A DNA stretch of 64,000 nt from Blepharisma japonicum (lineage: Eukaryota > Ciliophora > Heterotrichea > Heterotrichida > Blepharismidae): contig CATKHK010000056.1 in assembly GCA_949751835.1 (NCBI GenBank), positions 248,001-312,000 of the forward strand. The letters run 5' to 3'. Shown here piece by piece: positions 1-64,000 of this stretch. Within the stretch, counting starts at the first letter, position 1; every line of letters begins with the position of its first letter. The notes under the pieces were generated by a model, which searched no databases, had not been told where the DNA came from, and worked only from the letters and a program-made list of their open reading frames with translations. The position numbers were made by a program, and so were the translations under genes.

Positions 1-195
1 CTTTAATCTGATTAAAGCTCCTGTATATACTTTATGCAAAAAACGCATTCTATTGTAATAATTTGTGTCCAAATTACTGAAAAATTCATTCTAGTATTTA
101 AGAGCCTATTTTTGTCAATTATCATTTATTGTCTTTTAAGGCAAATTCTTTTATCACAATGAATTTTCATATTAAAAATGCACAAACTATTATAA
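1..195. other. AT-rich upstream region of the cyclophilin gene
   Basis: No coding or RNA feature is seen. This is the 5' flank of the cyclophilin gene and very AT-rich, as are all intergenic stretches in the window. Confidence 0.5.
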
Positions 196-804
196 ATGGA
201 AGAATTCCCAAAGGTATTTTTAGACTTAAGAATCGGCGAAAGAGATGCTGGCAAGCTTATCATTGAGCTCTTCTACGAAGATGTACCAAAAACCTGCGAA
301 AACTTTAGACAGCTCTGCATAGGAGATAAAAGAAGCCCTAAAGGTGTAAATCTTTCTTATAAAGGAAGCATCTTTCATAGAGTAATCCGAAACTTTATGA
401 TTCAAGGTGGCGATTTCACAAAAAGTGATGGGACTGGTGGATTGTCTATTTATGGACCTAAATTTGAAGACGAAAATTTCCGAGGAAAACACAATAAGCC
501 AGGAATTTTGTCTATGGCAAATATGGGTAGAAACACAAATGGGTCTCAATTTTTTATTACATTAAAAGAATGTAGGCATCTAGATGGTAGACATGTGGTT
601 TTTGGACAAGTTATTGAAGGTATGGAAATTTGTAGAGAAATAGAGAGAATGCAAACTGATGCGTATGATAAACCTTTGGTGCCGGTTACTATTGTAAACT
701 GTGGGGAGTATAGTGTTTCGAAGGAAAAGAAAAAGCATAGGAAACATAAGCATAAAAGGAAGCATCATCATAAAAGAAGTAGGAGTAGAAGCAGAAGCGT
801 GTAA
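196..804 (+). CDS. Cyclophilin-type peptidyl-prolyl isomerase with basic SR-type tail (PPIG-like)
   Basis: Residues 1-172 form a cyclophilin domain that catalyses cis-trans isomerisation of Xaa-Pro bonds. The catalytic surface is visible: R62 in FHRVI, F67, Q70 in MIQGGDF, the [14 protein letters not shown] stretch (107-120) and H133 in DGRHVVFG. The position equal to Trp121 of human CypA is H128 here; SR-cyclophilins such as PPIG also have His there, and this normally lowers cyclosporin affinity. Residues 176-202 are a Lys/His/Arg-rich tail ending in RS dipeptides, which suggests a nuclear, splicing-associated role. No signal peptide is seen. The ATG at 196 gives a full domain with no intron. 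The gene converges on the ABCA gene, with 81 bp between the stops. Cyclophilin is certain; the PPIG-like role is inferred from the tail and H128. Confidence 0.95.
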
Positions 805-885
805 TTTAAAATGAGAAAAGTCTTTTAAAGCTATAAAATTTTACAGAAAATTATGAAAAATTTGATTATCTTAAAACACGATTAA

Positions 886-3800
886 TTAAGGTCTTTCAAT
901 TTCTTCCACAGCAAACGGGGTAGCTGTCCTTCTCTTTTTCAGCCCTGCTTTTTCAATCTCTCCCATCATTGCAAAGTTAGTAAATATTTGATCAAGAGTA
1001 GTCTGGCTTAGCGCATATTCCGATATCTTGAGTTCTTTCTTATTCTTCTCAACAGTGCTAAACAAGTACCCAATAGTTTTATCTTCTTGTTTTCCTATCT
1101 TAAATTTATACAGTGACATATAATGCTCAATCATTGACACATCTGAAAATTCTGATTTCAGCCATTTCATCACATTATCCCCTCTATTTTCTACAATAAT
1201 CCAAGACACTAAAGCTTCTCTTGGTATATATCCATCAGTTGACATCTGTTGAAATAATCCAGACCCAGAGCCTTTTTCAGTGATTTCTTCAAATAATTCC
1301 TCGCTTCCTAGCTCTTCTAAACAAGGTTTAAGCTTATCTTCTTTTATGGTAGTCTCATCTCCAAGTACTGGATTTAAATCAGCACTACGTCTTTGTACAT
1401 GTTTTGGCTTCGGAATTGACAGTTTTACCTCAAGTTCATAGCCTTGTCCGAATTTATTTCTCAGATAAGTTGAAGTTCCAATGCATCTAAGTCTTCCTCC
1501 AACCATAATAGCAAGCCTATCACTAAGGGCTTCAGCTTCTTCCATAGAATGAGTAGTCAATACAACGGCTGAGTCACGTTTTTTGATATCTCCTAAAACA
1601 CTCCACAGCTTTTTACGTGTCTCAGGGTCCATTCCTGCTGAAGGCTCATCTAAAAATACAACTGTAGGATTCCCTATTAACGCAATGGCGACTTGCAGTT
1701 TTCGTTTATTACCTCCGCTTAGTGTCCCAGCCATATAATCAGTATATTTCACAAGATCAAGCTCTCTTAATAGATCTTTCGCAAGCTTATCAATCTTGTT
1801 TTTATTGATGCCTTTTACTTCAGCATAGAACCGTATATGTTCCATACAAGTTAACAATTCACTTAAAGCGTCAAATTGTGGACAATATCCTATGTTTTCT
1901 CTGGCTTTATCTAAATTGCTTAACACACTAAAACTGCTTAAAAAGGCTTCACCGTCAGTTGGGGCTATTTCTCCAGTCAGCATTTTAAAAGTGGTGGTTT
2001 TTCCAGCGCCATTTACCCCTAATAGAGCAAAGCATTGGCACTTGGGGACGTTAAAGCTGACGTCTTCAACAGCTACAATTCGCTTCCCTTTAGTGCCTTT
2101 ATAGACTTTTCTCAGTTTTCTTACATTGACTTGTACTTCTCTTGGATCTGTGCTTAATGCAGCTTCTCTTTCAGCTTCAACGTCCTCATCTTTTTCGTAT
2201 TCTCCTGGGGTGCCTTTGTCTATCCTTGATATTAGTTTTCGTAAGGATGGATTTGACTCAAATGCTTCTGCTATAATTAATGCCAATAAATAAACAAAAG
2301 TATCAACCATCAGCATTACACAGTCAGCAAACGCATTATCAAAAGAAAAAGGCTTATACCTGTCTTTCCCATCTAAATTTGACCTTATTTGTGCAGTCCC
2401 TAAATATAAAAATCCATTTCCAACACAAAAATTAGGAAGAAGCCTAAAAACTCATACAAGGACTTTTGAAATATCTTTGGTATCTTCAAAAAGATATAGC
2501 AAAAATACAAGAATAGGGAACAAGCTGCCAGTTAAAAAATGAAAAACTATATTTGTAAGCTGAGCTGATGAATAATCGTCAAATATAAAACTAGTCGCAT
2601 ATGTAAACAAAATAACACAAATCCCAAATAAGCCTAGCAGCAAAGCGACACATGCGAAATCGTCACTATCATCAGTAAAAATATCGACTTGGAAAATATA
2701 AATAAAAAATAGTGCCACAATATAAACAGCTGAGTATTTGACGATATCCCAAATGTAATTAGAAATCCAATATGCCCAAAGAGAAATCCCAGTTATCATA
2801 TGTTGGTGCTTCACACTAGTTTCCCTTTCTCTCACCACATAAGTCGCAATCCCTGCAGGAACAAAAGCAAAAGCTAAGCCAAAAATCAAGCAGGAAAGGA
2901 CCCCATCCCCTGCTGAAGCATTTTCTCTGACTTTTTTGGTCCAGTCAAAAGGAGCGTTATAAACCACGACTTCTATATCAGGATTTAAAGTCTGCAAAAT
3001 CGTGTTTGACATAAGCTGGTAATAGGTGGCGACTGATTGAAAAGCACTTTGGTTATGAAAAATGACGGGCTCGTATTGGCTTCCGTTTTGGTTCATCAAG
3101 TAAAAATAATAAGCGCCCATTCTATAAGGGTCTCTGTCTCTATCTGCAAAGACTTCATTGTCAAACTGCTGAATACTATCAACTTCTACATCTTTTAGCT
3201 CAATATCGGCAGATTCGTCCATAAGCTGCATGATTTGTTCAGTTACTCCAGAGGATTCAGGGTACATGATGCTTTGTGGGGTTTCATATTGGTCAATTAC
3301 GAGCTCATAAGGGTCTTGGTCTATAAATCTTTCAGCAATTAGCATGAAAATAAGTCCAAAAAGCACCAGAAGGGCAGGGACAAATAGCTCAAATACAAAA
3401 ATTCTCCAATCTCGCTTAGTCCATAGATATCTTTTTCTCAAAAGGCATTTCATATGTCGGGCGAACAGTCCTTTAGTCTCCCTTTCAGTTTCAATTAGCT
3501 GCTGCTCATCTCCTAAGACCTCTTCTCCTTCTTCTTTACCCTCAGCTTCTATTTGGCTTCTATAAGACTCTCCTTCTTTTAGCTCATTATCCCCTCTAGC
3601 TACTCTTATAAATACTTCTTCTAGCGTCGTGACTGAAACTCCATACGATCTAATTTTAAGCTCACTTTTTCTGTTATCAAGTGACTGGAAAAAGTCTTCA
3701 AATTGAGTAGCACTACCAATAGGTAGCCTAAACGCAATTTCTGCATGGACGTCACTTGCTTTAACAGCGCTTGGGATAAATGATTTTACGAAATCTGTGA

Positions 3801-6090
3801 TCATTTGGCTGTGTTCAATACTTGCAGCATCAACTTCTTTTACAAGGGTCAAATAGTATCCGACTCCATATCTGCCTTTTAGGAATAATGATGATCCACA
3901 GCATCTAAGTTTCCCATTTGACAAAATAGCAATTCTATCAGCAAGAATGTCAGCTTCTTGCATATAATGAGTAGTTAATATCACAATTCTTGACGATTTG
4001 TTTTTCTTAAGCATGTCTCACATATTACGTCTTGCAGTTAAGTCCATTCCTGATGTAGGCTCATCTAATAGCACAATAGGGGAATCAGCAATTAAAGCAA
4101 TTGCAAGACTAAGCTTTCTCTTTTGTCCTCCTGACAAAAAATCTGAATATTTGTCTTTATGAGGAACCAAATCGACTTCTTGTAATTTTTCATCGATTTT
4201 TTGTTCTATCAGAGCTTTATCTTTCATACCTTTGAAGACCGAAAAAAGGTATAAGTGCTCTGTAGCTGTAAGTTCTCCATAAAGCACATTCTGCTGAGGG
4301 CAAACTCCAAGGAGCTTTCTGAGCTTGTCTAAGTCTTTGGAAAGGCGAAGTCCTCGAACTTTCATATCTCCAGACGTGGTAGGGATAAGCCCAGTGAGCA
4401 TAGAAATCGTGGTAGTTTTTCCAGCTCCATTGTGTCCTAATAGTGCAAAAATTTGCCCTTCATAAATGTCGAGGTTTAAGCTATCCACTGCTGTAGTGCC
4501 GTTAAATTTTTTGGTAAGGTTTCTTACCAGCATAGCTCTTCCTGATATTTTTTGGTTAGATAAAAGTGGGTCGACAGGCTCTACGGTGTCATCATAGTCA
4601 ATATCTCTAGGAAAATCGTCGTCTTGTTCTTCTTCTTTTCTGGCTATTCATGTGTCTTTTTGGAATATAAAATATCATGGCCGCTTAGTGCCTCATTCTG
4701 AAGGCCAAACTTGTTCAAAATATAAAGCTAGTAAGAAGAAAATTACTGTGTCTAAAGCCATCATGATTAAAGCTGTAGAATACGTGTAATTGTAAATATC
4801 TTCGTTTATGTTATCAAATTGAACCCCTGCTTGCCCTTTTTCAAGCTCACAAAGAATCCCAGTACTTAGCCCAAAGGCTACAGTTGGTATGAATGAAGCC
4901 AAAAATTTTTGTGAGCGGTCAAGATAAGGGTCATCAACAGCAAAAAACACAAAAAATAGGCCTAGAAATACCATCAGTCCTAGCGCAAGTGCTGCCTTAG
5001 CTCGGGAAAAGAAAACTGATATTAAAACAGCAAAACTAATAGATGAGATTCCCAGTAACAAAAAAGTAATAAACAATATAAACTTATTGCTATACGTAAA
5101 TATCTGAAATCCCATAATAATAGTAGCTAAAATTGATATCAATAAATAAACCAAAAAATAATAAGTAATTCATGATAACCAGTATGCCTTATTTGACAGT
5201 CCCATAATACACATAATTTCTTTTATCCTATATTCCTTTTCCATCACAATCTGTGCAATATTTCTGCACACAGGTATCAAAAACGAAATTATAAAAAAGA
5301 AAGGCAAAATATCTTGAATATTTTCAATAAAATCATCATCTACATAATCATCATAGTACATCGGGACAAATCCAGCCGCTATATATGCGTTTTCATCCCC
5401 TGTGGCTTCTTTTAACAAATAATTATCAACATAGTTCTGAATCTGTACGAACCCTGAGTGTATAAAATCTATCTGGAAATCTGGTTTTGGCTCTCTCAAT
5501 AGCTCATCTGTTGCATCAAATTTGTGGAACTGGAAGATCTCAAAATCCTCTCCTATAGGCTCTCCACCATCAGGCTGCGAATATGACTGATTAAACCTAA
5601 TATGATATTCATAATAGTTATCTTCGGCTTCTTTAAAAACTACAGCAAAACAGAGTTTGGGGCCGTCTTCGTAGTCTTCGTCTTGTATATAATCATCAAT
5701 TTCGTCGTCGTCTTCAAAGTAACGTATCTCTACATTTTGAAGATTGGGATGGGCTGCAAAAGTTTCTTCAAGGTATCCGTTTATATCATTTTTTGGAGCT
5801 AGGGCTATCATTCAGGATTCTCCTTCTTCTACATATTCATGACATCATTTAAATGAGTTGCCCTCAGGAAAAGGATAGGTAACGGCATTTGAGACAGAAG
5901 GCTTCACGTATTCGGCATAACTGAGATAGGATTCGGCATCTACTTCCTCAGAACCTAAAGAAGCACGGATCAAGGCAAGCAGGAGAAATACAATTATGGG
6001 GAATAGCAATTCGCATACTGAGCCAAACACTCTGCGTCGTCAAAGGATTCAGTCTTTGTACATTAGGGCTTTGTAGTGCTGCCAAGACAT
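886..6090 (-). CDS. Full-length ABCA-family lipid/sterol ABC transporter
   Basis: One continuous frame of 1734 aa once TGA is read as Trp; several TGA codons split it under the standard code. The order is TMD1, NBD1, TMD2, NBD2. The N-terminus (MSWQHYKALMYKDWILWRRR) and a first helix around ELLFPIIVFLLLALI are typical of ABCA proteins, followed by a large extracytoplasmic loop. NBD1 has Walker A GHNGAGKTT (K558), signature LSGGQKRKL near 652 and Walker B VLLDEPTSGMD. NBD2 has Walker A GVNGAGKTT (K1364), signature LSGGNKRKL (from 1457) and FLDEPSAGMD (E1482). The pre-NBD1 motif VWPSEWGTKRPWYF is also ABCA-like. Both catalytic sites look complete, so this should be an active ATP-driven lipid transporter in a cell or organelle membrane; the substrate cannot be told. 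No intron was needed. The start is the ATG at 6088-6090. Confidence 0.96.
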
Positions 6091-7669
6091 TTTTAATTAT
6101 TATAATCAAAAGGAGTATCTGATTTTCAATTTATTGATTTTCAAGGAGGAATGGAAAAGCCGCCAGAGAAGATCGAAGGAATATAGTTGGAAATTAACAG
6201 GAAAATGCTGGGAATTAATATTTGTTGTGCTTGATTGTTAAATTCTATTTTTTTAAATTTTGTCAGTTAGCAATTTATGAAAAGTTCGTTAAGGATTGAT
6301 AAAGTAGGATTTTATGGAAATTGTGTATTATTGCCAAATAATTTAAAAATCGATATTTCAAGAAAAACCCAATTGATTGAGATAGTATAAAAATATTATT
6401 TAAGTGAATAATTTCCTAAAGTTTAATTATTAACTCTAGGCTAGTTGATTTGGATATGCAAAATTATTAAAATACAAATAATTTGTAAGTTCTTTGTCAA
6501 CTGTTTCTTCTTTCAGTTAGCTACATTTAACTTTTCTTATTTTGTTTTGAAAAATTTTTAGAGTGAATATAAATAATATAATTTTAATATTAGAAATGAA
6601 ATTCAAAATATTCTGAAGATTTTATCATGTCCTAAGTAAGCTGCTTTTATTTATTAATAAACAAAAATTAATATTTATGCAATTATTTTAAATCGAAAGA
6701 AATATATTTATCTATAAAAGTTTGTATAATGAATTTAAATTTTAAAAATTAAGGGCACACGAAGACTCATATGATTTATGGACTAAAAACTTTGCATATT
6801 TGCACTTTCTGACGACTTATAATTAAATAGGGATACATTAATTACAATGTGTAGCAAAATCATATTGAGGAACTTGCATTAATTTGGAAACTTATTGAAT
6901 TCTAGAAAGCCGAAGGTTTATATTTTGATCAATATTTTAAATAATCTTTTATTGTTATATTTTTTAAATTTATTCATTAAAAATTTAAACCAATATAAAG
7001 ATCTATCCATTACAATATAAATTATTACTATTTAATTAAAAATCTATTTATATAAGTTTTTTTTATATTAAATTTTCAATTTTTTAGCGATAATAATCCC
7101 TTTAATTATAATAAAATATTTACAGAATTTTTGACTAAAAAGTTTCCATTCTATTTATGTATAAAGTTGTGATTAATATTTAGTGCATTTTATTTATAGG
7201 GCAAATATAAATAATTTGTTGACCATTAGGGAAATTATGACTAAATGCTTATGCTAAAGATTGTTTCACTTTGTGATAAAGCATTAAATTCATAAGCAAA
7301 AGATAGAATTTGATGTTGGGAAATCACAACTTAGCAACAAAAGTTTTAATTATTTAAAACTTTAGGCTATTTATGCCCAATTCTTAGAACGAGTTTAAAT
7401 TCAATAAAGCATTTAGGACTCAACCTAATGTATAATAATTCGTCTATCTGTAATATTTATTTTATTAATCTACTTTCAAAAGTAAAAATCCTTTGAATTA
7501 GCTACAATTTTAGTTTAAATTTTAATTAAGCTTCCTTATTAATCAATTTATGGTGATACAAAAACCCTGAAAATATAGCTTTCAAGTAGCAGTAAGCTTA
7601 TTTACCATCATATTCCAGTTTCAGGAGTTTAGATAGATTATTATAAGCGAATATTTATAAAATTATTAA
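6091..7669. other. Long AT-rich intergenic region between divergent genes
   Basis: About 1.6 kb between the ABCA start and the next + strand gene. I see no ORF, tRNA or repeat that can be supported. It probably holds the promoters of both flanking genes, but no motif stands out. Confidence 0.5.
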
Positions 7670-8377
7670 ATGGATAGTATCACTATAAATCATCAGATGG
7701 ATTTCTCAGCTGCAGGAGCAGCTCTAGGGAGTGAAGAAGAAACATTAAATGAATGCAAAACATGGTCTCAGTCTCAAATAGAGGCATATCGTAGGCTGAT
7801 GCTTGAATATCAGTCTTCTTTTGTTTCTTCCTTAAGGCAGAACTTTCTTAATCAACTTTCAGCCCTTCCTTGCATTAAAGACACCTTGTTCCACAGCAAT
7901 GAAGTCCTCAACTTTTTTGCCAAGGTTCTCATGATGAGTGAAGTGGAAATCGTTCTTTGGTCGATGATCATTGAAAAAACCCAAAAAGAAAAGCTTTTGA
8001 CCAACCCTTTTTTGATGCTTGCTATATCAGGGTTAAAATCGAAAACTAGCTTAAATGATGAGTATGAGCCATTTTTGTATTTACTTAACAGTTTTATCCC
8101 AAATTTCACGGCTAGCTTCACGTTTTATCTTAATATTATTTCAGACGATACAGAAGTTTCGATACAAGATCTGAATAAACGCTACAATGAGATGGCCAAT
8201 AGAAGCTTGCAAAAAGGAAGTGTTGATTATGAGAGGTTGGTGGACCACCTCATGCCTGAGTCAAAAGGCAAAGAAAAATATTCACCTGATAGGGTCGAAT
8301 CTTTTTCTAATAATAGAGACTTAATTCTTGAAGAGGAATTAGATAGCTTTGAATTCCTTGATGATATTGACTTTTAA
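7670..8377 (+). CDS. Hypothetical protein, 235 aa
   Basis: I do not recognise this protein. The ATG at 7670 opens an uninterrupted frame ending in TAA. It is predominantly helical, with no signal peptide or clear membrane segment. Residues 35-150 alternate hydrophobic and polar stretches, including a hydrophobic run near EVEIVLWSMII. The C-terminus is acidic (EEELDSFEFLDDIDF). Codon use and base composition are like the neighbouring real genes and richer in G+C than the flanks, which supports true coding. It stands alone between long AT-rich spacers. Confidence 0.75.
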   Translation: MDSITINHQMDFSAAGAALGSEEETLNECKTWSQSQIEAYRRLMLEYQSSFVSSLRQNFLNQLSALPCIKDTLFHSNEVLNFFAKVLMMSEVEIVLWSMIIEKTQKEKLLTNPFLMLAISGLKSKTSLNDEYEPFLYLLNSFIPNFTASFTFYLNIISDDTEVSIQDLNKRYNEMANRSLQKGSVDYERLVDHLMPESKGKEKYSPDRVESFSNNRDLILEEELDSFEFLDDIDF

Positions 8378-9249
8378 CCGGTGATAAGGTAAATGTAATT
8401 AAGGAATAATAAAATTAAAAATTGATATCAGAAACAGATTTATTAATATGAAAAAAAATTTATTAAATTAATAAATATTAATAATTAACTATGGAAAATT
8501 AGAATTGAGCATGACAATAGCAATTTCTTTCTAATTGGTGAAATATAGTTTATAGAAAATCTTTGAATTATTTGATGAATGATATAATAGGTATTAGAAA
8601 GAAGTATAAAAGAAAATAAAAAAATTTTATCAAGAAACACTGAAATTATTATAATGATAATGATAAATTGAATTGGAATCTTAATGGTATATTATCTTCT
8701 TAGTGCTAGCAAACTCATTTATTAAAAATTCAAACAATTGCCAACTCTACAAATTCTATAACAAGAGTATCCCACAGACTATATTTAATTTTAGATAGAA
8801 AAATAAGAAGTGAACAGCAGTTTATGCAGAAGTTGGCAGGAAACTTCACATTTTAAAAAAACCAGAAAGTAATAATTAGTGCATCTAAACATTCAAAATA
8901 TTAGTTGAAAAAAATAAATAGCGCAAGTCTTATATTAAGTTTACAAGCAATTCAAATCAAAAGAAATAATATATATTTTATGGCCACTCAACTAATTAAC
9001 AGCTAATAAGTTCAGTTTATTACACAAATCTGTAGGATCTGCACTTGAAAATTGAAAACCAAGCATAAAATATAAAAAATTAAAATTATATGCCTTCTCT
9101 TTACTAATGGATAATTATTAGGCTGGAAGAACTAATGAATGCTTCATAAAAAAAAAAAACAATGCAAGTAATGGCAATCATTTAAAAATTAATATTTATA
9201 TGAAAACAATTAAATGCAAAATTATCTTTAATATCATTAATTACTTAAA
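8378..9249. other. AT-rich intergenic region upstream of NOB1
   Basis: About 870 bp with no supportable gene, RNA or repeat. It contains short homopolymer A runs (for example near 9149-9160). Confidence 0.5.
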
Positions 9250-10152
9250 ATGGCCGTGGTCGTTGATACAGGACCTCTTATAAAAGGAAAAGACATCCGC
9301 TCCCTCGGTCAAGATTTTTACACAGTACCCCAAGTAATCCAAGAAGTTCGTGATAAACATGCACGAGCCCTTTTATCTCTTCATCTTGAAGAAATAAAAA
9401 CAACAGAACCCACAGAAGAAGACCTATCCTACACATTAGAATTCTCCAGAAAAACAGGTGATATCCGTAGCCTCAGCGCCACAGATATCAAAGTAATTGC
9501 TTTAGCCTGCCGTTTAGAGCGAGAACGTGGCGGATTATTAAAATCTGAGCCAGGCGAAATCAGAAGTAATGAAAATCAAGTCCATAGAATGGACAATGAA
9601 TGGATAACCCCAGAAAACTTCAAATCGACCCCAGACTCACGTGTCTGTGTCCTTACTCTTGATTATGCCATACAAAATGTCGCCATACAAATGGGGTTAA
9701 GATTATTGTCATTAGGTGGTCTAGAAATAAAATACCTCAAAAGATGGGTACAAAAATGCAGATCCTGCCATGAAATTTGTGAAGACCCAGAAAAAGAGTT
9801 TTGCGAGGCTTGTGGAAATCACACGCTTTATAAAATAAGTTATTCTATAGATGCAGAAGGAAAAACACAGTACCATGAACCGAGGAGGACAAAAAATAAT
9901 TTGAGAGGACAGGTATATCCTGTGCCGACACCTAAAGGAGGGAAAAATAATAATGATCTTATATTGAGAGAGGATCAGCTGCTTATGATGGGAGGAAGAC
10001 AGAATAAGTGGAATTGGAAAAAGCCTGATGTGTATGATCCTGAGTCCATTGAAGCTTTTGGGTACAATTTGCAAGTAAAGAATCCTTATAAGTATGGTCC
10101 TGAGAGGAGAAACCCAAATGAGCCGATGAAAAAGAGCAAAAAAAGGTCATAA
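9250..10152 (+). CDS. NOB1: NOB1-like PIN-domain endonuclease of 40S ribosome maturation
   Basis: 300 aa. NOB1 cuts 20S pre-rRNA at site D to make the 18S 3' end in late pre-40S particles. The PIN domain starts directly at the N-terminus (VVVDTGPLIKGKDIRSLG). Candidate metal-binding acids are D6, E32, D79 and D138 (LTLDYAIQNVAIQMGL). A zinc ribbon follows with C170-x2-C173 and C185-x2-C188, then the NOB1 C-terminal region with a basic end (MKKSKKRS). It is shorter than the human protein because the linker and tail are compact, but both functional modules are present. No intron or TGA codon interrupts it. Confidence 0.95.
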   Translation: MAVVVDTGPLIKGKDIRSLGQDFYTVPQVIQEVRDKHARALLSLHLEEIKTTEPTEEDLSYTLEFSRKTGDIRSLSATDIKVIALACRLERERGGLLKSEPGEIRSNENQVHRMDNEWITPENFKSTPDSRVCVLTLDYAIQNVAIQMGLRLLSLGGLEIKYLKRWVQKCRSCHEICEDPEKEFCEACGNHTLYKISYSIDAEGKTQYHEPRRTKNNLRGQVYPVPTPKGGKNNNDLILREDQLLMMGGRQNKWNWKKPDVYDPESIEAFGYNLQVKNPYKYGPERRNPNEPMKKSKKRS

Positions 10153-10305
10153 TTAAGCAATTTTTTAGTTATAATAGAAATATTTCCATAAAATTAACGC
10201 TTTAATATAATTTTGAAGCCATTTCTAATTGAAAATCATAAAATTAAGAATAAATTTAACTAAATAAATTTTTCATGCAATTTAAAAAAGAGAGTAATAA
10301 AAATT
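10153..10305. other. Short intergenic spacer
   Basis: 153 bp of AT-rich sequence with nothing recognisable. Confidence 0.4.
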
Positions 10306-11421
10306 ATGTCTATCAATAACAGAACAAGTTCTTCAGAGCCATTTATAGATATAGACAAGAATTATGAGACCATAAAAACTGAGTCACCAAGCCCAGAAAA
10401 GCAAAATTATGGAAACCATAAGAATTATTTAAATAAACTCAAATTGAGGCTTGATAACTTTCGAAATGACTCTGGAGCAGCAGAAACCATTGAAAAAAAT
10501 TCCAACACAAATTCAAACAGTCTAAATTTTATGGAAAAATTACAAAAAAATTTCATCAACTCGCAAAATAGTAAAAACGTTTCTGAAAAATTTGAAAATT
10601 TAACCTCAAATACTGAGACAGAACAAAGAAGCATGGCAAAAAGAAGTCATAATAGTTCTTTTATTTCTGATATTCCAGAAATGTCTGTCAGCCATAGCAG
10701 ATATCGCTCAAGATCTCTATGCTCTATAAATGAATTTTCATTTCAGCCAAAAATCAGCGCTAAGTCATCAAAACTAGCTAAAAATCAAGGAACAGTAACA
10801 GATAGGCTGCTTAATCCGTCCAAAGATATTGACCACAAATTTGAAACTTATAGCTTTAAGCCATCACTTAACAAGGTCTCTGAAAAGCTTGCAAAGTCAC
10901 GGTCAAAATCTAATGGTCAAGACATATGGGAAAGTTTATATCACTCATGCAAAGAAGCTCCTATAATTAATGAAAACGACGAAAGCGCAGAAATTGAGAA
11001 GGAATGCACTTTTCGGCCAAAAATTGATAACCCAGCCACAAATGTAAACACAGAGGATACAGTAAAGAGATTGGTTCAGTGAGGAAAAAATATAAAATCA
11101 ATGAGGAAAGAAAAATCAATTATAAAATTTCATCAGGAGCTAAAAGAATGCTCTTTTACACCAAGTATTTCAGAAATGAGATATTCTCCTGATAGGAAAT
11201 GGAAAGAGAAAAGAGAAGTTAAGAATCACTTGCATCGACAAAATATGGCTAGAAAAATAAAGCAAGAGCAAAGTGAATTAGAGACAAGCTTTACTAAAAG
11301 TTATGATTCCTCAGTGCAAAATCAGGCTGCGAAAACATATAAAGATTTGTCAAATCAAGCTTATAAAGAGGCAGTAAAGAAGCTTCATGAAGATCTTCAT
11401 TCTTTTTCTCTTAAACTTTAA
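10306..11421 (+). CDS. Ser-rich protein with repeated F-x-P motifs, function unknown
   Basis: 371 aa after reading the TGA at 11080-11082 as Trp (VQWGKNIKSM); both halves share one frame. At least four degenerate repeats contain an aromatic-x-Pro core: FSFQPKIS, YSFKPSLN, CTFRPKID and CSFTPSIS, spaced unevenly from about residue 143 to 290. The same kind of repeat occurs in uncharacterised protist proteins, often cytoskeletal or ciliary, but I cannot assign a family. The rest is Ser/Asn/Lys-rich and probably disordered, with a charged helical C-terminus. No signal peptide or membrane segment is seen. Confidence 0.8.
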
Positions 11422-11616
11422 GTTTTAATGCCTAAAATCATATATATCTTTAATTTGATATGGAAATCAGATTTCCTTATTATAGTGACTGCTTATATTA
11501 AAAGTTATGAAACTGAATAATTATTTATTATAATTGAGGAGTGTGCAATATCTAAATAGGCTAAATATTTTCTTAGGTATTTCTAAAAGCTCTATTAAAA
11601 TTTATATATAATTGAA
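11422..11616. other. Short intergenic spacer
   Basis: 195 bp, AT-rich, with nothing recognisable; it holds the presumed promoter of the GCP gene. Confidence 0.4.
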
Positions 11617-14600
11617 ATGGCGCAAAGTATTTTAGGTTTAGTAAAAGATCTTGAAGAAATATTTATTGGACCAAAAGTAAATAGGAAAAAAATAAACACA
11701 AGGATTTTTGACTTACTTTTACAGTAAGAAATATTTAGAAATTATCATACACCAGAATCAGGAGAAAAATGATTAATTTCTAAAGTGGGAAATATCACTT
11801 ATAATTTGAGAAGCAAAAAACAATATGATAAAGCAGCGAGCCTAGAACTTCTCATAGAAGCTTTTCTTGCCAAAAAAAAGTACCCACAGCAAGATTTTAT
11901 TGTCACAAAATTTGATGAGCATTTTAGCATTCTTAATTTGTTATTTATTTTAGAAGACGCTGCAAATGGAGGAAATCTAACAGAAATTTCTTGAAAAAGC
12001 TTAGATCTTTTGCATAAAAAAACAAGCAGTTTAAAATTGCAAGCCCCAAAAGATATTTTTGAGTTTGGAACTCCAAAAGTATTTAATTTTTCTGATTCTA
12101 AGAAGCCAGGGTTAAATCTTTTTTCGCTCGATAAAGGTGCGCTGACTCCAGCAGATAAAAATATGCACAGCACAAGATTTGAGAAAATTGATCCAAAATA
12201 TTCAGTATTTGATTTTGATGCCATGAATCTTTGTGAACTTGGTAGCTATCATACTCTGATTACTGTAGATGATAATAAATGATTTGTCGAAGAACAAAAC
12301 CAAAAAGATGTGCTAGGAGCTTTCCAGCAAATACAATCAGAAAAGCCTGAAAATCCTTTCGGGATCAATTTAAAGCTCCCTCCACTTCCTCCACAAAACC
12401 TTTCTGATAACAAATTTCCGTTTCCAGCCTCAGTAAAACTCCAAGAAAGCAAAGAAATAATCAAGAAAAAAATATCCAGCAAAATAAACCAATGAGATAT
12501 GGTAATCGAAGAGCTGAATTCTAATGAAAATAATTTTAAATACAGTTTGGACATCCCAGACACCCGAAAAATGTGGGAAAAAACAGAAACTTATAAAATT
12601 TCCCAAGCTCTTATTTCGCTAACCACAAAGAAATCTGACAAAGATTTCATTAAATCTACTGATGAAATATTTGACTACCAAGGAGAATTAATAAGTGAAG
12701 AAAAACTTGTGATTGGCTTAAAATATTTATTATTAGGAATACCTAATGGGCTATTTGAAATGGGCTCAGAATTTTCATTAAAAACTCCTTTTAGACTGGA
12801 CTGTTTAAATCATAAGCTTACTTATAATTCTATAGAGTGCTTAGTAAGATCAGGAAAACAATGAATAAATTTAGTTAACTTTGTAGAAGCTTTAAAAAGA
12901 AAAAATGAATTAATGAGCCCTGCAGTAGCTTCTGCAATAGAAAAATTTTTACTTTTCTATCAAAGCTTTATTTCCAATATTCCTGATACCAAAACAATGA
13001 TCCAATTAATTACTGAAACAAATAGCTTGAGGGAGCAGCTGGATTCTCTGAATATTTTGTGCTTGAATCGAGAATTCCCAAGAGGTGGACAACTAATTGA
13101 TTATTTATACGAAGTTACCTGGGCAAATGAAGGAGACTTTGAAAATTCCCAGCTTTTAAAAATGATTTTTAAAGATGTTTCAAAACCTTTCTTCGAAATT
13201 TTGACTAAATTTGTATTTTTTGGAGAAATTGAAGACAACTATAATGAATTTATTATCCAAATAAATAAAGCTTATTCTAACAAGCCAGAATTTTCTGTAG
13301 AAAAATATCATAACAGATTTTCCGCCCAAGAAAATATTTTATTAAAAGAAGCTATAGAAGACATGAAAAATATTGGAAAAAATTTATCAGTTTTAAAGCT
13401 CCTTATAGATGACTGCTTTAGCTATTACCATATCTGTGCAACTGGATTAGTTTCTTCTCTTGACGAATCTGATATAAAAACTCCTAATTTCAAGCTAAGT
13501 TTCAGCCCAGAAAAAATTAAGTCTCTTGAAGATTTATTTTTAGCATTCCAAGGCCAACAAACAAAAGCTTTATTAGAATTAGAAAGGAAATTGCTATTAG
13601 AAGAAGAGCGTAAAAAAGAAGCCCGGCTTAAAGAAAAATTAGATAAACTTAAAGACAGAAAAAATGTAGCAAGCATCGCATATCAGCAGGAAGAAGACAA
13701 AAAAGAAGCCAAAAAGCGAAAACAATGAAATTATTTTCAGTCACTTAATAGCCAAATTAATGAAAACCGTAATTTAAAGAGAATTGAAAAAGAAATGGAA
13801 GCTCAAAAGGAAAAAGAAAGGCAAGAGAAATTAAAAGAAGAACAAAAAGAACTGATTGAAAAAGGAAAACAATTTTTGATTGAGCAGCATAAAAAAATGC
13901 TTGAGGAAATGTACTCAAAATATGGGCTAAATGAATGGAAAACAAAAAGGTTTGCATTGGTACAAAAAAGAAATGAATTTTTGGTGAAAGAAGAGGAAAA
14001 ATGGAAAATTGAGCTTGTGGATAAGATGGAAATTGTTGAAGAAAATGGAGAAATTAGAGAAGGAAATATAGAAATGGGAAAGCAAAATGAGGAATTAAAA
14101 ATGGATATTGAACCAATAGAAAATGCTAATAATCAAGAAGAAATATCATTTTTCCCTAAAAGGGTTCTTCAGCCCCCAGGCGGATTTTCTTCTATGAAAG
14201 ATATATTTAACTATCACCTTGTCCCAGACAAAGCTAAAAAGGTCGAAAATATCGATCAGCCTCGTATTGGCTATCGTGAAGATCTAGAAAAATTTGAAAT
14301 TTGTGCATCTCTTCTATTTGAAGAAATAATTAAAAAAGTTTTCAGAAAAATCGCCCCTCGCAAAAAATGGGCGATTTTACCCCGTAATGAAACCTCTGAT
14401 ATTTTCAAAGACATTCTAGGAGATCTCCCAGATGACTCCTCACGTTCTTATCCTTTATCTCTTATCATAAATAAACTGATAATTCAGCCTATAAAACTTC
14501 AGTCAGAATTCATAAATAAAGCTACTTTACACTTGATTTTAAGAAAATTGAAATTAATGGACCATTTAAAAGCTTTAAAAAGATATGCTTTATTAGAAGC

Positions 14601-15450
14601 TGGAGACTCTATAGATCAGTTTTTAAGGTCATTATTTACTGATGAGTATAGAGGGAATACTTCATCAATATGAGAAAATTCATTAAAAATGTCTTCATGT
14701 AAAGATGACCCATTAGCTGAAAGGTTTAAAATTATTGATAATAAAGATGGGTGGCTTGGAATGGGGTATCGAAATGTGGATGATTTAGACTATTTATCGA
14801 TTAAATACAATGTGGATGGGATTTTGCAACTAATTGTTAATGAGGAATCTATTAAAAGCTATTCGTTGGTATTTATCACACTTTTAAGGGTAAAATACAT
14901 TACTATGATATTAAGCGATTTCAAATTTTTCTTTCATACAGCATCAACAGAAATATCAGGAAGGTTAAAGGTTCATTTGCGCCGTCTCCAGCTACTTCGC
15001 CAAAAAATGCAGCATTTTTTAGATATTTTTCAAGGGTATATTGCTTCAGAAGTGCATGGGACTGTTTGGAAATTTTTAAAATCTTCAATACAAAAGTGTA
15101 AAAATTTGGATGAGTTAATAGACATACACAAACAATATTTAGAACGCGTCTTATTGAAATGCTTTTTAGATCTAAAAGGAAACGTAGTAATGGAACAGTT
15201 GAGGATTATTTTCGGCTTAGTCATGAGGTTTCAAGGAATAATGAAACAAATTGACAGCGAAACTGGAATTGATGAAGAAGTCATTCAGAAATTAAAATCA
15301 GTTGAACAAGATTTCAATAGAATTCACAGGTTTTTATACAAAATGACCAAAACAATTTCAAGCAAGGGGAACTACCCAGAGCTGTTTTTAAGACTAGATT
15401 TCAATGGGTATATGGAGCAGCAGTTAGAAAAAGACTTGGCAAGATATTAA
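11617..15450 (+). CDS. Gamma-tubulin complex component, GCP5/GCP6-like
   Basis: 1272 aa after removing a 15-nt intron (11724-11738) and reading several TGA codons as Trp. The frame is constant from the ATG at 11617 to the TAA at 15448. The N-terminal half has a GRIP1-like region, including YNSIECLVRSGKQWINLVNF and helices around VASAIEKFLLFYQSFI. A long charged coiled-coil insert (about residues 645-800, rich in E/K/R) separates it from a C-terminal GRIP2 domain (about 880-1270). GRIP2 has the typical YNVDGILQLIVNEESIKSYSLVF strand/helix region and the helix with LRRLQLLRQKMQHFL. The large size and central insert favour GCP6, while some GRIP2 residues resemble GCP5. It should act in the gamma-tubulin ring complex at basal bodies or other microtubule-organising sites. 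The next gene starts 26 bp downstream. Confidence 0.88.
11724..11738 (+). other. 15-nt spliceosomal intron in the GCP gene
   Basis: GTAAGAAATATTTAG. Retaining it creates an in-frame TAA; removing it joins ...LLQ to NYHTPESGEKW in a continuous frame. Confidence 0.92.
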
Positions 15451-15476
15451 TTATATTAATTCATAATTTTAAAAAT

Positions 15477-17879
15477 ATGCTCAGAGGTAGAAGTGGAGAA
15501 AAATCAGACTCAAAAAATAGGCTGGGGAATGCAGCTCAGCAGATTCTTACTAATAGCACAAATTTAAGAGAAAATTCTTCTTCAGAAGGATATAGAAGGC
15601 AGCCAGATCTACAGTTGAGAATTGAAGAGCTTATTTATGATAATCAGCAAAAAGATATTACTATTGCAGCACTTCAAAGGAATTATGAAGGAATCAGCAG
15701 AGTTTTTAAAGAAGAAAAAGGAAAGGCAGGGGAATGGTCCGAAAAAATTGGAAATTTAGAAAAAGAAAATAATGCATTGAAAACAAGGATCCAAACTTTT
15801 GAAAGCCAGAAGCAAAAAATTACGCAGGAGCTTGAAAAAACTCAAGAAGAGCTGGCTAAGGTTTTGAAATTTTATGAAGAATCAAAAGGATTCAAAGCCG
15901 AAAATTCAGGGCTTAAACTGCTGTTAGAAAAAAGGGTAAAAATTATTTAGAAAAAGGAATTTGATGAAAGCAATTATAAGCTGGAAATACTAAAAAATGA
16001 AAATGAAGTCTTAAGGAAAACTAAAGCAGAAATTGAGACAAATTTTAAAAAAATTAAAACAGATTTTGATACAGTAAATAGAGATAAAGAAATCTTAGCT
16101 GATGACTCAAGAGTACTTAAAGAACAAGTAGAAAGATTAAGCTCTGAAACTTTTGAAAAAGAAAACCTACTGCAAAAGTTTAGATTTGAAATTACAAATT
16201 TAAACGAAAAAGACCAAGCAAACAGCCAAACCATTGCAAATCTTAGAAAAGAGCTCAGTGATGAAAAGGCTGAATTATCGTCGACAAGAAACAAAATGAG
16301 AGAATTATATCAACATTTCCAAGAACTTAAAAAGCAGCATGACTCTAAAGAAACTTTGCTAAAAGCTACATTTAATTCTGAAATAGATTTAAATACAAAG
16401 ATGAATTCTCTGCAAGAAATTCTAGCTGAAAAAGAGACAGAAATAGAAAAATTGAAAAATGACAGAGAAAATCTTTCTTCAAGTTTAGCTGAGAGTGATA
16501 TTAAAATAAATAATACAGAAAAAAACTTAGAAATTACAAAAAATCTACTAAATGCTGCAATTAGTGCCTCTGAGCTGAAAGAAAAAGAGCTGAAAAACGA
16601 AATAAAAAACTTAGCTGAAAGTTTAGAAGAACTCAAAAATAAAAGCTATGCTTTAGAAAAAGAACTAAATTTAACAAGAAATGATAAAGAAATAAGAGAA
16701 AGGAGCCTCACTAGTGATGCTAAAAAGGCAGAGCAGCTTTTGAAGGATGAACTAATAGTGAAATCTCAAGAAATCAGCAAGCTTACTAAAGAATCAGCAA
16801 ACTTTAAACAAATCATTGAAGGGTTGTCTAAAGAAAACAGTCTTTTATCCTCGTCGAAAAAATCTTTGGAAGCTTCAATTTCAAAACTACAAGAAGATTT
16901 AAATTTAATTGACATCCAAAGGTCTCAGTATCAAAATTTATTATCAAACCAATCTCAATACACCAAAGATATTGAATCCCAGCTTATTGAAAAATCTAAA
17001 CAAGCTGTAGAATTAGATGAAAAACGTAAACTGGCAATTTCTTTACAAGAAGAACTAGATACCATTATGGATCTCAATAGAAAGTTAAATACAGAAAACA
17101 ACCAATTTAAAATGGAAGTAGACCTCACTCAAAAAGAAATACAAAAACAAAACTCTAGGGTGGAAAACCTCTGCAGTGAAGTAGAAACGCTTCAGCAAGA
17201 AATAAAAAATTACAAAAAGCAGGTTTCTGGGCTAGAAGTTTCAAATTTTAATCTTCAAGAGCTTGTTTCCAAAGCTGAAAAAAGCTTAGCAAATAACGAC
17301 AAGTCAATATCACAAATCCAAATACTCCAATCCCAACTATTATCAGTCACATCTGAAAAAGATTCAATAAACAAAGCCAAAGCTATATTAGAAACTGAGC
17401 TTCTTCAAAGGGTCTCAGAAATCAGCAGATTAAAAAAGCAGATTTCAGAGGAGCAAAACAACGCGAAAAGTACTGGAGAAAGCAATATATCTCTCTTACA
17501 AAGAATAGAGCAGCTCCGATCCGAACTAGAAAAATACAGACCTTCTGAATTAGACACACAAAGGGCAATAAAATCATTGCAGGAAAGAGAAAGGCAGCTA
17601 GGAAAAGGACTAGAGAGAATGGAGCATGCTTTACACTCAATGGAAACCAATTTAAGCTGCCATTCTTGCTTTAATTTATTGGAAGATGCATTAATGTGTC
17701 TTCCATGTGGGCATGTAAGCTGTGGTAAATGCAAGCCGACAGATGAAGAAGATTGTCCTCAATGTCAAGGATTGATTAGTAGGACTATTGCTGTGCCTTC
17801 ATTTAACGAAATTGCAGGGAAACTTATATATGAAAAGCAAGCATTGGAAGATATGAAAAATTTATTATCTGTAAGCTAA
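15477..17879 (+). CDS. Long coiled-coil protein with C-terminal RING finger
   Basis: 795 aa after removing a 15-nt intron (15936-15950). Residues about 50-715 are almost continuous heptad-like coiled coil rich in E, K, L, S and Q. The C-terminus carries a compact C3HC4-type RING at about 720-772: CHSC, CLPCGHVSCGKC, CPQC. The pattern is that of E3 ubiquitin ligases in which a coiled coil positions a terminal RING, as in BRE1-type proteins, but no specific orthology can be claimed. It is probably a scaffold or ubiquitin ligase of the cytoplasm or cytoskeleton. It follows the GCP gene by 26 bp and converges with the downstream gene, leaving only 18 bp between stops. Confidence 0.88.
15936..15950 (+). 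other. 15-nt spliceosomal intron in the coiled-coil RING gene
   Basis: GTAAAAATTATTTAG. It contains an in-frame TAG if kept. It is phase 0: removal joins ...LLEKR to KKEFDESNYKLE. Confidence 0.92.
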
Positions 17880-17897
17880 AATATTAGTAAAAATTAG

Positions 17898-18155
17898 TTA
17901 TAATAATACACAACATCTAGTTCTCTTGGGTTTTACACTAATTTTTTCATTATCTTTTATTCCAGCTTGAATGACAGTGAGGCTTTCTCGCAATGGGTGC
18001 TCTCCAAGGTAAAGAACTAATCCTGTAGGATCTAATGTATTGTAGCGAGTTGTTAGTAAAGATAATAAGTGCTCAACTTCGTTATTTGGCCCAATCTCAA
18101 TTGTGCATGGAGGAAAGTCAAGTGTGTCTGCTCCTGGTTCTAATGTGACCTTCAT
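17898..18155 (-). CDS. Small ubiquitin-like protein with CaaX end (UBL3/MUB-like architecture)
   Basis: 85 aa with a beta-grasp-like pattern: an initial strand MKVTLEPG, a central helix EVEHLLSLLTTRYN, then GLVLYLGEHPL and a final strand KISVKP. It ends in CCVLL. CVLL is a CaaX box expected to be geranylgeranylated, and the preceding Cys could be palmitoylated. Animal UBL3 and plant MUB proteins have the same arrangement, a ubiquitin fold ending in CC-x-x-L, and act as membrane anchors or E2-binding factors. There is no C-terminal Gly-Gly, so it should not be conjugated like ubiquitin. Its stop lies 18 bp from the stop of the convergent RING gene. The architecture is clear; orthology to UBL3/MUB is inference. 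Confidence 0.72.
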   Translation of the reverse strand: MKVTLEPGADTLDFPPCTIEIGPNNEVEHLLSLLTTRYNTLDPTGLVLYLGEHPLRESLTVIQAGIKDNEKISVKPKRTRCCVLL

Positions 18156-18278
18156 ATAGATATTTATATATTTTAATATGAAAATTTTAAAGCTTTAATC
18201 AGATAAGAATGCTTAAATCACAAAAGACTCTCTTTTAAATTTAATTAATTAAAACTTTTATTTAAAAAGCTTTAAAAG

Positions 18279-20084
18279 CTAAGAAAGTGGCTTTGGAAGA
18301 TAATCTATCTTCCTATATTTTTCAGCATTACCTGTATTTTCTCTTTCCACCCTAAGAATTGTCCAAAGAGTCCTTCTAAATAACTCTACAACCAAAATAA
18401 ATGTGTATAGAATTTCGGGGTTCACATAAGCATTATTAAAAGCATCATATGGCACTAATGTTAATGTTCAATTGAATCTCAAGAAAAAATTAATCACCAT
18501 AATCTTATAATAATAATTCCTTGGAAAACTGATTTTTCCTCTTAAAAAAGGCCCATTATTTGAATTTCTTAATAATCCTCAGTCTGCGTACATATCTAAA
18601 AATGCATGATATGTCGTCATTATTGTGAACACTGAGAGCCACTCTGACGTATAAGGTGCTTCATACAGCTTGAAATATGACATCACTACAAGTAAAATTG
18701 GTAAAAAATACCTTGTTATATTTATTAACTGTAGCCTATATAAAGATGGTTTTCTTATCATAGAGTTCAAATTTTGCATAAATCTCAAAAATAAAGGAAA
18801 TGCTGGCAAAAATACTACAAAAAAATTTGTATAAGACTCTGGACTTAAGTCATTCAGTGTTGATGGGAGAATTTGCGTAAAAAAGCAAAATGATAAATAT
18901 AAGTCTCTTAAAGGGATTGCAAAAGACGTTAGCCAGCTGCCAAGCATATAATTTTTAAAATGCACATAACTGAGAGGCGATATCAATAATTCAAAAAATA
19001 CCTTTAAAAATGCAAATCGGGAAGATCGATAACATTTATTGAAAGGACATAATCACAAAATTAAATAAAAAACAAAAAGACCTATGCATAGTAATACATG
19101 ATTATTTGAGAAAGCTAGATATAGCTTATCACCAATATTCAATAAAAAACAAACAATTCAAACAGCGTTTAAAAACATAGAATACGATACAAGTTTTATA
19201 CTGGATATTTTATTTGAAGGATCTATTTCAAAAATATAGACTCAGTTGATAGAGTAGGTTTCTAAAGTGTATATGATATAGGCTATTGATAATAAAGTAA
19301 GATTTACTGCTAAAGTCAGCCTAAATATTGGATAAGAAGGACATAATGTTATATTCCCAAATCTGAATGTTATATAAAATATCACAATCAAGCAAGTCAC
19401 TACAATTCCTAAACAAAAAAAAATGCCTGCTATATCTTTTGTTCTGTACTGCTTTGAGCCTCTAGTCAATAGCATCTTGGCTTGTTCCACATTTCCATCA
19501 AGGCATTCTTTTGCAACTTTATTATATAATTTTAGCCTTAGTCCTCCTATTTCGTTTTCTCATTGTCTAAATGCCTGATGCTCCAGCTCATTCCTCAAGT
19601 CAATTGAATTTTCGAGTTTTTCCAACAGTCTTAAGCATGCCATATAATTAATTTCGCAAAAAGCTTCAAGTCATCACATCTGTTTATGGACATCAGAAAA
19701 TGCCCTTTTCATGCTCGTTGCTCTATTTTGTGCATCATCCCTTTCATCTAAAGCTAAAAGTCTTTTAGCTTCCTCTTGGTCTATTGTCGAATTTATTCTT
19801 GATAAACTTTTGAAATAGCTGAAAATTGTTTTGCGTTCATCATAAATTTGCATTTTCTTTTCTTCATAAAATGCATTTAGTCTGTTTATTTGAGTTTTAA
19901 ATTCTGCCCTAAATTTCTTTTCAAGGCTTCTATGATCGAGTAAAGGATCAGATAGAGCATTTTCAGAGGAAATGGAGTCAGAGCGCCTAATTCTATAGAT
20001 TAGTTTAGTAAGCTTTCGGTATTCAATGTAATAGGCTGATCATTCAGGAATTTTATAATACTCTAATTGCCTTGAAAATTTCAT
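18279..20084 (-). CDS. SPX-EXS domain protein, XPR1/PHO1/SYG1-like phosphate exporter
   Basis: 601 aa in one frame when TGA is Trp. The N-terminal SPX domain starts MKFSRQLEYYKIPEWSAYYI, with the basic helix region around IEYRKLTKLIYRIRR and later KKFRAEFKTQINRLNAFYEEK; SPX domains sense inositol pyrophosphates. Then come several hydrophobic helices, including GIFFCLGIVVTCLIVIFYI, and a C-terminal EXS domain with the pattern RDLYLSFCF, RFMQNLNSM and SLYRLQLINITRYFLP, ending near WTILRVERENTGNAEKYRKI. The family exports inorganic phosphate across the plasma or organelle membrane. Start choice: the ATG at 20082-20084 is the first residue of a canonical SPX start. No intron was found. Confidence 0.93.
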
Positions 20085-20865
20085 ATATATTTATTATAAA
20101 AAGAGCGGAAAATGACCTGTAAAATGGAGAAAAGGGTTAGGTATGATTTTAGGGAGGGTTTAATAAAAAAAATTTGATATATAATATGATTGAGAGAAAA
20201 ATTGATTTAATTAGTAAACAAGTTTGGCTCCTTTAAAACTTGGACCATTTTTAATAACTTTGGACTACTGAAAAAATTACTGGTTTTTGAAACCTACTAG
20301 GTTTGATAAAATATGTCCATAGAAGTACAGTGAAAAGCAATGAAATCAAAATTAGTAAGTATTTGAAGACTATATTTAATTATTAATTTTAAAGTACCAG
20401 AAAATGTGCGTTTCCCTAATATTATAATACACGCTGGAGTATTATCAATAGCATGCAAGCTTTTGTTGATAGTCTAGAAAGTGTTTAACTAAATTGAGTT
20501 GGCACTTAATTAGAGTCTGCATCAAAGGCTTAAATCTCACTTTTAACACTATTCTCTTATTGCGAGCTACAAAAAATAACTTTTTTTGAATTTAACATAA
20601 TAAAAGATTATATTCTTAGTAACCTATCGGCAAAGGAAATCTGACTAATAGTGTGTAATATTGCGCTCTTAAAGTTTATTATTATTATTTGGCGAGACTT
20701 AAGGCTGTAACAGGTTCTCAAATTCTATTCAAACTGGCAAAGGCAGCTCGAACAAATACCCTATTTTGTATAATTAATTAAACTAAAAGACATAGTATTG
20801 TTATTTTCTTTGAAAAGAGAGTAGCTTTCTGCAAACCATCATTACTTATGAATGTAAAAATTAAT
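20085..20865. other. Intergenic region with no recognised feature
   Basis: About 780 bp between two minus-strand genes. A short stretch near 20690-20765 weakly resembles a tRNA B box but does not fold as a tRNA. I see no gene. Confidence 0.45.
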
Positions 20866-22722
20866 TTAAATATTAGACCTTGCCTCAATCTTTCTCTTCA
20901 TTTTTAGTATTTCATCATCTTTTTTTGATATTTCACGCTTATAGAACGAACTGTCTTGTTTGATTTTTTCACTCAAAAGATTATTCTCATCCTCATAATA
21001 TTTAACTTCTAGCTCTAAATTTTTTATAGCTTTCCTTGCATTTTCCAATTCTTCACTAAGGTTTCCACTACTCCTAAATATCTCAGTCTCTTCTTTTTCT
21101 TTTTTTAATTCTTCTATAACATTTTCTTGAGATTTTACTTTATTTTTCAGTTCATTTATTTCATTTTCTAATTTTTTGCTAGCTTTTGAGCTCCTGTCTA
21201 CTAAATCTTCAAATTCTTTTCTTAGTTTTTGTTTTATTGTAGATTTTAAAGCATCTATTTTATCTTCATATGTGTAGCTTATTTTTTTCATTTCTTGTAG
21301 ATGGTTTTCTTTCATTTTTGCGGTGTTATATTCATATTCTTTTTCCTTGGATAAAAACCTTTGGATTTCTATATCCCTTATTCTCAGTTGCTTTACTTGC
21401 TCTTCCAACAATAATTTCAAGCTTACATTTTCTTCTAAATTCACAACTTGTGTATTAAGCTCTTTTTTGAGACCATCAATTTCTTTTTCTTTAATTTCTA
21501 GCTTTTCATATAATATTTTTTCATTCAGAGCCCTACTATTAAGCTCTTTTTGGAGACCATCAATTTCTTTTTCTTTAATTTCCAGCTTTTCATATAATAT
21601 TTTTTCATTCAATACTCTACTATTAAGCTCTTTTTTGAGACTTTCAATTTCTTTTTCTTTAATTTCTAGCTTTTCATATAATATTTTTTCGGTTTCACTG
21701 TAAGAGTCAATATGTTTTTGATAATTTTGCTGCTCATTTATCAATTTTTCATTTAATTCTTCAATAGTATTTTGCAAATTTTCAATTTCAGCTTCAAAGT
21801 TACTTGTGTCTTTTAGCACATTTTCGTACTCATATTCTTTTTCTTGATATTTTTTGATTATTTCTTTGAGATTTAAATTTTCATTTCGAGTTTTTTGGTA
21901 CTCAGCACTACTTAGTTCTACTCCTTGCTGAATTTCTTCAATTGTTTTCTTAAGCTCTTGCTTTAATTCATTTTCTCTTGCAATATACATCTTCTTTATT
22001 TTTTGTTCATAATTTTGGTATTTTTCTTTTATTTCTTTTTCTCTTTGTTGAAGCAATTCTTTTTCTTGCTCTTTGCTACTCTGGTAATCTTCTTGAGCTT
22101 TTTTTAAATTCTGTATTACAGTTTCAGCTATTTTTACCTGCGAAATCAATCTCTCACACTTAAATTCAGCATCTTCATATTTTTGACACCACTCTTCAGC
22201 TTCTTGTTTAGTCGAATCATTTTCCTCTTCAAACTTCTTAATTTTTGCCTCATATCCTTGCACAACCCCACTTTTCTCTATTAATGCTTCCACTTTTTCA
22301 TCTAATTGCTGTTTTAAGCTAATATTTTCTGTCTGCACCCTTTCCAGTTCACTTTGAATCTCTCCAATTTTTTGTGAGTTTTTCCCATCATTTCTCTTTA
22401 TATATCCAAGTTCCTGCTCCAAATTATTTTTTTGATTTAAAATTTTTTCGTTTTCTTCACTTAAAGAATTTGCACGAAAATTTAATTCTTTTAATTTTGT
22501 CTCTAGTGATTGGTTTTTTAGTTCAATTTCTTTACAATAGAGCTCGGCTTCTCTTCTTTGCTGTTTTTGATTTTCAATTTCGTCGTTTAAACTTTCGATT
22601 ATTTCTCTGCACCTTAAAAGTAGCTCATCTTTTGTATTGAGGCTTCTTTGTTCTTGTGAAGGGGAAGAGGATAAACTTGCCCTTGGAAATGATGGAGATG
22701 AAGAGGCAGAATTTTTTGACAT
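20866..22722 (-). CDS. Long coiled-coil protein with three tandem 28-aa repeats
   Basis: 618 aa. After a Ser-rich N-terminus (about 1-28) nearly the whole chain is coiled coil dominated by E, K, L, N and Q. Around residues 340-422 three near-identical 28-residue units follow one another; each contains EKILYEKLEIKEKEI and ends in KKELN or QKELN. No catalytic domain, signal peptide or membrane segment is visible. It is presumably a structural or cytoskeletal scaffold; general similarity to other coiled coils is not evidence of function. Several long plus-strand frames inside it are shadows. Confidence 0.85.
   Translation of the reverse strand: MSKNSASSSPSFPRASLSSSPSQEQRSLNTKDELLLRCREIIESLNDEIENQKQQRREAELYCKEIELKNQSLETKLKELNFRANSLSEENEKILNQKNNLEQELGYIKRNDGKNSQKIGEIQSELERVQTENISLKQQLDEKVEALIEKSGVVQGYEAKIKKFEEENDSTKQEAEEWCQKYEDAEFKCERLISQVKIAETVIQNLKKAQEDYQSSKEQEKELLQQREKEIKEKYQNYEQKIKKMYIARENELKQELKKTIEEIQQGVELSSAEYQKTRNENLNLKEIIKKYQEKEYEYENVLKDTSNFEAEIENLQNTIEELNEKLINEQQNYQKHIDSYSETEKILYEKLEIKEKEIESLKKELNSRVLNEKILYEKLEIKEKEIDGLQKELNSRALNEKILYEKLEIKEKEIDGLKKELNTQVVNLEENVSLKLLLEEQVKQLRIRDIEIQRFLSKEKEYEYNTAKMKENHLQEMKKISYTYEDKIDALKSTIKQKLRKEFEDLVDRSSKASKKLENEINELKNKVKSQENVIEELKKEKEETEIFRSSGNLSEELENARKAIKNLELEVKYYEDENNLLSEKIKQDSSFYKREISKKDDEILKMKRKIEARSNI
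21459..21704 (-). repeat. 84-bp tandem coding repeat (about 3 units)
   Basis: Three in-frame 84-bp units inside the coiled-coil gene, differing at only a few bases. 84 bp equals 28 residues, or four heptads, so copy-number changes keep both reading frame and heptad register. Confidence 0.85.
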
Positions 22723-23282
22723 TAAGGCTAATTATGATTTCTCTTTATGATTAAATAGCTTGGAGTTTCTATGAATAGTTTGTAATGAAAAGAATTTTTT
22801 TATATTAATTAAATTTATGACATAATATATTCCTATATATACAGTGTGAGCTGGCCCAGCATAACCAATTTCTTCTTGTGCAAAATGGTAAATGGCTTAT
22901 CATTGAATCATTTTACCAAAAAATCCGATTTTTTTTTTGGAAAATTTTCTTTGGCAACCGCTGCAGCTTTCAATTTTTCATTATATTATTAAATGTTCTG
23001 CAGAATTAACACCGATCAGAAATTTTTCTAATGATAAAAGATTTAAAATCTTATATTTTTAAAACGACTATCTTTGTATTCACTGAATTTCAATTCATAA
23101 CTCACAATGAAAAATTAAATCTCCCGAAAATAATAAATATGAATTTTTTCACATTATCGATATGAAATTGTTGAATAATTAAGAAATCAGCACTTTATTT
23201 TCGCTTTCAGTATCGCTGTTTTTTTATTGGCTTACAATGACCACTGGTTCGAAAGTTCTAAAATTCTAATAATTTTATACAT
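22723..23282. other. Intergenic region between divergent genes
   Basis: About 560 bp, AT-rich, presumably a bidirectional promoter region. Nothing further is recognised. Confidence 0.4.
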
Positions 23283-24164
23283 ATGCAAACAGCACAGAGT
23301 TTAACGCCTGTAAATCTAGCTTTTTTCGATGGAGTACTGGCATTTCAATGCTTGCAAGCTGTATCACCTCCAATATCCACCATTATTTTTGAAAGGTTAA
23401 CTAGTCTTCAGGATTACCCATGCTTTTCTTGTGGGATTCCAGATATTGGTGCTCATTTGTGTGGGCTCTTTTATGACTGCCAAACTGCAAGTCACTACTC
23501 AAGCTCGTCAGTTTTACTTGAACAAATGCTTTTGTTTGCATTCCATACGGAAGCCCGAATATTTATGGCAGAATGCTCAGACATGAACACCCAGACGGAT
23601 TTTATTTATTTATTAGTGCACTGCCAAGATATCACTGGTCTTGGCTACTATTTTACAGGCGCAAAGATTGGGATTTTCAAATTTTCTTATGAAGAGTTGT
23701 ACGGGAGCACTATTAATGGAATGCTAGGTTATATTAAAGCTTTAAAGAATTCTCGAACAGAAATCATTGCTCAATACTACTACATAAAAGATACGCTAAA
23801 TAAGAAGCAAAAAGACAGTCAACTCTACGCAAATTATGTGCAAAAACTCACCCAAAGAGCGGATGCCGCACAAAAGTTACAAGAAAGCAGCGAAGAGATG
23901 ATAAAGACCCTGCAAATTAAAGTAGAGCGAAGAAGAAAGCACACAGCGGAGCTTCAGGACCAGGACTTAGAATGCTTAATTTGCAGAAGCTCCCCAAAAA
24001 GTATTGTATTTTTACCATGCGGGCATGTTTTTGCCTGTAAAGATTGCGTTGTGGAGAAAATGAAGCTGACTTTGAACAAGATAATAAATAGTAGAGCTGG
24101 GTCAGAACCGTGTCCTCTCTGCAAAGGAAGAGTAAGAGAAGTTAGGGAGGTTTCATTTAATTAG
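23283..24164 (+). CDS. RING-finger protein with unknown N-terminal domain
   Basis: 293 aa. Residues 1-150 form a globular region that I do not recognise (PVNLAFFDGVLAFQCLQ, then a Cys/His-containing stretch). Residues 155-228 are helical or coiled. A C3HC4 RING occupies about 230-284: LECLICRSSPKSIVFLPCGH, then ACKDC and CPLC. Terminal RINGs with the CxxC...LPCGHxxxCxxC pattern belong mostly to E3 ubiquitin ligases, so that is the likely role. The substrate is unknown. There is no signal peptide, membrane segment, intron or TGA codon. Confidence 0.85.
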   Translation: MQTAQSLTPVNLAFFDGVLAFQCLQAVSPPISTIIFERLTSLQDYPCFSCGIPDIGAHLCGLFYDCQTASHYSSSSVLLEQMLLFAFHTEARIFMAECSDMNTQTDFIYLLVHCQDITGLGYYFTGAKIGIFKFSYEELYGSTINGMLGYIKALKNSRTEIIAQYYYIKDTLNKKQKDSQLYANYVQKLTQRADAAQKLQESSEEMIKTLQIKVERRRKHTAELQDQDLECLICRSSPKSIVFLPCGHVFACKDCVVEKMKLTLNKIINSRAGSEPCPLCKGRVREVREVSFN

Positions 24165-24467
24165 TAATTTTGATAGAATTCGTATTTTAACTCGGGATTT
24201 ATTTATTGTTTTAATAAGATTTTGCTACAGATTTATGAATAAAGCCAGTAAAAATTACATGAGTTTTAAAACCCACTTATTGATTGGCTGGGTATATTTT
24301 TTATATTTATCATATCTGTCAGAATCTCTAGAAGTATTGAATTTTATACTAATATTTAAAATTCTCATTTAAATAGAATTGTGTGGTTTTAATGATTTAT
24401 AGTGGCTAAAAAATAGTTTTTCAATGAGATTTTTATATTAAGAAAAAATTGTTCCTGTAAAAATCAT
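24165..24467. other. Intergenic spacer
   Basis: 303 bp, AT-rich, with no feature seen. Confidence 0.4.
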
Positions 24468-26066
24468 ATGGAAAATCACTTAAATCAAAGGATCGAAGAT
24501 CGACGAAAAAATTACCAAAAAAGTCTAGACCCTGACGATTTTCAAAGAAAACACCAAGACGGGCTTGCAGAACTAAGAAAAAAGAAAAGAATTGAACACG
24601 TCAATAAAAAGCGCGCATTCGGAAGAGATCCTGTACTTGATACCTCACAAACTGAAGAAAATCACATTGTTTTCCCTTATGAATATATATCTCAAGAATT
24701 AGCAAATTTTGATCGAAGATTAGTAGATTTAGAGCTGACCCCAGCTACAAGAATATCCTACTTAATTTCAAATTTAAATACATGTGAAGACCAAGGAATC
24801 CTACTCCATATAATACAGACTTTTAGAAAACTTCTTAATGGTAAAGATTCTCCACCTGCAAGCTTGATTTCTGAAATAAACCCAGTGGTAAAACTTCTGA
24901 GAATGTTGACGACAAAAAATGTCCCTATTCAAACTGAAGTATCCTGATGTCTAATTAATCTGACTTCAGGGAAAAGTGACATCTCAGCATTATTTGCAGC
25001 AGAAGACGCTATAAGTATTCTTGTCCAGATGCTTCGAACAAAATCTCCTACAGAAATTCTTGTTTATTGTGCATGAACAATAGGAAATTTGGCTGGAGAC
25101 TCAATAAGTAACCGAGATAAAGCAATTGAGTCAAAATCTGCAAATCAAATAATTGAAATTATTTTAAAAAATCCAACAATGGACTATAAAGATATTGCAA
25201 TGCTTGTTTGGGTTTTAAGCAACTTATGCAAAGGATACCCAAGTCCTCCATTATCATTAGTTAAAGAAGTTTTAAAAATTGTGCCGGCTATGATAGATCA
25301 AATCTATGAAGATATTTTAATTGACACATGCTGAATAATTTCTTATATTTCAGAAATTAACTCAGAATATGCAAATTTGCTTATAGAGCTAAATATTATT
25401 CATAAACTTATTGATTTAACGACTCATCATAATATAAAAATTCAAGTCCCAGCTCTTCGTGCAATAGGAAATATTTTGTCAGGAACTGATGAGCAAGCCC
25501 AAATGGTGCTAAATTCAGGAATTTTAGAAAAGTATCAAATTTTATTATCAACAGGAAAAAGGCAAATAAAAAAAGAAGCTCTATGGGGTATTAGTAATAT
25601 TACAGCAGGCTCTGATTTGCAAGCGGTTGAAGTTTTGAGTCACCCTTGTATATATTTAGTTATTTCAGAGCTAAGTGACAATGATTTTGACCTAAAAAAA
25701 GAAGCGGTGTATGCTATAGGCAATACAACTCGTTCAAAAAATGTTGATGTAGTAAGAAGATTATTTGATTTAAATGTTTTACCTCAATTAATCAATATTT
25801 TGACTCATCAAGATTCTGATATTCTTATAGCTACTTTAGAAGCCATCAATAATATGCTTAGAGCAGGTCGGAGTTTTGGATATAATGATGTAGCAAAAAA
25901 TTTCGAAGATCTTGAAGGACTTGAAGCATTAGAGAGACTCCAATCACACCCAAACCAAAAAATCTATGATAGAGCAGTCCAAATTATAAAGGAGAATTAT
26001 GAATTTGAAGAAATCAATGATTTGAGTCATCAAAATCAGTATCCTTCAGATTTTATTTTTAGTTAA
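24468..26066 (+). CDS. Importin subunit alpha (karyopherin alpha)
   Basis: 532 aa in one frame with TGA as Trp. The N-terminal importin-beta-binding domain is basic (about 6-50: IEDRRKNYQKSLDPDDFQRK, then KKKRIEHVNKKRAFGRD). About ten armadillo repeats follow. The W-x3-N signature that binds nuclear localisation signals recurs: SWCLINLTSG, AWTIGNLAGD, VWVLSNLCKG and ALWGISNITAG. Some of these Trp are TGA and others TGG. The C-terminus has the family's acidic tail (EEINDL). It acts as the cytosolic adaptor that loads NLS cargo onto importin beta. The next gene begins 16 bp after its stop. Confidence 0.97.
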
Positions 26067-26082
26067 AAATTAATTAATATTT

Positions 26083-27444
26083 ATGAGTTCTGTATTCTTG
26101 CAAGTTGGCCAGTGTGGAAATCAAATTGGGCATCAGTTTTGGAAAATATTAAAAGATGAGATTGATATAAACAATAATACAGCTTTCAATCGTTATACAG
26201 GGCTAGCTAGGTGTATTGCTATTGATTCTGAGCCACGAGTTATTGAAAAACCTTTTAGCAAAGCATCTCATCCATTGAATTCTGTATTAAATCGAGACCG
26301 CTCTATAAGTACTTCATCAGGAAGAGGAAATAACTGAGCCCTTGGCTACTTAGATGCTCCAGAAAATGGGACAAAATTATCGCATTCTACAATGGAAATG
26401 CTTCGGAAAGAAGCTGAAGATTGTGATTATTATCGAGGGACCGTTTTAATTCATAGCTTAGCTGGAGGCACAGGATCAGGGTTGGGTAGTAAATTACTTG
26501 AAAAAATCCGTGATGAATATCCTATCTCTTTCCTTTTAAGTGCAGCAGTTATACCTTCAGAATCTGCAGACACCCCTTTACAAGACTATAACTCTTGCTT
26601 ATCGTTATCTTATATGCAAGACTACACTGACGGAATTGTTTTCTTTGAAAATGACGAGGTTTTACGTCAAGTTTTATATTCAAATAAGCGTGGCTCTAAC
26701 GCAAGCACCCACAATATTAATGAATGCATCGCTTATGCCCTTGTTAATTTATTTTATCCAGATAGGAGCAATGACTTTGACTGGCCTTCAATAATACAAG
26801 ATTTAGTGCCCTCAGAAGACTATAAATTTATAGGTGCTCATAGCTATCCATTCATTATTGATAAACAAGCTTCATTATCAAGAGAAGTTGGATGAATGAA
26901 TATCGTTGAAAGTGGGCTAAAAAATTTCCCTAAATATGAAGAAAATGGCCAATCAAGCCATCAGTCAATTTCTGTTAAATGCTATATGAGAGGAGAAGAC
27001 TTACATAATGGAGTTGAAAGGCAAATTAAACAATTTTACAATAAAATTTCTTCACATTTTAGGCCTGTGTCGTGAGTTGATAAATCATATTTGAATTTTT
27101 CATTTTTGAATGGTAGAGCTGCTAATCCTATTTATAAAATTGATAGAAGTGTTACGATTGCAGCGAATACGACTGGAATTTTGACAGTACTGAGGAGAAT
27201 AATTTATAATGCAAAGTCAAAATTTCGAGCTGGCGCGTATTTGCATTGATATAACAAATATAATTGTGAAAGTGAAAAATTTTTGGAAGCATTTAATAAG
27301 ATTGATAATATAATAGAGAATTATCAGTCAGCATTGAAGCATAATACTGATAAGAGCCCTCTTCAAAGGTTTTCTGACATTTTAGCTGATATATCGCTGC
27401 CTCCAGATGCAATTGCAGCTTTAACCCCAAGACTAACAATATAA
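26083..27444 (+). CDS. TUBD1: Delta-tubulin
   Basis: 453 aa after reading TGA as Trp at GRGNNWALGY, REVGWMN, RPVSWVD and YLHWYNK. Tubulin hallmarks are the N-terminal GQCGNQIGHQFW and the GTP-binding glycine loop AGGTGSGLGSKLLE. The insert between residues 45 and 85 and the GNNWALGY context fit delta-tubulin better than alpha, beta or gamma; epsilon is less likely. Delta-tubulin is needed for the triplet microtubules of centrioles and basal bodies, as expected of a heavily ciliated cell. Only 16 bp separate it from importin alpha. Under the standard code the gene would look like several fragments. Confidence 0.88.
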
Positions 27445-27634
27445 AAAAATTCAAATAAATAAATAAATAAATAAAATTAAAATTAAATAATCAAATCTAT
27501 AAAAATATAGAATAGTACTAATTTCTCTATTTCTGCTAAAAATATATTAAATTTTTCTCCTGTTTTAATTTTTCTATTTGTTAAAAAGGCTTAATTATTA
27601 CTATTTGTGGAGTTTATTATAAAAAGAACTGAAT
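27445..27634. other. Short intergenic spacer
   Basis: 190 bp, AT-rich, with a short AAAT-type simple repeat near 27455-27475. Confidence 0.45.
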
Positions 27635-28781
27635 ATGGGAGTCCAATGCAGCATAGATAGAAAAGAAAAAACAAGACAGCGCTATTTCAAAATTATTAGG
27701 AAGCAAAAAGAGCTTTATTTAAGAAAGAACCAAATAGCTATCAATACTTATAATTTTAGGGTAAATTTCTATTTAGAACTGGCTCAAATACATGATACGT
27801 GAATTAAAAAGTCTTCAAGAAAAATTTTCCGAAGCTTTATGGCCTCAAGAATTGATTTATCTTTGTAAATCTTGAAAAAGAGCAGATCTCAAATGGAGAT
27901 CAAATGTAATTTGATACAATTATCTTCACAGTTATAAGTCTAATATACCTCTCCCTGACAAAACTATGACTGCTTTTAAGCTTCCTTTGCCGAGCACTTT
28001 TCAAGTAGATTCACTATTGGATTTTATAAAAACCCACTTGTCACATACAGAAGACCATTTTATCTCAGCAATGATTTTAAAATTTACTGACTCTTTTGAT
28101 AAGCAAGAATTCCCAAATGATGATATAAAGCCAATTATAGATGAAATTCATGATTTTGTACAATTAGCTTTACAGACTCTACTTTACTATTACGGAGGAA
28201 TCGTAAGAGACTTAATCAAAAAAAAAGATGGTGAAATTTCTGATTTAATTCTTACCTACACAATTTCTAATAAAATTCATGAGACCGCCTTGAATACTTA
28301 TTTAGAAATTTTTAAATGTGAGGAATGTAAATACCAAAATAATATTGAAAAATTCCAATATTTGAAGTGTAAGGATTTTGGAATTAAAGAGCTATTTCAA
28401 TTGGATTTACACATAGAAAATGCATATGGAGCTTCTATAGAAAAACTACGAGATATAGAAAAAGTGAACTCCCCAATAGAAAAACTTAATGTCATCACAA
28501 AAGCAGCTGTAGAAATCTGCAATTGTATAGACTCTATATGAAAAGAACATGAGGAAACAACTCAAGAAGATTTAATTATCGACTCAGACCAAATTTTAAG
28601 CATTTTCATGTATGTGGTTTTAAAAGCGAAAATTAAGAATTTAAGAGGCCATGTAAAAATGATTTACGATTTTGGCAGAAAAGAAATGCAAAATGGCTCT
28701 ATGGGTTATTATGTAATAACTCTTGAAGCATGTATACAACAAATCGAAATGCTAGAAAACCAAGAAGACTTTTTTGAATAG
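27635..28781 (+). CDS. VPS9-domain protein, putative Rab5-type guanine nucleotide exchange factor
   Basis: 376 aa after removing a 16-nt intron (27761-27776) and reading TGA as Trp. The C-terminal third matches the VPS9 core: DSDQILSIFMYVVLKAKIKN, RGHVKMIYDF and MGYYVITLEACIQQIEML. These carry the conserved catalytic Asp (DSDQ) and Tyr (GYY) that open the Rab nucleotide site. The N-terminus MGVQCS has Gly2 and Cys5, compatible with myristoylation plus palmitoylation; this is inferred. The central part is helical. It likely activates endosomal Rab5-like GTPases. A FYVE-like zinc-finger gene starts 17 bp downstream on the same strand, which fits an endosomal role. Confidence 0.88.
27761..27776 (+). 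other. 16-nt spliceosomal intron in the VPS9 gene
   Basis: GTAAATTTCTATTTAG. Only a 16-nt removal connects MGVQCS... to the downstream VPS9 frame (NFRNWLKYMIREL); without it the frame stops at a TAA. Confidence 0.9.
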
Positions 28782-28798
28782 CTAATTTTATAATAATT

Positions 28799-29494
28799 AT
28801 GGATAATTCTTTATCTGATTACGATTATCTACATAAAGGTTTCACATCTTTTACAGCCCCTTCACTAGAAATACTGAGAGTAAAAGAGCTACCACCAAAT
28901 TTGAATGAAAATGCATGGAAATCTCAAAGTAAATGCAATTGCTGTAAAACCCATATACGAAGAAATGCTGCATTAATTGAAAAACTTCACGTCTGGTAAG
29001 CTTTATTTAGTCGATTTTGCTTCAATGCATTTTGCTCTGCATGCTCCTGCTTAAAAGCATTTCATCCAGAAACTCAAGATTTGCAACGAATTTGTTTGAA
29101 ATGCTATTGATATTTTCTAGAAAAAAATATCAAATCACAATATAAAAATCAAATTGAAGGGACAATTAATGAAGAAATTTTGAAAAGAAATGAAATTGCC
29201 AAAGAAAAAGAAAAAATAATTGAGGAAATTAAAAATTGCAAAGAAAATATTGAGGAGTTAAAAAGGGAATATAAAAATTTACATTCAAAGGTTTTTGTGG
29301 AAAAGGCTAATACGAGAAATAATGGGAATGCTAATAAGGTGTCTGATAGAGTTGTAATAAATGAATTATTGAAGAAATTAAAGGAGCAAGAGCTTGACAT
29401 AGTAAATGTAAAAAATGAAGTTGAACTAATGAAGACAAAGAAAAACAACACAATAAATATGAATCCGACATGTCTAGAATGCTCAATTTTTTAA
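28799..29494 (+). CDS. FYVE-like zinc-finger protein with coiled-coil tail
   Basis: 226 aa after removing a 15-nt intron (28996-29010) and reading one TGA as Trp (KCYWYF). Residues 46-97 give the eight-Cys FYVE/RING-like cross-brace spacing: C46-x2-C49, C66-x2-C69, C74-x2-C77, C94-x2-C97. HVCRFCFNAFCSAC and QRICLKC match the conserved FYVE core. The basic patch R(R/K)HHCR is only partly kept (KLHVCR), so PI3P binding is uncertain. Residues 105-215 are coiled coil. Adjacent to the VPS9 gene (17 bp), it suggests an endosome-tethering or trafficking function. The Cys pattern is visible; the ligand is inferred. Confidence 0.82.
28996..29010 (+). other. 15-nt spliceosomal intron in the FYVE-like gene
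   Basis: GTAAGCTTTATTTAG. It sits inside the zinc-finger Cys cluster; removal restores codon TGT (C66) and the CRFC motif. Confidence 0.93.
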
Positions 29495-29576
29495 ATTTTT
29501 TGGAATTAATTACATTTTTGAATTTCGTATTTTTTAATAATTTTCTGATTTATTTAAAATCTAAAATTGCTGAAAA

Positions 29577-30605
29577 ATGTATACAGAAGAATGGCCAAGC
29601 TCAGAATTAGGCTATAGAATTGAATCCACTATAGGCGCTGGCTCTTTAGGAATTGTCTACTCAGCCACAGTAATAGAAGGTTTAAACATCGGCAGCAAGG
29701 TTGCAATAAAAGTGATAAATCTTGACCAATGCCCCAATATCAATATAGAAGACATCCGTAAAGAAATTCAAACAATGAGGCCAATTTATCATCCTTCAAT
29801 TGCAAGCTACCACAACTGCTTTCTCACAGACAAAATTCTATGAATAATAATGCCATTACTTGAATGGAATTTAGAGAATCTCTTAAAATCTCAATCACCT
29901 ACTGGATTTTCTGATGAAGTTCTTATTTCTTCAATATTAAGAGAAATCCTTATAACTTTGATGTATTTTCATCAGCATAATAAAATACATAGAGATATAA
30001 AATCTAGCAATATTTTTATAAGTCGAGAAGGAAAAGTAATTTTGTCAGATTATGGGATAGTCTCGAGAATAAAAGAAACACTGACATTATCTGGGCTTTA
30101 TGGAAGCCCATGCTGGACTGCACCAGAAGTTATTAATAATGCTCCGAGCACTATTAAATCTGATATATGAAGTTTTGGTATCCTTGCTTTCGAAATTATT
30201 AAAGGGAAGCCTCCATATAGAGATTATCCTCCTTTAAAGGTAATGATGATGATTACTCATAAAAACCCTCCAATTTTAGATAAAAAAACAAATTGTGATC
30301 AGCTATTAAAAGAAGTCGTCAATTTATGCTTAGTATTGGATTCACAAAGAAGACCTAATGCTGATGATTTATTAAAGAAAAAGTTTTTCTTCAAATCCAA
30401 AGGAGTTGAGTATATAAGAGATATTCTCGTAAGCTCAGTAATAGCGTCTTCTCGAAAATCAAGCTCTGAGTGCAATACAGAAGAGCAGAAACATCCAAGG
30501 AATCTGGATGTTCCAATATGAAATTTTGACAGCATATCACCAAGAGTGCCAATTGCTAGAGGTGAAGATCCATTTGATATGATGTCAGATAATGACGAGT
30601 TGTAG
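29577..30605 (+). CDS. STE20-group protein kinase, OSR1/SPAK (GCK-VI)-like
   Basis: 342 aa with TGA read as Trp (for example DKILWIIMPLL and SDIWSFGILAFEI). Gly-rich loop GAGSLGIV (20-27), VAIK lysine K45, catalytic loop HRDIKSSN (D140, N145), metal-binding D158 in DYG (instead of DFG) and the activation/APE region GSPCWTAPEV. The segment IKVINLDQCPNI followed by a KEIQTM helix is characteristic of OSR1/SPAK and STRAD-type kinases. All catalytic residues are present, so it should be active. The C-terminus is short and Ser-rich with no clear docking domain. The family regulates ion cotransporters, cytoskeleton or stress signalling; the specific role here is unknown. Confidence 0.92.
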
Positions 30606-30859
30606 TATTTTATTCAAAATTATGTATTTGATATTTAATAAAAGCTATTTCTGCATATTTTAAATTAAAAAATTATTTTTTGAAAATTTAAAACCTAATC
30701 TATATAAATAATCACCCATAGTTGAAAACATTTTAGGTTTATAATTATTATAATTAGAATTTATATAATTGTCTTTTTAAACACAAAATTTGTTTTAATT
30801 AAACCTTAAATTATCATACTCTTTCCAAACAAATCTGTAAGAAAATTATAATAGAAAAA
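30606..30859. other. Intergenic spacer
   Basis: 254 bp, very AT-rich, with no feature seen. Confidence 0.4.
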
Positions 30860-31291
30860 ATGAACAAATTATTGGCATTTGTTGCAGTAATTGGCAAGGA
30901 TAATAGGCCCATAGTTCTTCAAGATTTTCGCAATAATAAAGAAATTACAATGCACTTTGTAGTTCATTCTTCTTTGGACATAATTGATCGAAAAATCAAC
31001 GAAATAAAAGAAAGCGGAGAATATAATAAAAATTATTTAGGCTACTTAGGTCCTGCACTTTTAGGAGAAGGAGATTATGCATTATATGGCTGGATAAGTT
31101 ACACAGGGGTTAAATTTATTGCTGTTCTCAAAGAAAATTATGAGCAAAGAAATGATGAGAAAATAAAAGGATTTATGCAAAAAATTGAAGTTCTATATAC
31201 AAGAACAATTTCTAACCCTTTTCACTTTGCACAAGATTTTTCAGGGTTATCCTTTACCAATAAACTGCAGAGACTTGGAAATGAATTATAA
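30860..31291 (+). CDS. TRAPP complex subunit, TRAPPC2L-like (sedlin fold)
   Basis: 143 aa, single exon. The N-terminus MNKLLAFVAVIGKDNRPIVL, then MHFVVHSSLDIIDRKI, YALYGWISYTGVKFIAVL and a final helix with a SNPFH segment follow the longin-like order of TRAPPC2L. The length matches the family (about 140 aa). TRAPP complexes are tethering factors and Rab GEFs at the Golgi. The gene fits the trafficking theme of this neighbourhood (VPS9 and FYVE-like genes upstream). Confidence 0.9.
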   Translation: MNKLLAFVAVIGKDNRPIVLQDFRNNKEITMHFVVHSSLDIIDRKINEIKESGEYNKNYLGYLGPALLGEGDYALYGWISYTGVKFIAVLKENYEQRNDEKIKGFMQKIEVLYTRTISNPFHFAQDFSGLSFTNKLQRLGNEL

Positions 31292-32139
31292 TTAAATTTC
31301 TTCTTATTACATATTTATTAATTTACAGCAATTAGAAAGCTATGTTGAAAATTAGAGACTAGAATGCTAATTAAATAATTATATTTATTTTAGTAAGTGA
31401 ATTCTGATATTAATGCTATATAAATTGCTTAATATTAGCAAATTAAATTATTTTTAGTATATAAGAATACTCTAAGATTAATGAATACTTAATAATTTAA
31501 AAATAAGGAATATTTTTCATGTTTTGTTATTGAATATTTTGAGAGTAGTTTAATCTTTGAGTGGCGTATTTTGAATGATCTTAAATAGCAATTAACTCAA
31601 ACAATAGCTTAATTAAATAAACCAAATTTCAAAAAATAAAATTTTCTGAATGAAAGCAGAATATAAATATATCAATGATTGTTAACATAGGGTTTTATGA
31701 GCCAAATCAGTATAAATAAGAGGATTTATGATCCGTTTAATATATTGGCAAATATCTAATCTTATTTATCTTGGTCAACAGAAAACTTCAATAATTAAAA
31801 TATAATTTAGAGTAAGATAAATTTGGGTGCAGCGAGGGAATTTATAGATACAAACTGTATTATATTTTCAATTTTTCTAAATTGAATCAATCTTTTTTAT
31901 GAATTTCATGCAAAATCTTCTAAAACCCTATTAATAAATTTTCAAAAACTCTGAAATTGAATACATAGAAAAATATCGAAACTTAGTTGCATGCACCTAA
32001 AGTCTCAAGAAATACACCCTAATTGAAATCCTTAAACATTTTCAATGCTGATTCTTAATTTTTGAGTTTCATAAGTTTTTAAATCTTTTTCTAAATCAAA
32101 AGAGTCTGAGTTCGCTTTTATTTAAAGCTAGCTTCAAAA
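31292..32139. other. AT-rich intergenic region
   Basis: About 850 bp with no supportable gene or RNA. It lies between the conserved gene block and the first unit of the zinc-finger/HtrA duplication. Confidence 0.4.
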
Positions 32140-33314
32140 ATCTCTGATGAGAATGTAAAATAAGCTTGCTAATATATAAAAAATATAAGTATCGTAGAGT
32201 GATAAATAAATTTTGCTTTTTTAATTTACAATATCAATTCTTTCAGGGATTCTTTACAATCCTGTAAGATATGTCAGAGAAATTTTCGAATTTTAGGTCT
32301 TATGAAAATTCATTGTAAAATTTTAAGAGTCAGCTTAATCATCGCTAAATTTTAAACCTTTTTTATTAGCAATTTTTGAGTAAACATAAAAAAGACATAT
32401 TTTTGTTTTTTTTTAAAGGCAAAATGCTATTAATTGCTGCAAAATTTTTGCTGTAATCATTATTGAATATTTGAACCATAGAAAATTTTCTTTTCATTAG
32501 AATAAATAATTTTCTTTTAAAAATATCAAATTCTGATATAAATTTATTTTGCCCTTTTAGTTTCTATTATGGTCACTATCAGCACTAAGGTTCTATTGAA
32601 CAAATATACTTAAATTGGTCTTTTTTGTTTCACGTGTTTACATATCTCTTTTTCAACCCTTAAAGGTAAATAAAAAATGGTTTATATTTGATGCATAATT
32701 TTTTCAGCCTAGCTGACTGCCAGCTCAATAAACAAGTTTTTTTGTGATACTACTTAAAAAGCCTTTTCAATTAATGATCATATCTGATATATTTCTTTGT
32801 TTTGAGAGTAAATTTAATTCAGTTTCAAAAGCCTATAGAAAGGTTCGAAAAAATTAATTCAAAAAGCTAAGTAGATAAAAGGGTTAGCCTTTATTATGAA
32901 TATTTTCTCTTGCAGTTTCTAAAGTAATTATAGTTTTGTTATAATGTTTTTTATTCCTCTAGAAATCAATCTTTCTTCCTCAAATAAATTTGTAAGTATC
33001 TTTTATATTGATACACATCTCTCAATTTCTCACTACAAACCAGTTTATTAAGGTATTTAGGTATTTTTGGATTTAGCCATTCTTGAATATCCAATTCATT
33101 CTGAATCAAAATTTAAATTCTTCATCTTTATCTAACCACCAAAAAAAAAACAGTCCATTTTCGAGCCAGGCCAAATTATATTAATTTTCAAGTGGTTCAG
33201 TAATTTAAATTTCTGAAAACTCCACCAGAAAATAATTTATTTACTCATCATGAAAACAATAATTTCAATAGCCTTTCCATTATTTATATTCATTAATCGC
33301 AATATAATTTTACT

Positions 33315-33617
33315 ATGGAAGGCATCACCGAAAACGTCGTGACGATGTTCTGCTGCATGTACCCAGAATGCAACAAAAATTACAGCACCAAGTTTAACCT
33401 CAGAAGGCACGTCAATATCGTGCACCTAACTAATAAAAGGCACACTTGTCAGAAGTGCTTCAGATGCTTCGCAAGTAGTCAAAACTTGAAGGAGCACATG
33501 CATATCCACTCAGGGATTAAACCCTTTGTTTGCCCAATATGCAGGACCAAATTTAGGCAAACAAGCCAGCTGACTGTCCATCGAAGAAGCCACCAAGATG
33601 AGCTTCTTGAAGACTAA
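33315..33617 (+). CDS. Three-finger C2H2 zinc-finger protein
   Basis: 100 aa consisting almost entirely of three C2H2 fingers: C-x4-C...HVNIVH, TCQKC...HMHIH and FVCPIC...HRRSH. They are joined by a TGEKP-like linker between fingers 2 and 3 (SGIKP). It is richer in G+C than its flanks, like other true genes here. It is probably a DNA-binding regulator; targets are unknown. The upstream 1.1 kb and the gene are duplicated at 34646-36080, where the second copy is a pseudogene. Confidence 0.85.
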   Translation: MEGITENVVTMFCCMYPECNKNYSTKFNLRRHVNIVHLTNKRHTCQKCFRCFASSQNLKEHMHIHSGIKPFVCPICRTKFRQTSQLTVHRRSHQDELLED

Positions 33618-33629
33618 GATAAAAGGTCG

Positions 33630-34060
33630 TATATTAAAATCCTTAATATAAGATTAACATTTACTAATGCCTATAACAGTTTAAATATTTAATTCTACTG
33701 GCAAAATAGTTTGAATGCAAGCTTCAGCTGACTTCTTTTAAAGATGTTGCTATAAATTTAATTGATGAGTTAGTTAATGCTAATGGGGCTAATAGAATAA
33801 AAATAAGGTAAAAATACAAGAAGAAGAGTTCATGATTCTATAAATATGCTAATAGTGTAGGAGCTTTAGAACACAATGAAAAATATGTTAGATGAAAAGT
33901 AGAACTTAATTTGGGGAATTATTAGAAATAGAGATTTTTGGAAATGGGAAAAAGAGGACATGGCGCGAAAAACTTGAATTTAAATAAATATTTTATAAAT
34001 ATTTATTAAGCAAGAATTTGATAAATAGAAACGCAATCCATTCTAAAGGATAAACTGTCT
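33630..34060 (+). other. Unit-1-specific segment with a weak coding relic
   Basis: Absent from duplication unit 2. Around 33745-33810 one frame reads VAINLIDELVNANGANRIKI, resembling the N-terminal helix of GHKL ATPases (MutL/MORC type, xxELxDNxxDA). The frame closes quickly and no complete gene is present. It could be an inserted, decayed fragment; the similarity is short and may be chance. Confidence 0.3.
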
Positions 34061-34275
34061 TGCACATTAATTTCGTGTTGATATTCTAATGTCTATAATA
34101 ATATTAACTCTATTTTACTGATCCTAATGAAATATACACAACAGATTCGCACTTTATGTCTGTAAAATCTAAAATTATTAATATAAAATATTTTTATTAT
34201 TCTGCTTTATCACCAAACATAATTTAAAAATTAATTTAAATTCCAAGAAATTAGAAAATAATATTTATATAATTA

Positions 34276-34645
34276 TTATGTTACACTATTAGAAGAAAGC
34301 TTTTCTTTTCCCCTAAAAATATCCATGTACAAAGAAATTCCTATTCTAAATCCGACGACATTCTAAATATCTTCGACATTGTATAAATCTTTTGCATCAG
34401 CCTACTCCATATACCGCCAACTCTGATTCCTGCTTTTCAGCTGGGCTACCAGACTGAACTTTTAGAGCCTGAGAAGTTTAGATAATACTTAATTTTATAT
34501 ATGGTCTTTTGGCTTTCTCAGAGATTTCTCATGCTTAATAATTTTTTAACAAAATTGATTGGGTTAATTTAACGCCTAATTTGATTTGGTTTAGGTTTAC
34601 TTGAACTCTATTAGTTTGCTCAATTGCTTAATCTTATAAGGTTTT
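34276..34645 (-). pseudogene. Decayed 5'-truncated HtrA fragment (PDZ part)
   Basis: Aligns with the 3' part of the intact HtrA gene, from the stop codon back to about residue 200 (36392-36770), with many substitutions and small indels that break the frame. It contains only the C-terminal PDZ-side portion and lacks the catalytic domain, so it was non-functional when formed. It ends where duplication unit 2 begins. Confidence 0.85.
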
Positions 34646-35776
34646 GATGAGTAGAGGAAATAAAATGTGCAAGCATAAGTTTTAGATAGACAAATTTAAT
34701 TTTTCCTTTAGTTCACAATTTCAATATTTTCAAAGTTTTTTTTAATTCTGTTAGATACCTCAGAAAAGTTCTCAAATTTTAATTCCTGTAAGTTAAAATT
34801 TAGAGAATTGAATTGTTTAATTACGTTGCAAAATTTAGGAAACAATTTACCACCTGCTGAAGTTTTATCTTAGCAATTTCCGAATAAATATAAAACTCTT
34901 TTTTAGGCTTTGTTTTAAGAGAAAATGCTATTAATTTGCTGCAAAGTTTTTCTATTAGTCATTTTGATTGATATAAACTTAGAGGGTTTCCTTTCGTTTA
35001 ATAAATATTTTCGTTAAAAAAATCCAAATTCTGAGGTAAATTTATTTGCCCTTTTAGTTTTCTGTTATGAGCATTACATCTAATATTTCTTTTAGTAATG
35101 CAAAGCAAAGAAATGAAGTTTGGTCTTTTTTGTCTTCATATCTTTTTCTCAAGCCTTAAGGGTAAATAAAAAATAGTTATATTGATAGATAATTTTGTAG
35201 TCTAGTCAATTCAACTCTCGATAAAAATTTTTGATGATGCTACATAAATAAGCCTTCACAATTCACGATAATTCCTGTGCATATTGGTTGGGTTTTTTAG
35301 CCAATTTAATTCAGTTTCAAAAGTCTATTAAATATATGAAAATATTAATTCAAAATCTAAGGAGATAAAAGGGTTAAACTTCAATTATGAATGTTTCATT
35401 TTGCAGTTTATAAAGTAATTATAATTTTTTTCAGTGTTTTTTTGTACCTCCATAAATAAATCAGCCTTCATCAGATAAAGTTATAAGCATCTTTTATACT
35501 TATAAGCTCTCTCTTTTAAGTCAATCTTTCAAAATCTTTTGATATTTTTATGGATTTAGCCTTTTTTGAATGTCAAAATTTTTCTTTAATTTTTCATGTT
35601 TTTCTTATCACAAAAAATAAACAGTCCATTTTTAAGCTATATTAATTTTCAAGCAAATATCACAATTTAAATTTCTGAAAAATAGGCCAGAAAATTATTT
35701 TTTTACCCATTATGTGAGCAATGATTCAATAATCTTTACTTCATTTATATTCATTAATCGCAATATAATTTTACTA

Positions 35777-36085
35777 ATAAGGGATTACAGAAAAGGCTGT
35801 GGCGGTGATGCTGCTACATATTTTGGGAATTTTTGACCATCCTTTAATATTAAGCCTATTTTTTAAATTTCAAAAATTACTCCTTATAAATAATAAAATA
35901 ATATTTTGAAAGATACTACATTTAGATGCAACAAAAATTATATCAGCAAGTTTAAACTAAGATGGCATATCAATATCATTTCTCTGATTAAGTGCTTCAA
36001 ATAATTCGCGAGCAGTCAAAATTTGAAGTAAGTATGCGAATTCGCTCAAAGATTAAATATTTGTTTGCCTAATATTCTTTCTTAA
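35777..36085 (+). pseudogene. Decayed copy of the C2H2 zinc-finger gene
   Basis: Follows the intact gene at 33315-33617 base by base in blocks, but the start ATG has become ATA. A 102-bp insertion interrupts finger 1, and stops and small deletions follow, including loss of part of finger 2. It ends near the homologue of FVCPIC. Not translatable as a zinc-finger protein. Confidence 0.88.
35820..35921. mobile_element. 102-bp insertion flanked by CTACAT direct repeats
   Basis: Relative to the intact zinc-finger gene, 102 bp are inserted between two copies of CTACAT (35814-35819 and 35916-35921). The intact gene has one related site, CTGCAT. The insert is extremely AT-rich and has no ORF. A target-site duplication from a short transposable-element relic or an IES-like element would give this picture, but a local duplication is also possible. 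Confidence 0.4.
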
Positions 36086-36391
36086 TTAATAATATTTAAG
36101 GTAAAAAGGTGTTAAAAAATTTCATTTAAGATTAATGATTATTAATTATATTAATTCTATTTTAGATTATTTTGAATTGTGTCAGATCTATAATGCTATA
36201 TTATCAAGAACCACTAATCTAGTTTATTAAACACACTACGATACATTTAATCCCATAAAATATACTGATCCTAATGAAATTCACATGACAGATTTGAACT
36301 TATGTCTGTAAAATCTGAAATTATTAATCCAAAATGATTTTAAAAATTAATTTATATTCCCAAAAAATTGGAGACTATATTTATATAATTA

Positions 36392-37375
36392 TTATGTAGC
36401 TATAGTAAAAGAAAGCTTTTCTTTTCCCCTCAAAATATCAACGTGCAAAACAATTCCTATTTTAAATCCCACAACTTTATAAAAATCTTCAGCACTATTT
36501 AGTTCTTTTCCATCAGCTGCCACCATAATATCACCAACTCTGATTCCTGCTTTTTCAGCTGGGCTGCCAGGTTGAACTTTTATAACTGCTAAGCCTGGAG
36601 AAGCCTGTGTAAAGCTTAATCCTATATATGGTCTTTCGACTTTTCCTGAAATTTCTAATTGTTTTATAATATTTTTTACAAAATTGATTGGGATTGATTT
36701 TCCTTCAATTTCATGCCCGATTTGATTTGGGTTTACTTGAACTCTGTCAATCAGCCCAATAGCTTCCCCTTGCATATTTACAAGTGGGCCGCCTGAAAAT
36801 CCTGGCCGAACACTACCTGTTGTCATAATAAAATCCAAGCCTGATTCAGGTTTTGGCTTATCTCCTATAATATGATGTGTAAAATAAAAAGGTACATCAT
36901 CTCTTACTTTATTCACGTATCCTACATCAATATCATTAGAATTGCTCATAAGTGATGATCCTATATGTATTACCTGCTCTCCTCTTCTTACATTTGATGA
37001 ATCCCCAAGCTCTATTGTGCTAACTTTTCCATTCACTTTTACTTTAATTAAAGCGATGTCTGTTAATTGATGCTGTTTTTGTATAAAAATTTCATATTCA
37101 TCGCCGTTGTCTAGTTTCGCTATGTATCGTTTGTTAGGAGCTAAAACGTGACTTGCGGTAAGGGCGGTCCCGTCAGGTTTAATAAAAAATCCTGCCCCGA
37201 TGCCGATTAAAGAAGTCGTATAAGGATCAACTACGAGAATTCTGAATACGCCTGGGAGCACTTTTTCACATACGTCAGCTGTAGTCATACGGTTATCTAA
37301 AAAGAGATTTGAGGAATTCAAATAGAGAGCGATTGGGATTGGGGTGAGCCGATAGAGAAATTTTCGAAAGAACAT
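36392..37375 (-). CDS. HtrA-family serine protease with C-terminal PDZ domain
   Basis: 327 aa. Trypsin-like HtrA/DegP domain with catalytic H76 (LTASHVL), D106 (LTDIALIKV) and S194 in GFSGGPLV, where most family members have GNSGGPL. A PDZ domain follows at about 247-327 (RPYIGLSF, then GSPAEKAGIRVGDIMVAADG). The N-terminus (MFFRKFLYRLTPIPIALYLN) is basic and amphipathic and could be a mitochondrial targeting sequence or signal anchor. The family does protein quality control in mitochondria or the periplasm-like space. All triad residues are present, so it should be active. The 3' third is duplicated as a dead fragment at 34276-34645. Confidence 0.93.
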   Translation of the reverse strand: MFFRKFLYRLTPIPIALYLNSSNLFLDNRMTTADVCEKVLPGVFRILVVDPYTTSLIGIGAGFFIKPDGTALTASHVLAPNKRYIAKLDNGDEYEIFIQKQHQLTDIALIKVKVNGKVSTIELGDSSNVRRGEQVIHIGSSLMSNSNDIDVGYVNKVRDDVPFYFTHHIIGDKPKPESGLDFIMTTGSVRPGFSGGPLVNMQGEAIGLIDRVQVNPNQIGHEIEGKSIPINFVKNIIKQLEISGKVERPYIGLSFTQASPGLAVIKVQPGSPAEKAGIRVGDIMVAADGKELNSAEDFYKVVGFKIGIVLHVDILRGKEKLSFTIAT

Positions 37376-37837
37376 TTTAGAAAATAATAGAAAATTTTGA
37401 TATTTAATAAAAATATAGATTTATAAGAAATCAAAATTGATTAAAACGAGCAGAACATAATTACTTGAAGGAATTTATGAAATTTTGAAGATAAATAGCT
37501 TATATAGAATCTTGCTATTTTTTTACCAATTTTATTTTTATTGGATAAGTAATATCGATATAGAGTTATTTATTAAAAAGAGCCCCATTTGATCATATTA
37601 AATCCAAAAATGCAAACCAATCAATGCTTTATCCCTTGCTGCAATGAAAAACCTGAGTAATATGCAAATGCGTCTCTCCTGAGATTTTTATATGCAAAGC
37701 ACATATCATCGAACATTTAAAATTATGCAGCCAATGCAGTTGGAAATTTATATTTATAAACACCCTGTGCCTAGAACAAAAATATCAATTTTAGATTTTA
37801 TTTTTCAGAAAAATGCTCTATCCAAAAATCCATAAAA
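37376..37837. other. Intergenic region
   Basis: About 460 bp, AT-rich, with nothing recognised. It marks the passage from conserved genes to the repeat-built region. Confidence 0.4.
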
Positions 37838-38586
37838 ATGTTTTACCAATTAATTGAAAATCTACTAAAACTTCTCAAATTAAATTTGCAAATTTTAGAC
37901 TTAGAAATGAGCAATATTAATCAGAAGCTTGATATTATAATAAAGACAGAGAAAATACGAGTTGATGAAACTGATCAATTTATAAGATCTTTAATTTTGG
38001 CTCTAGATGAAGGAGTTCAGTATGTTAAGGATTTATTAAGTGAAAATATAAATATTATGACTGTTGACTTAATTAACAGTTTTATCGAGAAAAGAGATCG
38101 TTATATAAGCAGCTGCAGTATAGATAATGAATAATTTTTAAGCCGAATAGAAAAAGCATTAATAAAGCAGATTTAGACAATTCTACAATAGAGCTAGCCA
38201 AATGAGAAGATTTTATCAAGGCTTTCGATTATGAATTTCAAAGCTTGCCTGGTTCTACCCCATATTAGTATTTTAAAGAAGGGGTGCTTGAATACTTAAA
38301 AGGAAATACCATTAAAGCTCTTGGATTATTTAATTTTACTATTAAATTAAAGCCAGATTATAAGATGCTTACTTTTATAAAGTATTCTCATTGTAAATTT
38401 AAATAAAAAAGAAGAATCAATTACTTGTTGAAATGAAATTATTAAAATAAATTCTGAATTTTCAATTGTTCATCTCCTCATATGTGAAGAGTTCTATAAG
38501 CAAAATAAGAAAGAAGAAAGTGCGGATTTCTATAAGATTCTTAAGGATAGCATTATTTTCCAAATTCTGAATTTTATTGATTAATA
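37838..38586 (+). pseudogene. Decayed relative of the B-box/TPR gene family
   Basis: The first part (37838-38134) resembles the coiled region after the zinc finger of the intact gene at 38887 (QKLDIIIKTEKIRVDETDQF). After a stop, another frame matches its first TPRs: a TGA-Trp segment ELAKWEDFIKAF, then YFKEGVLEYLKGNTIKALGL and IKLKPDY. These are interrupted by TAG/TAA stops and frameshifts to about 38586. The zinc-finger start is missing. This is an older, more diverged copy than the two intact neighbours. Confidence 0.75.
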
Positions 38587-38765
38587 ATAGCCAAAAAAAC
38601 TTAAAAGCAAATTTTATTATTTTGATATTAATTTAGTGTTAAATTCTATTTTCAATTATTAAATAATCAAATTTTTTGAGTTGTGAAAACTCAGGAATTC
38701 TATTGACTATTAATACTAGAAATCAGGATTTTTAAAATTTTTTAATGATAATGCAAATTCATTAA
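38587..38765. other. Spacer before the 4.6-kb duplication
   Basis: AT-rich with no feature. The duplicated block begins at about 38766 with AATAAATAAGCTGCATTCCT. Confidence 0.4.
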
Positions 38766-38886
38766 TACAATAAATAAGCTGCATTCCTCACTTCTTTTTT
38801 AGAGCAAAATCCTGATCGAAACTTAAATCACAAATAAATTCTCTTAACTACTAAAATTTACAAACATCATCATTTATATAAATTAT

Positions 38887-40884
38887 ATGAATACAAGACG
38901 TTGCTCTTTCCAAAACTGTAGAAGAAACGCTGAAGTTAAGTGCTTATGCACTTCATCTCCTACATTTCTATGTGACCAGCATACCGGTGACCACATAATG
39001 AGTTCTGGAGGTGGCCACAGAATTGTTCCCTCCTTAGCTTCAGATGAATGAATTGCAAACCAGGATCGCATTATTACTCTTGATGATATAAAGTCTAAAA
39101 TTGAATTAGCCAAACAAAAATCCATAAATGCGACTACTGATATCATCATAAAACTAGATAAAGGCTTGAAATATATTCTTTCGACCTTTGACTCTCAATT
39201 GGAATCTATAGATCAATATCTTTTGCAATTAGCCCAAAATAACAGTGCTGCTGTTATTTATTCTCGTCATAGAACTTCTGCTGAAGAAATAGAGAGATGC
39301 TGCATATCTAGCAATGAAAAATTAAACAAAATTGAAGACTTTAGCAAGCTTATGGAATGTATTAGCAATCTTATCAAAAATATAAATTTTGACGATTTGC
39401 AAATATATGAAATAAGCTTTAATTTTCAGAAGGAAATTAATAAAATAAGCCAAAATAGAGAGACAGGAAAATTTACTGAAGAATTAGAAAAATGAAATAA
39501 ATTTATAGACTCATGGAATGAAGACACTAAAATTTATCCTACCTCAAATAGCTATTGGCATTTTAAGCAGGGGATGCTTAAATATTATTGCGGAAAATGA
39601 ACTGAGGCTCTTAGCTCTTTTAGTCTTGCTAAAAAATTACAGCCGAATTATTTAGATGCGATTTTTTACGAAGGTTTATCTCTAGCAAGATTAAAAAAAA
39701 TTGGATCTGCAATAGAATCATGAGACAGTATTATTCAAATTGATCCAACTTTTTCAATAGTCTATATTTTAAAAGCGTTAGAAAATCAAAGCCGAAATAG
39801 ACTTCAAGACAGTATTAGTTCCTATAACGAATTATTTGTAAAATGCTTAAAAAATAGCATTTTAGAATTTCTAAAGCTTGACGCCTTAGTTGAAAAGCAA
39901 TCATACAAAGAAGCCTTGATTTTATCTAATAAAATAATTGAAGATTGCCCTACATTTAGCTTCGCTTATGGCCAAAAAGGTTCAGTTCTTTATAAGCTAG
40001 GCAAAGAGCAAGAAGCCTGGCAATGCTATGTGGAAGCTGCTAATAATGATCAAAGTTATCATCAGATTTACTTTAACTTTGCGCTTATTTCGTTAGAAAA
40101 AGAAGAATTAGATAATGCATTGTATTATCTTGACTTGGCTATTAATATTTCTCAATTTGAAGAGCATTATTATCGCACTAAAGCAGAAATTCTTGAAAAA
40201 CGCAACGAAATACAAGAAGCGAAAAAATGTTTAGAAAAAATAATTGAAATAAATCCTGCTAGCGATTGAGTTTACAATCATATTGGAGAGCTTCTTTTAA
40301 GCGACAATAAATTTGCAGATGCAATACGTTACTTTAACAAATCAATTAAATTCAATCCGACTCTTGCATCTGCATATTTTAACAAAGGAAATGCTCTAGT
40401 TAAAAGTAGGAAGAACGACGACGACGCTCTTCGAGCTTATAAAGAGGCTTTAATAATAGACAATAAATTAGCTGAGGCTTGCTTTGAAATCGGGAATATT
40501 TACTTCCATAAACACAAATATGATGTATCCAGAAAATATTATGGTCGAGCCATAGAAATTAATCCAAATCACTCACTTGCTTATACGAATAAAGGAATTA
40601 CGTTAAAACTTGAAAATAGGACTGAAGAAGCTAAGGATTGTTTATATGTAGCCTTAAGTCTTGATCCAAAAAATCATTTTGCACATTTTAATCTGGCCGA
40701 AATTTTATGTAAAGAAAATCGTTATATAGATTCCATAGAGTACTTTAATAAGGCAATTCTCAATAATCCTAATAATCCAGAATATTATAGGGCCAAGGCA
40801 GCAGCTCTTAAGATTATAGGCAAGGATCACGAATCCTATGAATGCCTTTTGGAAGCTGCTAAGCTGGGAAATATTAGAAATTAA
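38887..40884 (+). CDS. B-box-like zinc finger / TPR protein, copy 1
   Basis: 665 aa in one frame with TGA as Trp. The N-terminus has a compact zinc-binding pattern like a B-box: C6-x4-C11-x7-C19-x-C21-x7-C29-x2-H32-x3-H36. A coiled region follows (about 65-200), then from about 215 to the end a run of tetratricopeptide repeats, for example AYGQKGSVLYKLGKEQEAW, VYNHIGELLLSDNKFADAI and AYFNKGNALVKSRKNDDDAL. TPR arrays mediate protein-protein contacts, so it is probably an adaptor; the partner is unknown. It is nearly identical to the gene at 43529, differing by substitutions and two in-frame 3-bp indels, which shows both copies are under frame constraint. Confidence 0.88.
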
Positions 40885-41801
40885 TTATAAATACACTAGC
40901 ATGCTTAATAAATAATAATCTATACTCTTCAACAGCTACTAAGTTTAATATATTTTCCTTATGCTACGATTTTTTTGAATTTATAACAAACTTTATAAAT
41001 TTTCAAATGAAAATGCTCTGAATGATTCTTATTTAATCTCTTTTGCGATTTAATTCAGACCTCTTTTGCCGTTTAATAATTATATTGAAATTCTCATACC
41101 AATGCTTCCATATAATTCCATTCAAAAGATTTGTGCATTTTATTACTTTAAAATATATCTTTATTATAATCTCTAATTTTATATCAACTTTTTATTTTCA
41201 TTTTTAAACAGAATATTAAGCAAACTTTTTAGATTTATTTATCAAATTCTATATTCAGTAGCATTTTTCTATATAAAGCTTGATTTAAACAAAATTGAAA
41301 AAGTGATTTAGCTTTTAACCTAATTTTGGTATGCAAATTTATAGCTTTTAGAAAATATTTTTCTATTTTTTCAGTATTTAGAAATATGTATGAAAGAGTA
41401 ATAATGCTATATAAATAAATAAAATTTCAGCTGATCAATAAATCAATTAATTTATGCCAATAGAAATTCTATTTATTTTCTCTTGGTTCGTTTATTTAAG
41501 GGAATATTCAAAATAATTATATAAGCATATTTCATCTTTTACATCTCTTTTTATTCATAAATAATTTAATAATTGCCCTCCCTTTAATTTGAAGCAGAAT
41601 TTTTGTTTAAATTTAAAGGATTTTATCGAGCAATTATTGAAGGATCATATATGCATATATATCTGCTTTTCTATGATAAAAAATACATAGTCTAAAGCTA
41701 ATCTGGTTGTAAATTATTAGTTTGGTTTAAGAGTTTTCTATAGTGTAAAGTTTGATTGGTCTGATTTTTTAATTTTATTCTATTATATATTTTATTCGCC
41801 T
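40885..41801. other. AT-rich spacer between convergent TPR and Rab-like genes
   Basis: About 900 bp; no gene seen. It is duplicated at 45521-46423 with more substitutions and indels than the coding parts. Confidence 0.45.
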
Positions 41802-42345
41802 TTACTTGATTTTTGAATTGCGAGTCTTATGAATAATTTCATATAATGTCCTAATAGCTCATTCTATATTAAAACCTGTTTTCGCAGACGCTTCTACATA
41901 TAAAATATCCCACTCATCAGCTACTTTTTTAGCTTCTTCATATGAGACTTCTCTTTGAATTTTTAAATCACATTTATTTCCAATCAGCATTGTCAAGCTG
42001 TCTTTTTGGCCAGAATTTTTAATATAACTCATAAATAGCTTCACGTCCTCAAGTGAATTTCTATCAGTTACGCTAAAAATAAGAAGAAAACCTAAAGTGT
42101 TTCGATAATAAGGAAGAGTAATATTTCTAAATCTCATATCGCCTCCTGTGTCTCATGTTTGTAATATAAAGGAAACATATTTGTATTTATCAAATTTGCT
42201 TATAAACCTATTTTTCTATAGTCAGAATTACAAAATCTACGCCTATTGTAGGAGTATATGTTTCTCTGAAAATGCCATCAAAGTATTTAAGGAGAATTGA
42301 GGTTTTGCCAGTGTCAGAATTTCCTATAGTGCAAAATTTAATCAT
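41802..42345 (-). CDS. Divergent Rab-like small GTPase, copy 1
   Basis: 175 aa after removing a 16-nt intron (42216-42231) and reading TGA as Trp. The GTPase motifs are G1 GNSDTGKTS (8-16), G2 TPTIGVDF (T33), G3 WDTGGDMRF (59-67), G4 GNKCDL and G5 EASAKTG. Two oddities stand out. The catalytic Gln of WDTAGQ is Asp (D64), expected to weaken GTP hydrolysis. The C-terminus (TRNSKIK) lacks the Cys residues needed for prenylation. It may therefore be a slow-hydrolysing, soluble Rab-like switch. G1 also has D11 where copy 2 has Gly. It converges with the TPR gene. Confidence 0.88.
42216..42231 (-). other. 16-nt spliceosomal intron in Rab-like copy 1
   Basis: On the minus strand GTAATTCTGACTATAG. 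Removal links IGVDF to KNRFISKFDKY and then to WDTGGD; without it the frame meets a TAG. Confidence 0.9.
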
Positions 42346-43082
42346 GCTGCTTAAGAGTTACTCACACATTTTATATATTTTTTGCAATATATAAAGATAA
42401 AATATTTCAAAATTTTTCATCAATATTTACATATAAATTTTAAATTGTTTTATATAATCAGAACTTAATTATAAAATTAAAAAATTTTAAGAAAAGAGCT
42501 TCCATTATTTTTACATATATTGGATATATCCTGCTAAGCTTCCCTGCTTTATTACGCTGAGGTATGCATGGAATTATGCTGCAAATTTTACTCTTCTGTA
42601 AAAATACTTGTGATTTTCTGTATGTTTTTAAAAAAGACAGCTAGAGCAAGCCTAATTTTAGAAATAACTCTTCTCAGATATTGCAAAATTTATTTTCCAT
42701 TTTATATTATACAAATAATTTTCTTTTAAACTATGATTTATTATTGAAATGTAATTTAGAGGCAAAGAGAGGAAAGGCAGTGTTTATGAGCTTCATCAGC
42801 AATAATCTTCATCAAATTTGTGAAAAACACGGCCAGGTCTTCTCAATTTTCAATCCCTGCTGGACTGCAGCCAGAACTTGGATCTTACATCATTAATTAA
42901 TCCTGCTAGTTTCTAAATTTTATAGAATCTCAAAGTTCCTTAATACAGTTTTTTTTGCAACTATCTAGAGAGGATCTCCTGATTGTAAACTTATAACATC
43001 ATCCTAAAGATTTCTTAACTTTTTCTTTTTTTAAGCTAAAAGTGCAAATATTAACCCCTAAAATGTAAAAACTAAGAAGTCT
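42346..43082. other. Spacer between divergent Rab-like and kelch-like genes
   Basis: About 740 bp, duplicated at 46968-47644. It contains an open frame of about 70 codons (42681-42896) with a short conserved stretch, but the unit-2 copy has indels in it, so I do not call a gene. Confidence 0.45.
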
Positions 43083-43412
43083 ATGCTCTTAAATACGGCA
43101 AATAACTTAGAAGCAGAACAAAATCCCCGAATAGTTTGCTCGATTAATGAGAATCAGTGTTCTAATTCTAGTTTAGCGCTTAATCAATCAGATCAAGAAA
43201 ATAGCAAAACTCACTATCATATTAGTTCTCTTTACCTTATCATAAAAGATCGAGCAAGTAACAAGACTTCTTTGTTTGTTTATGATACTGAAAGAGAAAG
43301 AGAAGAAATAAAAGTGCTGAAAACCCCAGAATCGTTAGATAGCTCCACATGCATAACCCAACTTCCGAATTGTGAATTATTTTTCTTTGATAAATATCAA
43401 AATAATAAATAA
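43083..43412 (+). pseudogene. Kelch-like gene truncated by the duplication junction
   Basis: The first 105 or so codons match the intact gene at 47645 almost exactly. At about 43395-43405 the sequence jumps to the upstream flank of the next TPR gene and the frame ends within four codons. It has lost two thirds of the protein, including all later kelch-like repeats. Confidence 0.9.
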
Positions 43413-43528
43413 GCTGCATTCCTCACTTCTTTTTTAGAGCAAAATCCTGATCGAAACTAAAATCAAAAAGCTCAAATAAATTCTCTTAACTACTGAAATT
43501 TTCAAGCGCCATCATTTATATTAATTAT

Positions 43529-45520
43529 ATGAACACAAGACCTTGTTCTTTCCAAAACTGTAGAAGAAACGCTGAAGTTAAGTGCTTATGCACTTTTTCT
43601 CCTACATTTCTATGTAACCAGCATAACCTTGACCACATAAACAGTTCTGGAGGTGGCCACAGAGTTGTTCCCTCCTGAGCTTCAGATGAATGAATTGCAA
43701 ACCAGGATCACATTATTACTCTTGATGATTTAAAGTCTAAAATTGAATTAGCTAAACAAAAATCCATAAATGCAACTACTGATATCATCATAAAATTAGA
43801 TAAAACCTTAAAATATATTCTTTCGACCTTTGACTCTCAATTGGAATCTATAGACCATCATCTTTTACAATTAGTCAAAAATAACAGTGCTGCTATTAGT
43901 TATTCTCGGTATAGAACTCCTGCTGAAGAAATACAGAGATGCTGCATATCTAGCAATGAAATATTAAACAAAATTGAAGACTTTAGCAAGCTTATGGAAT
44001 GTATTGGCAATCTTATCAAAAATATAAATTTTAATGATTTGCAAATATATGAAATAAGCTTTAACTTTCAGAAGGAAATTAATAAAATAAGCCAAAATAA
44101 AGAGATAGGAAAATTAGCTGGAGAATTAGAAAAATGAAATAAATTTATAGACTCATGGAATGAAGACACTAAAAATTATGCTACCTCAAATAGCTATTGG
44201 CATTTTAAGCAGGGAATGCTTAAATATTATTGCGGAAAATGAAGTGAGGCTCTTAGCTCTTTTAATCTTGCTATAAAATTACAGCCGGATTATTTAGATG
44301 CGATTTTTTACAAAGGTTTATCTCTTGCAAGATTAAAAAAAATTGGATCTGCAATAGAATCATGAGACAATATTATTCAAATTGATCCAACTTTTTCAAT
44401 AGTCTATATTTTGAAAGCGCTAGAAGATCAGAGCCGAAATAGACTTAAAGAAAGTATTAATTCCTATAACGAATTATTTGTAATAGGCTTAGAAAATAGC
44501 ATTTTAGAATTTCTAAAGCTTGACGCCTTAGTTGAAAAGCAATCATACGAAGAAGCCTTGATTTTATCTAATAAAATAATTGAAGATTGCCCTACCTTTA
44601 GTTTCGCTTATGGCCAAAAAGGTTCAGTTCTTTATAAGCTAGGCGAAGAACAAGAAGCCTGGCAATGCTATTTAGAAGCTAATAATGATCAAAGTTATCA
44701 TCAGATTTATTTTAACTTTGCACTTATTTCGTTAGAAAAAGAACAATTAGAAGATGCATTGTATTATCTTGAATTAGCTATTAGTATTTCTGAATTTGAA
44801 GAGCATTATTATCGCACTAAAGCAGAAATTCTTGAAAAACGCAACGAAATACAAGAAGCGAAAAATTGTTGAGAAAAAATAATTGAAATAAATCCTGATA
44901 GCGATTGAGTTTACAATCATATTGGAGAGCTTCTTTTAAGCGACAATAAATTTGCAGATGCAATACGTTACTTTAACAAATCAATTAAATTCAATCCGAC
45001 TCTTGCATCTGCATATTTTAATAAAGGAAATGCTCTAGTTAAAAGTGGGCAAAACGACGAAGCTCTTCGAGCTTATAAAGAGGCTTTAATAATAGACAAT
45101 AAATTAGCTGAGGCTTGCTTTGAAATCGGGAATATTTACTTCCATAAAGAAAAATATGATGTATCCAGAAAATATTATGATCGAGCCATAGAAATTAATC
45201 CAAATCACTCACTTGCTTATACGAATAAAGGAATTACATTAAAACTTGAAAACAGGACTGAAGAAGCTAAGGATTGTTTATATGTAGCCTTAAGTCTTGA
45301 TCCGAATAATCATTTTGCGCATTTTAATCTGGCTGAAATTTTATGTTATGAAAATAGGCATAGAGATTCCATAGAGTACTTTAATAAGGCAATTCGCAAT
45401 AATCCTAATAATCCAGAATATTATGAGGCCAAGGGAAAAGCTCTTAAGATTATAGGCAACGATCAAGATTCTTTGAAATGTCTTTTTGAAGCTACTAGGC
45501 TGAGAAATATTAAAAGGTAA
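43529..45520 (+). CDS. B-box-like zinc finger / TPR protein, copy 2
   Basis: 663 aa, open throughout with TGA as Trp. It keeps the same zinc pattern as copy 1 (RPCSFQNCRRNAEVKCLC, then LCNQH and DH), the coiled segment and the TPR array. Differences from copy 1 are mainly substitutions plus in-frame losses: one Ala in the EANNDQ segment, and fewer Asp codons in the GQNDEALRAY segment. KNCW here replaces KKCL in copy 1. The predicted role is again a TPR adaptor of unknown partners. Confidence 0.88.
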
Positions 45521-46423
45521 TAATAAATGCACTAGCATGCTTAATAAATAATAATCTTCTCTTCAGCAGCTACTAAGTTTAATATATTTTCCTTATGCTA
45601 CCATTTTTTTGATTTTATAACAAACTTTATAAATTTGCAAATGAAAATGTTCCGAATGATTCTTATTTAATCTCTTTTGCGATTTAATTCAGACTTCTTT
45701 TGCCGTTTAATAATTATATTGAAATTCTTAATAATAATAATAATAATTATTTTGCTTGTGCAATGCTAAAGCTTAAATATTTAACCATACTTTAAAATAT
45801 ATCTTTATTATAATCCCTAATTTTATGACGACTTTTATTTTCATTTTTAAACAGAATATTAAGTAAACTTTTTAGATTTATTTATTCAAATTCTAGCATT
45901 TTTCTACATAAAGTTTGATTTAAACAAAATTGAAAAAGTGATTTTAGTTTTTAGCCTAATTTTGCTATGTAAATTTATATCTTTAAGAAAATATTTTTCT
46001 ATTTTTTCAGTATTTAGAAATATATATAAAAGAGTAATGCTGCTATATAAATAAAATTTCCACCGATCAATAAATCAATAAATTTATGCCCATTAGAAAT
46101 TCATTTTATTTTTTCTTGGCTCGTTTATTTAAGGGAATATTTCACAATAATTATATAATAATATTGCGTCTCTTAAATCTCTTTTTATGCATAATTAATT
46201 TAATAATTAATATTTTTATCATTTTCTAATAGTTAAAATTTATTTTAGCAATTATTCAATGATAATATATGCCTATATGTTTGCTTTTTATGATAAAAAA
46301 TGCATAGTCTAAAGCTAATCTGGGTGTAAATTATTAGTTTGGTTTAAGAGTTTTCTATAGTGTAAAGTTTGATTGGTCTGATTTTTTAATTTTATTTTAT
46401 TCTATTATATATTTTATTCGCCT
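45521..46423. other. AT-rich spacer between convergent genes in unit 2
   Basis: About 900 bp corresponding to 40885-41801; no gene seen. It includes an AAT microsatellite at about 45730-45747 not present in unit 1. Confidence 0.45.
45730..45747. repeat. AAT trinucleotide microsatellite
   Basis: About six AAT units in the spacer downstream of TPR copy 2; the equivalent place in unit 1 has no such run. Confidence 0.7.
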
Positions 46424-46967
46424 TTACTTGATTCTTGAATTGCGAGTCTTATTAATAGTTTCATATAATGTCCTAATAGCTCATTCTATATTAAAACCTG
46501 TTTTCGCAGACGCTTCTATATATAAAATATCCCACTCATCAGCTACTTTTTTAGCTTCTTCATATGAGACTTCTCTTTGAATTTTTAAATCACATTTGTT
46601 TCCAATCAGCATTGTCAAGCTGTCTTTTTGGCCAGAATTTTTAATATAACTCATAAATAGCTTCACGTCCTCAAGTGAATTTCTATCAGTTACGCTAAAT
46701 ATAAGAAGAAAACCTAAACTGTTTCGATAATAAGGAAGAGTAATATTTCTAAATCTCACATCGCCTCCTGTGTCTCATGTTTGTAATATAAAGGAAACAT
46801 ATTTGTATTTATCAAATTTGCTTATAAACCTATTTTTCTATAGTCAGAATTACAAAATCTACGCCTATTGTAGGAGTATATGTTTCTCTGAAAATGTCAT
46901 CAAAGTATTTAAGGAGAATTGATGTTTTGCCAGTGCCAGAATTTCCTATAGTGCAAAATTTAATCAT
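46424..46967 (-). CDS. Divergent Rab-like small GTPase, copy 2
   Basis: 175 aa after removing the 16-nt intron 46838-46853. Motifs: G1 GNSGTGKTS (canonical here, unlike copy 1), G2 TPTIGVDF, G3 WDTGGDVRF, G4 GNKCDL, G5 EASAKTG. It shares with copy 1 the Asp in place of the switch II Gln and the lack of C-terminal Cys (ends NSRIK). Since both copies stay open and keep the unusual G3, the change predates the duplication and is probably tolerated or selected. It converges with TPR copy 2 and diverges from the kelch-like gene. Confidence 0.88.
46838..46853 (-). other. 16-nt spliceosomal intron in Rab-like copy 2
   Basis: Identical to the intron of copy 1 (GTAATTCTGACTATAG) and at the same codon position. 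Confidence 0.9.
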
Positions 46968-47644
46968 GCTGCTTAAGAGTTACTCACACATTTTATATAT
47001 TTTTTGCAATATATAAATTTTAAATCGTTTTATCTAATCAGAACTATAAAATTTAAATTTGTTAAGAAAAGAACTTCCATTATTTTTACATATATTGGAT
47101 ACATCCTGTTAAGCTTCCCTGCTGAGGTACGCTGGAATTATGCTGCAAATTTTAATCTTCTGTAAGAAAACTTGTGATCTTCTGTATGTTTTTCAAAAAG
47201 ACAGCTAGAACAAGCCTAAATTTAGAAATAACTCTTCTCAGATATTGGAAATTTTATTTTCCATTTTATATTATACAAATAATTTTCTTTTAAACTATGA
47301 TTTATTATTGAGAGGCAAAGACAGAAAAAGACAGTGCTTATGAGCTTTATCAGCAATAATCTTCATCAAATTTGTGAAAAACAAGGGCCAAATCTCCTCA
47401 ATTTCGATCCCTGCTGAACTGCGGCCAGAACTTGGATCTTACGTCATTAATTAATCCTTCTGGAACTGTTAGTTTCTAAATTTTATAGAATCTCATTGTT
47501 CCTTAATACAGTTTTTTTGCAACTATTTAGAGAGGATCTCATAATTGTAAACTTATAGCATCGGCCTAAAGATTCCTTAACTTTTTCTTTTTTTAAGCTA
47601 AAAGTGCAAATATTAACCCCTAAAATGTAAAAACTAAGAAGTCT
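46968..47644. other. Spacer between divergent Rab-like and kelch-like genes, unit 2
   Basis: About 680 bp matching 42346-43082 with several indels; presumably promoter sequence for both genes. No gene is called. Confidence 0.45.
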
Positions 47645-48565
47645 ATGCTCTTAAATACGGCAAATAACTTAGAAGCAGAACAAAATTCCCGAATAGTCTG
47701 CTCGATTAATGAGAATCAGTGTTCTAATTCTAGTTTAGCGCTTAATCAATCAGATCAAGAAAATAGCAAAACTCACTATCATATTGGTTCTCTTTACCTT
47801 ATCATAAAAGATCGAGCAAGTAACAAGACTTCTTTGTTTGTTTATGATACCGAAAGAGAAAGAGAAGAAATAAAAGTACTGAAAACACCAGAATCGCTAG
47901 ATAGCTCCACATGCATAACCCAACTTCCGAATTGTGAATTATTTTTCTTTGGTAAATATCCAATTTCTGGAATCTCATTGGTAATTGATACTAATTATGA
48001 AGCTAGGAAGATGCCATCTGGAATACCTTGTAGCTATTCATCGAGTATCTATTTTAAAAGATCTGTCTATTGCTTTGGAGGATATGCAGATAATGTTAAT
48101 GTTTTAGCTCTATCTACTAGGTTTGATTTGGATTGAAAGCGATGGATAAAGCTATCCCCAATGCCACAATCCGATTTTTCATGCCATAGTATAATCTGCA
48201 ATGGGAATATTTTAATCTCTGGTTATAAAAGTAGAAACCTTTGGCTATATACAGTAGATATAGACTCTTTTTCCACAATCCCTTATGACTTTAAAGATGA
48301 TGCAAAAAAGATCCTAATAAAGGCAGAGAGGCTGTATTTGATTGAGTGCAGCATATGTGGATTGATATATGAGAGTGAAATTGGAGATGAGTATACCTGA
48401 AAACAAATGACAAATTCAATGATTAATTATTACCCTGATCAAGTTTATTGCTCTTATAATAAAGGATGAATTTATATTGGATGTTTTAGAAGAGCTAACT
48501 GTGAGTGCTATAAGTTTAGTCTGGATAAAAAAGAGGTGATTAAATTAAATCGAAATAAACTTTAA
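47645..48565 (+). CDS. Kelch-like beta-propeller protein, intact copy
   Basis: 306 aa with TGA as Trp (for example FDLDWKRWIKLSPMP). Kelch-type signatures are present though degenerate: SIYFKRSVYCFGGY, then a Trp/Met/Pro strand, SIICNGNILISGY and RNLWLYTVDIDSF; each shows the hydrophobic-GG/SG-then-aromatic spacing of a propeller blade. The N-terminal 60 residues are polar (Asn/Ser/Glu-rich). Kelch propellers bind proteins; no BTB or other effector domain is seen. The start at 47645 matches the conserved start of the truncated copy in unit 1. It could be somewhat longer at the N-terminus. Confidence 0.75.
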
Positions 48566-48954
48566 TTATTAAACAGCTAATGTGAAATCTCACTTTATTT
48601 TTATAGAATAACAATTTATACATAAGCTGCCTCTGGATTTTTAACCAATGAATTGGCATATTAAAATATTAAATTTTCAAAAGTATAGACTAGTATTCAT
48701 ATTGCTAAGGTGGAGCAAAGAACAGTTGGCAAATATCGACTAAACATGAATTTTCCAATTTGGGTTGTCTCTCAACCCATGGCAAAATATTTAATTATCC
48801 TAGTTATTTAGGTAACGCTTATGAAACCTTAACAATAAACTTTCAGAACTATAGCACGAAACAATTCATTATTCCGTCCCCTGAGTGAGAAAAATTGTTT
48901 TTATTTGTTGAAAAAGGCTTAAAATTGTATATAATACTTGGATAAATCCCTTAA
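48566..48954. other. Intergenic region
   Basis: About 390 bp; no gene or repeat recognised. Confidence 0.4.
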
Positions 48955-51308
48955 GCAAATTTTTTCGATTCGTTAATTCAGATTCTAACTTCATTAACAT
49001 TATTTTTTATAATTCAACAATAAGCTTGGTTTAAACAAAATTCAAAATGTGACTTTAAGTTTTTGACTCTCATTTTGCTATGTAAATCTTTAGCTTTTAG
49101 AAAATATTTTTCGGCTTCTTCAGGATTTATAAATAAATTTGAAACCGCAATATTGTTATCTAAATTAAATATAACTTCGGATGATTCAGGCTTTATTCCA
49201 AAAATGTATAAAGCCTTTACATAATAATCAATAGATTGTTTTATCTCTTGCTTCATTCCATAAAAAACACCTAAATATAGGAATAAATTACCTAATTTTG
49301 GATTATCATAGACAAGACATTGTTCAAAAAGTTTGGTTGACTCCAAAAATAAATCAATAGCGGCGTCACATTTACTGTATAAGTAATATAAAATGCCTAT
49401 GAGGTAATTAAATTTAAAAAATTGCCATTTATCTAATAATCTTTTTGAGTTTAAATATATTTTTCATTTCATAAACCATGATTCAGATTCTTCATAATCT
49501 TTTAAATAAATACTTTTGAATGCACATAAACAGTAAATTTCGCCTTTTTCATCATTATCATGTTTCAGCAACACTTTTCTATTTTGCTGTCAAATATCAA
49601 TAAGAATATTAACCTGATCTATATTCCGACTAAATAAATAAAATGTGCATAAAATATCATAAAACAAAAAGCTATTATTGTTTTGATCCTTCAACTTCTC
49701 TATTTTTTCATTTAATCTCTGTATTCGATTATCAAATTCATTGAAATTGTGAGTTATAATATAAAATTCCAAAATATTAAGCTCAATAATAAAATAAAGC
49801 CAATTAGAGTTAGGATTTTTTTGACATAAATTAATGCTTCTTCGCAAAAATAGCTCACATTTTTCAAAATTTACTATATTCCATTTAATATTTCCAAGAA
49901 TCCTGTACGTAGAACTAAATTTCATAGTTTCTATAAACTCAGAATTTTTGCATAATTTTAAACAACTTTTTGCCATTTTTTGAGCTTGCTTAAATTCAAA
50001 ATTTTTTAAATAGAGCTCAGCCAGTTTAAGATATATATCTATCAGATTTTTTTTTGTTGTATTTCTGTGATTTATTTTTTGCTTTAGAAAATGCTGTTTG
50101 ATTTTTCAAAGTTATTCAGATTATTATAAACTTCTCAAAGTTTAAAATGCAAATTAATTGAAATTTGATAATTTTTTTGGATTTTTTTTCAGAGATTTAT
50201 ACCCAAAATGTACTTTTCTATTGCTATTTCATATTCGCCTTTCAAAATATGAAATTCTGCGATATTTAAATACCAATTCTGCAAATCAGAGTGCGAGTTA
50301 ATGGCAGAAGAATCAATGAAATTTTCGCATTTATCATAGTAAATTTTTGCATTTGCTAAATCTAGTCTGCTTTGATATAAAAAACCAAGATAAAGTCAAA
50401 TATAAAATTTTTCTCTCTCATCTTGAACTCCTTCTTCGCATTCTAGGGTATATTTTATAGCATTTTTATATTTTTCTTATAGAAACATAAATCCTTGACG
50501 CTTCATAAGCAATTAAATTTTTTTTATCAGGAAATGTGCATATGAGATTCTTTGTAGTTTTCTTTATTGATAAACTTATTTCTGCTGCTTCTTTTTCTCT
50601 TGAAATTTGATCTGTCACACTTAAAGCTAAATTTAAAATTTCTTTACAAATATTTGGATATGAAATTACTTTTTCACTTATTGACTTGCACAATAAAAAT
50701 GATTTTTTAGCATAGTCATATTTTTTAAACCATAAGTACTCAATACCTCTTTGGTAAGTAAAAGCAAATAAATCTTTATTATTTTCTAAAATCCAATTAA
50801 TTTCACATCCCATTAGATCAATGAGTGCAAAATAATTAAAATTGTAAATATGAAGGATAATTTTTTTAATTTGTAAAAAATCTATCACATCGTTTTGGAA
50901 TATATTTTGTATGGAAATTTCTTCAATAAATTTATTTGTTTCATGCTGAGGTCTACTCAAAAAGAATTCTATTGGGCTAAGAAACAAATCATTTTTAATA
51001 TATTTTGCATTCTGAACAAATTCCAATAGATTGTCAATTTGCTTAATTTGCCTGCATAATTCACTATAATATCTTGCATCTGCTATAGGTAGAGATAGCC
51101 TTGAATTTATAATAGATTTTATTTGCTCTAAATATAAAAATAATTTCTTTCGAGACTCTTCGTCAATATTTTTGTATAAACTTATAATCATTTTGTTTAA
51201 TAAATCAGAGCACTTGTGATCTTCTACATGATTTTTGCAAAGATAGATGGAGCAAGTGCACAAGTTTAATGCATCTTCTCCGCAGACTTCGCAAATTATA
51301 TTTTCCAT
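48955..51308 (-). pseudogene. Zinc-finger/TPR family 2, copy A (frameshifted)
   Basis: Begins with an open 280-codon stretch: MENIICEVCGEDALNLCTCS with a B-box/HIT-like Cys/His pattern (C6, C9, C17, C19, C24, H27, H31, C33). Near 50480 small deletions shift the frame (SIENY becomes SIRK followed by a stop). Further indels occur between 49980 and 50460, while later blocks (49590-49976 and 49014-49346) are open again. Homology to copy B fades at about 48955. Probably a pseudogene, though the conserved 5' part could still encode a truncated zinc-finger protein. Confidence 0.8.
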
Positions 51309-51409
51309 TTAATTATTATCGAATTACAAATTATTTCTATAATTTATGATTGAAATAAAATCTAAACTAAAATCTGTATAATATTTAAAGTTAAATATTT
51401 TAATACCTA
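51309..51409. other. Upstream flank of TPR family 2 copy A
   Basis: Similar to the upstream flanks of the family's other copies (53320-53400, 59735-59845, 63039-63150), including the AATAAAATCTAAACTAAAAT stretch; probably promoter sequence. Confidence 0.5.
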
Positions 51410-51620
51410 CTGGCATGCTATATTTTTATAATAGATTTTTATTTCGAATCTTGAATTATGAAGCTATGGAATTTTTCATATAAGCCTAATGGTGCATTTT
51501 ATATTATATCCTGTTTTAAAGAACTTATATATATAAATTATCCCTCTAACCCAAATTTTAGCTTGTTTATTAGAGTTTTTCGTGATTTATAGTTGCATTT
51601 TATTTGCAATTATATTTCAA
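51410..51620 (-). pseudogene. Decayed Rab-like 3' relic upstream of TPR copy A
   Basis: Aligns with the 3' coding part of the Rab-like genes: the region from the C-terminal helix back past ASAK towards NKCD, with landmarks equal to ATTCTATATT and CATTTATTTxCAAT. It is strongly diverged and not open. The same relic lies upstream of TPR copies B and C. Confidence 0.55.
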
Positions 51621-51710
51621 AATATTTTTTGTGCAAAATCATTATATAATCCAATCATAGATTCAATTCTTAAGTGGCTACTCTTTAGATTATTACTTGC
51701 CTCATAGTTA

Positions 51711-53060
51711 ATATATGAGTAATCCATTTTCTCGTAGTAATTTAAAACATATAGAAATTAAAACTTAAGTTTGTCAGAGATTTTTAAAATCAACAAAATA
51801 TAATAAAAGAGTTTTATTTTCAATTTAATAATAAGTTGACCTATTTTATTTATTAATTTGGGCATAATTTAAAATTAAAATATTATGCTTATAATTGCTC
51901 GTATAACCCAAATTTGGCAATAGACTGAGATTGTGTTTGAGAGAATTTGATTAGAAAAGTTTGCAGTCTCATCGCCTTCCAAAAAAACTAAAATGTGTCC
52001 TGCACACCCAGATTCTATAAAAAACAAAATTTCTCTTAAAACTCAAAAATCTCCTCATAAATTTCTGATTAATAAATATGAAATATACATAAAATATGTA
52101 AAAATCGCAAGCAGTCCATATATCTTACATATCTTTCACTCATTTTCCTCTAAATTAAAACTGTTTTTGCGCTTTTCCTTGAATTCTTTTCAAATATCTA
52201 CCAAATATTTAAGAGTTGTGTCATAGGAAAGGATAAAATAAATGATAAGGAGAAATGCAATTATAAATGAAAAATATAAAAAAATACAAAAATACAAAAA
52301 ATCAAATAAATCAAGCTCAGAGTAAAAAATTCATTTCAGAATGAATACTGTATTGATAATAGTAAAAATTTTATATTTTCCTAAGATATTATAAAACTCT
52401 AGCATTCAAAAATCTTCATATTTTATTTTTGCTCATGTCAATAAATAAATTCCAAGCATTATTGCAAATAAGATAAAATATTCAGATTTTTCTGCCGAAA
52501 AATGATAGAGTAAAAGGAAAAAAGAATTTAACATTCCAAGAAGGGCAGATCTCTTTGCTTTTAGAGATTGTCATCTATGATAGGACATAAAAATTAAAGA
52601 TAGGATACCTGAAACTCAAAAGCTAATTCAATAGATGACATTTGTATATTGAAGAAGATTGAGAATCCAAATTCATAAAAATCTTAACAAGTCTTTTAGG
52701 TTGAAATCTTTTAATAACAAAAGCCCTGAGGAATTTAGAAAAAATGAGATTTCGATCTGGTAAGAGTCAAAAAGCGCTAAAGGAATATAGTTTACAAAGA
52801 AAAGCAAAAATCAACTAAATACAGCTTTTTCACCCTTTTCAGTTGGACCTAAATACTTTTGGGAATAAAATCAGTCAAAAATTGCCAAGCTAAAAATAAT
52901 AATTCAGATAACCATTTTATAAGCTTATAATGTGATAGGAGAGTCAGTTAGGCCATTTTAATTGGCAATAAGATTTTCAGCTAAGACTATTAGTAGGAGT
53001 ATATCTTGGCAGAAAATCAGTTTAGGTAGGCCTTAAAAGATAGTATTATTGAAAAATGAG
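51711..53060. repeat. Membrane-gene duplication, unit 1
   Basis: Matches 53815-55255 from the AGTAATCCATTTTCTCGTAG block downstream of the gene to the AGTTTAGG...TTGAAAAATGA block upstream. It carries one multi-pass membrane gene. Confidence 0.85.
51875..52915 (-). CDS. Multi-pass membrane protein, paralogue 1
   Basis: 346 aa, open from the ATG at 52913-52915 to the TAA at 51875-51877 only if TGA is Trp; the chain uses many TGA codons, so standard-code gene finders would miss it. About seven to eight hydrophobic segments are visible, starting MVIWIIIFSLAIFDWFYSQK, with others including WFLLFFVNYIPLALF, SEYFILFAIMLGIYLLTW and FLYFCIFLYFSFIIAFLL. Short charged loops (KEFKEKRKNSFNLEENEWK) separate them. 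No known transporter or receptor signature is recognised. Two paralogues lie at 53974 and 55514. Function unknown. Confidence 0.8.
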
Positions 53061-53074
53061 ATCAATCATAACCA

Positions 53075-53320
53075 TTTATAATATCTTGCATCTATTATAG
53101 GTAGAGATAGACTTGAATTTATAATAGATTTTATTTTGCTCTAAATATAAAAATAATTTCTTTCGAGACTCTTCGTCAATATTTTTGTATAAACTTATAA
53201 TCATTTTATTTAATAAATCAGAGCACTTATGATCTTCTGCATGATTTTTGCAAAGATGGTGGAACAAAAGCAAAAGTTTAATGCATCTTCTCCACAGACT
53301 TCGCAAATTATATTTTCCAT
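53075..53320 (-). pseudogene. 5' fragment of zinc-finger/TPR family 2
   Basis: Matches roughly the first 80 codons of the MENIIC gene, including KCSDLLNKMIISLYKNIDE, but with frameshifts in the zinc finger. It is cut off near 53070, where membrane-gene flank sequence begins. Confidence 0.85.
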
Positions 53321-53639
53321 TAATTGTTATAGACTTACAAAGTATTTCTATAATTTATGATTGAAATAAAATCTAAACTAAAATGTGTATGATATTTAAA
53401 ATTAAATCTGCACTAATATAAAAATTCATATCTAAATTTCACTTTATCTTGAAGGATTACTAAAAATTTTGGGGCTATATTTAATGGCCTCTTTATAGTT
53501 TCTGTAGAGACATAGACCATAAAAATTAATTTGTATAAGTTGGTAAAGAGCATTGCAGAGTCTTTATTAATAAATAATAATCATTTCTTCTCTGACAATA
53601 AATATTCTTATATTTGAAAGATAGTTGCATTTAACAGAT
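53321..53639. other. Intergenic mosaic sequence
   Basis: Flank of the TPR fragment followed by AT-rich sequence with no clear match. Confidence 0.35.
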
Positions 53640-53765
53640 TTACTCTTAAAACTTCAATTCTATAGTAAAATATACATTATTGTACAGCTAAAAATCCCAT
53701 CAAAGTATTTTTGAAGAATTGAGATTTTTCCAGTTTCAAAATTATCTAAAAAGCAAAGTTGTACC
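53640..53765 (-). pseudogene. 5' fragment of a Rab-like gene
   Basis: On the minus strand it reads from an ATG at 53763-53765 with a decayed G1 motif (ETGKIS) and QKYFDGIF, matching the first 26 or so codons of the Rab-like genes at 42345/46967. The switch I and intron region is only partly recognisable and the rest is absent. Confidence 0.65.
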
Positions 53766-53973
53766 ATGCTGCTTCTTGAGAATTACTAATTAATTTTAAA
53801 TTAATTTTACAATATAAGAGTAATCCATTTTCTCGTAGTAATTTAAAAACATATAGAAAAAAAACTTAAGTTTGTAGGAGATTTAAAATCAACACCCTAG
53901 AATAAAAGAGTATTATTTTCAATTTAATAATAAGCTGACCTATTTTTTTTATTAATTTGGGCATAATTTAAAA

Positions 53974-55114
53974 TTAAAATATTATGTTTATAATTGCTCG
54001 TATAATTCAAATTTGGCAATAGACTGAGATTGTGTTTGAGATAATTCGATTAGAAATGTTCGCAGTCTCATCACCTTCCAAAAAAACTAAAATGTTTCCT
54101 GTACACCCAGATCCTATAAAAAACAAAATTTCTCTTAAAACTCAAAAATCTACTCATAAATTTTTGACTAATTCATATGAAATATACATAAAATATGTAA
54201 AAATCACAAGCAGTCCATATATCTTGCATATCTTTCACTCATTTTCCTCTAAATTAAAACTGTTTTTTCGCTTTACCTTGAATTCTTTTCAAATATCTAT
54301 CAAATATATAAGAGTTGTAACATAGGAACGGACAAAATAAATTAAAAGGAGAAATGTAATTATAAATGAAATATATAAAAAAATACAAAAATACAAAAAT
54401 TCAAAAAAATCAAGTTCAGGGTAAAAAATTAATTTCAGCATGAACACTGTATTGATAATAGTAAAAATTTTATATTTTCCTAATATATTATAAAACTCTA
54501 GCATTCAAAAATCTTCATATTTTATTTTTGCTCATGTCAATAAATAAATTCCAAGCATTATTGCAAATAAGATAAAATATTCAGATTTTTCTGCCGAAAA
54601 ATGATAGAGTANNNNNNNNNNNNNNNNNNNNNNNNNNNNNNNNNNNNNNNNNNNNNNNNNNNNNNNNNNNNNNNNNNNNNNNNNNNNNNNNNNNNNNNNN
54701 NNNNNNNNNNNAAAGGAAAAAAGAATTTAGCATTCCAAGAAGGGCAGATTTCTTTGCTTTCAGAGGTTGTCATCTATGATAGGACATAAAAATTAAAGAT
54801 AGGATACCTGAAACTCAAAAGCTAATTCAATAGATGACATTTGTATATTGAAGAAGATTGAGAATCCAAATTCATAAAAATCGAAAAAGGTCTTTTAGAT
54901 TGAAATCTTTTAATAACGAAAGCCCTGAGGAATTTAGGAAAAAGGAGATTTCAATCTGGTAAGAGTCAAAAAGTGCTAAAGGAATATAGTTTACAATGAA
55001 AAGCAAAAATCAACTAAATACAGCTTTTTCACCCTTTTCAGTTGGATCTAAATACTTTTGAGAATAAAATCAGTCAAAAATTGCCAAGCTAAAAACAATA
55101 ATTCAAATAACCAT
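53974..55114 (-). CDS. Multi-pass membrane protein, paralogue 2 (contains the N gap)
   Basis: Collinear with paralogue 1 from the ATG at 55112-55114 to the TAA at 53974-53976, with many TGA-Trp codons and the same hydrophobic segments (for example LEFYNILGKYKIFTIINTVF). The span is 1141 bp; without the 100 Ns it is 1041 bp, exactly the length of paralogue 1. The bases flanking the Ns (GATAGAGTA and AAAGGAAAAAAG) join to reproduce the uninterrupted paralogue sequence. If so, the gene is intact at 346 aa. Function unknown. Confidence 0.7.
54612..54711. other. Assembly gap (100 N)
   Basis: A run of exactly 100 N, a conventional placeholder of unknown size. Comparison with 52500-52520 suggests that little or no sequence is actually missing. 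Confidence 0.95.
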
Positions 55115-55255
55115 TTTATAAGCTTATAATTTGATAGAAGGCCATTTTAATTGACAATAAGATTTTCAGCTAAGACTAGTTAGTAGGAGTATATCTTGGC
55201 AGAAAATCAGTTTAGGCAGACCTTAAAAGATAGTATTATTGAAAAATGAACTCAA

Positions 55256-55513
55256 TCTTTGAATCTATCTGCGAAATTTAAATCTGATTATCAGTTTAAA
55301 ACTTTGTAAATATAAATAAAAAATAAATTTATTTTAAGGCTTTTCTTCTTGCAAATTTCATTAAGAATATTTTGGCTAGAACTTTATTCTAATCTGATAT
55401 TAGATTGAAAAATAATCTTTTTCTGAAGAAAAACTATCGACAAAGTAGTCCAGAATATATCCACTAGAAAAAAGTAGTGGCTAAAAACATGCCACAGAAT
55501 TTACGTATGTCTC
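55256..55513. other. Intergenic region
   Basis: About 260 bp, AT-rich; nothing recognised. Confidence 0.4.
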
Positions 55514-56527
55514 TTAAATTATTACTATAAAAATTCTCCTAACTATCCAAACTAGACTATTTACTGAGAAAAAATTTAATATCAGCTGAGCAACGTAATT
55601 AGCATTCCCATATTCTGGATAAATTAAAATTTCTCCTATTTTCCCAGCAGCAATAAAGATCATTAATTCTCTTAAAACTCAAAATTCTCCTCATAGATTT
55701 TCAACTAAATTATAAGCCAGATATAGGGCATATGTAAAAAATATAATGAGACTATAAATCTTGCATATTTTTCATAAACACTCTTCAATATGGATAAATT
55801 TTTGGCGTTTTTCTAGAAGTTCTGCTCAAATTAATGCAAAAAACTTATAAGTAGATACATAGCAAGTTAGAAAATAAGAACTTATTAAGCACACTATAAC
55901 AACATAAAAACAAAAAATAAGCAAAAATAATAAAATATCAAAAATATCGTGATCGAAAAAAATTCTCTTTAGTGTGAAAATTGTTGCAACGATCATAAGA
56001 TTAATGTAATCCATAATAATACCAGATAAACATTCTCTTCTTTGACCAAGGTAGGTGAGCTTAATATGTGTTAGTATAAATAATTCAATAGATATTGCAT
56101 ATAACATAAAATACTCACTATTTGCTGATGAAAAATTGTAAAGCAATAAGAAAATAGAATTTAGATTTGCAAAATAGAATGATCAAAATGCTTGTCTGCC
56201 TTCAGATGTTTTATATAATGTAGCTACGGATGCAAATCCAGATATCCAAAATCCATATCAATAAATTTTTCCTGGATATTCAAGAAGCAAGCCATATAAA
56301 ATTTTTAAATTGCTTGCAGGATCGATATTGCTGAGAAACGTATATTCTTCATATGAAGAAATTTCATTTTGATAAGCTTCAAAAAATGCCAAAGGGATAT
56401 AGTTGATAAAAAATAAGAAAATGCAAGAATAAGAAACTTTTTCTTGATCTCTAGCTTGTGATAAATATTTTGCAGCATAAAATAAATCAAAAATGATCAA
56501 GCACAACAAAAAAACAAAGATAGCCAT
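55514..56527 (-). CDS. Multi-pass membrane protein, paralogue 3 (diverged)
   Basis: 337 aa with TGA as Trp, from the ATG at 56525-56527 to the TAA at 55514-55516. Same layout as paralogues 1 and 2: MAIFVFLLCLIIFDLFYAAK, CIFLFFINYIPLAFFEAYQ, NSIFLLLYNFSSANSEYFML, ILLFLLIFCFYVVIVCLISS, and a final part resembling NLWGEFWVLRE. It is clearly homologous but much more diverged than paralogues 1 and 2 are from each other, and stays open, which suggests the family is under selection. Function unknown. Confidence 0.8.
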
Positions 56528-56594
56528 TTTAGGTAGTTATTTTTATAAAGATAAATGGAAAGCAAAAGGCTTAAAAAAATAGCAAAGAACAATG

Positions 56595-56904
56595 ATTTAA
56601 TAGATATTCAAAAGTATCTTACTTTAAGAGATCTAATTGATTTGAATTCATGAATAATAAATATGGCGAGAGGACATGCAACTTCAAATGGATAACTATA
56701 ATAGGCAAGGCATTGTTCAAAAAATTTGGTTGACTCCAAAAATAAATCAATAATGGCGTCATATTTACTGGATAAGTTATATAGAATGCCTATGAGGTAA
56801 TTAAATTTAAAAAATTGCCATTTATCTAATATGTTAGGTATATTTAGGTTTGGCCATTTTGGATCTGAAAAAAGATGGTTAGTGATTAATTCTCTTATCT
56901 TCAA
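56595..56904 (-). pseudogene. Internal fragment of zinc-finger/TPR family 2
   Basis: The segment DKWQFFKFNYLIGILYNLSSKYD...AIIDLFLESTKFFEQCL matches a TPR block of copy B (DKWKLFQFNSLIAILYSLSG), joined to unrelated sequence on both sides. No start or zinc finger; a relic. Confidence 0.75.
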
Positions 56905-57067
56905 AACTTAATCTTTAATCTTTTGGAATTCTGATATTTTATTATCTAATATCTTCTTTACTGCACTTGTCAGGAAGAGCTATTAATACTTAAATTATTA
57001 TTCTGCTTAAAAATTTAATAATTATGAATACAATAAACAAAAGCTAATTGGTTTCTATATAGATAAT
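56905..57067. repeat. 3'-flank element of TPR family 2, copy 1 of 3
   Basis: A noncoding block starting near CTTAATCTTTAATC and containing AGGAAGAGCTATTAAT and AATTATGAATACAATAAACAAA. It precedes the 3' end of TPR copy B and recurs at 60205-60370 (before copy C) and 63885-64000. Confidence 0.8.
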
Positions 57068-59734
57068 TTAAATTAATAAAAGATTTAAAATTAAGGGGGC
57101 ATTATCGTTTATTGGGGCAGATGCATTTTTCTCGATAAAAATCTGGGAGTATTTTTTCATGTATTTTTCACTTTTACCGGTTTGATTCATCTTTTTATAA
57201 CAAATTGCAATAAATTTATATAATTTTACAAATAAAATGTGCTTCTCAGAATAATTCTTCTTTAGACGCTTTAATGATTTAATTAAAACTTCCTTTGCTT
57301 TTTGATAATTATATTCTGTTCCTCATACGGTAGCTTTCATATAGCTCCGTTCAACAGAATTGACTATTTTATTATAAGTAAACTTTTTAGATTCATTTAT
57401 TCAGATTCTAGATTCAGCGGCATTATCTTTTATATAAATTCAATAATAAGCTTGGTTTAAACAAAACTCGAAATGCGATTTTAAGTTTTTGATTCTAATA
57501 TTACTATGTAAATCACTAGCTTTTCGAAAATATTTATCGGCTTCATCAGTATTTATAAATATATTTGAAACCGCAATATTGTTATATAAGTTAAATACAA
57601 TTTCAGATGATTCAGGTTTTGTTCCAAAAATGTATAAAGCTTTTACAAAATAGTCAATAGATTGTGTTGCCTCTTGTTTCAATGCATAAAAAATACCTAG
57701 ATTAATAAATAAATAACCTAATATTAGATTATCGTAAATAAAACTTGTTTCAAAATATTTTGTTGACTCCAAAAATAAATCAATAGCAGCGTTATATTTA
57801 CCGGATAAGCTATATAAAATCGCTATAAGAGAATTAAATTGAAACAATTTCCATTTATCTAATAATCTTTTTGAGTTTAACAATATTTTTCATTTCATGA
57901 GCCATGATTCGGATTCTTGATAATCTCTTAAATAAATACTTTTTAATGCACATAAACAATAAATTTCGCCTTTCTCATCACTATCATGCTGCAGTAGTAC
58001 CCCCCTATTACGTTGCCAAATATCAATGAGAGTATTTATCTTATCTGCATTCTGACTAAATAAATAAAAAGTGCATAAAATATCATAAAATAAAAAGCTG
58101 TTATAGTTTTTATTCTTCAAATTCTCTATTTTTTCATTTAGTCTCTGTATTCGATTATCAACTTCACTGAAATTGTGAGTTATAATATAAAATTTCAAAA
58201 TATTAAGCTCAAGAATAAAATAAAGCCAATTAAAATTAGAATTTTTTTCACAAAGTTTAAGGCTCCTTCTCAAAAATAGCTCACATATTTCGAAATTTCC
58301 TTCATTCCATTTAATATTCCCAAGAATCCTGTATACAGAACTAAAACTTATAATTTCTATATACTCAGAATTTTTGCATAATTTTAAACATTTTTTTGCC
58401 ATTTTTTGAGCTTGATTAAATCCAAAATTTTTTAAATAGAGCTCAGACAGTTTAAGATATATATCTATCAAATTTATTTTTTTGTATTTCTGTGATAAGT
58501 TTTTTGCTTTTAGATAATGCTGTTTTGATTTTCCAAAATTGTTCAGATAATTATAAGCTTCTGCTAGTTTAAAATGAAAATTAATATAAATTTGATAATT
58601 TATTGGATTTTTCTTACATAGATTTATGCCAAAAATATACTTTTCTATTGCTATTTCATATTCGCCTTTCAAAATATGAAATTCTGCGATATTTAAATAC
58701 CAATTCTGCAAATCTGATTGTGAGTTAATGACAGAAGAGTCAATGAAATTTTCGCATTTATCATAGTAAACTTTTGCATTTTCGAAATCTAGTCTGCTTT
58801 GATATAAAAATCCAAGATAAAGTCAAAGATAAAATTTTTCTTTATCGCTTTGAACCTCTTCTTCGCACTCTAGGGTATATTTTATAGCTTTTTTATAATT
58901 TTCGATAGAAATATAAATCCTTGACACTTCATAAGCAATTAAATTTTTTTTAGTAGGGAAGGCTCTTTGGAGATCCTTAACAGTTTGCTTTATTGATAAA
59001 CTTATTTCTGCTGTTTCTTTTTCTCTTGAAATTTGATCTGTCACACTTAAAGCTAAATTTAAAATTTCTTTACAAATGTTTGGATATGAGATTACTTTTT
59101 CACTTATAGACTTGCACAATAAAAATGATTTTTTAGCATAGTCATATTTTTTAGACCATAAGTACTCAATACCTCTTTGGTAAGAAAAAGCGAATAAATC
59201 TTTATTATTTTCTAATATCCAGTTAATTTCACATCCCATTAGATCAATGAGTGTAAAATAATTAAAATTGTAAATATGAAGGATAATTTTTTCAATTTGT
59301 AAAAAATCTATCACATCGTTTTGGAATATATTTTGTAAGGAAATTTCTTCAATATATTTATTTGTTTCATGCTGCGTTCTACTCAAAAAGAATTCTATTG
59401 GGCTAAGAAACAAATCATTTTTAATATATTTTGCATTCTGAATAAATTCTAATAAATCGTCAACTTGCTTTATTTGTCTGCATAATTCACTATAATATCT
59501 TGAATCTGCTATAGGTAGAGATAGACTTGAATTTATAATAGATTTTATTTGCTCTAAATATAAAAATAATTTCTTTCGAGACCCTTCGTCAATATTTTTG
59601 TATAAACTTATAATCATTTTATTTAATAAATCAGAGCACTTGTGATCTTCTACATGACTTTTGCAAAGATAGATGGAGCAAGTGCACACATTTAATGCAT
59701 CTTCTCCGCAGACCCCGCAAATTATATTTTCCAT
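57068..59734 (-). CDS. Zinc-finger/TPR protein family 2, copy B (apparently intact)
   Basis: 888 aa, one frame with TGA as Trp from MENIICGVCGED at 59734 to the TAA at 57068-57070. An in-frame ATG seven codons upstream exists, but MENIIC is the start shared by all copies. The N-terminal zinc pattern is C6-x2-C9-x7-C17-x-C19-x4-C24-x2-H27-x3-H31-x-C33 (B-box or HIT-like). The rest is helical with tetratricopeptide-type repeats (NWYLNIAEFHILKGEYEIAI, FHFKLAEAYNYLNNFGKSKQ, YLFINLGIFYALKQEATQSI). Probably a protein-interaction scaffold; partners unknown. It is the only copy of this family without a visible frameshift in the window. Confidence 0.85.
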
Positions 59735-59849
59735 TTTATTTTTATAGAAATGCATAATATCCGATTTAATTTTTTGTAATTTATGGCTGAAATAAAATTT
59801 AAACTAAAATCTATATGATAAATAAAGTTAAATATTTTAATACCTAGAA
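59735..59849. other. Upstream flank of TPR copy B
   Basis: Conserved with the flank of copy C (63039-63154); presumably promoter. Confidence 0.45.
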
Positions 59850-60058
59850 TTATGCTATATTTTTATAATGAATTTTTATTTCGAAATCTTGAATTAAAAG
59901 CAATGAAAGTTTTATATCAGCCTAATGCGCATTCTATATTATATTCTGCTTTAAAGAACTTCTATATATATAAAATATGTCTCATCAAAGGCCAAATTTT
60001 AACTTCTTTATGTGAGAGTTATCGTAATTTTTTAAATCGCATTTATTTACAATTATAA
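59850..60058 (-). pseudogene. Decayed Rab-like 3' relic upstream of TPR copy B
   Basis: Collinear with the Rab-like gene 3' part: ATTCTATATTATATTCTGCT versus the gene's ATTCTATATTAAAACCTG, CTTCTTTATGTGAGAG versus CTTCTTCATATGAGAC, and CGCATTTATTTACAAT versus CACATTTATTTCCAAT. Frame lost. The plus-strand ORF here is a shadow. Confidence 0.6.
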
Positions 60059-60204
60059 TTCAAAATATCTTTTCGGCAAAATCATTATATAATTCAATTA
60101 TAGATTCAATTCTTAAGTGAATGCATATCAGTTAATCAAATACTTTTTATTGAGGTTTAGCCATTTTGGGGCTAAAAAAAGATGTGGTTAATTCTTTTAT
60201 CGTC

Positions 60205-60370
60205 AGAGCTTAATCTTTAATTTTTTTGGAATTCTGATATTTCATCATCTAATATCTTTTTTACTGCGCTTATCAGGAAGAGCTATTAATGCTTAAATTA
60301 TTATGCTAATTAAATATTTAATAATTATGAATACAATAAACAAATGCTAATTGGTTTCTATATTGATAAT
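60205..60370. repeat. 3'-flank element of TPR family 2, copy 2 of 3
   Basis: Same element as 56905-57067, directly before the 3' end of TPR copy C. Confidence 0.8.
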
Positions 60371-63038
60371 TTAAAATAATAAAAAATTGAAATCTAAGGG
60401 AACATTATCATCTATGGTAACAGGAGCATTTCTCTTGATCAAAATCTGGGCGTATTTTTCCATGTATTTTTCACTTTTATCGGTTTGATTCATCTTTTGA
60501 TAGCAAATTGCAATAATTTTATATAATTTTTCAAATAAAAAGTGCTCTTTAGAATAATTCTTCTTTAGACGCTTTAATGATTTAATTAAAATTTCCTTTG
60601 CTTTTTGATAATTATATTCTATTCCTCATATGACTGCTTCAATATAGTTCCGTTCAACAGAATTGACTATTTTATTATAAGTAAACTTCTTAGATTCATT
60701 TATTCAGATTCTAGATTCAGTAGCATTATCTTTTATATAAATTCAATATAAGGCTTGGTTTAAACAAAAATCGAAATGTGATTTTAAGTTTTTGATTCTA
60801 ATATTACTATGCAAATCACTAGCTTTTCGAAAATATTTATCGACTTCATCAGTATTTAGAAATATATTTGAAACCGCAATATTGTTATATAAATTAAATA
60901 TAATTTCAGATGATTCAGGTTTTGTTCCAAAAATATATAAAGCTTTTACAAAATAGTCAACAGATTGTGCTGCCTCTTGTTTCAATCCATAAAAAAGACC
61001 TAGATTAATGAATGAATAACCTAATATTAGATTATCGTAAACAAGGCTTATTTCAAAATATTTTGTTGACTCCAAAAATAAATCAATAGCAGCGTTATAT
61101 TTATTGGATAAGCAATATACAGTCGCTATGAGAGAATTAAATTGAAACAATTTCCATTTATCTCGTCATCTTTTTGAGTTTAACAATATTTTTCATTTCA
61201 TAAACCATGATTCGGATTCTTGATAATTACTTAAATAAAGACTTTTTAATGCACATAAACAGTAAATTTCACCTTTCTCATCACTATCATGCTGCAGCAG
61301 TACCCCCCTATTACGTTGCCAAATGCCAATAAGAGTATTTACCTTATCTGCATTTTGACTAAATAAATAAAAAGTGCATAAAATATCATAAAATAAAAAG
61401 CTGTTATAGTTTTTATTCTTCAAATTCTCTATTTTTTCATTTAATCTCTGTATTCGATTATGGACTTCACCAAAATTGTGAGTTATAATGTAAAATTCCA
61501 AAATATTAAGCTCAATAATAAAATAAAGCCAATTAAAGTTAGGATTGTTTTCACAAAATTTAAGGCTACTTCTCAAAAATAGTTCACATTTTTCGAAATT
61601 TCCTTCATTACATTTAATATTCCCAAGAATCCTGTATACAGAACTAAAACTTATAATTTCTATAAACTCAGAATTTTTGCATAATTTTAAACATTTTTTT
61701 GCCATTTTTTGAGCTTGCTCAAATTCCAAATTTTTTAAATAGAGCTCAGACAGTTTAAGATATATCTATCAGATTTATTTTTTTGTATTTCTGTGATAAG
61801 TTTTTTGCTTTTAGGTAATGCTGTTTTGATTTTTCAAAATTGTTTAAATAATTATAAGCTTCTGCTAATTTAAAATGAAAATTAATATAAATTTGAAAAT
61901 TTGTTGAGTTTTTCTTACATAGATTTATACCAAAAATATACTTTTCTATTGCTATTTCATACTCGCCTTTCAAAATATGAAATTCTGCGATATTTAAATA
62001 CCAATTCTGCAAATCTGGTTGTGATTTAATGGCAGAAGAGTCAATGAAATTTTCGCATTTATCATAGTAAACTTTTGCATTTTCGAAATCTAGTCTGCTT
62101 TGATATAAAAATCCAAGATAAAGTCAAAGATAAAATTTTTCTTTGCCGCTTTGAATCCCTTCTTTGCACTTTAAGGTATATTTTATAGCTTTTTTATAGT
62201 TTTCGATAGAAATATAAATCCTTGACACCTCATAAGCAATTAAATTTTTTTTATCAGGAAATGTGCATATGAGATTATTCTTTGTAGTTTGCTTTATTGA
62301 TAAACTTATTTCTGCTGTTTCTTTTTCTCTTGAAATTTGATCTGTAACACTTAAAGCTAAATTTAAAATTTCTTTACAAATATTTGGATATGAAATTACT
62401 TTTTCACTTATCGACTTGCACAATAAAAATGATTTTTTAGCAGAGTCATATTTTTTAGACCATAAGTACTCAATACCTCTTTGGTAAGAAAAAGCGAATA
62501 AATCTTTATTATTTTCTAATATCCAATTAATTTCAGATCCCATTAGATCAATGAGTGTAAAATAATTAAAATTGTAAATATGAAGAATAATTTTTTCAAT
62601 TTGTAAAAAATCTATCACATCGTTTTGAAATATATTTTGTATCGAAATTTCTTCAATAAATTCATTTGTTTCATGCTGCGGTCTACTCAAAAAGAATTCT
62701 ATTGGGCTAAGAAACAAATCATTTTTAATATATTTTGCATTCTGAACAAATTCTAATAAATCGTCAACTTGCTTAATTTGTCTACATAATTCACTATAAT
62801 ATCTTGCATCTGCTATAGGTAGACATAGACTTGAATTTATTATTGATTTTATTTGCTCTAAATATAAAAATAATTTTTTTCGAGACCCTTCGTCAATATT
62901 TTTGTATAAACTTATAATCATTTTGTTTAATAAATCAGAGCACTTGTGATCTTCTACATGATTTTTGCAAAGATAGATGGAGCAAGTGCACACATTTAAT
63001 GCATCTTCTCCGCAGACTTCGCAAATTATATTTTCCAT
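60371..63038 (-). pseudogene. Zinc-finger/TPR family 2, copy C (single 2-nt frameshift)
   Basis: Very close to copy B over its whole length and open from MENIICEVCGED at 63038 to about 61760. There one AT dinucleotide of an ATATATAT tract is missing relative to copy B, so the frame runs into a stop after LIDIS. Downstream (61729 to about 60371) the other frame is open to the homologous stop. Either a recent pseudogene or a homopolymer/dinucleotide assembly error; the rest of the gene shows no damage. Confidence 0.8.
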
Positions 63039-63154
63039 TTTATTTTTATAGAATGGTATATCTCCAATTTAAGTTTTGTAATTTATGACTGAAATAAAAT
63101 TTAAACTAAAATCTATATGATAAATAAAGTTAAATATTTTAATACCTAGAATTA
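63039..63154. other. Upstream flank of TPR copy C
   Basis: Like 59735-59849. Confidence 0.45.
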
Positions 63155-63360
63155 TGCTATTTTTTATAATGAATTTTTATTTCGAAATCTTGAATTAAAA
63201 GCAATGAAAGTTTCATATCAGCCTAATGTGCCTTCTATATTATATTCTGCTTAAAAGAATTTCTATATATATAAAATATGTCTCATCAAAACCCAAATTT
63301 TAACTTCTTTATGTGAGAGTTATCGTAATTTTTTAAATCGCATTTATTTACAATTATAAT
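63155..63360 (-). pseudogene. Decayed Rab-like 3' relic upstream of TPR copy C
   Basis: Nearly the same as the relic at 59850-60058, so it was duplicated together with the TPR gene. Confidence 0.6.
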
Positions 63361-63884
63361 TAAAAATGCTATGCCTTGCTATTTCACTCTTTTCTATCAA
63401 TAAAAGTTATGATAAAAATGCTTGCCTATGATTTTCGAGACTTTTAGACCTAATACATCATTTCAGTACTTACAGAATTCAATATATGAGTACATGTACC
63501 GATGATTTTTATATGAGTAATATAAACTAAAGAATTTAAGAAACTTCTGATTAGACTTTTTTTCAATATACCCCTGTCTTCAAAACTTGTAATTTTTTAG
63601 GATTTCATATCTGTTAGTAGCTTTTAAAGGTAAGAATAAGAGCACAAACCAACTTCAAAGCATTTAATTATTTAATTTTGGTTTACCAGACCTTTTTGGC
63701 AAGTAAAAAGCATTTTATATTAAATTTGTATTTGTCTAACTCAATTTTGTTTCGGTACCCCGGATTTCTTTCCTTTCCAACGATTTACCCATTTTTCCTT
63801 CTTCTACCAACCAACCCCCCTTTTCCAGCACAATTTTTTGTGCATTCCTTTTTCCACCTTTTATGAGCAGGATAAAGCAGTATA
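63361..63884. other. Intergenic region with a pyrimidine-rich tract
   Basis: No gene is supported. At about 63745-63860 the plus strand is unusually C/T-rich (CCCC and TTTCC runs) compared with the A/T-rich spacers elsewhere. The ORF there (63678-63866) has an odd composition and no homologue among the repeats. Confidence 0.4.
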
Positions 63885-64000
63885 TTTTATCATCTAATAT
63901 CTGTGGTACTACACTTATCAGAAGAAGAGTTATTAATGCCTAAATTATCATAATGTTTAGAAATTTAAAAAATAAGAAAATAATTATGAATATAACAAAC
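63885..64000. repeat. 3'-flank element of TPR family 2, copy 3 of 3 (cut by the window end)
   Basis: Matches 56945-57030 and 60245-60335 (CATCTAATATCT, ACTTATCAG, AGTTATTAATGC, AATTATGAATATAACAAAC). In the other two places this element runs straight into a TPR gene 3' end. Confidence 0.75.

Follow-up and report, generated by a model that had tools for sequence, protein, structure and literature searches.

The stretch of DNA analysed here (64,000 nt in full, hereafter the window) very probably belongs to the somatic-type genome of a Blepharisma-like ciliate and covers a portion of a lineage-specific tandem array, in which segments were copied and subsequently lost genes. We directly observed the copies themselves, the order in which they lie, their strand and their state, and found the close families to be limited to a few contigs; the copies lie head to tail with approx. 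73-98% DNA identity (70 longest matches listed), and their states are graded from intact through singly broken to fragmentary. Tandem paralogues in mixed states of decay are the mark of a birth-and-death tandem family, and birth and death via tandem duplication, as proposed in the initial annotation, is well supported by these observations. The genome also showed all three traits that parts of PMC9942806 describe for Blepharisma-type heterotrichs, i.e., UGA read as tryptophan, introns of 15-16 nt (here in the array's Rab-like genes) and CCCTAACA telomeres.

Gene content of the array

Between positions 48951 and 63378, every named element is located on the minus strand. This region contains one intact TPR gene, one TPR gene disrupted by only a 2-nt deletion, another disrupted by four frameshifts, and two TPR fragments, along with three membrane paralogues (one across a 100-N gap) and four Rab pieces; when frames were read with TGA as tryptophan and blast matches were considered, the elements listed in the initial annotation were all recovered at their place and strand. 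The intact TPR gene (TPR-B, 57068-59755) has an open frame of 895 amino acids, which contains five TGA codons and is open only if these encode tryptophan; use of an alternative start (ATG at 59734) would yield 888 amino acids. Its product carries an N-terminal Cys/His cluster followed by repeats identified as TPR repeats (Pfam TPR_12, E = 4e-21; 75.3 bits as compared to a curated cut-off of 30.1). Relative to TPR-B, TPR-C (60371-63038; 93.7% DNA identity) has lost 2 nt within an (AT)n run near 61765 and gained 3 nt in frame at one site, and is otherwise unbroken. TPR-A (48951-51308; 89.5% DNA identity to TPR-B) is broken by four single-base indels and lacks approx. the last 100 codons, i.e., the C-terminal part. 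The two fragments represent the N-terminal part (53069-53407; tblastn E = 8e-17, blastn E = 5e-140 against an array copy) and the middle part of the gene (56697-56847; amino acids 626-674 of TPR-B).

TPR proteins with a B-box-like N-terminal Cys/His cluster are a known kind. The array protein resembles these proteins in its TPR_12 repeats and in a Cys/His spacing (C-x2-C-x7-C-x-C-x4-C-x2-H-x3-H-x-C, found in the three TPR copies of the window) that fits a zinc site, but differs from them in that no Pfam zinc-finger model matched it at E 1.

Among the membrane paralogues, MEM1 (51875-52915) is intact and encodes a multi-pass membrane protein of 346 amino acids, as judged by hydropathy, and MEM3 (55514-56527) is an intact paralogue of 337 amino acids with 40-41% identity to MEM1. 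MEM2 (53974-55114) is a close copy of MEM1 whose two open halves flank a gap of exactly 100 N (54612-54711); compared to MEM1, apparently no letters have been lost at this gap. A plain hydropathy count gave 4-7 hydrophobic segments for the membrane proteins. MEM1 and MEM3 had no match in Pfam at E 1, MEM1 had no match among PDB sequences at E 10, and a structure model of MEM1 with MEM3 (pLDDT 39.7) was of too low confidence for use.

The four Rab pieces comprise C-terminal remnants upstream of TPR-A (51438-51613; blastn E = 3.7e-10 for 51438-51547), TPR-B (59908-60134; E = 1.5e-21) and TPR-C (63209-63378; E = 4.5e-9 for 63209-63354) and one N-terminal remnant (53616-53816; E = 2.5e-12 for 53688-53774, with a weaker row at 53616-53666, E = 0.001). 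All four pieces are above chance, and a blastn control with reversed sequence yielded no rows at E 0.1; a plus-strand Rab row at 58209 (E = 0.05) is at chance level.

Once the UGA code and the tiny introns are applied, two intact Rab-like genes appear just outside this region, below its start; neither these genes nor a further intact TPR gene just outside the window had been reported initially. The first Rab-like gene (46424-46991, minus strand) encodes 178 amino acids after removal of two introns (46983-46969, 15 nt, and 46853-46838, 16 nt), with a Pfam Ras match on the last exon (E = 9e-31); the second (41802-42369, minus strand) also encodes 178 amino acids and has the same two introns (42361-42347 and 42231-42216). 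Both are flanked on either side by TPR remnants on the minus strand, i.e., C-terminal remnants downstream (45619-46057 and 40980-41435, respectively) and N-terminal remnants upstream (47170-47311, blastn E = 3.5e-9, and 42606-42758, E = 8e-11, respectively).

Extent of the array and co-location of the three families

The array extends past the end of its contig (C56), and contig C168 is probably its continuation; intact genes on C168 include seven Rab-like, eight membrane and one TPR gene. Genome-wide, 13 of 15 TPR rows were located on C56 or C168 (the other two, both weak, were on C24), and all 33 membrane rows were located on C56, C168, C94 or C215. Rab rows with at least 47% identity numbered 13 among the 150 scored of 355 candidates, a count that represents a lower bound, and all 13 were on C56 or C168; rows of this subfamily on C168 showed 47-62% identity, and the other 137 scored rows showed at most 45%. 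The co-location noted in the initial annotation was thus upheld for the close TPR relatives and the Rab subfamily, which are confined to C56 and C168 among the rows scored. Independent occurrence of the families across the genome, considered there as the contrary case, does not apply to these two, but membrane genes are also clustered on C94 and C215 in the absence of the other two families. These clusters indicate that the array is not built from one single kind of unit.

A Rab remnant is located upstream of all five full-size TPR copies. The distance from a Rab copy to the membrane gene downstream, measured for 11 copies on C168, was 189-261 nt in 6 cases and 818-2528 nt in 5, and two further Rab fragments are located approx. 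246 nt upstream of a membrane gene; both genes are intact in one of these eight close Rab-membrane pairs.

We propose that the copied unit was a Rab-like gene beside either a Zn/TPR gene or a membrane gene, that such units would have been multiplied head to tail many times, presumably by unequal exchange, and that each copy would thereafter have been free to lose one gene. Free loss per copy would explain why a TPR gene survives next to a dead Rab at 48.9-63.4 kb, a Rab survives next to TPR remnants at 41-47 kb and, mostly, a membrane gene survives next to a dead Rab on C168. The neighbourhood would recur because segments were copied together with their neighbours.

Alternatively, linkage may have been kept by selection for joint action, as in the membrane-signalling module suggested in the initial annotation, with the membrane protein as anchor, the Rab-like protein as switch and the Zn/TPR protein as scaffold. 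We consider this reading unlikely. It would fit the observation that, among the rows scored, the close TPR and Rab families share C56 and C168 with the membrane family and occur on no other contig together with it, and it would also fit the nine intact Rab-like proteins, whose lack of a C-terminal lipid-attachment cysteine would require a protein partner to reach the membrane. However, copying alone suffices for co-location, the Rab upstream of the full-size TPR copies is a remnant rather than a gene in all five cases, only one of the eight close Rab-membrane pairs is intact on both sides, the membrane family occurs on two contigs without the other families, and matches to the Cys-rich N-terminal domain type number at least 112 across the genome (150 of 329 candidates scored). 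The neighbourhood of the trio is real, but its interpretation as a signalling module is not well supported. Most likely, the three families would serve membrane-linked traffic or signalling separately.

Birth and death of multigene families in tandem arrays is a general model, and the array proposed here resembles such families in its tandem duplication, its mixture of intact and pseudogene copies and its local set of members. It differs from them in that three unrelated families share one array and in that the survivors vary by unit. If the survivors are used, the array would represent a compact natural experiment on the retention and loss of unrelated genes within one tandem array.

Selection on the copies and reliability of the assembly

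Use of the survivors is suggested by dN/dS values below 1 in the TPR and membrane genes. For TPR genes, dN/dS ranged from 0.39 to 0.50 (3 pairs); for the 11 intact membrane genes on C56 and C168 (i.e., excluding C94 and C215 genes, broken copies and MEM2), dN/dS ranged from 0.31 to 0.70 in 54 of 55 pairs. The one exception, in which MEM1 is paired with the copy of it located outside the window, showed a dN/dS of 2.51 (10 nonsynonymous changes and 1 synonymous change); this pair is located partly inside a suspect repeat.

This repeat, which had not been reported initially either, covers 2576 nt (52036-54611) that are letter-identical to the contig end (315353-317928 of C56), and probably represents an artefact of assembly. 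In this stretch, the assembly is unsafe. One could hypothesize that the mosaic as a whole is mostly an artefact of a collapsed or mis-joined repeat array, given that the repeat immediately precedes the 100-N gap within MEM2 and that the first 99 nt of C168 are identical to the MEM1 region, which may be a trace of short-read graph assembly. Collapse, however, would not readily give rise to copies that mostly diverge by at least several per cent and have lesions of their own, and long open frames with dN/dS below 1 are seen in the intact TPR and membrane genes; we thus regard this explanation as improbable. It is equally improbable that the assembly picked up germline-limited DNA here, or DNA that is unexpressed for other reasons, in which all copies decay. 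Many copies are broken in spite of a genome type that is called gene-dense in part of PMC9942806, but TPR and membrane dN/dS values are 0.3-0.7 rather than 1 in all but one pair, and nine Rab-like genes, though picked for being open, retain both splice sites and open frames.

These nine genes are among the 16 full or partial Rab-like copies on C56 and C168 (9 open after removal of the two tiny introns, 5 broken and 2 fragments), a count that leaves out the four remnants between 48951 and 63378; the view that every Rab-like copy near the window is a relic was thus rejected. The copies contain a Ras-type G domain closest to Rabs (best PDB chains Rab3, E = 3.3e-42, Rab1/YPT1 and Rab8), with P-loop and NKxD motifs. 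None of the nine intact copies carries the catalytic Gln of the WDTAGQE box, and none carries a Cys in the last ten residues for prenylation. WDTAGQE-coding sites numbered 134 in the genome, with none in the scanned stretches of C56, C168, C94 and C215. As C-terminal prenylation cysteines are absent, we refer to these proteins as Rab-like in the sense used in parts of PMC2954822, where Tetrahymena thermophila is described as having Rab-like proteins without prenylation residues (Bright et al. 2010). The array proteins share with the Tetrahymena set, as presented in those parts, a Rab-related G domain without C-terminal lipid-attachment cysteines, but differ in being arranged as a tandem subfamily at a single locus (the main text of PMC2954822 nowhere uses the word "tandem"), in the absence of the catalytic Gln from all nine intact copies and in the fast divergence of their protein sequences. 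If the survivors are used, the array would include a Rab-like set that has lost two defining Rab features and whose protein sequence changes fast.

A minimum-change count among the Rab-like copies did not show clear purifying selection, and the case for their use thus rests on their open frames, which were themselves selected for openness. As controls, we used five of eight fetched Rab loci, chosen because their WDTAGQE lay in a frame without breaks; of the 10 pairs, 8 had saturated dS, and the two usable pairs had dN/dS values of 0.001 and 0.012. Among the four young C168 copies, columns 31-90 showed 44 nonsynonymous versus 4 synonymous minimal changes (P = 0.004 with transition weight 2 and P = 0.013 with weight 1; binomial test), an excess also found relative to the rest (P = 0.027; Fisher's exact test), after removal of the copy with a 3-residue gap (P = 0.016-0.037) and among all seven C168 copies (P = 0.032). 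The excess was not significant without columns 63-85 (P = 0.13-0.20) or among the other three C168 copies (P = 0.55). Since a total of nine region-by-group tests were performed, these data are only suggestive of positive selection on the Rab-like switch region.

It is tempting to speculate that the array is a fast-evolving recognition locus, in which an orphan multi-pass membrane family would recruit soluble Rab-like switches and the Zn/TPR proteins would act as scaffolds, with switch regions diversifying under positive selection so that each copy has its own partner, and with switches incapable of prenylation and of the usual mode of GTP hydrolysis; taken together, these propositions have a slim chance of being correct. 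Self-recognition or mating compatibility would be a natural use of such a locus, and the array would then supply candidate membrane parts of cell recognition in these ciliates, for instance the gamone 1 receptor, termed putative in part of PMC10892320. Literature searches returned nothing relevant on Rab arrays under positive selection among the matches listed, and no record for Blepharisma with Rab and tetratricopeptide.

The idea that broken TPR copies function via tiny introns or frameshifting, by analogy with the window's two Rab genes, which are broken in plain translation and open after removal of their two introns, is highly implausible, as no intron is needed for open frames in TPR-B, TPR-D and the C168 copy and the lesions in TPR-A and TPR-C are 1-2-nt indels relative to TPR-B, which rules out rescue of these two copies by introns. 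The array also shows that genes of such ciliates are easily mistaken for relics if one disregards the UGA code and introns of 15-16 nt; TGA encodes tryptophan at 23 of 100 WDTAGQE sites among those listed.

Organization of the array

The initial annotation had described a mosaic of TPR, membrane and Rab pieces at the end of the window, and this inventory was borne out: the mosaic array is confirmed between positions 48951 and 63378, where all array elements, read with TGA as tryptophan, lie on the minus strand. A Rab remnant (63354-63209) is followed by TPR-C (63038-60371), a full-size Zn/TPR gene with one 2-nt deletion relative to TPR-B, and a second remnant (60134-59908) by TPR-B itself (59755-57068), the intact reference copy of 895 aa. 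Next come a TPR fragment (56847-56697) and the membrane paralogues MEM3 (55514-56527) and MEM2 (55114-53974), the latter crossed by a gap of exactly 100 N (54612-54711), then a Rab N-terminal remnant (near 53774-53688), a TPR N-terminal fragment (53407-53069) and the third membrane paralogue, MEM1 (52915-51875). The series closes with a Rab remnant (51547-51438) and TPR-A (51308-48951), which has four single-base indels and lacks its end. Three points are unusual: that unrelated families share one array, the orphan membrane family with its four contigs and one weak place on a fifth, and the fast-evolving Rab-like proteins.

The 2576 nt preceding the gap (52036-54611) have an exact duplicate at the contig terminus, and one copy may be absent from the real genome; the suspect repeat covers MEM1, part of MEM2, one TPR fragment and one Rab remnant, and leaves the TPR genes untouched. 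Past the window, which is 248001-312000 of contig C56, the same contig carries a further intact TPR gene (66692-64029 in window coordinates; 887 aa) and a MEM1 copy, and ends at contig position 317928 within another membrane copy. The first 99 nt of contig C168 (36198 nt, mostly array) match the MEM1 region exactly, and from its content and strand this contig is likely the continuation of C56. It holds one intact TPR gene and 14 Rab-like copies (7 intact, 5 broken, 2 fragments). Its membrane genes comprise eight with a complete open frame, four that are broken (1.6, 17, 22 and 24.7 kb), one fragment near 16 kb and one truncated by the contig end. Three other open frames at 26-29 kb are perhaps kelch-like by eye.

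Distribution of the three families

Genome-wide searches covered 45.2 Mb in 224 contigs. TPR-B gave 15 matches (12 on C56, one on C168 and two weak ones on C24), and its N-terminal part as sole query gave nine, with E of 0.001 or lower, on other contigs. The N-terminal domain of a neighbouring plus-strand Zn/TPR gene gave at least 112 matches at E 0.001 on many contigs, two of them the window's own; thus this type of domain is spread through the genome, and the close TPR family is local. Among the 150 of 355 Rab-like candidates that were scored, identity was at least 47% for 13, which lie on C56 and C168, and 45% or less for the remainder. The 33 MEM1 matches were confined to C56, C168, C94 and C215, in each case on the minus strand; two divergent membrane-group queries reached the same four contigs plus one weak place on a fifth, C27 (E 6e-4). 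The first 20 kb of C94 and the 11.7 kb of C215, where more membrane genes lie, matched neither Rab nor TPR at E 0.001. The close TPR and Rab families thus occur together, mainly or only on C56 and C168, and the membrane family is found both with them there and apart from them on C94 and C215. Further multi-pass membrane genes, strongly diverged and about 315-342 aa long, were also seen on the same strand in C94:10001-20000 (at 7604-9648) and C215:1-10000 (at 536-3338). At C94:15210-16158 a repetitive stretch has open frames on both strands, one with a secreted-protein-like start and acidic Cys-containing repeats.

Probable copying and loss within the array

A Rab remnant lies upstream of all five full-size TPR copies. 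Of the 11 C168 Rab copies whose distance to a membrane gene was measured, six are 189-261 nt upstream of it and five 818-2528 nt; two Rab fragments also precede a membrane gene, by about 246 nt. Among the eight close pairs, seven have an intact membrane gene, two an intact Rab gene and one both. Example segments of 2-3.5 kb with both partners are 89-95% identical to each other, and the unit at 34-36 kb of C168 has just 75-77% identity to other units. A membrane-signalling module of the three families, as initially proposed, is possible; copying of linked segments, with one or the other partner lost afterwards, accounts for the neighbourhood and needs no joint function. Birth-and-death in a tandem array, also proposed initially, is the best reading of the mutually matching segments and of the mixture of intact, broken and remnant copies. 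The C168 Rab-like copies starting at 10004, 19684, 24137 and 31037 form a separate subgroup, in which the first intron is 16 nt; all four are broken, some apparently by the same break, and an intact membrane gene adjoins each.

Rab-like genes and selection

Two Rab-like genes below the array start appear broken by plain translation, yet removal of a 16-nt GT..AG intron, at an identical site in both, opens the frame; once a second intron of 15 nt, directly behind the start codon, is also taken out, the protein start is Rab-like (178 aa each). From the opened frame and from the same two introns in C168 copies, we infer that both genes are spliced. TPR-gene remnants flank them, and each gene lies in one copy of a 3.4-kb duplication (40000-43401 and 44642-47963; 90% identity).

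One C168 copy gave Rab3, Rab1 and Rab8 as best matches among solved structures. All nine intact copies retain the P-loop and NKxD, and none has the catalytic Gln or terminal cysteines. They fit the Rab-like class as the criterion is worded in PMC2954822, and their sequences suggest soluble proteins with poor GTP hydrolysis. A simple count puts the hydrophobic segments of the membrane proteins at 4-7. Pfam gave no match to MEM1 or MEM3 at E 1, nor did PDB to MEM1 at E 10. A Cys/His cluster is present in the TPR protein, with no Pfam zinc-finger match.

Pairwise dN/dS (Nei-Gojobori, TGA as tryptophan) was 0.39-0.50 for TPR genes (3 pairs) and 0.31-0.70 in 54 of 55 membrane pairs (11 intact genes on C56 and C168), the remaining, nearly identical pair giving 2.51 (10 nonsynonymous, 1 synonymous). 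Rab-like values were 0.37-2.19 (36 pairs of 9 copies), and those of ordinary Rabs of the genome 0.001 and 0.012 (the 2 of 10 pairs with unsaturated dS). Four young C168 copies show an excess of amino-acid changes from switch I to switch II (44:4), which depends on columns 63-85, is absent from the other three C168 copies and may be taken as a lead. Outside the switch region, minimal change counts were no different from neutral expectation. Without selection, the approximately 93 changes in the young copies should have included 2.5-3.1 new stops, a comparison limited by the choice of these copies for intactness.

Genome type and neighbouring genes

The telomere repeat CCCTAACA, three in tandem, had 168 exact matches against 0 in the control, and the listed plus-strand matches fall within 421 bases of their contig starts. 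TGA encodes the W of the Rab box WDTAGQE in 23 of 100 listed sites (134 in total), and array Rab genes have introns of 15 and 16 nt. Because TGA as tryptophan, 15-16 nt introns and the same type of telomere repeat are described for Blepharisma stoltei (PMC9942806), we read this genome as of Blepharisma-like heterotrich type.

The plus strand beside the array carries two Zn/TPR genes (38887-40878 and 43529-45520; each about 663 aa, 88% protein identity), whose N-terminal domain type is often clustered in the genome. A 306-aa plus-strand gene immediately below the array (47645-48565) has weak kelch matches, and the three C168 frames at 26.2-28.8 kb are perhaps akin to it by eye. A long minus-strand frame of about 1736 aa (886-6096) carries, by eye, an ABC-transporter signature in a chance-level match.
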